DNA of 64,000 nucleotides, from NCBI RefSeq assembly GCF_018143015.1, contig NC_054748.1, positions 19,362,725 through 19,426,724 of the forward strand, written 5' to 3'. Of the stretch, positions 1 to 64,000 are shown piece after piece. Both the position numbers and the translations under genes were made by a program. Below the pieces are notes generated by a model. The model searched no databases. It was not told where the DNA came from and worked only from the letters and a program-made list of their open reading frames with translations. The stretch comes from Lytechinus variegatus (lineage: Eukaryota; Echinodermata; Echinoidea; Temnopleuroida; Toxopneustidae). The stretch's first letter is position 1. Each line of letters starts with the position of its first letter.

Positions 1-1520
1 CTTAAAAAAATAAATATGATCGATTACAATTCTACAAAAATTCATTTTCTTTAATTTCTCCACTGCATGTATTAGTTAGTCGTTCATATAATTTCAAAAG
101 ATGTTTAAACAATATTTTAATTAGCAATGTTTTAGTTGTCAATGTTACGTAAATAAAAAAATGCCGTAAGCCATTCATATCAGATGTAATAAAAATCCAC
201 TAATATAAGACAATAATTTTAGATATTTATTTGTATTTGACATTCTAGTATTATATGTTCAAATATGGAATCTTTTTGCGCGATCTACAATTCTTTAATC
301 TAATTTATGCTACAATCAAATGGAAAAGATATTCAAGACTTTCAATTAAGTGCACGTGGATTGGATTTCAAATTTCAAGACAAAAATCTCTCTATAGCGT
401 CCCGCAGTGTTTGCACAGAGCCAAAACAAACTGAATCTCAATTGTCTGAAGTAATTTAACTTTTTTTTTACTGCACTTTTTAAAAATAGCAACAAGATTG
501 CAAAATGCAACCCCGGAACGCGAGCAGAAAATCTTGAGCTAAGTAAGAGGCGAATAATTCTTGAGAAATAGGCCTTAACGTAAATATTGAATGTCGCTAC
601 GTTTAATTATTGTAGTTTAATTGGGATTTTCGAGATTTTTTTTCTTTCATTTCTCGAAAATTACCTGAATATGATTCGGATTACCCAGAATTCCCTTCAA
701 AGTAGAAACACTGGTATTCTGTCATAGATGTTCTTATAAAAGAACACACATGAATATTTAACCCACACGCAATACATTTTGGACATGCCTAACGAAGAAT
801 AAACTACGAATTCGTCAAAATTATTCAAAGTGTTCGTGCTCAAATTACCAAGAAAACACTAGCTTCCATATCAAACGTTTTTGTTGACCTTCATAAAACA
901 AATGCTATATGTTTTGATTGAATTTTATGGCGATGAATTTCATTTTTACATCAGTTTTCAGTGAGAGAGAAAAAAATGTCTCTTAATTAGGAACTTGAAT
1001 CGCAAAAGACTTACACCCCCCGTACAGACCTCGAACGGACCGAAAAGTGAAAATGACAAATTATATACAAATTGAAAGCTTATATATGGGAAACACAAAA
1101 TAGCAATGCAATATTTACAAATTTAAAAAAAGAAGAGACAATATTAAAATGGATTTTATTTTGTTTTATTACATGACTTGGTCTTCTTTGAATTATGTTC
1201 ACAATTAGAAAAAAATAAATCCCATAAAAGCAATTTCTACAATAATTTGAACAAGTTATATCACTGAGTTATACAATTGTAAAACTATTTTGGGGAATGA
1301 AAAACATAAAATGATAGAGAAATTACAACATGAGTCTAATACAGATCGAAAACTACAATAATTTGAACAAGTTATCGAATACTAGAACAAGTGGAATGCA
1401 TCTGGTGGTCTCACCCGTGCATCACGCGATTCAATATAGTAGCAGTGCTGACTTTGAAAACTACTATAAAAACAGATAAAATAATTATTCACAAAATACA
1501 CCATTCATGTATGGTACAAT
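1..1520. other. AT-rich non-coding outer part of the left arm
   Basis: No gene is recognisable. The first 810 bases mirror about 38,620-39,480. The stretch from about 814 to 2,150 has no counterpart in the right arm, where flanking sequence closes up at about 38,612. Confidence 0.6.
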
Positions 1521-1524
1521 ACAA

Positions 1525-2455
1525 CGTTTACTGACATTTTACCTTGATCATGTGACCTAAAACCTGTCAGTGATACTTGAATACCCCTATATCAACATTT
1601 AATACACCATATCTATAAACTTTGAACATGTTGAAAGTTCATGTGACCTGAAACTTGCATTCAGTGATACTTGGTTACCCTTATGACCAAGTTTCATGAA
1701 TCCTATCCATAATCTTTCAAAGTTGTGTTGATAATTCATCAAATACCCCCCAACTTGGCCAAAGTTCATTGACCGTTAGTTACATGACCTTTGACATTAA
1801 TCATGTGACCTGAAACTCGCACATGATGTTCAGTGATACTTGATTACTCTTTCGTCCAACTTTTTTTAACTAGACCAATAAACATTCAAAGTTATGATGT
1901 AATTCAACAAATACCTCCAATTCGGCCAAAGTTGACCTTTGACCTTGATCATGTGACTTGAAATTCGCACAGGATGTGAAGTGGTACTTGATTACTCTTA
2001 GGTCCAAATTTCATGAATCAGATCCATAAAATTTTAAAGTTAAGATGGTAATTCAACAAATACCCCCAATTCGGCCAAAGATCATTGACCCTAAATGGCC
2101 TTGGTCATGTTACTCAAAACTCAGGCAGGATGTTTAGCAATACTTGATTAACCTTTTTTGAGTTTCATAAACTAGGTCCATATATTTTCTAAGTTATGAT
2201 GACATTTCAAAAACATAACCTCAGGTTAAGATTTTGATGTTGGTTCTCCCAACATGGTCTAAGTTGATTGACCCTAAATGACCTTTGTCATGTGACACAA
2301 AACTCCGGCAGGATGTTCAATAACACTTGATTAACCTTATGGCCAAGTTTCATGAACTACATGTAGGTCCATATACTTCCTAAGTTATGCTGTCATTCCA
2401 AAAACTTAAAGATCAAAAGACTTAAAGATAAAAACGTTAAGATTTGGTGTTGACG
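1525..2455. repeat. Degenerate tandem array, units of about 100-180 bp
   Basis: About six units each contain a version of CATGTGACCTGAAACTCGCA followed by CAGTGATACTTGATTACTC, a TTTCATGAA segment and AACAAATACCCCCAA. Unit starts lie near 1,548, 1,640, 1,805, 1,948, 2,105 and 2,288. The right arm keeps only about two units (about 38,340-38,612, - strand), so copy number differs between arms. The family resembles a dispersed repeat common in marine invertebrates; this resemblance is from memory. Confidence 0.75.
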
Positions 2456-2461
2456 CCGCCG

Positions 2462-5263
2462 CACAGTGGGCCAGAATGAACCCAAAGTGCGACAAAACCC
2501 TTTTTTCACATATTTATACGATTAAATTTGGTAGACTGGGGTAATTTCACCCGTAGAATTCAATAAAAGTATTTTCAAATATTGATGACGTCATTAGAAT
2601 ACTGTTTTCTGATTGGCTGTTAACATTTGAGAAGAAATTACATGTTTCTAATTCTACAATAATTTTCAAATTTTCCAGAAACTAGTTTTAGATAAATTTC
2701 AGCAATAAGGAAGAATATTAGCAAACAGCAAACACATAAACAGGCAAACAAACAAAAAAAAAGTCTGTGCTCGGGGTACAAACAATTCAATTTGTGACTT
2801 GAGTATCGCTTAACCCTAAAAAGACTGGGGGCTGATTCAGCCCCCCCCCCTCGACATTTTTCGCGATAAATCCGCCGCGCAAAATTTTTTGACAGCGTCG
2901 CTCACTGACTTTTTACTTTCAAGTCTCGGGCAACTTTTGAGACCAAAATTGTGACCCCCGGGTACTCGGTTCCGAAATTACGCAACATTTTGTAAGTGCA
3001 TGCAGACCCCAAATTACTCAAAAACGTGAATTTGTGTACAAATCCAATGCAAATAGTGTTTTCAGCCAAAATTCATAAATGTATCATTATTTTTCCTTTT
3101 ACTGCTTAAAATCAATCAATTAAGCCCCTGACAATTTACATTGAAAAAACAATAAATAAACAAAAATTCGAAAAACAAAGAAATACATAAGAAATTTAGA
3201 AAAGAATAGAAAACATAAGAAAATAAATGTGATGTTGAAATTTTTTAAAAATAAATTTGATCAGATGCCTATCTAGAGTATGTGAAACACAAATAAGCAA
3301 TTCAGGGGCATTATTTTATTAATTAGAGCAAACTTATGGTTTTACGCATAAATTAGCATTATTAATGAGACATGAGATTTTTGAAGAATTTGATGTTATA
3401 GTTTTGTAGGTAATGCCAAGGGTAATGCGTGTGCCAATTTTCGTCGCGATCGCGCGATCGACGGCCGAGATCATAAGGGGGGGGGGGCTGAATCAGCCCC
3501 CCCCCCCCGTCTTCTTAGGTGTCGAAATAGCCCAGTCTATTTAGGGTTAAAGAGGGCGCCCTACCATGAATCCGGAATTGTAAAATTCAAAGTGAAATTG
3601 TAAAAAAAAATGCAAAGGGGTATTTTTATTCAATGGGTACAATGATTAACCACACCTACATGAATTAAAATGGATTGATGCCAGTATTGGACAGTGAAAT
3701 CTTTAAAATAATTATCCCAATGATAAATAATAGAGGCCGGGTCCTCTGCAGGTTAATCGGTACAAGGCCTACCTATATATTTCACCAAGAACAGCGTATA
3801 CAAAGTTATTCCGAAACAGAGTCTCTCTCTCTGTTATCTCAACAACCATTATGTCTTTGGTGAAAGGATCTTTTAGCATGCATGTACTCTGAACATCAGG
3901 AGGAAGAGGCTGTGCTTGTTGTACTCTTAAAAATTTGCTACTAATCACAATGTCACTTGTTACCATTAGTCTGTGGAATACATATAAAGTCAATAAGAGT
4001 CATAGACCAATCAATCCTTGAAATGATTATGCACTTCCTTCTTGATTGATTTTAACAATAATTTATAGCAAATTTAGAATGAGCCAAGAGATAAACGAAT
4101 TCATACGTGTATGTGAAGTTACAAACCCTTCATTTTTTTTTTTTTTTTTTGGGGGGGGGGGAAATACTAATAATGATAATGCAACTTTATACATGTATAG
4201 ATCCCACGTATCTGTCATTTTCATTTTTTGGCAGAAAACTGAGTGAAACCAATCACCTCCCTAGTCATGTGTGTTATAGCGATATACAGTAGGACTTGCT
4301 TTATGATAGCGATATACAGTAGGACTTGGTTTATGAACAACAAAACAAATTAATAATCTTACCCGGGAATCTTACCTTAAGAATTAATCTTCTCAGAATG
4401 ACAGCATATATGCAACACGGGATGGAACAGTTTGACATCAAAATGAAGTTGTTTTACATGTATTACTATATAGTTAGTGGAAGTGGAAATGACAGCTTGT
4501 CTTAACGTATGTTTAACGAAAATACTTTAGGAAGATACCAGTCTAAAGAACCAGACACCTGAGCCAGACACCCCCCCCCCCCTCTCTCTCTCCCACCACG
4601 CGACGGTGAGTTTCACAGAGATACGGTCCCGAAGGGAGCGGGGAGTTTGTTTAATGTCACCCGCAACGTTCGGCACGCGCATAATGGGACACTAACTTGG
4701 AACGACTTTTTGTGATAAATATGGCGAACATGTGGTTGGAAAATTGGTTATATCTCCAGAAAATGCACGTATCTGCAGCTAAATTTGGTATCATTGTAAA
4801 GCATGAACTATAACAAAGACCGTCATGGTATTTATAGCGCAGCAATCGGCAGCAATTTGTAAAAGAAATGCTCATGAAAAAAAAATTGCTAAAACCCCCC
4901 ATTGTCAAATGGTTTCGTCCAAAATTACCTCTGAAAGGATAATCATTTTATCTTGAAAATTTTTGATCACTTAAAACAATCATTCATCAAAAAGTGCCGT
5001 GAATTAGAAATAAATTAAGCTATCCGTTTTGTTGAAACAGTGAAATATCTAAAACGTGTCATTTTCACATGCGGTAGCCGTAAAGGGTCATTTTTGCGGT
5101 AATATTGAATAAAATGGGCAACTAATAATCAATTTCATGGAGAAATATTGTATGGAGACATCCTACAGGTTCTTATCTTTGTTTAGAACATGAAAAAAAC
5201 AAAATTTGTTTCATGACCAAAAACCAGTTTTGGCGCACTTTTGCTCTCTCCTGGCCCACTGTG
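2462..5263. mobile_element. 2.8 kb non-autonomous hAT-like DNA transposon (left arm only)
   Basis: The ends are inverted repeats: CACAGTGGGCCAG at 2,462 and CTGGCCCACTGTG ending at 5,263, with further matching sequence (AAAGTGCGNCAAAAC) just inside. It is flanked by a 5 bp duplication CGCCG. The right arm has the uninterrupted target near 38,310-38,325, and removing the element plus one CGCCG reproduces that site exactly. The terminal CANNG pattern and short target duplication suggest a hAT relative. No transposase is seen; the interior holds only short random reading frames and a nested TTAA element. Confidence 0.85.
2814..3546. mobile_element. piggyBac-like MITE nested in the hAT-like element
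   Basis: Bounded by TTAA on both sides (2,810-2,813 and 3,547-3,550), with terminal inverted repeats starting CCCTAAAAAGACTGGG, and with G/C homopolymer runs near both ends (GGCTGATTCAGCC). The interior is related to the element at 12,859-13,587 (shared segments such as GACTTTTTACTTTCAA and TACGCAACNTT). No coding capacity. Confidence 0.8.
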
Positions 5264-5358
5264 CGCCGCCGCCTTCGCCGTCGGAAAAGCGGCGCCTATA
5301 TAGTCTCACTCTGCTTCGCAGGTGAGGCCAAAACAATCGATCTACGATTATTTCTGGA

Positions 5359-5560
5359 GGTGCCGTGGTCGAGTGGTCTAAGGCCAGGCACTTGAATGGA
5401 GATCAGAGGATCAGAGGTTCGATTCCCGTCAAGGCACTTATGCCCTTGAGAAAGGTATTTTATCCACATTGCTCTTATATCGTGAATCAAATAAATTGAT
5501 ATGAAAATGTGTGATATAGACCAATGTGTGGACCGGTTCAATAAATAAAATATGAAAAAA
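5359..5560 (+). repeat. tRNA-derived SINE (long-variable-arm tRNA head)
   Basis: The head reads like a Leu/Ser-type tRNA: GGTGCCGTGGTCGAGTGGTC (A box) and GGTTCGATTCCC (B box), with a long variable region. It is followed by an unrelated body ending in an A/T-rich tail near AATAAATAAAATATG. The long non-tRNA body rules out a plain tRNA gene. Mirrored on the - strand at about 38,018-38,226. Confidence 0.75.
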
Positions 5561-6384
5561 ACTTATCTACGTACATAATACCACCTGTTGTTATTTTTGT
5601 TTTTCTCTCTTATCATTTTAGATTCTGATGAATTCCAATCTGTATTAGAGAAAAGTTACATTTTCTTCATTAGTTATTGACACTTTGACACTCATCCAAA
5701 CTGTCTCATTCTTTCCTTTTTCTTGTGCGCCTCGGAATAAAATATTTCTAGATAGATGGCGCTATATAAATGACTATTATTATAACTATTATCATTTTAT
5801 ATTTTTCATTCTCAATGATCGTTGTACAATTCTGTGATAATACTTGTTTCAAATGATGAAGAATTTTCTTTATGAGACATACTTGATTAGAGAGAATACA
5901 GTAAAAAACACTATTGGGTTCGGGTCTGGACAATAAATCATTGACAATAAAGAGTTCTCTACACTACAGTCGAATACAAATACAATGTTGATAAATTCTA
6001 CAAAACTTATATAGGATGGGGGGGGGACGTTCCTGTGTCTGGACACTTTATATTTTTAAAGCCTTCTTTTTTGTCTTCGGATTACACTAAAAATATTAGT
6101 TCAATAGTTATAATCATCTATTTTGTTCTCTATAATAATATTTACTAACGTTTTATACTAAAAATTGAATCTTTGCTTGTAATTTTTTCCAAATGTCTTT
6201 CTAAAATTGATAGTCCGGACACACAACCTGTCCCGACACACAACAACTGGGTAAAGTACCTTTTCTCCCTGTTTTTATCTTGTGAGATCAATTCTTATCG
6301 TTCTTATGGACGCTGCGCCTAACATTACTCTTCCGCGCATAACATTTGTAATTTATATCGATATATGAATAATTTTTATATTAA

Positions 6385-8051
6385 AGTTGAATTAAGAAGG
6401 GGTGAGTTTCCATAAATATGGTTTCCACACATAATATAAAGTATATATCAGTTGTTCAAACAAATAGCATGTCACAAAAATCTTCTGCCTTCTCGATATT
6501 TTGCTTTGAAAGTCTATGAAATTAGCCACCTGTCAGAGCCCGAGAGACGAGTGTACAGAAAATCACTCTGAGTGTGACGTCACCGGAGGGAATTTAGTGT
6601 AAGAGATGCCTGGGTGTAATACAGAAATGCTATGCAGAGAGTGAAAGATGATTTTACAATTTTTTGTCAAAGCAACTCAAATCAAACAAATAGGAATCAT
6701 ATGTACAAATCTTTACTTTACCTGTATAAAGAACAGTATGAATAACTATCATGAACTCTTAAATCATGATGAAAGATTGAAAACAGTGAGTTATTGAATG
6801 ATATTTTCACTATTTCTCATTTATTTTATCACGATGTTCCATCAAGTGATTAGCTGGAAAGTAATTCCGGCGGTTAGCTCAGCTCTGCGCGCGCTGCATG
6901 CCTATATGCTATATACAATACACTCAAGTACACCCAGGCATTGAGTGTACTGCACTGTAGTGGGGAAGTGTTCTGGTATGTCGACCCCCAGACCATCCCC
7001 ATATATATCTCTATGGTCGAACCGCAGTTCATGACCATGCAGCAATCCCCTGACGTCTTTTTCTTCTTTCCTTTTGTCTTTGACTCCATTTTTATATCCT
7101 GTGGATCATTTCCACTCATGGCTCATTCCACAGAACAATCTTGAATCAACTTACTATTCTTCTCGGCCTCCCGAGTTGTTTTCTACATGTATATTTAATT
7201 ACGCTAGAGGTCACCGTCAAACATACAAATGCAATTCGCAAGTGAGTTCAAGACAGCATGAAAGGTATGCGGTCCGGCAGCTCGACAGCTAGCTGCGCCG
7301 GAGCGGGTGGCCGGTCGGCACAAAGCAATTCCGCAACCAACTGTGTTTTTTGCAAGAGCCGCGTCACACGCGGATAAATATATCATGATAACACGTCTGC
7401 TACGTTATCGACTGGTGAGAAGATCTTGGTCATATTTCATATTATTCGTCTTGAAATTATTCCTTTAGGGTCTATGGTATCATTATGAGGGAATTTACGT
7501 ATTTGGAATAATAGTATGGCCATAAATATAATTTTAATCATTTCCTTTTTGCAAGTTCTCCGGCTCGAAATACAACTTCAACTGCAGTTTATTCAATTGT
7601 TTCGCCACGGACACAGTCCGGAACGAAAACAAGGCATTAAAATCGTCTAAAATTGCTACAAAGAAGAACAGTTTTAACAATGTAGGGTCATATTATTGAC
7701 AATATGTCTTATGATAATTCTTACTTCCTTTCAACATCGTTCACATAAAATCAATAGCGATAAAATGAAGTTTTGACACAAAAGTAAATATGAAGGCGTA
7801 CGTGCATAGTACACAAAACAGCACTGCCTTGTTTACTACGATACCCCCGGTGACGTCACAGTCAAAGAACACCCGTCTCGGTAGGCATTGCAGGAGCGAA
7901 CTCAGGGAAAATGGGTAGGGATAAATCGTTCAAATTCACTATTTTGAAAAAAGAAAATGGGGGGTCAAATCACCTCTCAGTGTTTGGTGGGTTGTAAGGT
8001 TGCTATTAATGTAAATATCTCAATATTTTGAATCGTCTTCTTAATTCAACT
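6385..8051. mobile_element. 1.67 kb TTAA-targeted non-autonomous transposon (left arm only)
   Basis: Inverted ends AGTTGAATTAAGAAG and CTTCTTAATTCAACT are flanked by TTAA at 6,381-6,384 and 8,052-8,055. The right arm has an intact single TTAA at the matching place (about 37,180-37,190), so this is an insertion after the arms separated, or an allelic difference. TTAA duplication is typical of piggyBac and Kolobok; no transposase is seen. Each half carries a TGACGTCA motif in opposite context (6,578 and 7,851). Confidence 0.85.
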
Positions 8052-8170
8052 TTAATGCATCAGTGCAAGGTGGTCAGTTTCAAAAGACATGGTCAATATG
8101 TGATGGACTTATGTCTATGCATTCCTGTTTTTTTCTGGTTTGAATAAATTCAATTTTTAATTCATGTCAA

Positions 8171-8820
8171 CAGAGCTACCAAGTCTCACGCATTATGCGT
8201 GAGACTCAAGCATTTTGGACTCTTGTTCATCCCCTCAAATCTCTGTCTCTTCTTCTTCTGGAATCAGTACGGTCCACCGTCTGGTGTATTGTCGTACTGG
8301 TGAAGTACAGCGTGCAAGTGTATGTACACTATCCAATAAAAAATTGCTTACAGCGTGCAAGTAAAAATAACCACCGTCATTAACAGAGCTGGGTCTTTTG
8401 TACCTCTTGTTTAAAGATGTGTAGAGAGGTACAATTAACTGTGCTTTGGGGGAGGGAGTTCCAAAGTTTTATCGAATCTGGGAAGAAGCTCCTCTGGTAG
8501 ACAAGTGTTCTGGCAAAGGGAACAAGGATCTTCTGAGAATGACCTCTGCATAGATGTGGATGGAGTGAGGAAAGTAGGTGGGATGTCAATGAGTGAGTTG
8601 GTAATACAGTAGATCATCACCACCTTGGCCTGTGCCCTACGCTCTTGTAAAGATGGCCATTTGAGCTGGTCTCACGCAACGTTGGTCTCATGCTGGTCTC
8701 ACGCTGGTCTCATGCTGCTATCACAACCTATCCCCATATACATTGTACACAATGTCTGTGATCTCACTCAGATTCACAGAAAATCTCATGCATAGCTGGT
8801 CTTTGAACTTGGCATCTCTG
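8171..8820. mobile_element. 650 bp inverted-repeat element carrying a LINE tail (left arm only)
   Basis: Ends CAGAGCTACCAAG and CTTGGCATCTCTG are inverted repeats, flanked by a 6 bp duplication TGTCAA (8,165-8,170 and 8,821-8,826). The right arm at about 37,065-37,085 has one TGTCAA and no insert. The ends match the 206 bp elements at 24,591 and 63,782, which also have 6 bp duplications. Inside is the end of a LINE reverse transcriptase on the - strand. Confidence 0.8.
8380..8620 (-). pseudogene. C-terminal tail of a LINE reverse-transcriptase polyprotein
   Basis: The - strand frame ending at 8,380 includes YQRSFFPDSIKLWNSLPQ and a terminal FKQEVQK stretch. That FFPxxIxxWNSLP signature is typical of the last ~60 residues of non-LTR retrotransposon ORF2. 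The frame upstream is broken, and only this tail is present inside the inverted-repeat element. Confidence 0.65.
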
Positions 8821-8826
8821 TGTCAA

Positions 8827-9192
8827 CCAAAAAAAGGGTATCGTAGGTTTGATGAATAATGAACCTGATGAAATTATTTAAAGTGCTCGACAAGCATATT
8901 CTAGGAATTTTTTTGTAAAGCTTTTTTTCATCATTGAGCTTTTGTTTTTTTTTGTTAACAAAGTTTGTCTGGATATTCCTTTATGAAGAAGACTTTTTGT
9001 TAGAAAGTTTTTTCCACGGTAGTTTCCAAACGAAGCATGATGGGGCCAGGTGAATCAGTTAAAATCAGTATTCATTTATAATTAATGCAATGATGGCAAT
9101 CATTATTCACGTTGTACTCTATAAATTTCCTGTCATCTATAACATTCATAGAGTTGCCTACATTTAACACTTTAAAATAATTATTTTTTCAG
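8827..9192. other. AT-rich sequence upstream of SCYL2 exon 1
   Basis: No repeat or gene is recognised. It probably belongs to an intron that splits the 5' untranslated region, because a pyrimidine-rich acceptor (TTATTTTTTCAG) ends at 9,192. The upstream exon and promoter could not be located. Confidence 0.4.
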
Positions 9193-9250
9193 ATTTTTTG
9201 CATCTTCGGACCACTTCTTAGCAGGTGGATGACGAGAACAGACGAGCGTG

Positions 9251-9400
9251 ATGGAGATGCTGAATAAATTGAAAAGTACGGTTGGTGGGTTTATCGGGAA
9301 CCCAGTGATGAGAGAATATGAGGTCATTCGGCATGTCGGTAGCGGCGGTCCCGGGTGTTTGTGGAAGATCTATCTTGCTGTCAAAAGATCAACGAAACAG
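9251..9400 (+). CDS. SCYL2: SCYL2 exon 1 (coding part), left arm
   Basis: 150 nt, phase 0, residues 1-50. The ATG at 9,251 is chosen because MEMLNKLKSTVGG matches the family N-terminus. A degenerate nucleotide-binding loop, VGSGGPGCLWKIY, follows. The acceptor in the 5' UTR ends at 9,192 and the donor GTTTGT follows 9,400. A 5 bp segment after codon 7 is missing in the right-arm copy. Confidence 0.9.
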
Positions 9401-9439
9401 GTTTGTAGAGATGCAGAAGATTCATTAGCCGTTTATTAA

Positions 9440-9590
9440 CATGATTAAAGACTAAGTTCACCCTATCAAAATGTTGATTTGATTTTAAAAAAGAGAAAAA
9501 AATGAAGCATAGTGCTGAAAAATTATCAAAATTGGATGTAGAGTGATAAAATTGTTGACATTTTGAACTTTTTTCCTCATCTTCATGGTA
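9440..9590. mobile_element. Old fragment of the AAGTTCACCCT MITE family in intron 1
   Basis: AAGTTCACCCTATCAAAATG, followed by AAAATTGGATGTAGAGTGATAAAATTG, parallels the terminal repeats of the element at 62,154-62,735 (AATCGGATGTAAAATAAGAAAG). It is present in both arms, ends close to the exon 2 acceptor and has no second end. Confidence 0.5.
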
Positions 9591-9594
9591 ACAG

Positions 9595-9752
9595 GAATCA
9601 GGTGTATTTGTATTCGAGAAGAAACTCCTGGAAAGATTTGCCAAAAAGGATAGAGAACCATTGTTAGAGATCTTACGTAAGGGTTCAACCCAGTTGACCA
9701 GGCTAAGACATCCTTGTGTGCTTACGGTTCAACATCCATTGGAAGAAACAAG
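9595..9752 (+). CDS. SCYL2: SCYL2 exon 2, left arm
   Basis: 158 nt, ending in phase 2. It encodes the [11 protein letters not shown] region, where a normal kinase would have its VAIK lysine strand, and then [18 protein letters not shown], the alphaC region. The acceptor ATGGTAACAG and donor AG|GTTAGT are intact, unlike the right-arm copy. Confidence 0.9.
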
Positions 9753-9824
9753 GTTAGTTCTGTCTTTGCTTGTTTATCTATTCAATTGATTGATTGATTA
9801 ATTAATTAATCATTCATTCATCTT

Positions 9825-9925
9825 TCTTTTTATCTTTCTTTCTTTCTTTCTTTCTTTCTCTCTCTCTCTCTCTCCCTCTCTTTCTTTCTTTCTTTCTCTA
9901 TCTCTCTCTTTCTTTCATTCTTTCA
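9825..9925. repeat. Pyrimidine microsatellite (TTTC/TC)n, intron 2
   Basis: Runs of CTTT and CT, followed by a short CATC run (CTGTCCATCCATCCATTC near 9,930). That CATC run is the likely partner of the right-arm deletion that removed the exon 2 donor. Confidence 0.85.
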
Positions 9926-10465
9926 TTTGTCTGTCCATCCATCCATTCATGTATTTATACATTCATTCATTAACTTAATTTTTCTTTTTTCATTTTTTTG
10001 GGTGTCCATTCATCCAAAAACAGGGTAGCCTATTCCAAATATATTGTTTATATTGCATGGAATCCTATGAGGATATATAGATGAAACACAAATGAACAGT
10101 CTAACCTACATCAATTCAAGGGGGGTGGGGCAAAGGATATCAGGGTGGCCTTTTATGAAGTTTTTTTTAAGTTACATACAACTTTTACATGCATCATGGT
10201 GGCCTTTTTAAGTTACGCACAACTTTTTTCTGCGTCATGATGGTATTTTATAAAGCCTTTTTAAGTTACGCTCAACTTTTTTTTATGCATGACAGTAATG
10301 GAGCATTCTTGAGTGGAACATTCGCAGGCATTGATTGGTGACTTCACACATTTTCCTTTTAATGTTTATTATAGATCTCTTGCACAAGTAACATTATGAT
10401 GTTAATTGGTGATTACAGCAGTTTCTGCAATATGTTTTCTCTTCTGCTCTTCCTTCACTTCACAG
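9926..10465. other. Intron 2 remainder with a short local repeat
   Basis: Three imperfect copies of GGTGGCCTTTTTAAGTTACG-type sequence lie between about 10,140 and 10,290. The right-arm counterpart is interrupted at about 32,100 by the 3.7 kb foldback element. Confidence 0.5.
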
Positions 10466-10610
10466 AGAAAGCCTGGCGTTTGCTACAGAGCCTGTCTTTG
10501 CCAGCCTAGCCAATATATTAGGTTGCCATGACAACATGCCGACGCCCATACCCCCGGACATTGGAGAACACAAGTTGTTTGAAGTCGAGATCAAATATGG
10601 CCTTCTACAG
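10466..10610 (+). CDS. SCYL2: SCYL2 exon 3, left arm
   Basis: 145 nt, restores phase 0. It encodes ESLAFATEPVFASLANILG and the DIGEHKLFEVEIKYGLLQ segment, which closely parallel the human LAFCTEPVFASLANVLG and DVETKYGLLQ. The acceptor CACAG and donor CAG|GTGGGT fit the reading frame only in this phase. Confidence 0.9.
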
Positions 10611-10905
10611 GTGGGTTGTGTGCTCTCAATATAAAGTAATTTACTTGTGCTTGTAACCAAATTGTTATTGTTTACACTATTTTGAAATGACAGAATTTGA
10701 ATGACAAGTTCAGAAAACATCCATTGATACATTGATATAGGGAATGATTTGAAAAAAAAAGAAAATTCAAGATGTGAAGCTGTCAGCTACAGTAGTATTA
10801 TATCATAGGGAAACAAAGTTGAAATTAAAACTTATCTCTGAATATTTTGTATGTTTCCTGTTTCTGATTCAGTGTAGAACATGACTATTGTTTGCTCTTT
10901 TACAG

Positions 10906-11055
10906 TTAACAGATGCCTTGAAGTTTCTTCATAATGATATTCATATGGTCCATGGTAATATTTCACCGGCGAGTATTATCTTGAATGGTAATGGAGCCTG
11001 GAAGCTAGCTGGATTTGACTTTGTTATTCCTTCCTCATCACCACCTGATCAACCA
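10906..11055 (+). CDS. SCYL2: SCYL2 exon 4, left arm (pseudocatalytic loop)
   Basis: 150 nt, phase 0. It encodes LKFLHNDIHMVHGNISPASI, where HGN replaces the catalytic HRD, and LAGFDFVIPSSSPPDQP, where GFDF replaces DFG. Both are known SCYL2 pseudokinase features. The last ~27 nt plus the donor CCA|GTAAGT are the template of the tandem array that follows. Confidence 0.92.
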
Positions 11056-11455
11056 GTAAGTCACATGACTTTGTTTTCCCTTCCTCCTAACCACCTGATC
11101 AACCAGAAAGTCACCTGACTTTTTTTTATCCTTTCCTCTTCACCACCTGATCAACCAGTAAGTCATGTGACTTATTTGTCCACCTCATCACCACCTGATT
11201 AACCAGACATTGTTGTCTCTTCCTCTTCACCACCTGATCAATCACTAAGTCACATGACTTTGTGATCCTTTCCTCATCACCACCTGATCAACTAAGTCAC
11301 ATGACTTTGTTATCCCATTCATCATCACCACCTGATCAATTGATATAAAGTCACATGACTTTGTTAATCCTTCCTCATCACCACCTGATCAACCAGTAAT
11401 TCACATGACTTTGTTTTCCCTTCCTCATCACCACCTTATCAACCAGTAAGTCATA
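11056..11455 (+). repeat. Tandem array of the exon 4 end plus its splice donor
   Basis: About eight units of roughly 45-55 bp each contain TTCCTCATCACCACCTGATC followed by AACCAGTAAGTCACATGACT. The first half is the exon 4 3' end and the second half is the donor and first intron bases. Several units keep a usable-looking CAG|TAAGT or CCA|GTAAGT; others carry AGAAAGT or lose it. The right arm has about six units (31,080-31,375). Confidence 0.85.
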
Positions 11456-11585
11456 TGATGATGATGATGACAGTGATAATGATGAAGATGATGATGGAGC
11501 TGATGATGATGGTGATGGTGGTGATGATGATGATGATGAAGCTGATGGTGATGATGGTGGTGATGGTGATGAAGAGCATTTGTGA
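11452..11585. repeat. (GAT/GGT)n trinucleotide repeat, intron 4
   Basis: Interrupted ATG/GTG trinucleotide run directly following the exon 4 edge array. The right-arm equivalent is more than twice as long. Confidence 0.9.
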
Positions 11586-11832
11586 TCTGTCAATCACATA
11601 AGTCTATATTCATTTATTATGTTTGTTAAAGTGGCATATAGTTTCCAAGTATGTGTACAGAATTTCCATTTATTTGAATGCATGATACGGGAGCACTCTT
11701 CATTAAATGCTTTGCTCACTGGCGTAAGTGCCATGGCCGATATCGAACCCAGGACTTTTAATGTCTCCTCAAAGAGCTGGAAATAATATGAATATAACTG
11801 TGCCTAATCGCATAATTCTCATTCTCTCATAG

Positions 11833-12048
11833 GCTAGTTTCCCTTCACGTGAACTTATGAACAATATCTCAGCATTGCTTCAGCCAGACCTGAACTACTT
11901 GGCTCCGGAGTACCAGTTAACACAGAGCTGTGATACGTCCAGTGATATGTTCAGTCTTGGTATGTTAATGTACTCCGTGATCAACAACGGCAAACTCTTC
12001 CATGATTGCAACGAGAATCTTGCCACATTTAAACAGAAATCTGAACAG
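11833..12048 (+). CDS. SCYL2: SCYL2 exon 5, left arm
   Basis: 216 nt, phase 0, 72 codons. It encodes DLNYLAPEYQLTQSC (the APE motif of the activation segment) and SSDMFSLGMLMYSVINNGK (the alphaF region with its conserved Asp). The acceptor TCTCATAG and donor CAG|GTAGTA are intact. Confidence 0.92.
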
Positions 12049-12528
12049 GTAGTAATATCTTTTTTTGAACTTGATAAAATTTGATAATTTCAAAAATTAA
12101 TTTCATGGTCAAACCTGTCTCAACAACCACCTGTCTTTCGTGAAAACCTGACTATAAAGGTTACTTGTCTCCGGGGTCCACTTTTACTGTTTCCTCTATT
12201 TTATAGACAGCTTTGACCAGTAATGAACCAAAAGTTCTGAGGCGGCTGAATAATGCATATAGGACAAAATTTATTTAAAAAAAAAAGTTGTGATCAACCG
12301 AAATGTGCGAGCAAAAATTTTGACATTTAAAAAAAAAATCAATTGTTGATAGACTTTGACATAATATTCTGAAAATAATATATTTCACCCTTCTCTCTTT
12401 CCCTTTCTTTCCTTTCCTCTTTTTTTTCTTGGAAAGTCCCCCATCTGTACGACACTGATTGTGACTGTACTTGACAAATTATAGTTAAAAGGTTCACTTC
12501 CATATTATTGTCACTTCCACATTATGTG
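12049..12528. other. Intron 5, AT-rich unique-looking sequence
   Basis: No element or gene is recognised; conserved in the right arm (29,790-30,267). Contains poly-A and poly-T runs only. Confidence 0.5.
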
Positions 12529-12818
12529 GAGCTTTGCGGCCCAGTGGATTAGTCTCTGGACTTTGAAACAGAGGATCATGGGTTCAAATCCCAGCCATGG
12601 CGTAGTTTCCTTCAGCAAGAAATTTATCCACATTGTGCTGCACTCAACCCAGGTGAGGTAAATGGGTACCTGGCAGGAATTAATTCCTTAAAATGCCGAG
12701 TGCTGGAAAGGCTGCTTTAGCTACAGCCGGGGTAATAATATCCAAGTCCTTTGGAAGTGCATAGAGACGGTATTTAAAATGTGTTATGCGCTATACAAGA
12801 ACTGACCATTATTATTAC
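12529..12818 (+). repeat. tRNA-derived SINE, copy A (left arm)
   Basis: The tRNA-like head is GCGGCCCAGTGGATTAGTCT (A-box region) with GGGTTCAAATCCCAGCC (B box). The body follows with GCTGCACTCAACCCAGGTGA and AATGCCGAGTGCTGG, and the tail is AACTGACCATTATTATT. It is tail to tail with the next SINE and mirrored at about 29,505-29,790. Confidence 0.8.
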
Positions 12819-13735
12819 CCGGCTAAGCTAGGCGTTCATAGCGCACACAGCTTTTTAACCCTATCTAGGCCGGGGTATTTTCAGAGTTCATATGGCCGGG
12901 GGGGGGGGGGGCTCCCAGGTCCCCCATGAGATCTCGGCCTTCGACCGCGCCGAAAATTGGCACGCAGGTTGTCTGGGATATAATCTACAAAATTGTATAG
13001 TAATTTTTTTCATGTGAATTATTATTATGTAATTATGTTAATTTATGCGTAATTAGTATGCGAAATCATACTTTTTCCTCTAACTCCATAAATAAAGCTC
13101 CAAATGTTCTAATTTTTAGCATAGAAACTCTTTGTGATGTTCTTAGCAAGTGTACATGAAAGAAATTGTGATATCAGATCAATTTCTTATGATTTATATT
13201 GTTTTTTGCAATTTCTTATGTATTTCTTTGTTTTTTGACCTTTTGTTTTTCAATGTTGGGGACTCTTCTACAATCATAAAAAGCATAAAATACAAACATT
13301 TAGTCCAGCAAAACTAAAAATAATCATACATTTATGATTTTTGATTGAAAACACAATTTACATTTACTTTGTACACGAAATGACGTTTTTGAGCAATTTG
13401 TGGTCTGACATGCAATTACATAACGTTGCGTAACTTCAGAACCGCGTACCCGGGTGCTTGGTCTCAAAAATTGCGCAAGATTTGAAAGTAAAAAGTCAGC
13501 GAGCAGCGTGGTAAAAAAAATTTGCGCGAAATATCGCGCGACTCGTTGGGGGGGGGGGGCCTCCAAGGCCCCCCGGCCTAGATAGGGTTAAGGAATCAAT
13601 TCCTACCGGTACCCATTCAGCATATTGTGGATCAGTTTCTTGCTGAAGGAAATTATGCCATGGCTGGGATTTGAACCCATGACCCTCTGTTTCAAAGTCC
13701 GAAGACTAATCCACTGGGCCACAACGCTCCAACGC
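12819..13735 (-). repeat. Second SINE copy, - strand, split by a TTAA MITE
   Basis: The head lies at 13,592-13,735 (complement of GGGTTCAAATCCCAGCCATG), and the tail lies at 12,819-12,858 beyond the MITE. The insertion is at the TTAA within ATTCCTTAA of the SINE body, so the order of events is SINE first, MITE second. The same arrangement is in the right arm. Confidence 0.75.
12859..13587. mobile_element. piggyBac-like MITE inside a SINE (left arm)
   Basis: Terminal inverted repeats CCCTATCTAGGCCGGGG are flanked by TTAA (12,855-12,858 and 13,588-13,591). Poly-G/poly-C runs and TCTCGGCCTTCGACCGCGCC lie inside the ends. There is no reading frame of note. Present in both arms, so it is older than the duplication. 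Confidence 0.85.
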
Positions 13736-13770
13736 TCCATATATTATGATATATTTACTCCATATATTAT

Positions 13771-14367
13771 ACAGATATTGACTAATGGGGTGTGTAATAT
13801 AAACATTCTTTGGACCGCCGGATTTATATTTTCCCGAGGGGTTATATTTTCCCGAAGCGCGCAGCTGTGAGGGAAAATATGATCACGAGGGAAAATATTA
13901 ATCCTTTAGGCGGTCCAAAGATTTTTTTTTACACATCCCATCAGTCAATATCTGTTATATTAGATAGCCTTTAATGATGAAGATAAAAATGGTCTAACGA
14001 TGCGTGCAACCTGTTGTTTACGATAGTCACAGTGATTGATGGAACTGGTATAGATCTAGATGTAACTTTAGTCTACTACTACTTTAATGCAGTGAATGGC
14101 CCTTTTCTAATCAAATCAAGTTTGTTTTAGGCCTAGCCCTAGATCTCAGAGTCCAGCTCAGATACTTTAGTCCCACATATTTTATTTCCGTTTAGTTGAT
14201 AACATGTAATCCACAAGAGGGCGCCATACACGTAGAAAATATATTCACGGACCGGTTGGTCAATATATTCATCGAAGGTGGACCGGCTGGGAAAATACAC
14301 GGATTTCGATCATATCACGTGACGCGCAATTGACCAATCGCGCTTGGCTATCTGTCTTGGCTATCTA
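13771..14367. mobile_element. 597 bp insertion with 7 bp target duplication (left arm only)
   Basis: The flanks are ATATTAT at 13,764-13,770 and again at 14,368-14,374. The right arm has one ATATTAT and no insert (about 28,510-28,550). The first ~200 bp form an inverted repeat (ACAGATATTGACTAATGGG against CCCATCAGTCAATATCTGT) around TTTGGACCGCC and GGCGGTCCAAAG. The family is not recognised. Confidence 0.75.
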
Positions 14368-14478
14368 ATATTATGATATATGGAGTAAAAAATGGTTAAT
14401 TACTGTGGATTTGACCTGCATAAAGCATATTGAATAGAAATACGATACATCAGTATCCTTCTTGTTTTGATTTTTCAG

Positions 14479-14595
14479 TTGCGAAGTTTGAATATATCTT
14501 TATTATCAAGCCTTCCTGATGGTTTGAAAGAGTATGTGAAGATGTTACTTAGTACCACACCAACCATCAGACCGGATGCTGATCAACTAGGCAAG
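14479..14595 (+). CDS. SCYL2: SCYL2 exon 6, left arm
   Basis: 117 nt, phase 0. It encodes LSSLPDGLKEYVKMLLS and PTIRPDADQLGK, the end of the pseudokinase C-lobe, matching human EEVREHVKLLLNVTPTVRPD. Acceptor TTTTTCAG, donor AAG|GTAAGA. Confidence 0.92.
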
Positions 14596-14751
14596 GTAAG
14601 AGAAGGAAAGTGCACCCCACTAAAAATGAAACTGAGGATTATCGATCCTTTATCATATAAACTTAATCACAAATAAAATAGAAAAATGAACTATTATTGT
14701 GAAGCTTAGAATCTCTTTGGCATGGTATAACTCATGATCCCCCATTAACAC

Positions 14752-16191
14752 CAGGGGCGGATCCAGGATTTTGAAATAGGGGGGGGGGCGCCAGCGGCGA
14801 GAGAGCGAAGCGACCGAGCGGGGGAGGGTGTGGGAGGGGGGATACCCCCCTCCCTTGGCAAGGACTTTTTCAAAAAAATCATGTCCAAATGTCGTATTTT
14901 GAGAGCACCTTTAGAAGAAAAATGCACACTTAAATCACTGTAACTTCATGAATAAAAGACACATACTGACTCATTTAGGAGCTGGTTTCCAGTCACACAC
15001 CGTATAAGCGGTCATTCAAAACATACATTTGGCAAAGGCTCTTCACTTGCTTGCATCGTGTGATTGAAACGTCAAATTTAAATGATACGAAACGGAGACT
15101 TGTAATCGATAAGTTCCGAACAATCCATTCTGTTTATTGTCATTTGTGTATTTACATTGTGTGTTTCAAACGAGAATTGTTTAGTCGTATGGCAACATGC
15201 ATAAAATTTGGGTTTTTTCCCAAAATGCACAGTAAATTGTTACAAACTACAGAAAAAAAACGACATCATCTTCTGGTAATCAACCTTTTCCCTCGTATTA
15301 TTTTCAAATCATCTTCAATAATCCAGTCATTCTGCACAACCTCAAAGTAATATAATGCTTCTTAAGGGGATTCTCATCATTTTTATTGTTTACGTTCAAA
15401 GTCTCTCATCGCGTTGCCATCTTAACTTATGACCAGCCAGGATGAAATTGTATTTATATTTATTTTAACATAAGATAATGTCAGCAAACGCGGAGTGGGT
15501 CGACTGGTGATTGAGAATATACAATTTTGCTCCTTGATAATTCGTTGGAATGATTGCTTCGGCGAAACTTAGTTGGGGCGCCCTGGATAATATGCCTCTG
15601 AATCTACCAGAAAGTGTAAAAGTTAGTTTACATTAAATACAAATATGTCTGACCTATACATTTCAGTGAAAACGTACATGACCAAGGCAGAATGATAATG
15701 CTGCGCACGTGGCGCCCGATATAGGGCTTCATCTTTGAGTGAAGAATAATCTCGGGGATAGACATTATATCATTCGCATCGTTGACACTTTCTCTCGCGA
15801 TTTGTTACTTACAATTTACATGTATTTGCCATTAAGACGGACAAACGCATGTTACAAAAAACACAAAATTTCGGGAAAAAATGATATCCAATCCAACATC
15901 TTCACACTGGTCACTGCACTGCAACTCCCGATTACAAGTGGTGCAACTTTCCAACCAATCGACTTGCGCGCCCTGGAATTCCGGAATTTACATATTGCAA
16001 TACAGTATGACAGAGGTGCATTTGTGCGAACACAAAGGCCATGAGCATAAGTTAAAATATAGTTTTGACTAGATCTAGCCCTTGAAATTGACTACATTGT
16101 ACCAATCCAGTAAATATAACTATAACAAAAATCCGGCGAAAATAGGGGGGGGGGCGCGCGCCCGGGGCGCCCCCCTCTGGATCCGCCACTG
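14752..16191. mobile_element. 1.44 kb non-autonomous hAT-like transposon (left arm only)
   Basis: Terminal inverted repeats start CAGGGGCGGATCCAGGATTT and, from the other end, CAGTGGCGGATCCAGAGGGG. The 5 bp duplication AACAC lies at 14,747-14,751 and 16,192-16,196. The right arm (about 28,135-28,155) has the uninterrupted site. The interior reading frames (15,051, 15,739) resemble nothing I recognise. Related ends occur near 23,565-23,803, 51,700 and 60,817. Confidence 0.87.
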
Positions 16192-16319
16192 AACACATGA
16201 GTGAGTAAAAGCAATCTGACGAAATAAGTCAATGAAAATTTGAGAAAAAAATTTGATAAATAAGAATTTTGTGAGCATTTGAGATCACATTTGTTGTGAA
16301 AATCCTCCCATTTGACATT

Positions 16320-18532
16320 GCGACCAAGATGTGTGATGTTTAATACACGTCTACACCCCTCCCTCCCCCGCCTCATTATTTCTTTTATCCTCACTTTTAT
16401 CAAGTCATCCACATTCCATATTTTGGTGACTTTGGGGCCAAGACTCATTGTTTTAAAACTCATTGATTCAATCATTCTTTTGAATCCATCCTTAGTATCC
16501 ATATTTTAGTGACATTGTTGTAATCATTCTATTGGCATCCATACTCAGATTCCATGTGTTGATGACATCCATGTTTTGATGACAATGTGGCAATCATTCT
16601 ATTTGAAGTCATTCTTAGATTCCTTATTTTGATTACATTGTTGCAATCATTCTATTATAATCCATTCTTAGATTCCATATTTTGATTACATTGTTGCAAT
16701 CATTCTATTAGAATCCATTCTTAGATTACTTATTTTGATTACATTGTTGCAATCATTCTATTAGAATCCATTCTTAGATTCCATATTTTGATTACATTGT
16801 TGCAATCATTCAATTAGAATCCATTCTTAGATTACTTATTTTGATTACATTGTTGAAATCATTCTATTAGAATCCATTCTTAGATTCCATATTTTGATGA
16901 CATTGTTGCAATCATTCTATTAGAATCCATTCTTAGATTACTTATTTTGATTACATTGTTGCAATCATTCTATTAGAATCCATTCTTAGATTCCATATTT
17001 TGATTACATTGTTGCAATCATTCAATTAGAATCCATTCTTAAATTACTTATTTTGATTACATTGTTGCAATCATTCTATTAGAATCCATTCTTAGATTCC
17101 ATATTTTGATTACATGTTTGCAATCATTCAATTAGAATCCATTCTTAGATTACTTATTTTGATTACATTGTTGAAATCATTCTATTAGAATCCATTCTTA
17201 GATTCCATACTTTGATTACATTGTTGCAATCATTCTATTAGAATCCATTCTTAGATTACTTATTTTGATTACATTGTTGCAATCATTCTATTAGAATCCA
17301 TTCTTAGATTCCATATTTTGATTACATGTTTGCAATCATTCAATTAGAATCCATTCTTAAATTACTTATTTTGATTACATTGTTGCAATCATTCTATTTG
17401 AAGTCATTCTTAGATTACTCATTTTGATTACATTGTTGCAATCATTCTATTAGAATCCATTCTTAGATTCCATATTTTGATTACATTGTTGCAATCATTC
17501 AATTAGAATCCATTCTTAAATTACTTATTTTGATTACATTGTTGCAATCATTCTATTTGAAGTCATTCTTAGATTACTGATTTTGATTACATTGTTGCAA
17601 TCATTCTATTATTAAAATCCATTCTTAGATTCCATATTTTGATTACATCGTTGCAATCATTCTATTAGAATCCATTCTTAGATTACTTATTTTGATTGCA
17701 TTGCTGCAATCATTCTATTAGAATCCATTTGTAGATTCCATATTTTGATTACATGTTTGCAATCATTCAATTAGAATCCATTCTTAAATTACTTATTTTG
17801 ATTACATTGTTGCAATCATTCTATTAGAATCCATTCTTAGATTCCATATTTTGATTACATGTTTGCATTCATTCAATTAGAATCCATTCTTAAATTACTT
17901 CATTTGATTACATTGTTGCAATCATTCTATTTGAAGTCATTCTTAGATTACTGATTTTGATTACATTGTTGCAATCATTCTATTATTAAAATCCATTCTT
18001 AGATTCCATATTTTGATTACATCGTTGCAATCATTCTATTAGAATCCATTCTTAGATTACTTATTTTGATTGCATTGCTGCAATCATTCTATTAGAATCC
18101 ATTCTTAGATTCCATATTTTGATTACATGTTTGCAATCATTCATTTAGAATCCATTCTTAAATTACTTATTTTGATTACATTGTTGCAATCATTCTATTT
18201 GAAGACATTCTTAGATTCCATATTTTGATTACATTGTTGCAATCATTCTATTAGAATCCATTCTTAGATTCCATATTTTGATTACATTGTTGCAATCATT
18301 CTATTTGAAGTCATTCTTAGATTCCATATTTTGATTACAAGTTTGCAATCATTTTATTTGAATTCATTTTTAGATTCCATGTTCTGATAACATTGTTGAA
18401 ATCATTCTATTTGAAGACATTCTTAGATTGCATATTATGATTACAAGTTTGCAATCATTTTATTTGAATTCATTTTTAGATTCCATGTTCTGATGACATT
18501 GTTGAAATCATTCTATTTGAATTCATTCGTAG
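16320..18532 (+). repeat. 53 bp minisatellite copied from the exon 7 acceptor region
   Basis: About 38 clean units plus degenerate ones at the left edge. The unit is roughly 18 nt of intron end (ATTAGAATCCATTCTTAG) plus about 35 nt resembling the start of exon 7 (ATTCCATATTTTGATTACAT). Units alternate between ATTCCATATTTTG and ATTACTTATTTTG versions, giving a 106 bp higher-order period. Alignment to the first 35 nt of exon 7 gives 28 matches. The array ends exactly at the true acceptor at 18,532. The right arm has about half as many units. Confidence 0.88.
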
Positions 18533-18658
18533 ATTCCATATTTTGACGACGTTGGTGCCATGACTCTCCAGTACGTTGACTCATTGTTTCAACAAGAAAG
18601 CAAACAGAAAGCTCAATTCTTCAAAGGTCTTCCAAAAGTAATCTCAACTCTTCCCAAG
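18533..18658 (+). CDS. SCYL2: SCYL2 exon 7, left arm
   Basis: 126 nt, phase 0. It begins IPYFDDVGAMTLQYVDSLFQ and continues QKAQFFKGLPKV, matching human IPFFDDVGAVTLQYFDTLF, the entry to the HEAT-repeat-like region. Acceptor CATTCGTAG, donor AAG|GTAAGT. Its first ~35 nt are echoed in every unit of the upstream array. Confidence 0.92.
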
Positions 18659-18949
18659 GTAAGTCGGATTTAATGGATGGAGGGTTTTACAATAGACCGG
18701 TTCATGGTTACCTAATGGATAAATTTGTTCAAATAAGCTTTCATTTCTTTTAATAGGATAGGTGATTTTCAAAATAAGCCTGCTTTACATAGCAGGACGC
18801 AGAAATGGTATAGAGCAGGTTACTGGAATTTAGCACATCAATGAACACTCTATGAAGGTATTTGATGCATTTCCGCTTTGAATGCATTAGCATGTTTCTG
18901 TACTTTGCCAACTTTTTAATACCAGTTAGTAGTCGGTGCATTTTCGCTT

Positions 18950-19305
18950 AATGATGATTATTATTTTGATGATGATGATGATGATGATGATGGTGATGAT
19001 GGTGATGATGGTGATGATGATGATGGTGATGATGATGATGATGATGTTGAGGATGCTGGTGATGGTGATGATGTTGAGGATGCTGGTGATGGTGATTGTG
19101 ATGATGATGATGGAGATGGTGATGATGATGATGATGATGATGGTGAGGATGTTGATGATTATGATGATGTGGTGGTGATGATGTTGATGATGGTGGTGAT
19201 GATGATGATGATGATGATTGTGATGATGATGATGGTGATGATGATGTGGTGATGTTGATGTTGAGGATGATGTTGATGATGTGATGATTATGATGAGGAT
19301 GATGC
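18950..19305. repeat. (GAT)n-rich trinucleotide repeat, intron 7
   Basis: About 350 bp of GAT/GGT/GTT triplets. The long Met-rich and His-rich open frames here are artefacts of the repeat. The right-arm counterpart (24,797-26,265) is longer and is split by a probable solo LTR. Confidence 0.9.
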
Positions 19306-19350
19306 AGAGCTGCCAAGTAGTAATGATTTTCAGTATTCAGTACAGTTCAT
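19306..19350. mobile_element. Remnant end of a CAGAGCTGCCAA MITE at a deletion junction
   Basis: CAGAGCTGCCAAGTAGTAAT and TTTTCAGTATTCAGTAC match the right end of the complete element at 24,591-24,796, then switch abruptly to sequence that in the right arm lies near 23,538. The junction marks the deletion of about 1.2 kb that removed exon 8 from the left arm. Confidence 0.8.
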
Positions 19351-19405
19351 TTTTGTTCATTTGTTCCCTGTTCCCTTTATGTATCGCTTTTTATGTTCTT
19401 TTAAG

Positions 19406-19528
19406 ATTTTACTGATCTTCATGCAACGGATGACCCTTCTACTCACCAAGACGCCCTCTGATGACATCAAGAATCATGTTCTACCCATGGTGTATAGAGC
19501 TTTAGAATCGTCTTCAGCTCAGATACAG
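19406..19528 (+). CDS. SCYL2: SCYL2 exon 9, left arm
   Basis: 123 nt, phase 0. It encodes ILLIFMQRMTLLLTKTPSDD and NHVLPMVYRALESSSAQIQ, matching human ILLIFLQKMDLLLTKTP and NSVLPMVYRALEAPSIQIQ. The donor CAG|GTTAGC follows. The end of this exon and its donor recur five times in the next 900 bp. Confidence 0.92.
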
Positions 19529-19597
19529 GTTAGCAGGAACCTTTCTTACAAAGAGTTGTTAGTTGATCCGATCAGAGTCAGACACAACTATGGAAAG

Positions 19598-19681
<84 letters not shown>

Positions 19682-20400
19682 TGTTTATGTTCATTCAACA
19701 TGTTTTGTAAATGTGATGTATGCACTTGCATGCACCATGGTCTATAGGGTTTTAGAATTTGTGTTCAGCTCAGATACAGGTTAGCAGGAACCTTTCTTAC
19801 AAAGAGTTGTTAGTTGATCCGATCAGAAACAACTATGGAAAGCTATATATCTTTAATGTTTATGTTCATTCAACATGTTTTCTAAATGTGATGTATGCAC
19901 TTGCATGCACCATGGTCTATAGGGTTTTAGAATCGTTTTCAGCACAGATACAGGTTATCACGGCCCTATCTTACAAAGATTTGTACCATGGACTATAAGG
20001 TTTTAGAATCGTCTTCAGCACAGATACAGGTTAGCAGGAACGTTTCTTACAAAGAATTGTACTTGATACAATCGACTATGGAAAGCTATATATATATATC
20101 TTTAATGTTATGTTAGCAGAAACCTTCCTTACAATGATTTGTACCATGGTCTATAGGGTTTTAGAATTCAAGTTCAGCTCAGATACAGGTTAGCAGGAAC
20201 CTTTCTTTCAAAGAGTTGTTAGTTGATCCGATCAGAAACAACTATGGAAAGCTATATTTATATCTTTAATGTTTATGTTCATTCAACATGTTTTCTAAAT
20301 GTGATGTATGCACTTGCATGCACCATGGTCTATAGGGTTTTAGAAATCGTCTTCAGCTCAGATACAGGTTATCACGGCCCTATCTTACAAAGATTTGTGA
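19529..20400 (+). repeat. Tandem copies of the exon 9 end plus donor
   Basis: Copies of TCTATAGGGTTTTAGAATCG, then TCAGATACAGGTTAGCAGGA, lie near 19,740, 19,915, 19,990, 20,150 and 20,328, each followed by the same downstream intron sequence (TTGTTAGTTGATCCGATCAG). Units range from about 75 to 180 bp. Two copies have GGTTATCACGG after ATACA in place of GGTTAGCAGG. The right arm has three extra copies (22,930-23,357). Confidence 0.85.
19600..19680. repeat. (TA)n microsatellite
   Basis: About 80 bp of nearly pure TA within the first unit of the exon 9 edge array; other units have only short TATATA here, so it expanded in one unit. Confidence 0.95.
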
Positions 20401-20654
20401 TTGATCCTCGTAATCACAACTATGATAGGCCATGTAATGCCATTATTTAGAACGTATAAGTCCATTCAATATGTTTTATTAATACAACGTATACTCTTGC
20501 ACCATCCATTTTCTTTAGAAATGTTGAAACAACCCTTGTCCCCCCAAGAAATAAAACTCATATTGATTGTTTTGAGAAAATCTGTTTTCATTTTATGTGC
20601 CAACATACATGTATTTCATGGAATTGGTTTATTACTCCAAGATGGCAATTTGCT

Positions 20655-20745
20655 CTTTATATCTTATATTGACTGTTTATCTATTGACTTTATATCTTAT
20701 ATTGACTGTTTATCTATTGACTTTATATCTAAAATTGACTGTTTC
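20655..20745 (+). repeat. 33 bp tandem repeat at the exon 10 acceptor
   Basis: Unit CTTTATATCTTATATTGACT followed by GTTTATCTATTGA, about three copies, the last running into the polypyrimidine tract and acceptor CTTTCTGTAG. The right arm has four copies (22,540-22,670). Confidence 0.9.
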
Positions 20746-20754
20746 TTTCTGTAG

Positions 20755-20868
20755 GAACTATGTTTAAATATTCTACCTACATTTGCTGGGATGATAGAGT
20801 ATAACTCCATCAAACATTCCATAGTCCCACGAATGAAGAAACTTTGCTTGGAGACATCTCTACTGGCG
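20755..20868 (+). CDS. SCYL2: SCYL2 exon 10, left arm (last exon present)
   Basis: 114 nt, phase 0. It encodes ELCLNILPTFAGMIEYNSIK and RMKKLCLETSLLA, matching human ELCLNIIPTFANLIDYPS. Donor GCG|GTGAGT is intact, yet no following exon exists before the palindrome turns. The coding sequence is identical to the right-arm exon over the stretch I compared. Confidence 0.92.
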
Positions 20869-21030
20869 GTGAGTATTAAAGCTAAAGGAAAGTTATAGCA
20901 CCAAACCATGATTTTTATCAGAAAGTCTTTGGTTAATTGTCACCATGTCATGTTAGATCTAGATCTTGTTTTTTTTGTAAGTCTATCTGTGTGAAACCAC
21001 ATTTGCCACTCTCCACCCAGGAGGCCGTTT

Positions 21031-22224
21031 CAGAAAATTGTAAGTTAAGAGCGACCTTAAGAATGACTGGTGAACATTTCTTCCGTGCTAAATAATCGCC
21101 AGTGAATACACCGTTTACCACAAGAAAGAATAACCAGTCATTTTTAAAGTCGCTCCTAAAGTACAAACAACTTTATGAAACAAGAACACAAACATTGAGA
21201 AGTTGGGCAAAGATCATGACCAGGTAGGTGTTTCATAAAGTTGTTTGTACTTTAGGAGCGACTTTAAAAATGACTGGTTATTCTTTCTTGTGGTAAACGG
21301 TGTATTCACTGGTGATTATTTAGCACGTAAGAAATGTTCACCAGTCATTCTTAATGTCGAGTAAATGGGTACCACTACCCGGTAGGAAGACATTCCTTCA
21401 ATGCTTGAGCACCAAGAAGCTTGGGGAATAGTATGCAGTGCTTAGAAATATTTTTATTTAGTGCTTTATAAAAGTTGCATATTATTATCATCATTGTTTT
21501 TGCTGTCTTTCCTTTAACCCAGGATGTAATAGTTTGAACATGGTCTCTGTCCTGGTGGCTGTTTCATAAAGCTTTTTGTAAGTTACAAGTGACATTACGA
21601 ATGATTGGTGATCCTTTCTTGTGGTAGGCGATGTACACCAAAATTAGATTGGTGTTGATTTAGCAACTAAGAAGGGATTACCGGTCATTCGTAAAGTTGC
21701 TTGTAGTAACTATATGAAAAACCTACAGTACACGTTTATTTTGACAATTATTTAGCACGTAAGAAATGTTCACCAGTCATTCTTAAGGTTGAGTAAAAGG
21801 GTACCACTACCCGGTAGGAAGAAATTCCTTCAATGCTCGAGCACCAAGAAGCTGGGGTAATAGTATGCAGTGCTTAGAAATATTTTTAATTAGTGCTTTA
21901 TAAAAGTTTCATATTATTATCATCATTGTTTTTGCTGTCTTTCCTTTAACCCAGGATGTAATAGTTTGAACACTAAGTCCTGGTGGCTGTTATCATAAAG
22001 CTGTTTGTAAGTTACAAGTGACATTACGAATGATTGGTGATCCTTTCTTGTGGTAGGCGATGTACACCAAAATTAGATTGGTGTTGATTTAGCAACGAAG
22101 AAGGGATTACCGGTCATTCGTAAAGTTGCTTGTAGTGTAGTAACTTTATGAAAAACCTACAGTACATGTTTATTTTGACGATTATTTAGCACGTAAAAAA
22201 TGTTCTCCAGTCATTTTTAAGGTC
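21031..22224. repeat. Palindrome centre: cluster of palindromic MITE copies
   Basis: The turn-around region holds several copies of a self-complementary MITE: GTTTCATAAAGTTGTTTGTA, an ATGACTGGTGAT-type segment, TTTCTTGTGGTA, TTTAGCACGTAAG, and the mirror ACTTTATGAAAC. One full copy lies at about 21,020-21,178, an inverted half at 21,226-21,350, and further copies in a direct repeat of about 433 bp (TAGCACGTAA at 21,321, 21,753 and 22,187). No gene. Confidence 0.85.
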
Positions 22225-22416
22225 GCTCTTAACTTACAATTTTTTGAAACAGCCTCCTGGGTGGAGAGTGGCAAATGTGGTTTTACAGATAGACTTACAA
22301 AAAAAAAACAAGATCTAGATCTAACATGACATGGTGACAATTGCCCTGAATTTCAAAGAATTTCTGATAAAAAGCATTGTTTGGTGCTATAACTTTCCTT
22401 TAGCTTTAATACTCAC

Positions 22417-22530
22417 CGCCAGTAGAGATGTCTCCAAGCAAAGTTTCTTCATTCGTGGGACTATGGAATGTTTGATGGAGTTATACTCTATCATCCCAGC
22501 AAATGTAGGTAGAATATTTAAACATAGTTC
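22417..22530 (-). CDS. SCYL2: SCYL2 exon 10, right arm
   Basis: Mirror of 20,755-20,868, 114 nt, with intact acceptor TTTCTGTAG and donor GCG|GTGAGT. No exon follows toward the palindrome centre. Confidence 0.92.
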
Positions 22531-22539
22531 CTACAGAAA

Positions 22540-22670
22540 GAAAGAAACAGTCAATTTTAGATATAAAGTCAATAGATAAACAGTCAATATAAGATATAAA
22601 GTCAATAGATAAACAGTCAATATAAGATATAAAGTCAATAGATAAACAGTCAATATAAGATATAAAGAGC
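22540..22670 (-). repeat. 33 bp repeat at exon 10 acceptor, right arm (four units)
   Basis: Same unit as at 20,655-20,745 with one additional copy, showing array-length change between arms. Confidence 0.9.
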
Positions 22671-22929
22671 AAATTGCCATCTTGGAGTAATAAACCAATT
22701 CCATGAAATACATGTATGTTGGCACATAAAATGAAAACAGATTTTCTCAAAACAATCAATATGATTTTTATTTCTTGGGGGGACAAGGGTTGTTTCAACA
22801 TTTCTAAAGAAAATGGATGGTGCAAGAGTATACGTTGTATTAATTAAACATATTGAATGGACTTATACGTTCTAAATAATGGCATTACATGGCCTATCAT
22901 AGTTGTGATTACTAGGATCAATCACAAAT

Positions 22930-23357
22930 CTTTGTAAGAAAGGTTCCTGCTAACCTGTATCTGAGCTGAACTTGAATTCTAAAACCCTATAGACCATGGT
23001 ACAAATCATTGTAAGAAAGGTTCCTGCTAACATAACATTAAAGATATATATATAGCTTTCCATAGTCGATTGTATCAACTACAATTCTTTGTAAGAAAGG
23101 TTCCTGCTAACCTGTATCTGTGCTGAAGACGATTCTAAAACCTTATAGTCCATGGTACAAATCTTTGTAAGATAGGGCCGTGATAACCTGTATCTGTGCT
23201 GAAGACGATTCTAAAACCCTATAGACCATGGTGCATGCAAGTGCATACATCACATTTAGAAAACATGTTGAATGAACATAAACATTAAAGATGTATATAG
23301 CTTTCCATAGTTGATCGGATCAACTAACAACTCTTTGTAAGAAAGGTTCCTGCTAAC
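22930..23357 (-). repeat. Exon 9 edge array, right arm (three extra copies)
   Basis: Copies of the exon 9 end and donor lie near 22,960, 23,120 and 23,195, in addition to the true exon edge at 23,358. The (TA)n expansion of the left arm is absent. Confidence 0.85.
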
Positions 23358-23480
23358 CTGTATCTGAGCTGAAGACGATTCTAAAGCCCTATAGACCATG
23401 GGTAGAACATGATTCTTGATGTCATCAGAGGGCGTCTTGGTGAGTAGAAGGGTCATCCGTTGCATGAAGATCAGTAAAAT
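23358..23480 (-). CDS. SCYL2: SCYL2 exon 9, right arm
   Basis: 123 nt, same protein sequence as the left copy apart from silent changes (TATAGGGCT against TATAGAGCT). Acceptor CTTTTAAG and donor CAG|GTTAGC are kept. Confidence 0.92.
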
Positions 23481-23564
23481 CTTAAAAGAACATAAAAAGG
23501 GATACATCAAGGGAACAGGGAACAAATGAACAAAATTAAGTTTTAAAATCAATCCAATGGTGGA

Positions 23565-23803
23565 TGGTGGATCCAGTGAGCATTTCCAGCCTGTGCCCCC
23601 CCCCCTCCTTTTGAAAGTCATAGTCAATATTTTAATGAGAATATGTCTTCCATACACACATGTGCCCCCCCCCCTTGAGTGTCACAGTAAATATTTTTAA
23701 TGGGAATATGTCGTTCATACAAAAGCGAGGACCGTTCTTTTTCCTTGTCAAATTTTCTCGGGAATATGTGCCACCCCCCCTTGGAAAATCCTGGACCCGC
23801 CTC
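23565..23803. mobile_element. Degraded CAGNGGCGGATCCAG-family fragment (right arm)
   Basis: GGTGGATCCAGTGAGCATTT on the left and, on the opposite strand from 23,803, CAGAGGCGGGTCCAGGATTT resemble the hAT-like ends at 14,752. Repeated GGGAATATGTC and poly-C segments lie inside. It falls within the interval deleted from the left arm. Confidence 0.5.
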
Positions 23804-23959
23804 TGTATAAGAAAGGATTATTTACATCTGGGGGCGACCATTAAAGATCAGTAAAATCTTAAAAAAGAAACATCCAAAGAGGTACATTAGGAGAAGGTTT
23901 CAAAACTGTATGCATTCGAGTTCTAGCAGACATGGACCAATCAGATTATTTACATCTGG

Positions 23960-24110
23960 GGCCGGCATTTAAAGGGGAAGTTCACCCTGACAGAATTTTT
24001 TTTTTATTTTTAAGTAGAAAAGTTTGAGAACTGTACATTGGTGAAAGTTTGATGAAAATGCATCAAAGAATAAGAGTTACGACTGCTAAGTTTTTGATAT
24101 TTGATGTAAT
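23960..24110. mobile_element. Fragment of AAGTTCACCCTGAC MITE family
   Basis: AAAGGGGAAGTTCACCCTGA, followed by GTTTGATGAAAATGCATCAA, resembles one end of the family also seen at 9,440 and 62,154. Only one end is visible. Confidence 0.45.
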
Positions 24111-24347
24111 ATGCAAACAGCTCCTTCATATCGTATAAAATGAAAAACCTGCACTAAATCCTCATCGATAAAAAGAAAACAATTAGCGCAAGACCAGTGT
24201 CTATAGTCTATGACAGCATCGCCGCCATGGTTCATAGTACTCTGCATCAGACGTATTGCTAACAGCATCAGACTCATAATTGCAAACAAAAAAGCTGCAG
24301 CCTTGCCGAGATCATGGGCTGGGTTTTCCTGCCATCCTACTCCTTAC

Positions 24348-24524
24348 CTGAACAGGTTCTTGCATCTTGAAGACATTCTTTAGGCTCGGTAAGACCAGCT
24401 TCACATACTCCTGATCGGTGCATTGTTCGGCGATGAGGAGTACATTGGGTAAGACAAACGGCACCATGTCAGGATTCATGAACTCCTTACACAAGCATGG
24501 TAGTATTCTCTGCTGAACAACCCT
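24348..24524 (-). CDS. SCYL2: SCYL2 exon 8 (present only in the right arm)
   Basis: 177 nt, phase 0, 59 codons, with acceptor ATTCCTAG and donor CAG|GTAAGG. It encodes RVVQQRILPCLCKEF and NPDMVPFVLPNVLLIAE, followed by EYVKLVLPSLKNVFKMQEPV. This matches human RVIVQRILPCL and FVNPDMVPFVLPNVLLIAEE at the same place between exons 7 and 9. Searching 18,659-19,405 in the left arm shows no equivalent. Confidence 0.93.
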
Positions 24525-24590
24525 CTAGGAATGAAAATATTGACGATGACCATAAACATAATAAAAATTAATAATAATGATTATCATCAT

Positions 24591-24796
24591 CAGAGCTGCC
24601 AACCTGAAAAAGAACAGTTCAGTATTTTTAAAGTTGAAAATCAGTATTTAGGTGAGGAAATCAGTATTTTCAAAAAATACCATAGGACAATACATAAAGC
24701 TGAAACTTTAGAAATCAGTATTTTACATTAAACTATCAGTATTTTTCTCACTTTTCAGTACTGAATACTGAAAATCATTACTACTTGGCAGCTCTG
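24591..24796. mobile_element. 206 bp MITE, CAGAGCTGCCAA family
   Basis: The ends are CAGAGCTGCCAACCTG and CTTGGCAGCTCTG; the interior repeats AAATCAGTATTT. Flanked by CATCAT on both sides (6 bp), though in a CAT-rich context. Same length and layout as 63,782-63,987. A truncated end survives in the left arm at 19,306. Confidence 0.88.
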
Positions 24797-25114
24797 CATC
24801 ATCCTCATCATAATCATCAACATCATCAACATCATCCTCAACATCAACATCACCACATCATCATCATCATCATCATCATCATCACCACCACCATCATGAT
24901 CACCATCATCAACATCACCATCATCAACATCACCATCATCAACATCACCATCATCAACATCACCATCATCAACATCACCATCATCAACATCATCATCATC
25001 AACATCATCACCACCACATCATCATAATCATCAACATCCTCACCATCATAATCATCCTCAACATCACCACCACATCATCATCATCAACAACATCATCACC
25101 ACCACATCATCATA
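24797..25114. repeat. (CAT)n repeat, right arm
   Basis: Interrupted ATC/AAC triplets, counterpart of 18,950-19,305, cut off by the LTR that follows. Confidence 0.9.
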
Positions 25115-25995
25115 TGTTACATATAAGAATAATTTTAGAAGAATTGTAAAAGCAATTACATCCATCTATTAGTTATTTCCCTTTAAGGCTAGCCAAGAAT
25201 TGTAAAGAACATTCAAGAATGTCTTTTTATTATGCAGGCCTTGCCTATTTAAAAGGCCAAGGAGTTGTATTGTTATTTCTGAATAGAGATTAGGAACAAT
25301 AGGCTTAGCTATGCTATTGACACTCTTGATTTCAATGAGGTCATTCAAGACTGCTCCATTATAGGAGAATGTTCTTTTGGAAGGTGTTAGAACCTTCTAT
25401 GGTGGTGACATTTTTTTAGAAGCTTCTAGATTAGTTGAAACTTAGTATATATAGCTGCAGTTTCTTTAAGGACATCATCACATCATCACATCATATTAGA
25501 TCACACCATCACATCATGAGAGCAGGAGATCACATCACATCATATGAGATCACTTCACCAGATCAGATCAGAGCAGTTTATGCATCAATGAACTGTTTGC
25601 AGTTATTTTGAGAGAGAAATTATCAGTTCTCATCAACATCATCAACCTGTTCAATGAACACGCTTCAACCCATGGATTGCTGAAATTGACTGTTAATCAT
25701 CATCAACATCGTCTTCACGGACATTTCAACTCGTTGCAGTGACTCTTATTATTCATCGGACTTCAACATCAGTTTCATCATCGCCATCATTGTGAATTTT
25801 CGCCAGTCAACTGGGATTTTTATCATTTGGATTATTACTTGGATATAGCATCATCACTTCGGGATTTTACATCGGACACTTCAAGAGATTTATGTAAGAT
25901 CATTATTTGTTTTATTTATGTATAATTATTTCCTGTAATAAAAAAAGGGGAATTTAAATTACATCTTCTTTGTTATTTGTTGCAGTATCGTAACA
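25115..25995. mobile_element. Probable solo LTR of an LTR retrotransposon (fossil, right arm only)
   Basis: An 881 bp block of non-repetitive DNA interrupts the CAT repeat. It starts TGTTAC and ends GTAACA, has a TATATATA box near 25,446 and an AATAAA signal near 25,937. No internal coding part is present. The left arm lacks it, so it is younger than the arm split or is an allelic insertion. The family cannot be assigned; flanking duplication is obscured by the simple repeat. Confidence 0.6.
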
Positions 25996-26091
25996 CATCA
26001 TCCTCACCATCATCATCAACATCATCACCATCATCATCATCACCATCATCATCAACATCATCACCACCACCTCATCATCATCATCATCAAC

Positions 26092-26122
<31 letters not shown>

Positions 26123-26169
26123 ATCATCATCACATCACCATCACCAGCATCCTCAACATCATCACCATC

Positions 26170-26200
<31 letters not shown>

Positions 26201-26268
26201 CAATCATCACCATCACCACCTCATCATCACAATCATCATCATCATCATCAAAATAATAATCATCATTA
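25996..26268. repeat. (CAT)n repeat, continuation after the LTR
   Basis: ATC triplets with CCACCA interruptions; the His/Ser/Pro-rich open frames are repeat artefacts. Confidence 0.9.
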
Positions 26269-26558
26269 AGCGAAAATGCACCGACTACTAACTGGTATTA
26301 AAAAGTTGGCAAAGTACAGAAACATGCTAATGCATTCAAAGCGGAAATGCATCAAATACCTTCATAGAGTGTTCATTGATGTGCTAAATTCCAGTAACCT
26401 GCTCTATACCATTTCTGCGTCCTGCTATGTAAAGCAGGCTTATTTTGAAAATCACCTATCCTATTAAAAGAAATGAAAGCTTATTTGAACAAATTTATCC
26501 ATTAGGTAACCATGAACCGGTCTATTGTAAAACCTTCCATCCATTAAATCCGACTTAC

Positions 26559-26684
26559 CTTGGGAAGAGTTGAGATTACTTTTGGAAGACCTTTGAAGAA
26601 TTGAGCTTTCTGTTTGCTTTCTTGTTGAAACAATGAGTCAACGTACTGGAGAGTCATGGCACCAACGTCGTCAAAATATGGAAT
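26559..26684 (-). CDS. SCYL2: SCYL2 exon 7, right arm
   Basis: 126 nt, mirror of 18,533-18,658 with acceptor CATTCGTAG and donor AAG|GTAAGT. Confidence 0.92.
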
Positions 26685-27850
26685 CTACGAATGAATTCAA
26701 ATAGAATGATTTCAACAATGTCATCAGAACTAAAAATTAATTCAAATAAAATGATTGCAAACTTGTAATCAAAACATGGAATCTAAGAATGACTTCAAAT
26801 AGAATGATTTCAACAATGTCATCAGAACATGGAATCTAAAAATTAATTCAAATAAAATGATTGCAAACTTGTAATCAAAATATGGAATCTAAGAATGACT
26901 TCAAATAGAATGATTTCAACAATGTCATCAGAACATGGAATCTAAGAATGGATTCTAATTGAATGATTGCAACAATGTAATCAAAATATGGAATCTAAGA
27001 ATGGATTCTAATAGAATGATTGCAGCAATGCAATCAAAATAAGTAATCTAAGAATGGATTCTAATAGAATGATTGCAACAATGTAATCAAAATATGGAAT
27101 CTAAGAATGGATTTTAATAATAGAATGATTGCAACAATGTAATCAAAATAAGTAATTTAAGAATGGATTCTAATTGAATGATTGCAAACATGTAATCAAA
27201 ATATGGAATCTAAGAATGGATTCTAATAGAATGATTGCAACAATGTAATCAAAATATGGAATCTAAGAATGGATTCTAATAGAATGATTGCAACAATGTA
27301 ATCAAAATAAGTAATTTAAGAATGGATTCTAATTGAATGATTGCAACAATGTAATCAAAATATGGAATCTAAGAATGGATTATAATAGAATGATTGCAAC
27401 AATGTAATCAAAATAAGTAATCTAAGAATGGATTCTAATTGAATGATTGCAACAATGTAATCAAAATATGGAATCTAAGAATGGATTCTAATAGAATGAT
27501 TGCAACAATGTAATCAAAATATGGAATCTAAGAATGGATTCTAATAGAATGATTTCAACAATGTAATCAAAATAAGTAATCTAAGAATGGATTCTAATTG
27601 AATGATTGCAACAATGTAATCAAAATATGGAATCTAAGAATGGATTCTAATAGAATGATTGCAACAATGTAATCAAAATAAGGAATCTAAGAATGACTTC
27701 AAATAGAATGATTGCCACATTGTCATCAAAACATGGATGTCATCAACACATGGAATCTGAGTATGGATGCCAATAGAATGATTACAACAAAGTCACTAAA
27801 ATATGGATACTAAGGATGGATTCAAAAGAATGATTCTGGATACTAAGGAT
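26685..27850 (-). repeat. 53 bp exon 7 acceptor minisatellite, right arm
   Basis: Same unit and alternation as 16,320-18,532 but only about 20 units. The units nearest the exon (about 26,690-26,960) are the TTTGAA/GATGAC variants that are closest to true exon sequence. Confidence 0.88.
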
Positions 27851-28297
27851 GGATTCAAAAGAATGATTGAATCAATGAGTTTTAAAACAATGAGTCTTGG
27901 CCCCAAAGTCACCAAAATATGGAATGTGGATGACTTGATAAAAGTGAGGATTAAAGAAATAATGAGGCGGGGGAGGGGGGGTGTAGACGTGTATTAAACA
28001 TCACACATCTTGGTCGCAATGTCAAATGGGAGGATTTTCACAACAAATGTGATCTCAAATGCTCAAAAAATTCTTATTTATCAAATTTTTTTCTCAAATT
28101 TTCATTGACTTATTTCGTCAGATTGCTTTTACTCACTCATGTGTTAATGGGGGATCATGAGTTATACCATGCCAAAGAGATTCTAAGCTTCACAATAATA
28201 GTTCATTTTTCTATTTTATTTGTGATTAAGTTTATATGATAAAGGATCGATAATCCTCAGTTTCATTTTTAGTGGGGGCGCACTTTCCTTCTCTTAC

Positions 28298-28414
28298 CTT
28301 GCCTAGTTGATCAGCGTCCGGTCTGATGGTTGGTGTGGTACTTAGTAACATCTTCACATACTCTTTCAAACCATCAGGAAGGCTTGATAATAAAGATATA
28401 TTCAGACTTCGCAA
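28298..28414 (-). CDS. SCYL2: SCYL2 exon 6, right arm
   Basis: 117 nt, one silent difference seen (AGTCTG against AGTTTG). Boundaries intact. The 1.44 kb hAT-like insertion of the left arm is absent from the adjoining intron. Confidence 0.92.
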
Positions 28415-28555
28415 CTGAAAAATCAAAACAAGAAGGATACTGATGTATCGTATTTCTATTCAATATGCTTTATGCAGGTCAAATCCACAGTAATTAACCA
28501 TTTTTTTACTCCATATATCATAATATATGGAGTAAATATATCATAATATATGGAG

Positions 28556-28718
28556 CATTGGAGCGTTGTGGCCCAGTGGATTAGTCTTCGGACTTTGAAA
28601 CAGAGGGTCATGGGTTCAAATCCCAGCCATGGCATAATTTCCTTCAGCAAGAAACTGATCCACAATATGCTGCACTCAACCCAGGTGAGGTAAATGGGTA
28701 CCGGTAGGAATTGATTCC
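28556..28718 (+). repeat. SINE head, right-arm counterpart of the split SINE
   Basis: GCCCAGTGGATTAGTCTTCG and GGGTTCAAATCCCAGCC; its tail lies beyond the MITE at about 29,459-29,505. Confidence 0.75.
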
Positions 28719-28722
28719 TTAA

Positions 28723-29454
28723 CCCTATCTAGGCCGGGGGGCCTTGGAGGCCCCCCCAACGAGTCGCGCGATATTTCGCGCAATTTTTTTTTACCACGCT
28801 GCTCGCTGACTTTTTACTTTCAAATCTTGCGCAACTTTTGAGACCAATTTTGGGCACCCGGGTACGCGGTTCTGAAGTTACGCAACGTTATGTAAGTGCA
28901 TGTCAGACCAAAAATTGCTCAAAAACGTGATTTCGTGTACAAAGTAAATGTAAATTGTGTTTTCAATCAAAAATCATAAATGTATGATTATTTTTAGTTT
29001 TGCTGGACTAAATGTTTGTATTTTATGCTTTTTATGATTGTAGAAGAGTCCCCAACATTGAAAAACAAAAGGTCAAAAAACAAAGAAATACATAAGAAAT
29101 TGCAAAAAACAATATAAATCATAAGAAATTGATCTGATATCACAATTTCTTTCATGTACACTTGCTAAGAACATCACAAAGAGTTTCTATGCTAAAAATT
29201 AGAATATTTGGAGCTTTATTTATGGAGTTAGAGGAAAAAGTATGATTTTGCATACTAATTACGCATAAATTAACATAATTACATAATAATAATTCACATG
29301 AAAAAAATTACTATACAATTTTGTAGATTATATCCCAGACAACCTGCGTGCCAATTTACGGCGCGGTCGAAGGCCGAGATCTCATGGGGGGACCTGGGAG
29401 GCCCCCCCCCCCCCCGGCCATATGAACTCCGAAAATACCCCGGCCTAGATAGGG
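28723..29454. mobile_element. piggyBac-like MITE inside a SINE, right arm
   Basis: Mirror of 12,859-13,587, with CCCTATCTAGGCCGGGG ends and TTAA at 28,719-28,722 and 29,455-29,458. Confidence 0.85.
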
Positions 29455-29504
29455 TTAAAAAGCTGTGTGCGCTATGAACGCCTAGCTTAGCCGGGTAATA
29501 ATAA

Positions 29505-29790
29505 TGGTCAGTTCTTGTATAGCGCATAACACATTTTAAATACCGTCTCTATGCACTTCCAAAGGACTTGGATATTATTACCCTGGCTGTAGCTAAAGCA
29601 GCCTTTCCAGCACTCGGCATTTTAAGGAATTAATTCCTGCCAGGTACCCATTTACCTCACCTGGGTTGAGTGCAGCACAATGTGGATAAATTTCTTGCTG
29701 AAGGAAACTACGCCATGGCTGGGATTTGAACCCATGATCCTCTGTTTCAAAGTCCAGAGACTAATCCACTGGGCTGCAAAGCTCCACATA
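29505..29790 (-). repeat. tRNA-derived SINE, right-arm copy
   Basis: Mirror of 12,529-12,818 with B box complement of GGGTTCAAATCCCAGCC. Confidence 0.8.
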
Positions 29791-30267
29791 ATGTGGAAGT
29801 GACAATAATATGGAAGTGAACCTTTTAACTATAATTTGTCAAGTACAGTCACAATCAGTGTCGTACAGATGGGGGACTTTCCAAGAAAAAAAAGAGGAAA
29901 GGAAAGAAAGGGAAAGAGAGAAGGGTGAAATATATTATTTTCAGAATATTATGTCAAAGTCTATCAACAATTGAATTTTTTTTTGAAAAAATGTCAAAAT
30001 TTTTGCTCGCACACTTCGGTTGCTCACAACTTTTTTTTAAAATAAATTTTGTCCTATATGCATTATCCAGCCCCCTCAGAACTTTTGGTTCATTACTGGT
30101 CAAAGCTGTCTATAAAATAGAGGAAACAGTAAAAGTGGACCCCGGAGACAAGTAACCTTTATAGTCAGGTTTTCACGAAAGACAGGTGGTTGTTGAGACA
30201 GGTTTGACCATGAAATTAATTTTTGAAATTATCAAATTTTATCAAGTTCAAAAAAAGATATTACTAC

Positions 30268-30483
30268 CTGTTCAGATTTCTGTTTAAATGTGGCAAGATT
30301 CTCGTTGCAATCATGGAAGAGTTTGCCGTTGTTGATCACGGAGTACATTAACATACCAAGACTGAACATATCACTGGACGTATCACAGCTCTGTGTTAAC
30401 TGGTACTCCGGAGCTAAGTAGTTCAAGTCTGGCTGAAGCAATGCTGAGATATTGTTCATAAGTTCACGTGAAGGGAAACTAGC
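30268..30483 (-). CDS. SCYL2: SCYL2 exon 5, right arm
   Basis: 216 nt, same encoded sequence as the left exon in the frames provided (NYLAPEYQLTQSC, SDMFSLGMLMYSV). Boundaries intact. Confidence 0.92.
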
Positions 30484-30754
30484 CTATGAGAGAATGAGAA
30501 TTATGCGATTAGGCACAGATATTTCCAGCTATTTGAGGAGACATTCAAAGTCCTGGGTTCGATATCGGCCATGGCACTTACACCAGTGAGCAAAGCATTT
30601 AATGAAGAGTGCTCCCGTATCATGCATTCAAATAAATGGAAATTCTGTACACATACTTGGAAACTATATGCCACTTTAACAAACACAATAAATGAATGAA
30701 ATATTTATTCCAGTGACTGTGATAGACTTATGTGATTGACAGATCACAAATGCT

Positions 30755-30836
30755 CATCACCATCACCACCACCATCATCACCATCATCATCACCATCATC
30801 AGCTTCATCACCACCATCACCATCATCATCAGCTTC

Positions 30837-30868
<32 letters not shown>

Positions 30869-30893
30869 CATCATCAGCTTCATCATCATCACC

Positions 30894-30925
<32 letters not shown>

Positions 30926-31078
30926 CAGCTTCATCATCATCATCACCATCATCATCACCATCATCATCAGCTTCATCATCATCATCACCATCATCATCAG
31001 CATCACCATCATCATCAGCTTCATCATCATCATCATCATCAGCTTTATCATCATCACCATCATCATCAGCTTCATCAT
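30755..31078. repeat. (CAT)n repeat, intron 4, right arm
   Basis: About 320 bp of CATCAT/CACCAT with regular CAGCTT interruptions, over twice the left-arm length. Confidence 0.92.
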
Positions 31079-31079
31079 A

Positions 31080-31375
31080 TGACTTACTGGTTGATCAGGT
31101 GGTGATGAGGAAGGGAAAACAAAGTCATGTGACTTACTGGTTGATCAGGTGGTGATGAGGAAGTGATAACAAAGTCATGTGACTTAGTGACTGATCAGGT
31201 GGTGAAGAGGAAGAGACAACAATGTCTGGTTAATCAGGTGGTGATGAGGTGGACAAATAAGTCACATGATTTACTGGTTGATCAGGTGGTGAAGAGGAAA
31301 GGATAAAAAAAGTCAGGTAACTTTCTGGTTGATCAGGTGGTTAGGAGGAAGGGAAAACAAAGTCATGTGACTTAC
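31080..31375 (-). repeat. Exon 4 edge array, right arm
   Basis: About six units containing the complement of CACCTGATCAACCAGTAAGT, adjoining the true exon end at 31,376. Unit order and variants parallel those in the left arm, with two fewer units. Confidence 0.85.
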
Positions 31376-31525
31376 TGGTTGATCAGGTGGTGATGAGGAA
31401 GGAATAACAAAGTCAAATCCAGCTAGCTTCCAGGCTCCATTACCATTCAAGATAATACTCGCCGGTGAAATATTACCATGGACCATATGAACATCATTAT
31501 GAAGAAACTTCAAGGCATCTGTTAA
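31376..31525 (-). CDS. SCYL2: SCYL2 exon 4, right arm
   Basis: 150 nt. One replacement from the left copy is visible (LHNDVHMVHGN against LHNDIHMVHGN). HGN and GFDF pseudokinase motifs are kept. Confidence 0.92.
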
Positions 31526-31796
31526 CTGTAAAAGAGCAAACAATAGTCATGTTCTACACTGAATCAGAAACAGGAAACATACAAAATATTCAGAGATAAG
31601 TTTTAATTTCAACTTTGTTTCCTATGATATAATACTACAGTCACATCTTGAATTTTCTTTTTTTTCAAATCATTCCCTATATCAATGGATGTTTTCTGAA
31701 CTTGCATTCAAATTCTGTTATTTCAAATAGTGTAAACAATAACAATTTGGTTTCAAGCACAAGTAAATTACTTTATACTGAGAGCACACAACCCAC

Positions 31797-31941
31797 CTGT
31801 AGAAGGCCATATTTGATCTCGACTTCAAACAACTTGTGTTCTCCAATGTCCGGTGGTATGGGCGTCGGCATGTTGTCATGGCAACCTAATATATTGGCTA
31901 GGCTGGCAAATACAGGCTCTGTAGCAAACGCCAGGCTTTCT
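31797..31941 (-). CDS. SCYL2: SCYL2 exon 3, right arm
   Basis: 145 nt. Differences from the left exon are silent where compared (GTATTT against GTCTTT; CCACCG against CCCCCG). Boundaries intact. Confidence 0.92.
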
Positions 31942-33282
31942 CTGTGAAGTGAAGGAAGAGCAGAAGAGAAAATCAATTGCAGAAAATGCTGTAATCATAG
32001 TAATGTTACTTGTGCAAGAGATCTATAATCAACGTTGAAAGGAAAATGTGTGAAGTCACCGATCAATGCCTGCGGGTGTTCCACTCAAGAGAATGCTCCT
32101 TTTAGTCAGGCAGCATATGTCATGATTTACCGGCTACTTCGACAAATTGGCTAAGTCTGATTTTTCACTTTTATGTGATTGGTGACATCACAAGGAACAA
32201 CTTCCAACTTGGTGACAAATTTCTAATGGTCATCTTGACCATGTTAGGGGTCAAAATGATGTCAATAGGGGTCATTTTTTAAATTGCCCCAATTCTGTCA
32301 AATGACACATCAAATTGTTTGTCTTGTTATACTGAACAAAAAAGTGTACACAATCATATACTCTTGACCTCCCGTTAAAAAGTTATGACCGGAAATGTCA
32401 AAGGTCAACGAACTTTTGTTCAATGGCAAATTACACTGAAGGTGTTAAGAAAGCTCATTTTTTCCGTGTTTTTATGCATGTGTGTACTTTTTTATTCTCG
32501 ATTTTGATAAGTCCATCGTCAGAAGTCCTTATCCAGAAGATATAAAGGGTCAAGACAAGGTCAGGGAAAGGTCAAAAGGTCAACAAACTTTCATTGGAGG
32601 CCAAAATACACGTCTAATATAGCGGTTAGAAGTTTAGAAGTCTTATTTTTCGTGGGTTTTTTATTTTGAGTCTATATCTAAGAAGATATTTTATATACAA
32701 AGGGGTCAAATATGCTTATTTAGGAACAATATAGATAAACACAGATAGACGTCGAATACATTCAGTGTGGTATGGTATTGCAGGAATACTTTGAAAAGAC
32801 TTGACAAACCCTTATGCCCTTAAAATCTTATGATCTTCAAGATGTGATGAGTGCAAGCAGGGTGTTTTTATTTAGGAATTCAATTCAAGTTCAGTTCACT
32901 TTCCATTTTATAATCTTTGATATGTAAAGAAGTATTTCCTTCATTTTCTTTGTACAGAATATCTTAATTAACAGAAATTATTGTAATGTATTGGGGTATA
33001 AGTATAATACTATGTTAACAGAAAAAACACATCGATTGATCAGTGCTCCCAGCTCCTAAGAAAGATGCCCAACATTTTATTTGGATTATCTTGCAAATGA
33101 GATAATGAGGTTAGGATTGAGGATGATAAGTTGGGCTCCAATTGCTCCTCAATTAATTCTAATGTCTGACGGTCATATTGTTTCTGACAAAGAAGCAACA
33201 TCGTGTATGCATGCTCATTGTAGTCATTGTTGTCCATTATGCTGATGTAATATATTCTGACCATTACTCGATCTCTGGAGTC

Positions 33283-33684
33283 AAGAAGGACTATATTCAC
33301 ATTTATGGTTCATGTGCTGTTCTAAGCTTACCATTGGGCCCTTTTGCATTTTGTAAAGTGAAAACTTATAAGGATTTCGTGCATACTGTCAATTGTATTT
33401 ATTTTTTTAGTAAAAATGCAAGTCTTCACAATTTCTGGGGGCAGCTGCCCCCCCCCCCTTCCCGCTGCGGTATGGCTGTGGTTTACTTCAATTATATAAT
33501 TATTCTTTCTAGTAACATGCAGGTAATTCAGCAAGTAGGAAAAAACAAGAGCGACAAAAGAACGAAAACAAAATCTGCATCTTGTATTAAGTTTAGTTTC
33601 ACGTTGTATGCTCTGGAAACACACACTTGATAAAATAGTACAAGCCGCGTTAATGTCAGCACATAATCAGGAATGTGTAGTCGT
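33283..33684. other. Loop of the foldback element
   Basis: Unpaired 400 bp between the arms, including GGGGGCAGCTGCCCCCC near 33,438. No gene recognised. Confidence 0.55.
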
Positions 33685-33945
33685 TGGCTCCAGAGATCGA
33701 GTAATGGTCAGAACATATCACATCAGCATGATGGATACCCATGACTACAATGATCATGCATACACGATGTTGCCTCTTTGTCAGAAATAATATAACAGTC
33801 ACACATTAGAATTAATAGCAATTTGAGTCCAACTTATATCATATCATCCTCATTATCTTATTCGTAAGTTAATCCAAATAAGATGTTAGGCATCTTTCTT
33901 AGGAGCTGGGAGCACTGATCAATCGATGTGTCTGTTAACATAGTG

Positions 33946-34499
33946 CCCGGGGGGGGGGCACTTACATTGACGAGTGGATACCATGCGCGACCAAAAAAAC
34001 ACGTAAAAAGGATGTCTTTTTCACGATAGGGCACGTTACGTACGTAACGTGATAAGGGTGTCAAAAACACGAAAATTATGCAAAAAAGGGTATCTATTTC
34101 GCTAGGAAAATTACGTGTTTAGGGTAGAATTTGCGGGGATGATTAAACAAAATTAAAATGTTTTATAAAGGATGTCCTTTTTGCCCCAACACTTCGTGTT
34201 TAGAGTCCGAATTGGGCGAGGTGCAGAAGGTGGGGTTGTACTAAACCAAATAAGGTAAAGCCGACGACCAAAGGACCCGTATAACAATAAAACATTCCTG
34301 TACTTGTTTAGGGGTTCATTTCAGGGAATATTTGCCAAGAGTATCGTTTTGTTTCCAATACTTGTTAAGGGTAGGGTTTCACACGCCAATACTTGTTAAG
34401 GGGTGCATTTTCAGAATATGGAAATTACGTGTTTAGGGTGCTTTTCGAGACCCCAAGGTCGCGCATGGTATCCACTCGTGAATGGAAGTGCCCCCCGGG
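33946..34499. mobile_element. CCCGGGGG-ended MITE nested in the foldback element
   Basis: Inverted ends: CCCGGGGGGGGGCACTTACA, then GAGTGGATACCATGCGCGAC, mirrored at AATGGAAGTGCCCCCCGGG. The interior contains AATACTTGTTAAGGGTAGGG-type repeats. Related fragments lie at 39,537 and 62,858. Confidence 0.8.
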
Positions 34500-34895
34500 T
34501 ATTTCGGAGGGTGTTTTTTTTATTATTTATTTTTCTTTGTCCTAAAACTAATGCACAATCAGAAAAAGTTTTTAAAAAATAAAAAAAAACTCCGAAGAAA
34601 CAGCGGATATCCCATTCCCACGATTCCTCCCCCTGTTAAAATTTAGCCAAATAATTAATCACTTCTCGAATACATTTTCTTCCGGCCCCCCCCTTCTCCG
34701 GGCGGCCCCGCGGTCTGGCCCCACGCCCCCTGAATGCATTAACGTTGATAATAACTCAACAAACCCTACTCTGTTCACTTGTGTTGTGCTTCTTCCTCCT
34801 GTATCTGATCCACCTGTTTCTATCAAAGACTGCCTGCTTCTTAAGACCTTATTTTTTATCTATCGATTGAAATCTATTGATACATGGGCATAGTG
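34500..34895. other. Unidentified extra sequence in the second foldback arm
   Basis: Absent from the first arm. It includes poly-T and CCGGCCCCCCCCTTCTCCGG runs. Probably more transposon debris inserted with or after the CCCGGG element; not identifiable. Confidence 0.4.
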
Positions 34896-35995
34896 CACAT
34901 AATGATATTCCCCAATACATTACAATACACTCTCTATTGATTAAAATATTATGTACAAAGCAAATTAAGTATTAAATGTATCTTACATATCAAAGACGAG
35001 TAAATTGAAAATGAACTGAACTTAAGTCCTAAATCCAGAAACTCGGAAAGAGCTGGTTGCACTTATAACATCATGAAGATGATTTTAAGGGCATAAGAGT
35101 TTTTCAAGTCGTTTCAAAGTACCACACTGAATGTATTCGACGTCTATTTCTGTTTATCTATTTTAAATAAGCATATTTGACCCCTTTGTATATAAAATAT
35201 CTTCTTAGATATAGACTCAAAATAAAAAAACCCACGAAAAATAAGACTTCTAAACTTCTAACCGCTATATAAGACGTGTATTTTGGCCTCCAATGAAAGT
35301 TTGTTGACCTTTTGACCTTTCCCTGACCTTGTCTTGACCCTTTATATCTTCTGGATAAGGACTTCTGACGATGGACTTATCAAAATCGAGAATAAAAAAG
35401 TACACACATGCATAAAAACACGGAAAAAATGAGCTTTCTTAACACCTTCAGTGTAATTTGCCATTGAACGAAAGTTCATTGACCTTTGACATTTCCGGTC
35501 ATAACTTTTTAACGGGAGGTCAAGAGTATATGATTGTGTACACTTTTTTGTTCAGTATAACAAGACAAACAATTTGATGTGTCATTTGACAGAATTGGGG
35601 CAATTTAAAAAATTGACCCCTATTGACATCATTTTGACCCCTAACATGGTCAAGATGACCATTAGAAATTTGTCACCAAGTTGGAAGTTGTTCCTTGTGA
35701 TGTCACCAATCACATAAAAGTGAAAAATCAGACTTAGCCAATTTGTCGAGGTAAATGACATATGCTGCCTGACTAATTACTGTCATGCATGAAAAAAGTT
35801 GTGCAGAATTTAAAGAGCTTCATGAAGCTTTATAAAATACCACCCTGCATGCTGACATCAATCCCTCCCCCTTGAACTTTGTAGTTTATTTACCGGTATG
35901 TTTCATCCCCATTGGACTCCATGAAAGATGAAACCATGTGTGAAAAAGGCTACCCTGATTTTTGGATGAACAAAAAATGAAATCAAAGAAAAAAA

Positions 35996-36176
35996 TGGAT
36001 GGATGGATAGGTGGATGGGTGGAAAGATGGATGAATGGATGGATGACTGGATGGATGACTGGATGGATGGATGGATGGATGATGGATGGATGACTGGATG
36101 GATGACTGGATGGATGACTGGATGGTTGGATGACTGGATGGATGGATGGATGGATGGACGGACAGATGGATGGATG
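35996..36176. repeat. (GGAT)n microsatellite fused to SCYL2 exon 2
   Basis: About 180 bp of ATGG/GACTGG tetranucleotides. On the - strand it starts directly after CAACATCCAT of exon 2, where the left arm continues TGGAAGAAACAAG and the donor. Confidence 0.93.
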
Positions 36177-36314
36177 TTGAACCGTAAGCACACACGGATG
36201 TCTTAGCCTGGTCAACTGGGTTGAACCCTTACGTAAGATCTCTAACAATGGTTCTCTATCCTTTTTGGCAAATCTTTCCAGGAGTTTCTTCTCGAATACA
36301 AATACACCTGCTTC
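36170..36314 (-). CDS. SCYL2: SCYL2 exon 2, right arm, 3' edge lost
   Basis: The start (acceptor ATGGTAACAG, then [10 protein letters not shown]) is intact, with Ala for Ser at the second codon. The last ~14 nt and the donor are missing: sequence passes from CAACATCCAT into CATC repeats. The open frame continues through the repeat as SIHPSIHP-like residues, so splicing to exon 3 would need another donor. Confidence 0.85.
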
Positions 36315-36498
36315 CTGTTACCATGGAGATGAGGAAAAACGTTCAAAATGTCAACAATTTTATCACTCTACATCCAATTTTCATAATTTTTCAGCACTAT
36401 GCTTCATTTTTTTCTCTTTTTTAAAATCAAATCAACATTTTGATAGGGTGAACTAGTAGTCTTTCATAAACGTCTAATGAATCTGCATCTCTACAAAC

Positions 36499-36643
36499 CT
36501 GTTTCGTTGATCTTTTGACAGCAAGATAGATCTTCCACAAACATCCGGGACCGCCGCTACCGACATGCCGAATGACCTCATATTCTCTCATCACTGGGTT
36601 CCCGATAAACCCACCAACCGTACAATTTATTCAGCATCTCCAT
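36499..36643 (-). CDS. SCYL2: SCYL2 exon 1, right arm, 5 bp deletion
   Basis: 145 nt against 150 in the left arm. The reading after codon 7 (AAATTG) goes directly to TACGG, lacking AAAAG, which breaks the frame in the first tenth of the exon series. The ATG at 36,643 and the upstream 5' UTR acceptor (ending about 36,702) are otherwise kept. Confidence 0.85.
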
Positions 36644-38017
36644 CACGCTCGTCCGTTCTTGTCATCCACCTGCTAAGAAGTGGTCCGAAGATGCAAAAAA
36701 ACTGAAAAAATAATTATTTTAAAGTGTTAAATGTAGGCAACTTTATGAATGTTATAGATGACAGGAAAGTTATATAGAGGACAACGTGAATAATGATTGC
36801 CATCATTGCATTGATTATAAATGAATACTGATTTTAACTGATTCACCTGGCCCCATCATGCTTCGTTTGGAAACTACCGTGGAAAAAACTTTCTAACAAA
36901 AAGTCTTCTTCATAAAGGAATATCCAGACAAACTTTGTTCACAAAAAAACAAAAGCTCAAGGCTGAAAAAAAGCTTTACAAAACAATTCCTAGAACATAC
37001 TTGTCGAGCACTTTAAATATTTTCATCACCTTCATTATTCATCATACCTACGATACCCCTTTTTTGGTTGACATGAATTAAAAATTGAATTTATTCAAAC
37101 AAGACAAAAACAGGAATTCATAGACATGAGCAAGTCCATCACATATTAACCATGTCTATTGAAACTGACCACCTTGCATGCATTAATATAAAAATTATTC
37201 ATATATCGATATCACTTACAAATGCTACGCGCGGAAGAGTAATGTTAGGTGCAGCGTCCATAAGAACGATAAGAATTGATCTCACAAGATAAAAACAGGG
37301 GGAAAAGGTACTTTACCCAGTTGTTGTGCATGCTGTGTGTCGGGACAGGTTGTGTGTCCGGACTATCAATTTTAGAAAGACATTTGGAAAAAATTACAAG
37401 CAAAGATTCAATTTTTAGTATAAAACGTTAGTAAATATTATTATAGAGAACAAAATAGATGATTATAACTATTGAACTAATATTTTTAGTGTAATCCGAA
37501 GACAAAAAAGAAGGCTTTAAAAATATAAAGTGTCCAGACATAGGAACGTCCCCCCCCCCTCCCCTCATCCTATATAAGTTTTGTAGAATTTATCAACATT
37601 GTATTTGTATTGACTGTAGTGTAGAGAACTCTTTATTGTCAATGATTTATTGTCCAGACCCGAACCCAAAAGTGTTTTTTACTGTATTCTCTCTAATCAA
37701 GTATGTCTCATAAAGAAAATTCTTCATCATTTGAAACAAGAATTATCACAGAATTGTACAACGATCATTGAGAATGAAAAATATAAAATGATAATAGTTA
37801 TAATAATAGTCATTTATATAGCGCCATCTATCTAGAAATATTTTATTCCGAGGCGCACAAGAAAAAGGAAAGAATGAGACAGTTTGGATGAGTGTCAAAG
37901 TGTCAATAACTAATGAAAAAAATGTAACTTTTCTCTAATACAGATTGGAATTCATCAGAATCTGAAATGATAAGAGAGAAAAACAAAAATAACAACAGGT
38001 GGTATTATGTACGTAGA

Positions 38018-38226
38018 TAAGTTTTTTTCATATTTTATTTATTGAACCGGTCCACACATTGGTCTATATCACACATTTTTCGTATCAATTTATTTGATTC
38101 ACGATATAAGAGCAATGTGGATAAAATACCTTTCTCAAGGGCATAAGTGCCTTGACGGGAATCGAACCTCCGATTCTCTGATCTCCATTCAAGTGCCTGG
38201 CCTTAGACCACTCGACCACGGCACCT
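38018..38226 (-). repeat. tRNA-derived SINE, right-arm copy
   Basis: Mirror of the SINE at 5,359-5,560. The A-box region (complement of GACCACTCGACCACGGCACC) and B-box region are both present. Being in both arms, the insertion predates the arm duplication. Confidence 0.75.
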
Positions 38227-38231
38227 CCAGA

Positions 38232-38620
38232 AATAAACGTAGATCGATTGTTTTGGCCTCACCTGCGAAGCAGAGTGAGACTATATAGGCGCCGCTTTTC
38301 CGACGGCGAAGGCGGCGGCGGCGTCAACACCAAATCTTAACGTTTTTATCTTTAAGTCTTTTGATCTTTAAGTTTTTGAAATGACAGCATAACTTAGGAA
38401 GTATATGGACCTAGTTCATGAAACTTGGCCATAAGGTTAATCAAGTGTCACTGAACATCCTGCCGGAGTTTTGTGTCACATGACAAAGGTCATTTAGGGT
38501 CAATCAACTTAGACCATGTTGGGAGAATCAACATCAAAATCTTAACCTGAGGTTATGTTTTTGAAATGTCATCATAACTTAGAAAATATATGGACCTAGT
38601 TTATGAAACTTAAAAAAGGA
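38232..38620. repeat. GC-rich block and residual 165 bp repeat units, right arm
   Basis: The block GGCGCCGCTTTTCCGACGGC with a CGGCGG run is the empty target of the 2.8 kb left-arm transposon. About two units of the CATGTGAC repeat follow. Confidence 0.8.
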
Positions 38621-39536
38621 ATTCGTAGTAGGCATGTCCAAAATGTATTGCGTGTGGGTTAAATATTCATGTGTGTTCTTTTATAAGAACATCTATGACA
38701 GAATACCAGTGTTTCTACTTTGAAGGGAATTCTGGGTAATCCGAATCATATTCAGGTAATTTTCGAGAAATGAAAGAAAAAAAAATCTCGAAAATCCCAA
38801 TTAAATTACAATAATTAAACGTTAAGGCCTATTTCTCAAGAATTATTCGCCTCTTACTTAGCTCAAGATTTTCTGCTCGCGTTCCGGGGTTGCATTTTGC
38901 AATCTTGTTGCTATTTTTAAAAAGTGCAGTAAAAAAACAGGTTAAATTACTTCAGGCAATTTGAGATTCAGTTTGGGGAAATTTGTTTTGGCTGTGTGGG
39001 AACACTGCTGGAAGCTAGGACAGATTTTTGTCCTGGAATTTACAATCCAATCCACGTGCGCTTAATTGAACTTGACAAAGTCTTGAATTAGTTCATTTCA
39101 ACTGTTTGTAGCATTACTTTAATTATTGAAGTGTAGATCTAACTGAAAATCTATTGCCCATGAGTTTTGAAATCGTTTCGCCACCCCAGCATAAGACAAG
39201 AGTAGATCGCGCAAACAGAGGCTATATTAGAACGCATAACAACATAATGTCAAATAAGTTTAACTATCTAAAAATTAGTGGATTTTTCTTACATCTAATA
39301 TGAATGGCTTACAGCAAATTTTTATTTACGTAGCATTGACAACTGAAACATTGTTCATTAAAATATTGTTTAAACATCTTTTGAAATTACATGAACGACT
39401 AACTAATACATGCAGTGGAGAAATTAAAGAAAATGAATTTTTGTCGCATTGTAATCGATCATATTTAATCTTTTTTTTAAAGGTGTTATTCATTACAGAC
39501 CTAAAACATGTAAAACGGAGCTAAAAGTGATATTCC

Positions 39537-39680
39537 CGGAGGGGGGGACTTCCATTGACAAGTGGATACCATGCGCGACCATGGGGTCTCGAAAAGCACC
39601 CTATACACGTATTATCCATATACTGAAAATGCACCCCTCAACAAGTATTGGCGTGTAAATCCCTACCTCTAAGGGGGCTG
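39537..39680. mobile_element. Truncated CCCGGGGG-family MITE
   Basis: GGGACTTCCATTGACAAGTG, GATACCATGCGCGACCATGG and GGTCTCGAAAAGCACC match the end of the 33,946 element; the other end is missing. It sits just past the end of recognisable right-arm similarity. Confidence 0.7.
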
Positions 39681-39724
39681 TGAATGCATAACTTTTTGCT
39701 TGTTTGTTTTATAACATTTTTTTA

Positions 39725-40400
39725 TTGTCTTCTCTCTAATCAAGTATTCTCATAAAGCAAATTCTTTATCATTTGAAACAAGTATTATCACAGAATTGTA
39801 CAACGATCATTGAAAATAAAAAGATATAAAAGGATAATAGTGATGATAATAGTCATTTACATAGTGACATCTATCTAGAAATATTTTATTCCGAGGCGAT
39901 CAAGAAAAAGGAAAGAATGGGAGAGTTTGGATGAGTGTCAAAGTGTCAAACTAGTCTATGAAGAAAATGCAACTTTTCTCTAATACAGATTTGAGTTCAT
40001 CAGAATCTGAAATGATAAGAGAGAAAAACAAGGATTACAACTTAGCTCAAGATTTTCTGTTCGCGTTCCTGGGTTGCATTTTGCAATCTTGTTGCTATTT
40101 TTAAAAAAGTGCAGTCAACGTACAAACAGGTTAAATTACATTTGGGGAAATTTGTTTTGATTCTGTGGACACACTGCTGGATGCTACAGACAGATTTTTG
40201 TCTTGAAATTTGAAATCGAATCCACGTGCGCTTAATTGAACTTGACAAAGTCTTCAATATGTTTTACCAATTGATTGTAACATAACTTTGATTAACAAGT
40301 TGTATATCCATCTCAATAAGCCTACGGGCTTTGAAATCATTTCGCCACCCCAGCAAAAGATAAGAAATAGATCGTGCAAATAGATACTCTAACATTAATT
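39725..40400. repeat. Third, internally deleted copy of the SCYL2 upstream flank
   Basis: 39,725-40,030 repeats 37,680-37,990 in the same orientation (AAATATTTTATTCCGAGGCG, GAGTTTGGATGAGTGTCAAA). Then 40,035-40,400 repeats 38,860-39,200 (CTTAGCTCAAGATTTTCTG, TTTCGCCACCCCAGCA). The ~870 bp between these in the right arm, including the SINE and GC-rich block, is absent. Confidence 0.85.
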
Positions 40401-40429
40401 TAGCCTTATAAAGACGAGATAGCAAATAA

Positions 40430-42165
40430 TATGTTCCTCCTTCTCCCTATAAACGCACCTGATTAGGGCATTCTCGCAATCATTTCACAGACGCTTTCTA
40501 TAACACAGACAATCTTTTGACAATAGCTCTTTATAATAAAACAGTCTTTGTCGAAAATTGGTGAATCAAATCAACAGTGTCGTCCTGGACTCTGACTAGG
40601 CAAACGACACATTGGTTATATTTCATCCGGTCCAAGTCTTAAGACGATGTAGGCGTACTGTCACGGTCCACCAACTTTCGACAATGACCTCCAGTCTGTC
40701 CCTTGTAATTTGACAGGCATTTTTAATAGATTCCCAATGTTCCAGAAAGCGTTTCCTCCTTTCCATATTTATCTATTGAAAAATCTCCATCCTTCTTTCC
40801 TTCATTCCTTTCTTCCTCCCTTTATTTCTTTATATATGCCTTTCTTTCCTTCTATCTTTCTCCCTTTTTTGTTCTCTTTTTTTCTGAACAAGTCAATACT
40901 ATACCAGTGACATACAGATTACTACTTTTTACAACTTTTATTGATTAATCAAGTATATACAAAAAAATTGTCTTCTCGTCATCAAAGTATTTTGTTTCAT
41001 TAAATCGCTAAAAGAAAAAAACAATAACAGTAATAATATCAGCCTAATTACAGCAAATATGAATTATGATATTCTGTTATTATTATATTATTACTCTTTT
41101 ACAGATTTTGAAATTGCATTTCCTTCATTCACTTTCCAACGTTTACATTGTAATGTTTGGTTTCGTACATTTTAAGAAATTTTCTAAAAGTTATTATGTA
41201 TATTATGATCAAATTGATGATCAAATCTTTTATAGTTCCTGAAAATGAAGAGCATAATTGATTTTACCTTTTAATAAACTCATTCCACTTGTAAGCTTGA
41301 CATATCGTATTGTAGAACTGTATCATTGTGTATAGTGTGAATTTGGTTCTTAAATACTTACATGTTATTATATTTGTACATTTGCACATCATTGTTCTCG
41401 ATCATATTTGTGCAAATAAATTCACAGTGATCATACTTTCCTTCTCAATTGTATAATTAATTAATGACGTTTTCTCTTCATTCTGGATATACTGCATGAT
41501 TCTTGATGAAAGAGAATTTCTGCTAAAATAAGTATACCTGTAGACAATACAATTAATTATGATATTACAGTTTCATTACAGTTTTTTCCAAGGTAATAGC
41601 AAGTCATATCTGAAATCCGAAGTAGAAATTTGAAATTATATTATTGAATGATTTTCCAAACTTAGATAGAATGTAACAATTTGATTGAGTTATACATGTA
41701 TTGTTCTTTCCTTAAGATTTTTACGACCACGGGGAAAAGAAGAAAATGAATGAAGCTAAAAGGCTGAACATATCATTGTCTGAATATTATGTCGAGACCT
41801 ATCACAAAATTAGATGTTTGCACTGTTTTGCTAGCTCCCGGCTTTTTAGGAATTTTGTCCCCTCGAAAATTTTATTTTCGCTCCATTTGATTTTGTTTAT
41901 TTTTACAAAGATATAATATATGCAAAACAATATATAAATATAGATTTAATATAGTTACGGACCAATGAAAAGTTCTTCAGACTTCTATGGATGGCAAATA
42001 TCGACATCCATTGACTCATTACAACTGCGCTTTTACTGTACATTTCGTGCCATTGCCTGAAATACAATAAGCTATCCTCCATGTTCTCCGTAAAGCTATT
42101 CAATTTCACATTCGAGTTATTCCATATAATTGCTTTTTCAAATTAAATTTTTTCGAATATATTAA
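40430..42165. other. AT-rich non-coding part of the duplicated block, copy 1
   Basis: No gene recognised. It has a pyrimidine-rich TTCCTTC stretch at 40,780-40,880 and otherwise unique-looking AT-rich DNA shared with 53,245-55,120. Confidence 0.5.
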
Positions 42166-42903
42166 GAGTTTAGTTGCAAAAGGGTTAGGTCCACTTTTTA
42201 CCATTCCGAGAAAAAACCATGTTGTTTATTCTCACTTACTGCAATACTCTCATGAGAAACTAAATTGTCTTGATACTACCCCATCATGTGAACATAAAAC
42301 TGGTTATAAAAGAAATCTACCTGTCTTCAATTTTTTTCTATATATTCGAATCCAATCTATTTTGATTAAAAAGGAGATTTATTTTTGCCACTTTTCTTCG
42401 CGTTTTCAAGTGAATTTTAAATTTTCGTTGTTTTCAACAGAACGACTAAAAATTTAGAGGATTTGTGACAGAAAACAATAAAAATTTATGAACGATGGAC
42501 CTAACCCCTTTTGACAAATGAGCTCTTCAGAAGAGTTTGTTTGCAAAAGGGGTTAGGTCCACGCCAAAAAAAAAATATTTTTTATTCTCCCATATTGCAA
42601 TATTCTAATGCGAAACTAAATGTTTGTGATACCCTATCATGAGAACATAAAATTGGGTATAAAAGAAATCCACCTGTCTTCATATTCTTTTTAAAACAAA
42701 TTATGTTTGGACCTATAATCCCTTCTGCAACTAAATTGAATTGGACCTAACCCATTTTGAAAAAAAGTGATTTTTCTTTGCCATTTTAGCTCACTTTTTA
42801 ATGGGAATTTCAACTTTTCTTTCAAAAAATCTATAAATTGAGACCAAAAAATCAAATTTGTGGAAAATGGACCTAACCCCTTTCGCAAGTGAGCTCTTCA
42901 TAT
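42166..42903. mobile_element. Two tandem copies of a ~365 bp MITE (copy 1 only)
   Basis: Each unit has inverted ends of the form GAAGAG..TTTGCAAAAGGGG followed by TTAGGTCCA, with the complement TGGACCTAACCCC at the other end. Unit 1 is about 42,166-42,530 and unit 2 about 42,532-42,903; they meet as GAGCTCTTCAGAAGAGTTTG. The interiors are homologous (ATAAAAGAAATCNACCTGTC). Copy 2 has neither (about 55,100-55,130). Confidence 0.82.
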
Positions 42904-43189
42904 CGAAGTAGTGTACTTCACATCGGATCTATATCAAATACAGGTTAAAAAATACACAGTATAAGCATGTTCCATAACGGAGAACGTTGTTTTTATCATA
43001 AGCATCATGATTTTGCTTCATATCTGCGTGATCAATGCATAAAATATACATTACAAGTACACATAAATAGTATAGCATACCATCTTTAAAATGAATGGTA
43101 AATATTACACTTCCACCATGGTTATTACTAGTTAAATATGAAGTATATGTTTATGAATAGAAAATTATTTGATTTCTCATGATATATCT

Positions 43190-44420
43190 AATGACATTAT
43201 GTCTAAAATACAAGAACTAGAAATTTCCCCACACAGGATAAACATGATGAAGATGATGCTTGATAATAGCAAAGTTCCAAATAAAAATTGAGATCCATTG
43301 ACGTTGCTTTTTATGCATTTTATGCTATTTTCTTAAATGCCGGCAATATTTGTTTGTTTTGTTTCACATTCAAGTTATCATATATAATTGCATTTTGAAA
43401 TTGAAGCACTTCAAAAAAATATGAAAGAGCAGGAATCAGACCAATTACATGAAGATGATATTTATATATTTACACAGTGTAATCATTTCTAGATAGAATA
43501 ATAGCATAGAATAACGACATATTACAATTTATGCATAAAATCATAAACAGTATAGCATACACTCATTAATATCAATGGTAAATATCACATTGCCACGATA
43601 GTCATTGCTAGACAAATATTATATACATGCATATGACATGTATGAAGAGAGAAACATTTGGTTTCCCATAAAATACGTGTTTCAAGTTGTAGTTGGGTTG
43701 TTAAATGGTTTTACTTAACTCGAACATCAAAGAGTAGTTAGAGATTTCTTACAGGTAGAAAGGGGTACTTTAGTACTTAGCAAGAGTGCGCCCTCTAAGT
43801 GAATAAACATTATAGGTTATCAAAAGTTGAACAAATCACATAAACAGGATACTGTTAAAATATATATTTAACATTATGTCTTATATTTAAATTCCCTCAC
43901 ATAGGATACACATGATAAAGATGATGCTGGATAAGTAGAAAGCTGAAAATAAAAATTGTGATTCATTGACCATATGCTGTTTTGTACATTTTTCGTGCAA
44001 TTTTCATAAATGAAATAAGTTTTTTTTCAAGTATTTAACACTCCGAAAAATATCAAAGAGTGATGATTGTGAAGATAATGAAGTGAAGATTGTGAAGTGA
44101 AGATAATATTCATATATTCACACGTTATAATAATGTCTTGATTCACAGCATAGATATCTTTCAATTCATGAAAACATACAAGTATACGCGCATAAACAGT
44201 AAACTCTTTTGATCTCTTTGATCTCACCACCCTTGTTGGCATTATTAGTCAAATATTATATACGGTCATGAATATGAATAGAGAATCATATGGTTTGTCA
44301 TAAAATATTTAATAACAATTTGTCTGATATGCAAGTACTAGAATTTCCCCACACAGAGGATAAACATGATTAAGATGATGCTTGATAAATGCAAAGCTGG
44401 AAATAAAAAAGATGTAAGCA
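43190..44420. repeat. Three diverged tandem units downstream of TRIM, copy 1
   Basis: Three versions of a ~450-660 bp unit, each with TTCCCCACACAGGATAAACA or a close variant, followed by GATGAAGATGATGCTTGATA, near 43,225, 43,895 and 44,345. The same three are in copy 2 (55,425-56,560), so the triplication is older than the block duplication. Function unknown; they lie just 3' of the TRIM stop. Confidence 0.7.
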
Positions 44421-44673
44421 GCGAAATGTTGTTTTTATGGGTGAGAAACGAGAAAGAAATGATCCAACAATTGTTTTATGTATTTCAACATTATAGCAGC
44501 TTACTTTAGCAGAAAATGGCAACTCGGTGGGTATCACCCCCCCCCCATCTTCTGCGATAATAATTATGATATCATGTCATCAATTATTTTCAGCGGAATA
44601 TATAGAGTCTATCCGAAGTGCAGAAAGCGATCTCTCCTGATCGGTACTGCTGGAGGTAATACCAATCTATCCA

Positions 44674-46491
44674 TCACTTCTCAATCTTGTAATCATTAAC
44701 AAGGTTTCGAATGTGTCTTAGTTCATTTGTATACTCGTCAATGCTCACCAAACCTTCATCATGCTTCACCTTGGCTATCAGGATTGTATTCCATTGAGAT
44801 ACAGCAGCGTAAAGGAGACTACCCGGTTTCTTTAATTCATGTTGTACAGCACCCTGTTTGTCTATCAATCTGATAGCACCCAATGATGAAATGATCAGAG
44901 AACCATGGTAACTAGTGATTTGATATGGTACATACCCGTTGCATGGTATCTCCCTGACTGCTTGCCCACCTGCTGTTGAAAATACCTGGATCTTCTTGGC
45001 TTTCCAGTAGCTCACATAGATCAGATCATCAGCATCAACAGTGAGATCAGAATTCCCACCTTCATCTCGACTTAGAGTCTTAAACATTACATTCAATTGT
45101 GTGTACTCTGGTGTGTACAGTGTAATGTTGTTTGAAGTATCAATCACAACACATCGACCATCAGAAAGAAACCCTACCCCCGATATTTTAACATCCTTCA
45201 GAACTGTCTGCTGAAGCTGACCATCAGTGGAGAAGATTTTCATGCCACCTCTATAACATCCTACTGCCATCCTACCGTCTGGTGTACTAACCATGGCATT
45301 CATGATATCTTGAGCTGGCAAAGCAACCTTCTTTACATTATCAATGTTATAAGTAGGCAAAGAAACGTCCTTTTCATTAAATGTTTTATTAGTGGGTAAG
45401 GCGACGTTTCTTTCAACCACATTCACAATCTTTCCAAGGCCTAGCTCATCCACTCCAACATTTCTCTTGAACCTGACACTTTTCCCCTTTATGCCCGATT
45501 TCTTCGGCTGCTCGTAGTCAGGATCCTTTTGATCAATGACCTCTCGTAACTCTTCACACAGAGTGTCGTGTGCAGCCAAAGTATCCATATCTAATGGAAT
45601 CTTTATTTTGTTAGTTACCATTTCAGCCATGGTCGCCAACCGATTGATGTGCTTCTGGGCCGTGGTCTTCATACTTTCCAGTTCTTTCTTTACTCCTTCG
45701 GTCGTTTCCTTGACTTCTCTTACTAGACTTTCCCTCTTTACTGTCAACTGCCGGACTGCATCATCATATGCTTGATTGATGTCACTTGTACACTGTTTCT
45801 TGGCACTGTCAACACTTTTAGTCTGTTCATCTATAAAATCAATGTACTTCTGAAAGCATGATTGTTTCTTGTCCACCTTTGATTTAAGTTCTTCCATACC
45901 CTTCGTGTGTTTGTCCTCGTAAGCTGTTCCCTCGATGACCTTGTGTCCTTCCCCCGTATGTTCCATAACAACACACCTGAAGCATGTGAATCTCCTGCAG
46001 CTGGAACAGAAGCAACCCTCGTCTTCTTTTGGATGTTTCCTGCATTTCCGGTATTTACGGACTGAAACCTTCCCTGATGAGATCTCACTCATGGCAATGA
46101 CTTCATGATCGATAAAGCTCTTCCATTGAGAGTGCGTATTAAGACAAGAGGTGCAGAGATAGTTGCCACAGTCTTGGCAGTAGACAGCAGCATGGGATTT
46201 GTCATTTGATTTACAATTTGTGCACATCTGAGGATGGCCCTCCATATCCTCTATCAGACTCTTCAAAGCAAGATTTACCTGTAGTTTGCCGACATCTTGG
46301 TTTGGGACCTGGGTCACAGCTCTGCAGACAGGGCATCGGATCTGGCAGTTACCGTGACACTCTAAGAGGTTGTCCAGGCAAGTCTTGCAGAAAGTGTGAG
46401 AACAAGACAGGATCTTGGGATCGGTGAAGGTAGAAAGACACACTGGACACTCTGTACTCTGGGAGATGACAGTTTTTAATGCTTCAGCCAT
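44674..46491 (-). CDS. TRIM E3 ubiquitin ligase-like protein, copy 1
   Basis: 605 residues in one exon. RING C3HC4 finger at residues 15-56 (C15, C18, C30, H32, C35, C38, C53, C56), which in this family binds ubiquitin-charged E2. B-box 1 about 90-129, B-box 2 about 150-183 (C150, H153, C162, C165, C170, C173, H178, H183), coiled coil about 195-320, then a C-terminal propeller-like region (TPDGRMAVGC, GVGFLSDGRCVV, DLIYVSYWKAKKIQVF) like that of TRIM2/3-type proteins. The start MAEALK fits the family, and a splice acceptor (ATTATTTTTCAG) lies 21 nt upstream, implying a 5' UTR intron. Relative to copy 2 a TGA after KIEK removes the last 28 residues. No paralogue name can be fixed. Confidence 0.88.
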   Translation of the reverse strand: MAEALKTVISQSTECPVCLSTFTDPKILSCSHTFCKTCLDNLLECHGNCQIRCPVCRAVTQVPNQDVGKLQVNLALKSLIEDMEGHPQMCTNCKSNDKSHAAVYCQDCGNYLCTSCLNTHSQWKSFIDHEVIAMSEISSGKVSVRKYRKCRKHPKEDEGCFCSSCRRFTCFRCVVMEHTGEGHKVIEGTAYEDKHTKGMEELKSKVDKKQSCFQKYIDFIDEQTKSVDSAKKQCTSDINQAYDDAVRQLTVKRESLVREVKETTEGVKKELESMKTTAQKHINRLATMAEMVTNKIKIPLDMDTLAAHDTLCEELREVIDQKDPDYEQPKKSGIKGKSVRFKRNVGVDELGLGKIVNVVERNVALPTNKTFNEKDVSLPTYNIDNVKKVALPAQDIMNAMVSTPDGRMAVGCYRGGMKIFSTDGQLQQTVLKDVKISGVGFLSDGRCVVIDTSNNITLYTPEYTQLNVMFKTLSRDEGGNSDLTVDADDLIYVSYWKAKKIQVFSTAGGQAVREIPCNGYVPYQITSYHGSLIISSLGAIRLIDKQGAVQHELKKPGSLLYAAVSQWNTILIAKVKHDEGLVSIDEYTNELRHIRNLVNDYKIEK

Positions 46492-46609
46492 GGTTGGGTT
46501 TATAGAAGACTGAAAAATAATGATTACAAAACAAGATGAAGAATAATAAACACGTAAGGACCGTAGAATCTGCCATTTGACTTACATCACTGAGTAATAA
46601 AAGGATCGC

Positions 46610-46770
46610 GTTGGGTTTTGGAATAGGGAAAGGAAGGGGAGGAGCAAGGGGAAATTGGGAATGATAAAATGAGGGGGAGAGGAGAAAGGGGGATGGAAAG
46701 AGGAGCTTGGTACGATGGGAATAAATTGGGATGGTGAAAGGAAAGGAGTGAAAAGAAGAGTATTAGGAAT
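46610..46770. other. Purine-rich (GGGGA/GGAAAG) stretch upstream of TRIM, copy 1
   Basis: A G/A-rich segment on the + strand, also at 58,770-58,920. It lies in the presumed 5' UTR intron or promoter region; no defined site is recognised. Confidence 0.5.
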
Positions 46771-46804
46771 CATATTGCTTTAAAAAGAGTATGATTTTTA
46801 TAAG

Positions 46805-47125
46805 TTTATTTCCAATTAGTCTAATGCCATTTCGTCCAATTACCAAACTCCTTTACTATCATTTGGTCTAACATAAGCTAATCCACTATCCACATGGTCT
46901 AATTGCAATTTCTTTCACTCACCAGTTTATATAATAACCAGTTGGGCTAATAGCAATTAAGTCTGAAATCTAGTCTAACTGGACTTAGTGTTAATTGGAC
47001 AAAATAAATTAAAATGAAATGGATATTTATTTAGACCAACTGGTTATGAGACGAAATGGTAATAGACGAACTGGTGATTAGACGAAGTGATGATTGGACC
47101 AAATGGTTTTTAGACGAAATGTTTT
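46805..47125. repeat. Array of degenerate ~16 bp AGACGAAATGGT motifs, copy 1
   Basis: The right half reads AGACCAACTGGTTATG, AGACGAAATGGTAAT, AGACGAACTGGTGATT, AGACGAAGTGATGATT, GGACCAAATGGTTTTT. The left half carries the reverse complement forms (AGTCTAATGCCATTTCGTCC). So two opposed motif arrays flank a short centre. A few motifs recur past the LINE at 49,060-49,140. Confidence 0.75.
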
Positions 47126-47320
47126 TTTTCTTAAGTTTTTATTGGGTTTTCATAATTTTGTATAACAAATCACATATAATTAATACGAGTAATTTAAAAT
47201 ATAACAGAATAAACAAATAAGAAAAGAAAAACAGGCAGCATACACATTATTAGTTTACATTAGAAGAAGTACAGCTTATCAACAGATAATACAATTAACC
47301 ATGATATCCTATTAGTAAAG

Positions 47321-48367
47321 TTGTCACACTATGGTGTTAGAGGGAAAGCCTTGGAATGGTTCAGGAATTATTTATCGAATAGAAAACAATTTGTACAAAT
47401 AGATAATCACAGTTCTGCATTGCGACCAATAAATTGTGGAGTTCCACAGGGTAGTATACTAGGTCCCTTGTTATTTATAATATACATAAATGACTTTTAT
47501 AAATCTTCAGATGTTCTATCTTTCATTTTATTTGCAGACGATTCGACCTTATTTTATTCCCATGCGAACCAAAACACACTATTGTCTACTATAAATCGTG
47601 AACTGAGACATGTAGTTGAATGGGTTAAAGCAAACAAATTATCCCTTAACATCCTGAAGACAAACTTTATGTTATTTAGTAACACTTTGCAAAATCTACT
47701 TGGAGACATCCTTTTGGACGATACTGCTCTAAATAGGGTCTCTTCAACTAAAGTTTTAGGTCTCATGATTGACGATAAATTGAAATGGAACATTCATATT
47801 CAAAATATATCCAAAACTATATCAAGGAACATTGGTATAATGAATAAAATAAGACACTTTTTTCCAAAATCAACACTTTTTACACTATATTCCTCCCTAA
47901 TACTTCCCTATCTGAATTATGGAATAATGACATGGGGTAACGCCAACAAATATCTTACAGACAAAATTCTCATCTTACAAAAGAACATTATAAGAATTAT
48001 ACACAATGCTCCTCCTCGTTCTCATACTAACAATTTATTTTACAAGTCCAATATTTTGAAACTTCCAGATCTATTTCTTTTTCAAACAGGGCAATTTATG
48101 TACAAATTGAATTCAAACGAACTCCCAAACATATTAATTAACATGTTTACAAAAAATAACGCCATTCACAATTACCCAACAAGACAATCACTCCGTTTTC
48201 ACCTTCCCCGTACCCGCACTCAACTCGCACAAAAAACAATTTCCTTTTATGGTCCTAAATACTGGAATACACTCAGTCACGACATCATCAACTCCGTTAG
48301 TCTGAACTGTTTTAAAATCAAGCTAAAAAAGCACATTCTCGAATCTTATAGAGTAAGTCCAAATTGA
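47321..48367 (+). CDS. LINE reverse transcriptase C-terminal part
   Basis: 348 residues open from a TTG codon; the frame is open further upstream to about 47,276. Motifs: GVPQGSILGPLLF (residues 40-52), the catalytic FADD (71-74), SLNILKTNFMLF, LGLMIDDKLKWNIHI, then the downstream connection LPYLNYGIMTWGN and the terminal FYGPKYWNTL typical of CR1/L2/Jockey-like elements. The uninterrupted frame over 1 kb suggests a recent insertion. The exact clade is uncertain. Confidence 0.88.
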   Translation: MSHYGVRGKALEWFRNYLSNRKQFVQIDNHSSALRPINCGVPQGSILGPLLFIIYINDFYKSSDVLSFILFADDSTLFYSHANQNTLLSTINRELRHVVEWVKANKLSLNILKTNFMLFSNTLQNLLGDILLDDTALNRVSSTKVLGLMIDDKLKWNIHIQNISKTISRNIGIMNKIRHFFPKSTLFTLYSSLILPYLNYGIMTWGNANKYLTDKILILQKNIIRIIHNAPPRSHTNNLFYKSNILKLPDLFLFQTGQFMYKLNSNELPNILINMFTKNNAIHNYPTRQSLRFHLPRTRTQLAQKTISFYGPKYWNTLSHDIINSVSLNCFKIKLKKHILESYRVSPN

Positions 48368-48629
48368 GCGCTCAGGACCCAACTTCTCTCTTTCTCTCTC
48401 TCTTCTTTCCTCTATGTCCTTCCCTTTCATCTGCCATCACCCTTATTCCCCCCCCCCCCCCCTTCATTCTCTTTCATCCACACAGGTGCACCAGTCTTTC
48501 TTCTCGGTTATCTATCTTTTCACTTTCATCCATCATTTCTGTATTCCATCACAATAGCTTTCTTACGATTTTTTTTCTCGTTCTTGCATTTATACTTTAC
48601 CTACAAACCTGTCTTTTAACTTATTCTTT

Positions 48630-48673
48630 GAGGAATCCACACTCAACAAGCCCTGCTTTTTAGTGGATCCCTC
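48630..48673 (+). other. Conserved hairpin in the LINE 3' UTR
   Basis: GAGGAATCCAC pairs with GTGGATCCCTC (10 of 11 pairs) around a 22 nt loop. The related LINE at 59,617 has a 12 bp perfect stem with a different sequence at the same place (60,600-60,645). LINE 3' hairpins are known to recruit the element's own reverse transcriptase. Confidence 0.7.
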
Positions 48674-49149
48674 CATTTCCTCAACATTTATTAAAATAGT
48701 AAAGATTATATAATTATTATATTGTTCCGTGTCTATTGTATATATTTACTTATATATGCCACATTGTCATACTGTATATACTTGCATATTCATTTATATC
48801 TTTGTAATGATTTCTTTTGCTGTTAAAATTGATTTGAGTTGAAATGAAATAAACCAAACTGAAACTGAAACTGAAACTGAATACTTGATAAAAATGTAGT
48901 AAAAAACAGTCACTTTGTCTCTTCTCTATTCCTCATCTCCTAGTAAAGTCAAGAATGGAATAACAGAGGAATAAAATCATTTGATTCACCTATTATTAAA
49001 GATTAACAAATTCCATCCTAAAAAGGCATATTAAGTTTTCTTCAGTTACAAAAATTGATGTTGATGGACCGACTGGCATTAGACTAAATTAAGGTAGACC
49101 ATGTGGTGAGTGGAAGAATTGGCATTAGACGAATAGGCAATTTACCTTT

Positions 49150-49620
49150 TCATTTTCCACATTACTTCCGGGTTGGATAATAAGTCTGATCACCCCTAAA
49201 CAACGATCTTTGTATCATAATTTAATTGTTTCGATCCTGTCTGTTCATAGATAGTAATGTTACAATTTCTCACTGGTAACAATCGCTTATTATTGAAGAA
49301 AAATGGCAATCCAGTAATATTAAAGATATAATCATTAAACAAGCCATATCAATCAGTGTGTGATTTCAAATTCGACACGTTTCTGATACATATGGCATTT
49401 GAATGTGTAAAATATATACAGAATATCTTTGGAAAATACATGAATTACTCAATATACTTACATCAAAATGCTTATGTCCATTTAAAACGATATGTTTCTC
49501 AGTTTTATTGTAACATATTTAATCAGGATAAAGAGAAAACATGATCAGCCGAGGCTGTTTGACATCATGGTCCTGACAACACACACAGAATATATACAAT
49601 GCATAAAAATAATTTCTAAA
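49150..49620. other. AT-rich DNA without recognised features
   Basis: Unique-looking sequence between the end of block 1 and the next LINE. Nothing is supported in it. Confidence 0.4.
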
Positions 49621-49622
49621 AA

Positions 49623-50695
49623 GTAGATAGATAGATAGATAGATGGATAGATAGATAGATGGTTTTATTAAAAAAACAATTCATGGTAGCCCATAGGCTA
49701 AATTTACATTGTTTTACATTGTAAAGATCTTGTTACATGTAAGATTAGGTATATACAAAGACCATTTTGAACAACATGAAAATTTCAAAGTAAACTATCA
49801 ATATACAAAAATCATAAAAATACAAACATAAGCCTCCAAACCAATTAAGTTAGAATAATAAAAGATTGTGAGCCATGCATGTAGTAAACTACATGCATGG
49901 CTCACAATATAAAAAGATTTATAAGTGGTATGACCTAGACGAAGAACAGGATAAAAGAAAGAAGAAAGACGAGAGAGGAAGGTAAGAGAAAGAGGAGGGG
50001 GGAGGTGGGAGAAGGAAATAAAAGAAGGTCAGTCTATTAGAAAACAATACATATCATTTCATTAAACGACGGCTTTAAAATATTGGCATTTATACATACG
50101 TCTAAAAACTTCAAGAGAATTTGCATTTTGAATATCAGATGGGAGGATATTCCAAACCAAGCCACCAGCATATTTAAAACAACTCTTATTCGAGAGCAGG
50201 CTTTGGTAAAACGACGTTCAACGTATTGGCAAGTTTAGTATTAACAGAATGTCTTTCAAAAACCATTTCCACTTCATTGCACATTCGGACTGGGGCCTTT
50301 TCATGAATACAGTTATACATTATACAAGCTAAAAAGTAATCACGTCTGATATCAAGAGTTTGCCATTTAAGAGAATTAATTATATCAAGGCCATTTACAT
50401 AATAATCAAAATTGCCTGTTACTATGCGTGCAGCCCTTTTCTGTAATCGTAAAAGTGTATTTCTATTATATAAAGAACAGTTTCCCCATACGGAACAAGA
50501 ATAATCAAAGGTTGGTTGTATGGTGCATTTATATATTTTATTCAAATCAGCCTTGTTTTAAAATTTACTAATTTTCATTAGTGTGAATATTTTGTAACTT
50601 AAAGACTTAATTAAATATTTTATATGAGCATCCCAGCATAGTTAACAATCTAACATGATGCCTAGGTATCTTATGCTTTGATCGAAGCAATAGTA
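49623..50695 (-). mobile_element. 5'-truncated LINE fragment with GATA tail
   Basis: The 3' end lies at a (GATA)n tail at 49,623-49,661. The frame at 50,186-50,545 encodes IYKCTIQPTFDYSCSVWGN and LLRLQKRAARIV, the region downstream of the reverse-transcriptase palm. Further upstream IRYLGIMLD and HIKYLIKSLSYKIF are recognisable in the same frame with two stop codons, so it is inactive. Truncated near 50,695. Confidence 0.8.
49865..49908. repeat. Perfect 21 bp palindrome with 2 nt loop
   Basis: ATTGTGAGCCATGCATGTAGT is followed after AA by its exact reverse complement. It lies in the presumed 3' UTR of the LINE fragment. Confidence 0.92.
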
Positions 50696-50964
50696 TTATA
50701 CAGGGTCTAATAGCAGCAGTATTATATATTTTGGTTACATCAATTCATAATGGTGGTGCGTCGTGAATCGTGTGCAAATTTACAGTTGTTTACGAATTCT
50801 AGTTCAATATCAAACTATTTTTAGTGATTGGGAATTCCCAGTAACCTTTGACATGTTTCAGTTGTGCATTCATGTACTTTAATTCAGCGTAACGGTTGAT
50901 TCACGGGTTTTCTTTTTACCTGATTGAAAATAATCGAAATGTTTGAAGTATATTATTGACTTGT

Positions 50965-51655
50965 TTAGAGACAAAAAAAGAAAATAACGAAAAAATAATA
51001 GAGACAGAAGAAAATAAAGAAAGAAATGGTAGGGCGGAAAAGGAACATAAGAAGAAAGGAAGGAAGGAAGAAAGGATTCAATAAAAATACAAAAAGAAAG
51101 AAAGAGAAAGAAGGAAAGAATGAATGAAAGAGAGGAGAGAAGGAAGAAAAAAAAGAAAGGGGAAGGAATGAATAAAATAAATAGATCGAGAAAGAAAAAA
51201 AATGAAGAAATAAAGAAAGAATGAAATGAATAACGAAAGGAAGAAAGAAAGGAAAAAGAAAGAAAAGGAAAAAATGAATGAAAAAGAAAAGAAAGAAAAA
51301 GAAAGAAAGAAGGAAGGAAGGAAGGAAAGATAGAAAGAAAGAAAGAAAGAAAGAAAAGAAAGAAAGAAAGAAAGAAAGGAAAGAAGATATTATACGAACA
51401 ATGAGATTATGAAAAAGGAAGAAACAAAGTCATTATTGAAAAAAGAAAATAGGATTGGAAAAGAATGACATGAGAAAAAATGGGAAGAACAAAAGATGTA
51501 AGAAAAAACGTAATAGTTAAAAAGGGAAGGTGAGAGATAGAAGGAGAAAAGAGGAAAACAATAGGCAAAAAATGGAGGAGAAAATATAAGAAAGAAGAAT
51601 AGAAGAAGAAAAAAAAGAGAAATGAAAAAGCAGAAATTGATCTTACTTGGCTGGA
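50965..51655 (+). repeat. Polypurine tract with (GAAA)n runs
   Basis: About 690 bp almost entirely A and G, with AAAG and AAGG tetranucleotide runs. The open frames on the other strand are low-complexity artefacts. Confidence 0.92.
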
Positions 51656-51699
51656 GGCAAATTCTGATTTGACATTTCGTCTTTTCAAGATGGAATTAG

Positions 51700-52370
51700 C
51701 AGGGGCGGATCCCAAAAATTTTAAATGCGGGGGGGGGGGGCGTAACCCGCACCAAAGGTACGTCTTGTCGGGGGAATCTAGCTGGGGGCCCTCCCCAAGA
51801 AAATTTTGTAAAAATTAAGCCCCTCATGGTATGCGATTTCAGCGTTCTGAGGTCATTCATCTATAAGAAAATTTTCGATTTCATAAGTAAAAGGGCGTTA
51901 TGATATAAAGTTGCCATTAGAGGCTTGGTGACTGAAATCGAAAAATAAGATTGTGGTACGCATTAATCAATGTAGATATGGTAGAGTAGGCGTGATTTAC
52001 CAAGTCTTCTTCTTTACATCGTATGCATACTGTCAACCAATGAAATATTCCAACGCAGTAAATCCAATATAGACATGTCATATATTATGATGTCACTAAT
52101 TAAAAAAAAAAGCTTTCAGTGATGAGTAAGTTGTGTTTGTATATCAGCTAAAACGTGTCTGGTAGCGTAGTTTGCCTTCATGTGAACCAACTGAATGCGG
52201 TCCCGTTGCGGGTAGGCCTGTGGGATTGGACCGGGCGATACGAGGTCGTTAATTAAACATGGGTATGATACCTCATTCTTCTGTTTTAAACGTTTCTTTC
52301 TACTTAAAAAGGACACCTTTTTTCTACAGGTTTCTCCAAAATAGGGGGCTCGGGCTCGCTGCCCCCTACC
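51700..52370. mobile_element. Degraded CAGGGGCGGATCC-family hAT-like element
   Basis: The left end CAGGGGCGGATCCC and poly-G run are clear. The right end is decayed (AAAATAGGGGGCTCGGGCTC, near 52,340). The right-end neighbourhood is shared with 60,765-60,817, where CCTTGGATCCGCCCCTG is intact. Confidence 0.6.
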
Positions 52371-52631
52371 TGATCTCGACAAAAAAGTAGTATAGGAATA
52401 TGTACGTGCCTAATTGGAGCGGGCTTATTGTAATAAGGAGGGTCCTCGGAGCGGGCTTCAGAACTACAAATGATTGTGAAAACGGGGGTTCTTGGAACGG
52501 GTCGCCTGCGTGTGAGTGCGTGATACTCCAGAATTGAAATACAATTATTGGAACAAATAATAATAAGGGAAAATTAGACAAAACCATGCTGGAAATCTCA
52601 TCAAAAACGTAAAAGGACAAACAACGTTATG

Positions 52632-52835
52632 GCCTGGTCACACCGCCCGATCGTTGTTGGAGCGGTCGTGGAGCGGAGAGAAAAAATCATCACCGCTCGC
52701 TACCGTTCACCATTTTCGATTTCGATTGTTGTTTTTTTGTTTTCGATTTTTTCCCCAATTTTGTGAGAGAAATTCGACCCTCTCTCCCTACCGCTCCACA
52801 ACCGCTCCAACAACGCTCTGGCGGTATGACCAGGC
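52632..52835. mobile_element. 204 bp MITE with ~46 bp inverted ends
   Basis: GCCTGGTCACACCGCCCGAT and GTTGTTGGAGCGGTCGTGGA at the left match the inverted right end (GCGGTATGACCAGGC). The paralogous segment at 60,930-60,950 lacks it, giving an empty site. Flanks suggest a short TTATG-like duplication. Confidence 0.85.
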
Positions 52836-53039
52836 TTTTATGACATTTTAGATTCTGCAGTATTTTTGTGAAACAGGTTTTTTTAATTTTATACATTTCG
52901 TCTTGCGCAATGAGAAGCCGATGATATTGTCTTTCCGCTTTTGTGTATTTTTTTTCAATACAAGAAATATTTTATTTTTTAATCAAAGGGATGTTGAAAA
53001 TTAGATTAGGCTTATTTTGTACAATAGCCAGGATAGTAG

Positions 53040-53244
53040 TAGTAAGGGTAGTAAGTGGGTAGAGAAAGCGAAGTAACAAAGAGAAAAAAAAGAAAAGACT
53101 GAAGAAGAAAAGATGATAGGAGGGAAGAAATTAAACAGAAAGGGGAAAAGTAGAACAGGAAAAAATGAGTGAGAAAAAAAGCAAGAAACAGATAATAAAG
53201 AGAGATAGAGAGAGATGATAAAAGAAGAAAAGATGGAAAACAAA
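53040..53244. repeat. Purine-rich tract before block copy 2
   Basis: About 200 bp of GAGAAAA-rich sequence ending at the junction AATCAAATAATAATATGTTCC where similarity to 40,430 begins. Confidence 0.8.
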
Positions 53245-53664
53245 AGAAATCAAATAATAATATGTTCCTCCTTCTCCCTGGCGAACATGATTGGGGCATT
53301 CTCACAATCATTTCACAGACGCTTTCTATAACACAGAGAATCTTTTGACCATAGCTCTTCATAACAAACAGCCTTTGTCGAAAATTGGTGAATCAAATCA
53401 ACAGTGTCGTCTTGGATTCTGACTAGGCAAACGACACATTAGTTATATTTCATCCGGTCCGAGTCTTAAGACGATGTAGGCCTACTGTCACGGTCCACCA
53501 ACTTTCGACAATGACCTCTAGTCTGTCCTTTGTAATTTGACAGGCATTTTTAATAGATTCCCAATGTTCCAGAAAGGGTTTCCTCCTTTCCATATTTATC
53601 TATTGAAAAATCTCAATCTTTCTTTCCTTCATTCCTTTCTTCTTCCCTTTATTTCTTTATATAT

Positions 53665-53893
53665 GCCTTTCTTTCCTTCTATCTTTCTCCCTTTTTTGTT
53701 CTATTCTTTTTTCTGAACAAGTCAATACTATACCAGTGACATACAGATTACTATTTTTTTAAACTTTTATTGATTAATCAACTATAATAAAAGTTTAAAA
53801 AAAATAGTAATCTGTATGTCACTGGTATAGTATTGACTTGTTCAGAAAAAAGAATAGAACAAAAAAGGGAGAAAGATAGAAGGAAAGAAAGGC
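53665..53893. repeat. 107 bp near-perfect inverted duplication (copy 2 only)
   Basis: Left arm 53,665-53,771, right arm 53,786-53,893, 14 nt spacer; the only arm difference I see is a one-base change in an A/T run. In copy 1 the left arm is present once (about 40,835-40,945) and the following sequence is different, so about 110 bp was copied in reverse here. Confidence 0.92.
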
Positions 53894-53899
53894 AAATAT

Positions 53900-55380
53900 A
53901 CGAATGATATTTTGTTTCATTAAATCGCTTAAAGAAACAAAAACAATAACAGTAATAATATCAGCCAAATTACAGCAAATATAAATTATGATATTCTGTT
54001 ATTATTATATTACTACTCTTTTACAGATTTTGAAATTGCATTTCATTTATTCACTTTAAAACGTTTACATTGTAATGTTTGGTTTCGTACATTTTAAGAA
54101 AATTTCTAAAAGTTATTATGTATATTATGATCAAATTGATGATCAAATCTTTTATAGTTCCTGAAAATGAAGAACATAATTGATTTTACTTTTTAATAAA
54201 CTCATTCTACTTGTAAACTCGACATATCGTATTGTATAGAGCTGTATACTGTGAACTTGGTTCTTAAATACTGACATGTTATTATATTTATACATTTGCA
54301 CATCATTGTTCTCGATCATACTTGTGCAAATATAAACAGTTGCATTCACAGTGCTCATACTTTCCTTCTCAATTGTATAATTAATTAATGACGTTTTCTC
54401 TTCATTCTGGATATAGTGCATGATTCTTGATGAAAGAGAATTTTTGCTAAAATATGTTTACCCGTAGACAATCCAATTACTTATGATATTACAGTTTCAT
54501 TTTTTTTCCACGGTAATAGCAAGTCATATCTGACGTGATCTTCTATCGAATTGAATCATTTTTAAAAGGCGAAATCCGAAGCAGAAATTTGAAATTATAT
54601 TATTGAATAATTATCCAAACTTAGAAAGAATGTAACAATTTGATTGAGTTATACATGTATTGTTCTTTCCTCAAGATTTTTACGACCACGGGGAAAAGAA
54701 GAAAAGTAAATGAAACTAAAAGGCTAAACATATCATTGTCTGAATATTATGTCGAAATCTATCACAAAATTAGATGTTTGCACTGTTTCGCTCGCTCCCG
54801 GCTTTTAGGAATTTTGCCCCCTCAAAAATTTTCATTTTGCTCCATTTGATTTCGTTTATTTTTTTACAAAGTTATAATATATGCAAAACAATATATAAAT
54901 ATAGATTTGATATAGTGATGGACCAATGAAAAGTTCTTCAGACTTCTATGGATGGCAAATATCGACATCCATTGTCTCATAAAAACTGCAGTTTTACTTT
55001 ACATTTCGTGCCATTGCCTGAAATACAATAACCTATTCTCCGTAAAGCTATTCTATTTCACATTCGAGTTATTCCATATAATTGCATTTTCAAATTAACT
55101 TTATTCGAATACATCAAAGAAGTGTACATCACATCGGTTCTATATCAAATACAGGTTAAAAAAATACACAGTATAAGCATGTTCTATAACGGAGAACGTT
55201 GTTTTTATCATAAGGATCATGATTTTGCTTCATATCTGCGTGATCAATGCATACAATATGCATTACAAGTAAATAGTACAGCATACCGTCTTTAAAATGA
55301 ATGGTAAATATTACACTTCCACCATGGTTATTACTAGTTAAATATGAAGTATATGTTTATGAATAGAGAATTATTTGATT
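53900..55380. other. AT-rich non-coding part of block copy 2
   Basis: Parallel to 40,985-43,190 without the MITE dimer. No gene recognised. Confidence 0.5.
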
Positions 55381-56565
55381 TCTCATGATATATCTAATAA
55401 CATTATGTCTAAAATACAAGAACTATAAATTTCCCCACACAGGATAAACATAATGAAGATGATGCTCGATGATAGCAAAGTTCAAAATGAAAATTGAAAT
55501 CCATTGACGTTGCTTTTTATGCATTTTCGTGCTATTTTCTTAAATGCCGGCAATAATTGTTTGTTTTGTTTCACATTCAAGTAATCATATACAATCGCAT
55601 TTTGAAATCGAAATACTTCGGAAAATATCAAAGAGCGTACATCAGACCATTTCCATGAAGATATTTATATAACTACACAGTGTAATCATGCCTTGATAGA
55701 ATAATAGCATAGAATAACAACATATTACAATTTATGCATAAAATCATATACAGTATACACTCATTAATATCAATGGTAAATATCACATTGCCACGATAGT
55801 CATTGCTAGACAAATATTATATACATGACATGTATGAAGAGAGAAACATTTGGTTTCCCATAAAATATGTGTTTCAAGTTGTGGTTGGGTTGTTAAATGG
55901 TTTCACTTGACTCGAACATCAGAGGCAGAAAGGGGTACTTTATTACTTAGCAAGAGTGCGCCCTCTAAGTGAATAAACATTATAGGTTATCAAAAGTTGA
56001 ACAAATCACATAAACAGGATACTGTTACAATATATATTTAACATTATGTCTTATATTTAAATTCCCTCACATAGGATACACATGATAAAGATGATGCTTG
56101 ATATTAAGTAGAAAGCTGAAAATAAAAATTGAGATTCATTGACCATATGCTGTTTTATACATTTTTCGTGAAATTTTCATAAATGAAATAAGTTTTTTTT
56201 TCAAGTTTTTAAAACTCCGAAAAATATCAAAGAGTGATGGTCAGACCATCTCCACGAAGATAATATTTATATATTCACACGTTATAATAATGTCTTGATT
56301 CACAGCATAGACATCTTTCAATTTATGAAAACATACAAGTATACGCGCATAGACTAATATCAATGATGAAGATCTCACCACCCATGTTGGCATTATTAGT
56401 CAAATATTATATACGGTCATGAATATGAATAGAGAATCATATGGTTTGTCATAAAATATTTAATAACAATTTGTCTGATATGCAAGTATTAGAATTTCCC
56501 CCACACGGAGGATAAACATGATTAAGATGATGCTTGATAAATGCAAAGCTGGAAATAAAAAAGAT
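55380..56565. repeat. Three diverged tandem units downstream of TRIM, copy 2
   Basis: Counterpart of 43,190-44,420, with cores near 55,430, 56,060 and 56,500. Confidence 0.7.
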
Positions 56566-56741
56566 GTAAGGAGCGAAATGTTTTTATATGGGTGAGAAAC
56601 GAGAAAGAAATGATCCAACAATTGTTTTATGTACTTTTACATTATAGCAGCTTACTTTAGCAGAAAATGTCAACTCAGTGGATATCACCCCCCCCCCCAT
56701 CTTCTGCGATAATAATTATGATATCATGTCATCAATTATTT

Positions 56742-58647
56742 TCAGCGGAATATATACAGTCTATCCCAAGTGCAGAAAGCGATCTCTCCTGATCGGTACT
56801 GCTGGAGGTAATACCAATATAACCCAGGCTTCTCAATCTTGTAATCATTAACAAGGTTTCGAATGTGCCTTAGTTCATTTGTATACTCGTCAATGCTCAC
56901 CAAACCTTCACCATGCTTCACCTTGGCTATCAGGATTGTATCCCATTGAGATACAGCAGCGCAAAGGAAACTACCCGGTTTCTTTAATTTATGTTGTACA
57001 GCACCCTGTTTGTCTATCAATCTGATAGCAGCCCATGATGAAATGATCAGAGAACCATGATAACTAGTGATTTGATAAGGTCCATACCCGTTCCATGGTA
57101 TCTTCCTGACTGCTTGCCCACCTGCTGTTGAAAATACCTGGATCTTCCTGGCTTCCCAGTAGCTCACATAGATCAGATCATCAGTATCAACAGTGAGATC
57201 AGAATCCTCGTCTTCATCTTCAACTACACTTAGAGTCTTAAACATTACATTCAATTGTGTGTACTCTGGTGTATACAGTGTGATGTTGTTTGAAGTATCC
57301 ATCACAACACATCGACCATCAGAAAGGAACCCTACCCCCGATATTTTAACATTCTTCAGAACTGTCTGCTGAAGCTGACCATCAGTGGAGAAGATATTCA
57401 TGCCACCTGGGTTACATCCTACTGCCATCCTACCGTCTGGTGTGCCAACCATGGTATTAATGCTACCCTTAGCTGTCAAGGCCACGTTCTTTACATTATC
57501 AATATTATAAGTAGGCAAAGAAACGTCCTTTTCATCAAAGGTTTTATTAGTGGGTAAGGCGTCGTTTCTTTCAACTACATTAACAATCTTTCCAAGGCCT
57601 AGCTCATCCGCTCCAACATTTCTCTTGAACCTGACACTTTTCCCCTTTCTGCCCGATTTCTTCGGCTGCTCGTAGTCAGGATCCTTTTGATCAATGACCT
57701 CTCGTAACTCTTCACACAGAGTGTCGTGTGCAGCCAAAGTATCCATATCTAATGGAATCTTTATTTTGTTAGTTACCATTTCAGCCATGGTCGTCAACTG
57801 ATTGATGTACTTCTTAGCCGTTGTCTTCATGCTTTCCAGTTCTTTCTCTACTCCTTCAGTCGTTTCCTTGACTTCTTTTAGCAGGCTTTCTCTCTTCTCT
57901 GTCAAGTGCCGGACCGCATCATCATATGCTTTGTTGATGTCACTTGTACACTGTTTCTTAGCACTGTCAACACTCTTGGTCTGTTTATCTATGAAATCAA
58001 TGTACTTCTGAAAGCATGACTGTTGCTTGTCAACCTTTGATTTCAGTTCTCCGATGTTCTTCACGTGTTTATCCTCATAAGCAGCTCCCTCGACGACCTG
58101 GTGTCCCTCGTCTTTATGTTCCATCACACCGCATCTGAAGCATGTGAATCTCCTGCAGGTGGAACAGAAGTAATCCTCGTCTTCTTTCGGGTGTTTCCTG
58201 CATTTCCGGTATCTACGTACAGACACCTTCCCTGATGAGATCTCACTCATGGCAATGACTTCATGATCGATAAAGCCTTTCCATTGAGAGTGCGTATTAA
58301 GACAAGAGGTGCAGAGATAGTAGCCACAGTCTTGGCAGTAGACAGCAGCATGGGACTTGTCCTTTGATTTACAATTTGTGCAAATCTGAGGATGGCCCTC
58401 CATATCCTCTATCACTCTTCAAAGCAAGATTTACCTGTAGTTTGCCGACATCTTGGTTTGGGACCTGGGTCACAGCTCTGCAGACAGGGCATCGGATCTG
58501 GCAGTTACCGTGACACCCTAAGAGGTTGTCCAGGCAAGTCTTGCAGAAAGTGTGAGAACAAGACAGGATCTTGGGATCGGTGAAGGTAGAAAGACACACT
58601 GGACACTCTGTACTCTGGGAGATGACAGTCTTTAATGCTTCAGCCAT
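56742..58647 (-). pseudogene. TRIM copy 2, frameshifted between RING and B-box 1
   Basis: From ATG at 58,647 the RING part (MAEALKTVISQSTECPVC) is intact to the residues before the linker. A 2 bp deletion relative to copy 1 (CTATCACTC against CTATCAGACTC near 58,413) then shifts the frame. The rest is open from MIEDMEGH to the TGA at 56,742, 557 codons, with both B-boxes, coiled coil and propeller region. It runs 28 residues past the copy 1 stop, ending CTWDRLYIFR. As read, it would give a short RING-only protein or, from the internal ATG, a RING-less one. The splice acceptor before the ATG is kept. Confidence 0.88.
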
Positions 58648-58974
58648 GGTTGGGTTATAGAAGACTGAAAAATGATTATTACAAAACAAGATGAAGAATA
58701 ATAAACACGTAAGGGACCGTAGAATCTGCCATTTGACTTACATCACTGAGTAATAAAAGGATCACGTTGGGTTTTTGAATAGGGAAAGGAAGGGGAGGAG
58801 CAAGGGGAAATTGGGAATGATAAAATGAGGGGGGACAGGAGAAAGGGGAATGGAAAGAGGAGCTTGGTACGATGGGAATAAATTGGGAAGGTGAAAGGAA
58901 AGGAGTGAAAAGAAAAGAAGATTATTAGGAATTATATTGCTTTAAAAAGAGTATTATTTTTATAAGTTTATTTC

Positions 58975-59612
58975 CAATTAGTCTAATGCCATTTCGTCCA
59001 ATTACCAAACTCCTTTACTATCATTTGGTCTAACATAAGCTAATCCACTATCCACATCGTCTAATTGCAATTTCTTTCACTCACCAGTTTATATATAACG
59101 AGTTGGGCTAACAGCAATTAAGTCTGAAATCTAGTTTAACTGGACTTAGTGTTAATTGGACAAAATAAATTAAAATGAAATGGATATTTATTTAGACCAA
59201 CTGGTTATGAGACGAAATGGTAATGGACGAACTGGTGATTAGACGAAGTGATGAGTGGACCAAATGGTTTTTAGACAAAATGTTTTTTTTTTCTTAAGTT
59301 TTTATTGGGTTTTCATAATTTTGTATAACAATTCACTTATAATTCATACGAGTAATTTAAAATATAACAGAATAAACAAATAAGAAAAGAAAAACAAGCA
59401 GCTTACACAATATTAGTTTACACTAGAAGAAGTACAGCTTACATGTATAAATAATAATAATAATTCCATCTTATTAAGCGCTTTTTCTAAAGTAACAAAA
59501 AACAAGCCATATCAATAAGATAATAATTGATAAACATGTAGTAAAAAAGTCATTTTGTCTAAAAACCGTTTGGTCCAATCATCACTTCGTCTAATCACCA
59601 GTTCGTGTATCG
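58975..59612. repeat. AGACGAAATGGT motif array with inverted partner, copy 2
   Basis: 58,975-59,285 matches the copy 1 array. 59,556-59,612 is the reverse complement of 59,225-59,281 (GTCTAAAAACCGTTTGGTCC), so a ~57 bp inverted repeat encloses about 270 bp. This looks like an element with motif-array ends. Confidence 0.75.
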
Positions 59613-59616
59613 AATT

Positions 59617-60690
59617 TTAAATTTTTAGGTGTCATTGTAGATAAGCTTTCTTGGAAGTGTCATATTGACAGTATTTGCAAAACAATTTCTCGTAATATTG
59701 GTGTTATGAATAAATTAAGAATGTTCCTCCCGTCAACTTCCTTACTCACACTCTACTCTTATAGTATTACCATATCTTCACTACGGTCTGCTTATATGGG
59801 GAAACACACATCAAACTTTACTTAACAGGATTTTATTGCTGCAAAAGAAAGCACTTCGAATTGTTTTTTCTTCTCACTGATCCTATTTTTTTCGAAAACA
59901 AAATTTTGAAGATCAGTGATCTTTACCTACTCCAGCTCGGTCAATTCATGTACCAATACAATAATAATATGCTTCCTTTTATTTTTCATGACATGTTCTT
60001 AAAAAAAACAGCTCCTCACACATTACCCTACTAGAGGGCGCGACGACCTTCATTTGCCCATGCTCAGAACACTGTTCGCCCAAAATACATTTATATATAG
60101 GGGCCCAAAATTTTGGAACTCTCTTCACCCAGATATCCAGTTTTCCCCTTCTCTTAATTCATTTAAAAGAAAATTAAAATTCATTTTGTTGCAATTTTAC
60201 AAAACTTCACATTGATTCCCTTTCCTCTATAATCTATTTGTTTATTTATTGTTTACCTATTTACAGGTTGCCCTCGGTGTTGGTGTCAGATTGACCACAC
60301 TCCCCCCCTCTCTCTCTTTCCCTCTCCTTCTATCTTTAACTCTCTCTTTCTCCATTTATCCCTTCTTCGGTTTTCGCAGCAATGTTTGTTTAATTTTACT
60401 CTTGTTTTGTGTGTTTTATTTTTGTTTTTGTTTTGTTTTTGTGTCTTCATGTCTTTTCTTTGTCTTTTGTCTCTGCTCATCTTTTAATTTTAATTTCCTT
60501 TATTATTATCATTATTTATATCTTTATTTAATTATCTATTTTGTATTGCCGCTCGTTTTTTGCCCATATACTTTTAAGTGTTATACTTTATTTTCGTCTG
60601 GAGTGGTCCACACTTTATAAGCTTTGCTTTTCAGTGGACCACTCCGTTTTTCCAACATTTTTGATATATTATCTTCTGTATCAGGTGCAT
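59617..60690 (+). mobile_element. Decayed LINE fragment of the same family as 47,281
   Basis: Encodes KFLGVIVDKLSWKCHI, then after a frame change LPYLHYGLLIWGNTHQ and LLLQKKALRIVFSS, then a stop, LYLLQLGQFMYQYNNNMLP, and finally the GPKIWNSLHPDIQFSPSLNS tail ending near 60,213. Only the part after the palm is present. The 3' UTR to about 60,690 is pyrimidine-rich like that of the 47,281 element. Confidence 0.85.
60600..60645 (+). other. 12 bp perfect hairpin in the LINE 3' UTR
   Basis: GGAGTGGTCCAC pairs with GTGGACCACTCC around a 22 nt loop (TAAGCTTTGCTTTTC inside). Same position and loop length as 48,630-48,673 but a different stem sequence. Confidence 0.8.
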
Positions 60691-60764
60691 ATTCTTTATA
60701 TTTATATCTAACCTCCTTTTTACTTTTCTTTCTGTTTTTAAGCATTTCTCTCTATAACCTTTTC

Positions 60765-60975
60765 TGTAGGTTGCCCAAAATAGGGGCCTGGGCCCCTTCC
60801 CCTTGGATCCGCCCCTGATCAACTGATGACTACAACATATTTCAAAGTGGGTGATACTCCAGAATTCGAACAAAATAATAAGGGAAAATTAAACAAAGAA
60901 CATACTGGAAATCTCATCAAAAACGTACAAGGACAAACAACGTTAATATGATGTTTTGGATTCCGCAGTATTTGT
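60765..60975. repeat. Paralogue of 52,330-52,880 with hAT-like right end
   Basis: The hAT-like terminus CCTTGGATCCGCCCCTG ends at 60,817. Then GTGATACTCCAGAATT, CTGGAAATCTCATCAAAAAC and ACAAGGACAAACAACGTT follow as at 52,500-52,630. It is the uninterrupted counterpart of the 204 bp MITE insertion. Confidence 0.8.
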
Positions 60976-61755
60976 TCTTTTTTATTTTATTATATGAAAT
61001 TAGGTTTATTCAATTTTTTCCTCCACGAACTAGAAAAACTGGATTGACAACTGATTTAGTGCATTAGATATTTATTGCTGCAACTTATTTCATTAAAAAG
61101 GGACATATTATTCACAAAAATATGAAATAATGAAAAATTATGATGATTTTATGTAATAACAAAAGGAAATAGAAAGTGGGGATGTGACATCATCAGCCCA
61201 CCTAATAAATATTCATGACGACTGTTTTCACAAAATATTGCTAAACTTTAAACTTCAATAACTTTATCATTAATTTTTGTAATCCGATTCTGATGAAATT
61301 TTCGGCATTTTGCTCAGTGAATTCTACTCTATGTATCAAGATATATACATTTCCAGCCCGGACCATCTCTTTAATAATGTACATTTTTTAATCATAAGTG
61401 CCTACCACTAAAAAAATGATATGAATGGCTAATGATACATAACCATTGAAGCTACTACAGTAATGATTGGATGCCTATATTCTTCCAAGTAAAGATTTTT
61501 TTTTTACATTTTGTATGAAAGTTTTCATACTGACTGAACTGCATGTATTAAATGTGATCATGCCCCAAACTGTAATTGATTATATCAAATTGTTTTCAGT
61601 CTGATTTCAAAACATTATCAAGATATACATTCCCAATATCAAAATAAAGTTATCTGGACTTTTGAGGGAAAACTGTAACTAAATACGACCAAAACAAAAA
61701 CAAAACAAAGAGAAAACATCCGCATTAATTATAATTACAAAAATAAATAATAATG

Positions 61756-61786
<31 letters not shown>

Positions 61787-62153
61787 TGATAAATGATAAT
61801 AATACTCGAAGATGCTTTCCCCCACATGGCCCAAAAAAGCTCACAATTTCAGTTTAACTAATTCATGCAAAAAAAAATCAGAATGACATATTAAATGAAG
61901 GCAGTTGCCTAGAACAAAAAGTTTTAAGGGACTTGATAAATAACTCAATTTTTCGTATAAACATAAAACCCATTCCAAAGCTTGGCTGGGGTGTAAATTA
62001 CAGGATTTAATTTTTTTTAGCTTCTTCTTATCCCCCTTATCCCATCCTTAAATTTGTAAGATGAATGTTCAAGAGATATGTTTGCTTTGAATATTTAAAT
62101 TTTCACAGAAAATCGCTCATTGAAAAACGGATCAAACGGCTGCTAAACATATT
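60976..62153. other. AT-rich DNA with one MITE fragment
   Basis: 61,170-61,375 (GATGTGACATCATCAGCCCA ... CCGATTCTGATGAAATTTTC) resembles one half of the 62,154 family. (AAT)n lies at 61,745-61,800. Otherwise nothing is recognised. Confidence 0.5.
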
Positions 62154-62735
62154 TAAAGGTCAAGTCCACTGACTTGAATGAATAGAGAAAAATCAAACTA
62201 GCATAACGCTGAAAATTTAATCAAAATCGGATGTAAAATAAGAAAGTTATGACATTTTAAAGTTTCGCTTATTTTTCACAAAATAGTGATATGCACAACT
62301 TGGTGGGTCAGTCGATGATGTACATCACTCACTTTTTCTTTTGTTTTTTATTGTTTGAATTATTCAATATTTCATTTTTTATGGATTCGAAAATAATAAC
62401 CAACTTGACTGAATCATATAGAATTAAATAATGCTAATTTCACATGATCATTGAGGAATTAATTATTGTTTCACTTGACAATGAGGAGAAAATTAGAATA
62501 TTTCAGATTTGACATATTAAAATAGAAAAGAAATAGAGTGGATGACGTCATAGTCTCCTCATTTGCATACCAACCAGGATGTGCATATAACTGTTTTGTG
62601 AAATTAAGCGAAACTTTAAAATGACATAACTTTCTTATTTTACATCCGATTTTGATGAAATTTTCAGTGTTAATCATGTTTGATTTTTCTCTTTTTATTC
62701 AAATCAACTTTTTGTTGTGGTAGAATTGACCTTTA
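62154..62735. mobile_element. MITE with ~120 bp inverted ends, TAAAGGTCAAGTCCA family
   Basis: The left end TAAAGGTCAAGTCCACTGAC, then AATCGGATGTAAAATAAGAA and AAAGTTTCGCTTA, is mirrored at TAAGCGAAACTTTAAAATG, TTATTTTACATCCGATTTT and GAATTGACCTTTA. The middle holds GATGATGTACATCA and GGATGACGTCATAG segments. No coding region. Fragments of the family occur at 9,440, 23,960 and 61,170. Confidence 0.85.
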
Positions 62736-62857
62736 AAATTAAAACGTTTAATGATGATGACAATAACAATATGCAACATTTATTACGATGTATCTAAGTG
62801 CTGCATTCTGTTATCTAGTTTTTTTCCACATCAGTGACCCTTTACCAAAGATAAAAC

Positions 62858-63115
62858 CCCGGGGGGGGGGGCACTTCCATTCACGAGTGGATACAATGTG
62901 CGGCAAAGGGGTCTCGAAAAGCACCTTAAACACGTAATTTCTATATTCTGAAAATGCACCCCTTAACAAGTATTGGCGTGTGAAACCCTACCCTTAACAA
63001 GTATTGGGAACAAAACGATACTCTTGGCAAATATTCCCTGAAATGAACCCCTAAACAAGTACAGCTTCTACACCTCGCGCAAATCGGACTCTAAACACGA
63101 AGTGTTGGGGAAAAA
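62858..63115. mobile_element. Truncated CCCGGGGG-family MITE
   Basis: CCCCGGGGGGGGGGGCACTT, CACGAGTGGATAC and CCTTAACAAGTATTGGCGTG match the 33,946 element in one half only, ending near CACGAAGTGTTGGGG. Confidence 0.8.
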
Positions 63116-63781
63116 TTTTATTTTATCCTTTCCTTTTTTTTCAAGGAGAGGGAGTGAAATAACTTGTTTGTTGATTTACAGAAGGTATAATAAGAACGCA
63201 TTTTCTTTCATTATTTCAAAAGACATTTTACTGAATTTTCATTACATGATATATTGGGAAGCTGCTCGGAATAAAAACAATTAAAATTCTAATAAAGTTT
63301 TTAATCTTTGAACGATATTCCTCAAACATTCATCGATATCTTATATTTTTTCTGCTATTTTTTACAATAAACTTCTTGTCAGGGTGAACTTTGTCTTTCA
63401 TCACAGTGAATAATATTCCTTAGCACATAACACATGCACTGGAAAAATTCAAATCAAAGTAAAATAATATCAAATCAGAAATCATCAAATAGACACATCG
63501 AGATCTTGATTAAACTAATTTTATTAGATTGCAGCATCCCGCAAATTATACAAATCAATAATTTCACTTTTTGTGACAAAAAATATATAAACCTGAAATC
63601 AAGAAAATTAAAAGGCTTTTGCTAGTCTGCATGCACAGACCTTTAGTTTTTGCAATTCACACACTCAGTGCATATTAAAGTCAGAGTCTGAAGTAGTAAG
63701 ACTAGATTCACTATGTACTGTAGCTGCCTCTACTTAATTAACAGAGTTTGGTGTTAGTCTACACTCTAGACATGGTTTAAT
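63116..63781. other. AT-rich DNA without recognised features
   Basis: Short random frames only; nothing supported. Confidence 0.4.
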
Positions 63782-63987
63782 CAGAACTGCCAACCTGAAC
63801 AAGAACATTTTAGTATTCTTAAAGCTGAAAATCAGTATTTTGGTGAGGAATCAGTATTTTCAAAGAAATACCGTAAGACAATACATAAAACTGACACTTT
63901 AGAAATCAGTATTTTGCATTTAACCATCAGTATTCTTCTGATTTTTCAGTACTAAATACAGAAAATCAGTACAACTTGGCAGCTCTG
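63782..63987. mobile_element. 206 bp MITE, CAGAGCTGCCAA family
   Basis: Ends CAGAACTGCCAACCTG and TTGGCAGCTCTG, flanked by a clear 6 bp duplication TTTAAT (63,776-63,781 and 63,988-63,993). Same length as 24,591-24,796, which supports the boundaries of both. Confidence 0.9.
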
Positions 63988-64000
63988 TTTAATTGTTTAA

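Follow-up and report, generated by a model that had tools for sequence, protein, structure and literature searches.

How does the end of an intron, together with the start of the exon that follows it, come to be repeated tens of times within that intron, and does the gene make use of the splice sites multiplied in this way? The question is raised by a 64-kb window (the whole stretch of 64,000 nucleotides analyzed here, C9:19362725-19426724), which is part of a genome assembled into 33 contigs with a total of 869,567,369 bases. The window carries a gene which we take to be SCYL2; this name and the name of its exon '7' are tentative and not taken from a database, and the exon numbers are working labels. 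The gene product contains a protein kinase domain (Pfam PF00069). Its best matches to solved structures (best 60 of 470) are general kinases only, with a best E value of 1.7e-7, and the NCBIfam scan gave nothing but bacterial kinases, below the cut-off. Since these matches point only to general or bacterial kinases, the name SCYL2 is tentative, with the Pfam domain in its support. No exon was found upstream of that at 9595.

Positions 2-39480 form an imperfect inverted duplication, whose arm A ends at about 21100 and carries the gene on the + strand, while arm B starts at about 22176 and carries it on the - strand. The collinear blocks of the two arms are mostly 93-98% alike, some 85-90%, and the exons differ less than the blocks do (2/145, 1/150, 2/216, 0/126, 2/123 and 0/114 positions). 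Each arm lacks a piece of the gene. Exon '8' (177 nt) is absent from arm A (18659-19405), where the gap adjoins an ATG microsatellite, and is present in arm B (24348-24524). In arm B, a CATC microsatellite (35995-36176) replaces the last bases and the donor of exon '3', beginning at the CATCCAT of the exon, which is intact in arm A (9595-9752). Further along the window lies a direct duplication (40425-47278 and 53256-59441, 92% identical over the longest block); on the - strand, the first duplicate has a frame of the RING/B-box (TRIM-like) type, the second has what looks like a similar one split into two frames, and a reverse transcriptase frame is found at 47264-48367.

Exon '7' of arm A (18533-18658, + strand) is 126 nt long and has an open frame. 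The frame starts with IPYFDDVGAMTLQY and encodes IPYFDDVGAMTLQYVDSLFQQESKQKAQFFKGLPKVISTLPK; it is immediately preceded by CATTCGTAG and followed by GTAAGT. The initial annotation had described a minisatellite which ends at the genuine acceptor of this exon and whose 53-bp unit resembles the exon start. This is what we find: the consensus unit matches the first 35 nt of exon '7' at 28 positions without gaps (score 35), and none of 1000 dinucleotide shuffles reaches this score, the best of them giving 24. Exon '7', with its genuine acceptor and donor, is the source of a unit made of exon-start-like sequence and intron end. The array had been placed from 16320 onwards; it is confirmed by alignment and by Tandem Repeats Finder (period 53, 37.2 copies, 87% matches), with the exon-like sequence beginning at 16413 instead, so that the array spans 16413-18532 (+ strand). 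In a wrap-around alignment, the regular units number 37 and extend over 16565-18480, and the 5' edge has about three more which are divergent. In arm B, the acceptor array (26685-27925, - strand) comprises 20 regular units, the last one truncated, and divergent 5' units, next to an exon '7' of 126 nt (26559-26684, - strand) which is identical to that of arm A. The exon-like part of the unit had been put at about 35 nt. The match falls from 22/26 over unit positions 1-26 to 6/9 over positions 27-35, so the exon-derived part has a length of 26 to 35 nt, and may be 26 nt instead of 35.

The units of the acceptor array were compared by their states and differences. Higher-order blocks were looked for and rejected: differences are smallest at lag 2, a dimer pattern, and no identical blocks of four or more units occur in the array. 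The alignment shows that the central units are closer to one another than to exon '7' and that the edges of the array diverge from its middle. The mean differences per unit are 5.66 and 5.75 within the arms and 5.61 between them: units are equally alike within and between arms, and arm-specific homogenization is not seen.

The 5' edge of the array bears on the direction of the copying. The 5'-most copy (16413-16456, + strand) matches exon '7' at 29/34 positions over 16413-16446; in plain identity, the best regular unit (29/35) comes almost as near to the exon. However, it has the exon base at five (16, 23, 27, 30 and 32) of the seven sites at which exon and consensus differ, against none or one in the regular units; the central units score low here by construction, because the sites are defined by the difference between the exon and the central consensus. 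This copy is followed by GACTCATTGTTTtAA, which matches exon '7' more deeply than the unit reaches; the stretch was picked after inspection, and two of 1000 shuffles equal its score. A control stretch upstream (16200-16400) gives no signal against exon '7', with 151 of 300 shuffles equally good. As aligned, the 5'-edge copy fits a copy of the exon which would have acted as founder, the middle having grown later. The proposal that the exon seeded the array is strengthened by these retained exon states, by the deeper match and by two other arrays of the gene which copy other junctions (see below), and the initial account of the origin of the array is probably correct.

The units carry splice acceptors with them. 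About 38 decoys had been counted. Arm A indeed has 39 unit ends, of which the one next to the exon is the real acceptor; the other 38 are not all acceptors, as 32 end in AG and six in AA. Among the regular units of both arms, 49/57 have AG (the two real acceptors included) and 8/57 have AA. The G of the acceptor is therefore lost in 14% of the 57 units and the A in none, compared to a mean minor-base fraction of 6.7% in the other 51 columns; many other columns of the unit are invariant as well. A second AG lies about 15 nt upstream in 24 of the 37 regular units of arm A, as counted from the aligned rows. The last 53 nt before exon '7' of arm A contain the real AG alone. By the established rules of splicing, this would favor the true acceptor in arm A. 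The two further copies of the gene, C and D, are like arm B in having a shorter last unit, with the preceding AG about 47 nt upstream of the real one. If used, all 32 AG-preceded unit starts of arm A would lead to a stop codon (16443 is probably an artefact of the cut), and the length would stay in frame for 12 of them. A stop codon would also be met from all eight decoy donors examined in arm A.

Decoy donors occur in two further arrays of the same gene, which the initial annotation, right about the sequence of the first, had missed. The donor of exon '5' (10906-11055, + strand, arm A), CCA|GTAAGT, seeds a 50-bp array (11067-11458, + strand) of eight extra copies, each consisting of about 39 nt of exon end and about 11 nt of intron start, which match their own junction at 42/49 to 50/52 positions. 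Cells that differ from the source amount to 11% in the exon part, 27% in the intron part and 44% in the GT. The GT is kept in three of the eight copies in arm A, and in three of the six of arm B (31076-31363, - strand). The donor of exon '9' (19406-19528, + strand, arm A), CAG|GTTAGC, seeds the third array (19735-20398, + strand), which has five full copies and one donor-only piece, GT being present in 6/6; the full copies contain about 44 nt of exon end and at least 30 nt of intron, and match their own junction at 64/75 to 70/74 positions. Arm B has three full extra copies and a degenerate one (22924-23231, - strand). At both exons, the donor copies lie downstream of the exon. Upstream of exon '9', arm B also has an extra copy of its acceptor (23844-23870, - strand), in which the pyrimidine tract and AAG are followed by 14 nt from the exon, with a best match of 37/41 over a slightly longer stretch; this copy is found in C and D too and is missing from arm A.

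The local direct-repeat scores of the 16 junctions of arm A set these junctions apart: three score 83-111 and the other 13 at most 30. In arm B, whose 16 scored junctions leave out exon '6b' although it is present there, three score 78-112, the exon '3' donor 51 (the microsatellite), the exon '9' acceptor 50 and the remaining eleven at most 28. No match to the arrays was found elsewhere in the 64-kb window, outside the arrays themselves. A 33-bp repeat just 5' of the exon '10' acceptor (20655-20744 in arm A, 2.7 copies; 22545-22667 in arm B, 3.7 copies) has no exon sequence in its unit. Exon '9' differs between the arms at two sites (within 19481-19528 and 23358-23405), both synonymous and both within the part that was copied into the array. 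At these sites, the arm B state is that of most array units (4/5 full copies in A, 2/3 in B), so that the exon and its array may have undergone conversion.

In the genome, a 581-base piece of the acceptor-array region has 19 matches among the best candidates scored, all on contig C9 (38.5 Mb) and at four places: arms A and B, and two further places, one near 19.45 Mb and one near 19.815 Mb. On the same scoring of best candidates, there are four matches to the exon '5' region, at the same four gene copies, which lie within about 450 kb. The copies A, B, C and D have 39, 23, 19 and 19 unit ends at exon '7', 8, 6, 6 and 6 extra copies of the exon '5' donor, 6, 4, 3 and 1 extra copies of the exon '9' donor, and 0, 1, 1 and 1 extra copies of its acceptor. 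The acceptor-array stretch of C and D also contains other sequence, since about 1.8 kb hold only 19 unit ends. Copies C and D have all nine exons that were looked for, exon '8' included, with 97-100% identity, and exon '7' is identical in all four copies.

These searches bear on two rival readings of the arrays. The acceptor array might be a dispersed satellite which landed at the exon edge by chance, and the central units do resemble one another more than they resemble exon '7'; the genome search, which scores the best candidates only, could also miss a distant relative. However, since the acceptor and exon '5' arrays match only at the four gene copies, they do not look dispersed, and two further arrays match other exons, while exon '7' itself is the same in the four copies. 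The initial annotation had named presence at unrelated loci as the observation that would speak for a satellite; among the best candidates scored, the acceptor array occurs at the four copies of this gene and nowhere else. The satellite reading is close to refuted, and we consider it extremely improbable. An assembly artefact might be suspected from the palindromic form of the window, each arm of which lacks a different piece of exon beside a microsatellite, but a 38.5-Mb contig carries all three arrays in each of the four gene copies, the numbers of units being different, and C and D have the full set of exons looked for. An artefact is hardly credible.

The genome was also sampled for similar cases. 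From 130 kinase matches listed genome-wide, 50 short ones were chosen before their sequence was seen, near-duplicate places being omitted, and 30 of these kinase-exon regions were examined. Several of the kinase matches fall into pairs which have the same or nearly the same score and are separated by megabases of one contig (e.g., C2:24555716 and C2:31725483); they may be retained haplotypes or segmental duplications. Copies of a junction were found in the adjoining intron at three of the 30 loci. L046 has two extra copies of a donor (88/99 and 65/77; scores 128 and 75, the best of 300 shuffles giving 49). L019 has two extra copies of the donor of another exon of the region, one matching at 71/84 (score 112) and one at 67/79 (score 86), where the best shuffle gives 39, and was found from the repeat list rather than from copies at the matched exon. 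L042 has one clear extra copy of an acceptor, with 55/68 matches and a score of 72 against 43 for the best shuffle. A further copy there looks older (50/73, score 54), and two others do not exceed the level of the shuffles. As aligned, GT is lost in all four donor copies of L046 and L019. The arrangement at these loci is the same as in the SCYL2 gene, at low copy number, which suggests, from a small sample, that further genes here have junction copies and that these are not rare in the genome.

Five of the 30 loci (L042, L046, L022, L030 and L044) have a local copy that falls on the matched exon or no more than 40 nt away from it. On inspection, L022 is a low-complexity stretch, and L030 and L044 have intronic repeats beside the exon; these three were rejected as junction copies. 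The repeat of L044 (3186-3392) is a 25-bp intronic array of 8.5 copies which starts 12 bases past the kinase match, with no exon sequence seen in its unit. In the 30 loci, 4 of 264 exon tiles have a local copy, compared to 198 of 4701 flank tiles, 166 of which come from six loci; over about 151 kb, the repeats of the flanks group into 27 clusters.

The sample is relevant to whether exon-intron junctions are hot spots at which tandem duplication starts more often. Three of the five local repeat runs of the SCYL2 gene span a junction (P = 0.0017 to 0.0042 for random placement), 3/30 sampled loci have junction copies, and the amphioxus repeats called mirages recur in several genes (PMC3087553 and PMC3902484). 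However, the SCYL2 gene was chosen for its oddity, and the sampled exon tiles are not enriched. Since local repeats are not more frequent in exon tiles than in flank tiles, no hot spot is needed; what this gene suggested is not borne out in the 30 loci, and we regard such a bias as unlikely. We attach an equally low probability to the idea that the decoys are kept by selection, either as redundant sites or as a poison-exon control which would regulate the amount of mRNA through the stop codons. Every decoy use examined would indeed meet a stop codon, GT is kept in all six exon '9' copies of arm A, and both donors with an array are among the three with the weakest U1 pairing: of the nine real donors, exon '5' is the weakest (-5.6 kcal/mol) and exon '9' the third weakest (-7.1), with exon '3' in between (-6.7). 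This placement has a chance of 3/36 and is suggestive at best. On the other side, GT is lost in five of the eight exon '5' copies of arm A, a loss reached by 5/49 neighboring column pairs (the GT pair included), and, as aligned, in both decoy copies of L046; the acceptor G is lost at 14% against the column mean of 6.7%; the copy number is unequal among gene copies; and the RNA folds of six junction stretches are ordinary (z -0.56 to 1.06), with no special hairpin. The losses of acceptor G and exon '5' GT give no support to selection maintaining the decoys. To judge from their sequence, the decoys look unconstrained, and they are probably without function.

Arrays of this kind have a precedent in the mirage minisatellites of amphioxus, for which Canestro 2002 (doi 10.1093/nar/gkf386) is cited. 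The host of the SCYL2 gene is probably not a cephalochordate, to judge by its genome size (870 Mb) and base composition; the initial annotation had supposed an urchin. In PMC3087553 and PMC3902484, amphioxus mirages are described in Adh3, in the globins BflGb6 and BflGb9, and in TnC and PGBD5, the latter paper adding PGBD5 and citing TnC. According to PMC3087553, either boundary can take part, many but not all units keep AG or GT, and two haplotypes of BflGb6 have six and three units, splicing being apparently undisturbed. Other features described for mirages are units homogenized within a cluster except at the edges and, for Adh3, somatic length instability. Similarly, the tandem units of the SCYL2 gene span the exon-intron boundary, one array lies at an acceptor and two at donors, and the splice dinucleotides are kept in part (AG in 49/57 regular units of A and B, the two real ones included; GT in 3/8 copies of exon '5' and 6/6 of exon '9' in arm A). 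In amphioxus the unit number differs between haplotypes; here it differs among four gene copies. Unlike the amphioxus cases, the present one reaches about 40 units in an array, and a single gene, itself in four copies, has three arrays. By the features compared, the arrays belong to the known mirage class, which they extend in size, in number and, probably, in taxon. No report of mirages outside cephalochordates was found in the open-access literature, among the matches listed; PMC2206037 added nothing relevant.

Two other systems are related in part. In potato, PMC4974935 describes a two-copy duplication of an intron-exon boundary which made an intron, under the Rogers model as cited there. 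As in the SCYL2 gene, a duplication across the boundary carries the acceptor along, but in potato there are two copies and a new intron, whereas the SCYL2 gene has many copies and no apparent new exon or intron. CeRep25B of C. elegans is an intronic minisatellite linked to alternative splicing (PMC4039745) and, like the arrays of the SCYL2 gene, lies in introns near splice decisions. Unlike them, it is a family of repeats present at many loci and, in the text available, is not described as a copy of the adjoining exon.

Taken together, the acceptor array is very probably a tandem-duplicated intron-exon junction which has grown into a minisatellite of the mirage kind and is tolerated by the gene. 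A segment made of the intron end and the 26-35 nt with which the exon starts would have been duplicated into the intron. The coding copy would then have been held fixed by selection on the protein, whereas those within the intron increased in number, unequal exchange being the probable mechanism. A like process would have acted at two donors of the gene, leaving copies downstream of the exon. Local duplications are common in this genome, and those which cross a junction would be tolerated because one intact junction always remains beside the exon, which is presumably still spliced correctly. Some observations go against the tolerated duplication. The A of the decoy AG is invariant in 57 units and the exon '9' copies all have GT, which a decaying array need not show; arm-specific homogenization is not seen, and the arrays sit on donors with weak U1 pairing (the chance of 3/36 given above).

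How the spliceosome chooses among near-equal sites is a question for which splice signals arrayed next to a functional exon offer a natural test, and junction arrays have been proposed as raw material for intron gain (PMC3087553). It is conceivable, though we hold this with less than even confidence, that mirages are a general feature of this genome and so not a peculiarity of amphioxus: about one in ten kinase loci would then have copies of its own junctions in the adjoining intron, a standing supply of splice sites for the sliding, gain or regulation of introns. Should arrays of this kind prove common outside cephalochordates, the choice of the spliceosome and the gain of introns would both be questions answerable by counts made in genomes and RNA data that already exist.
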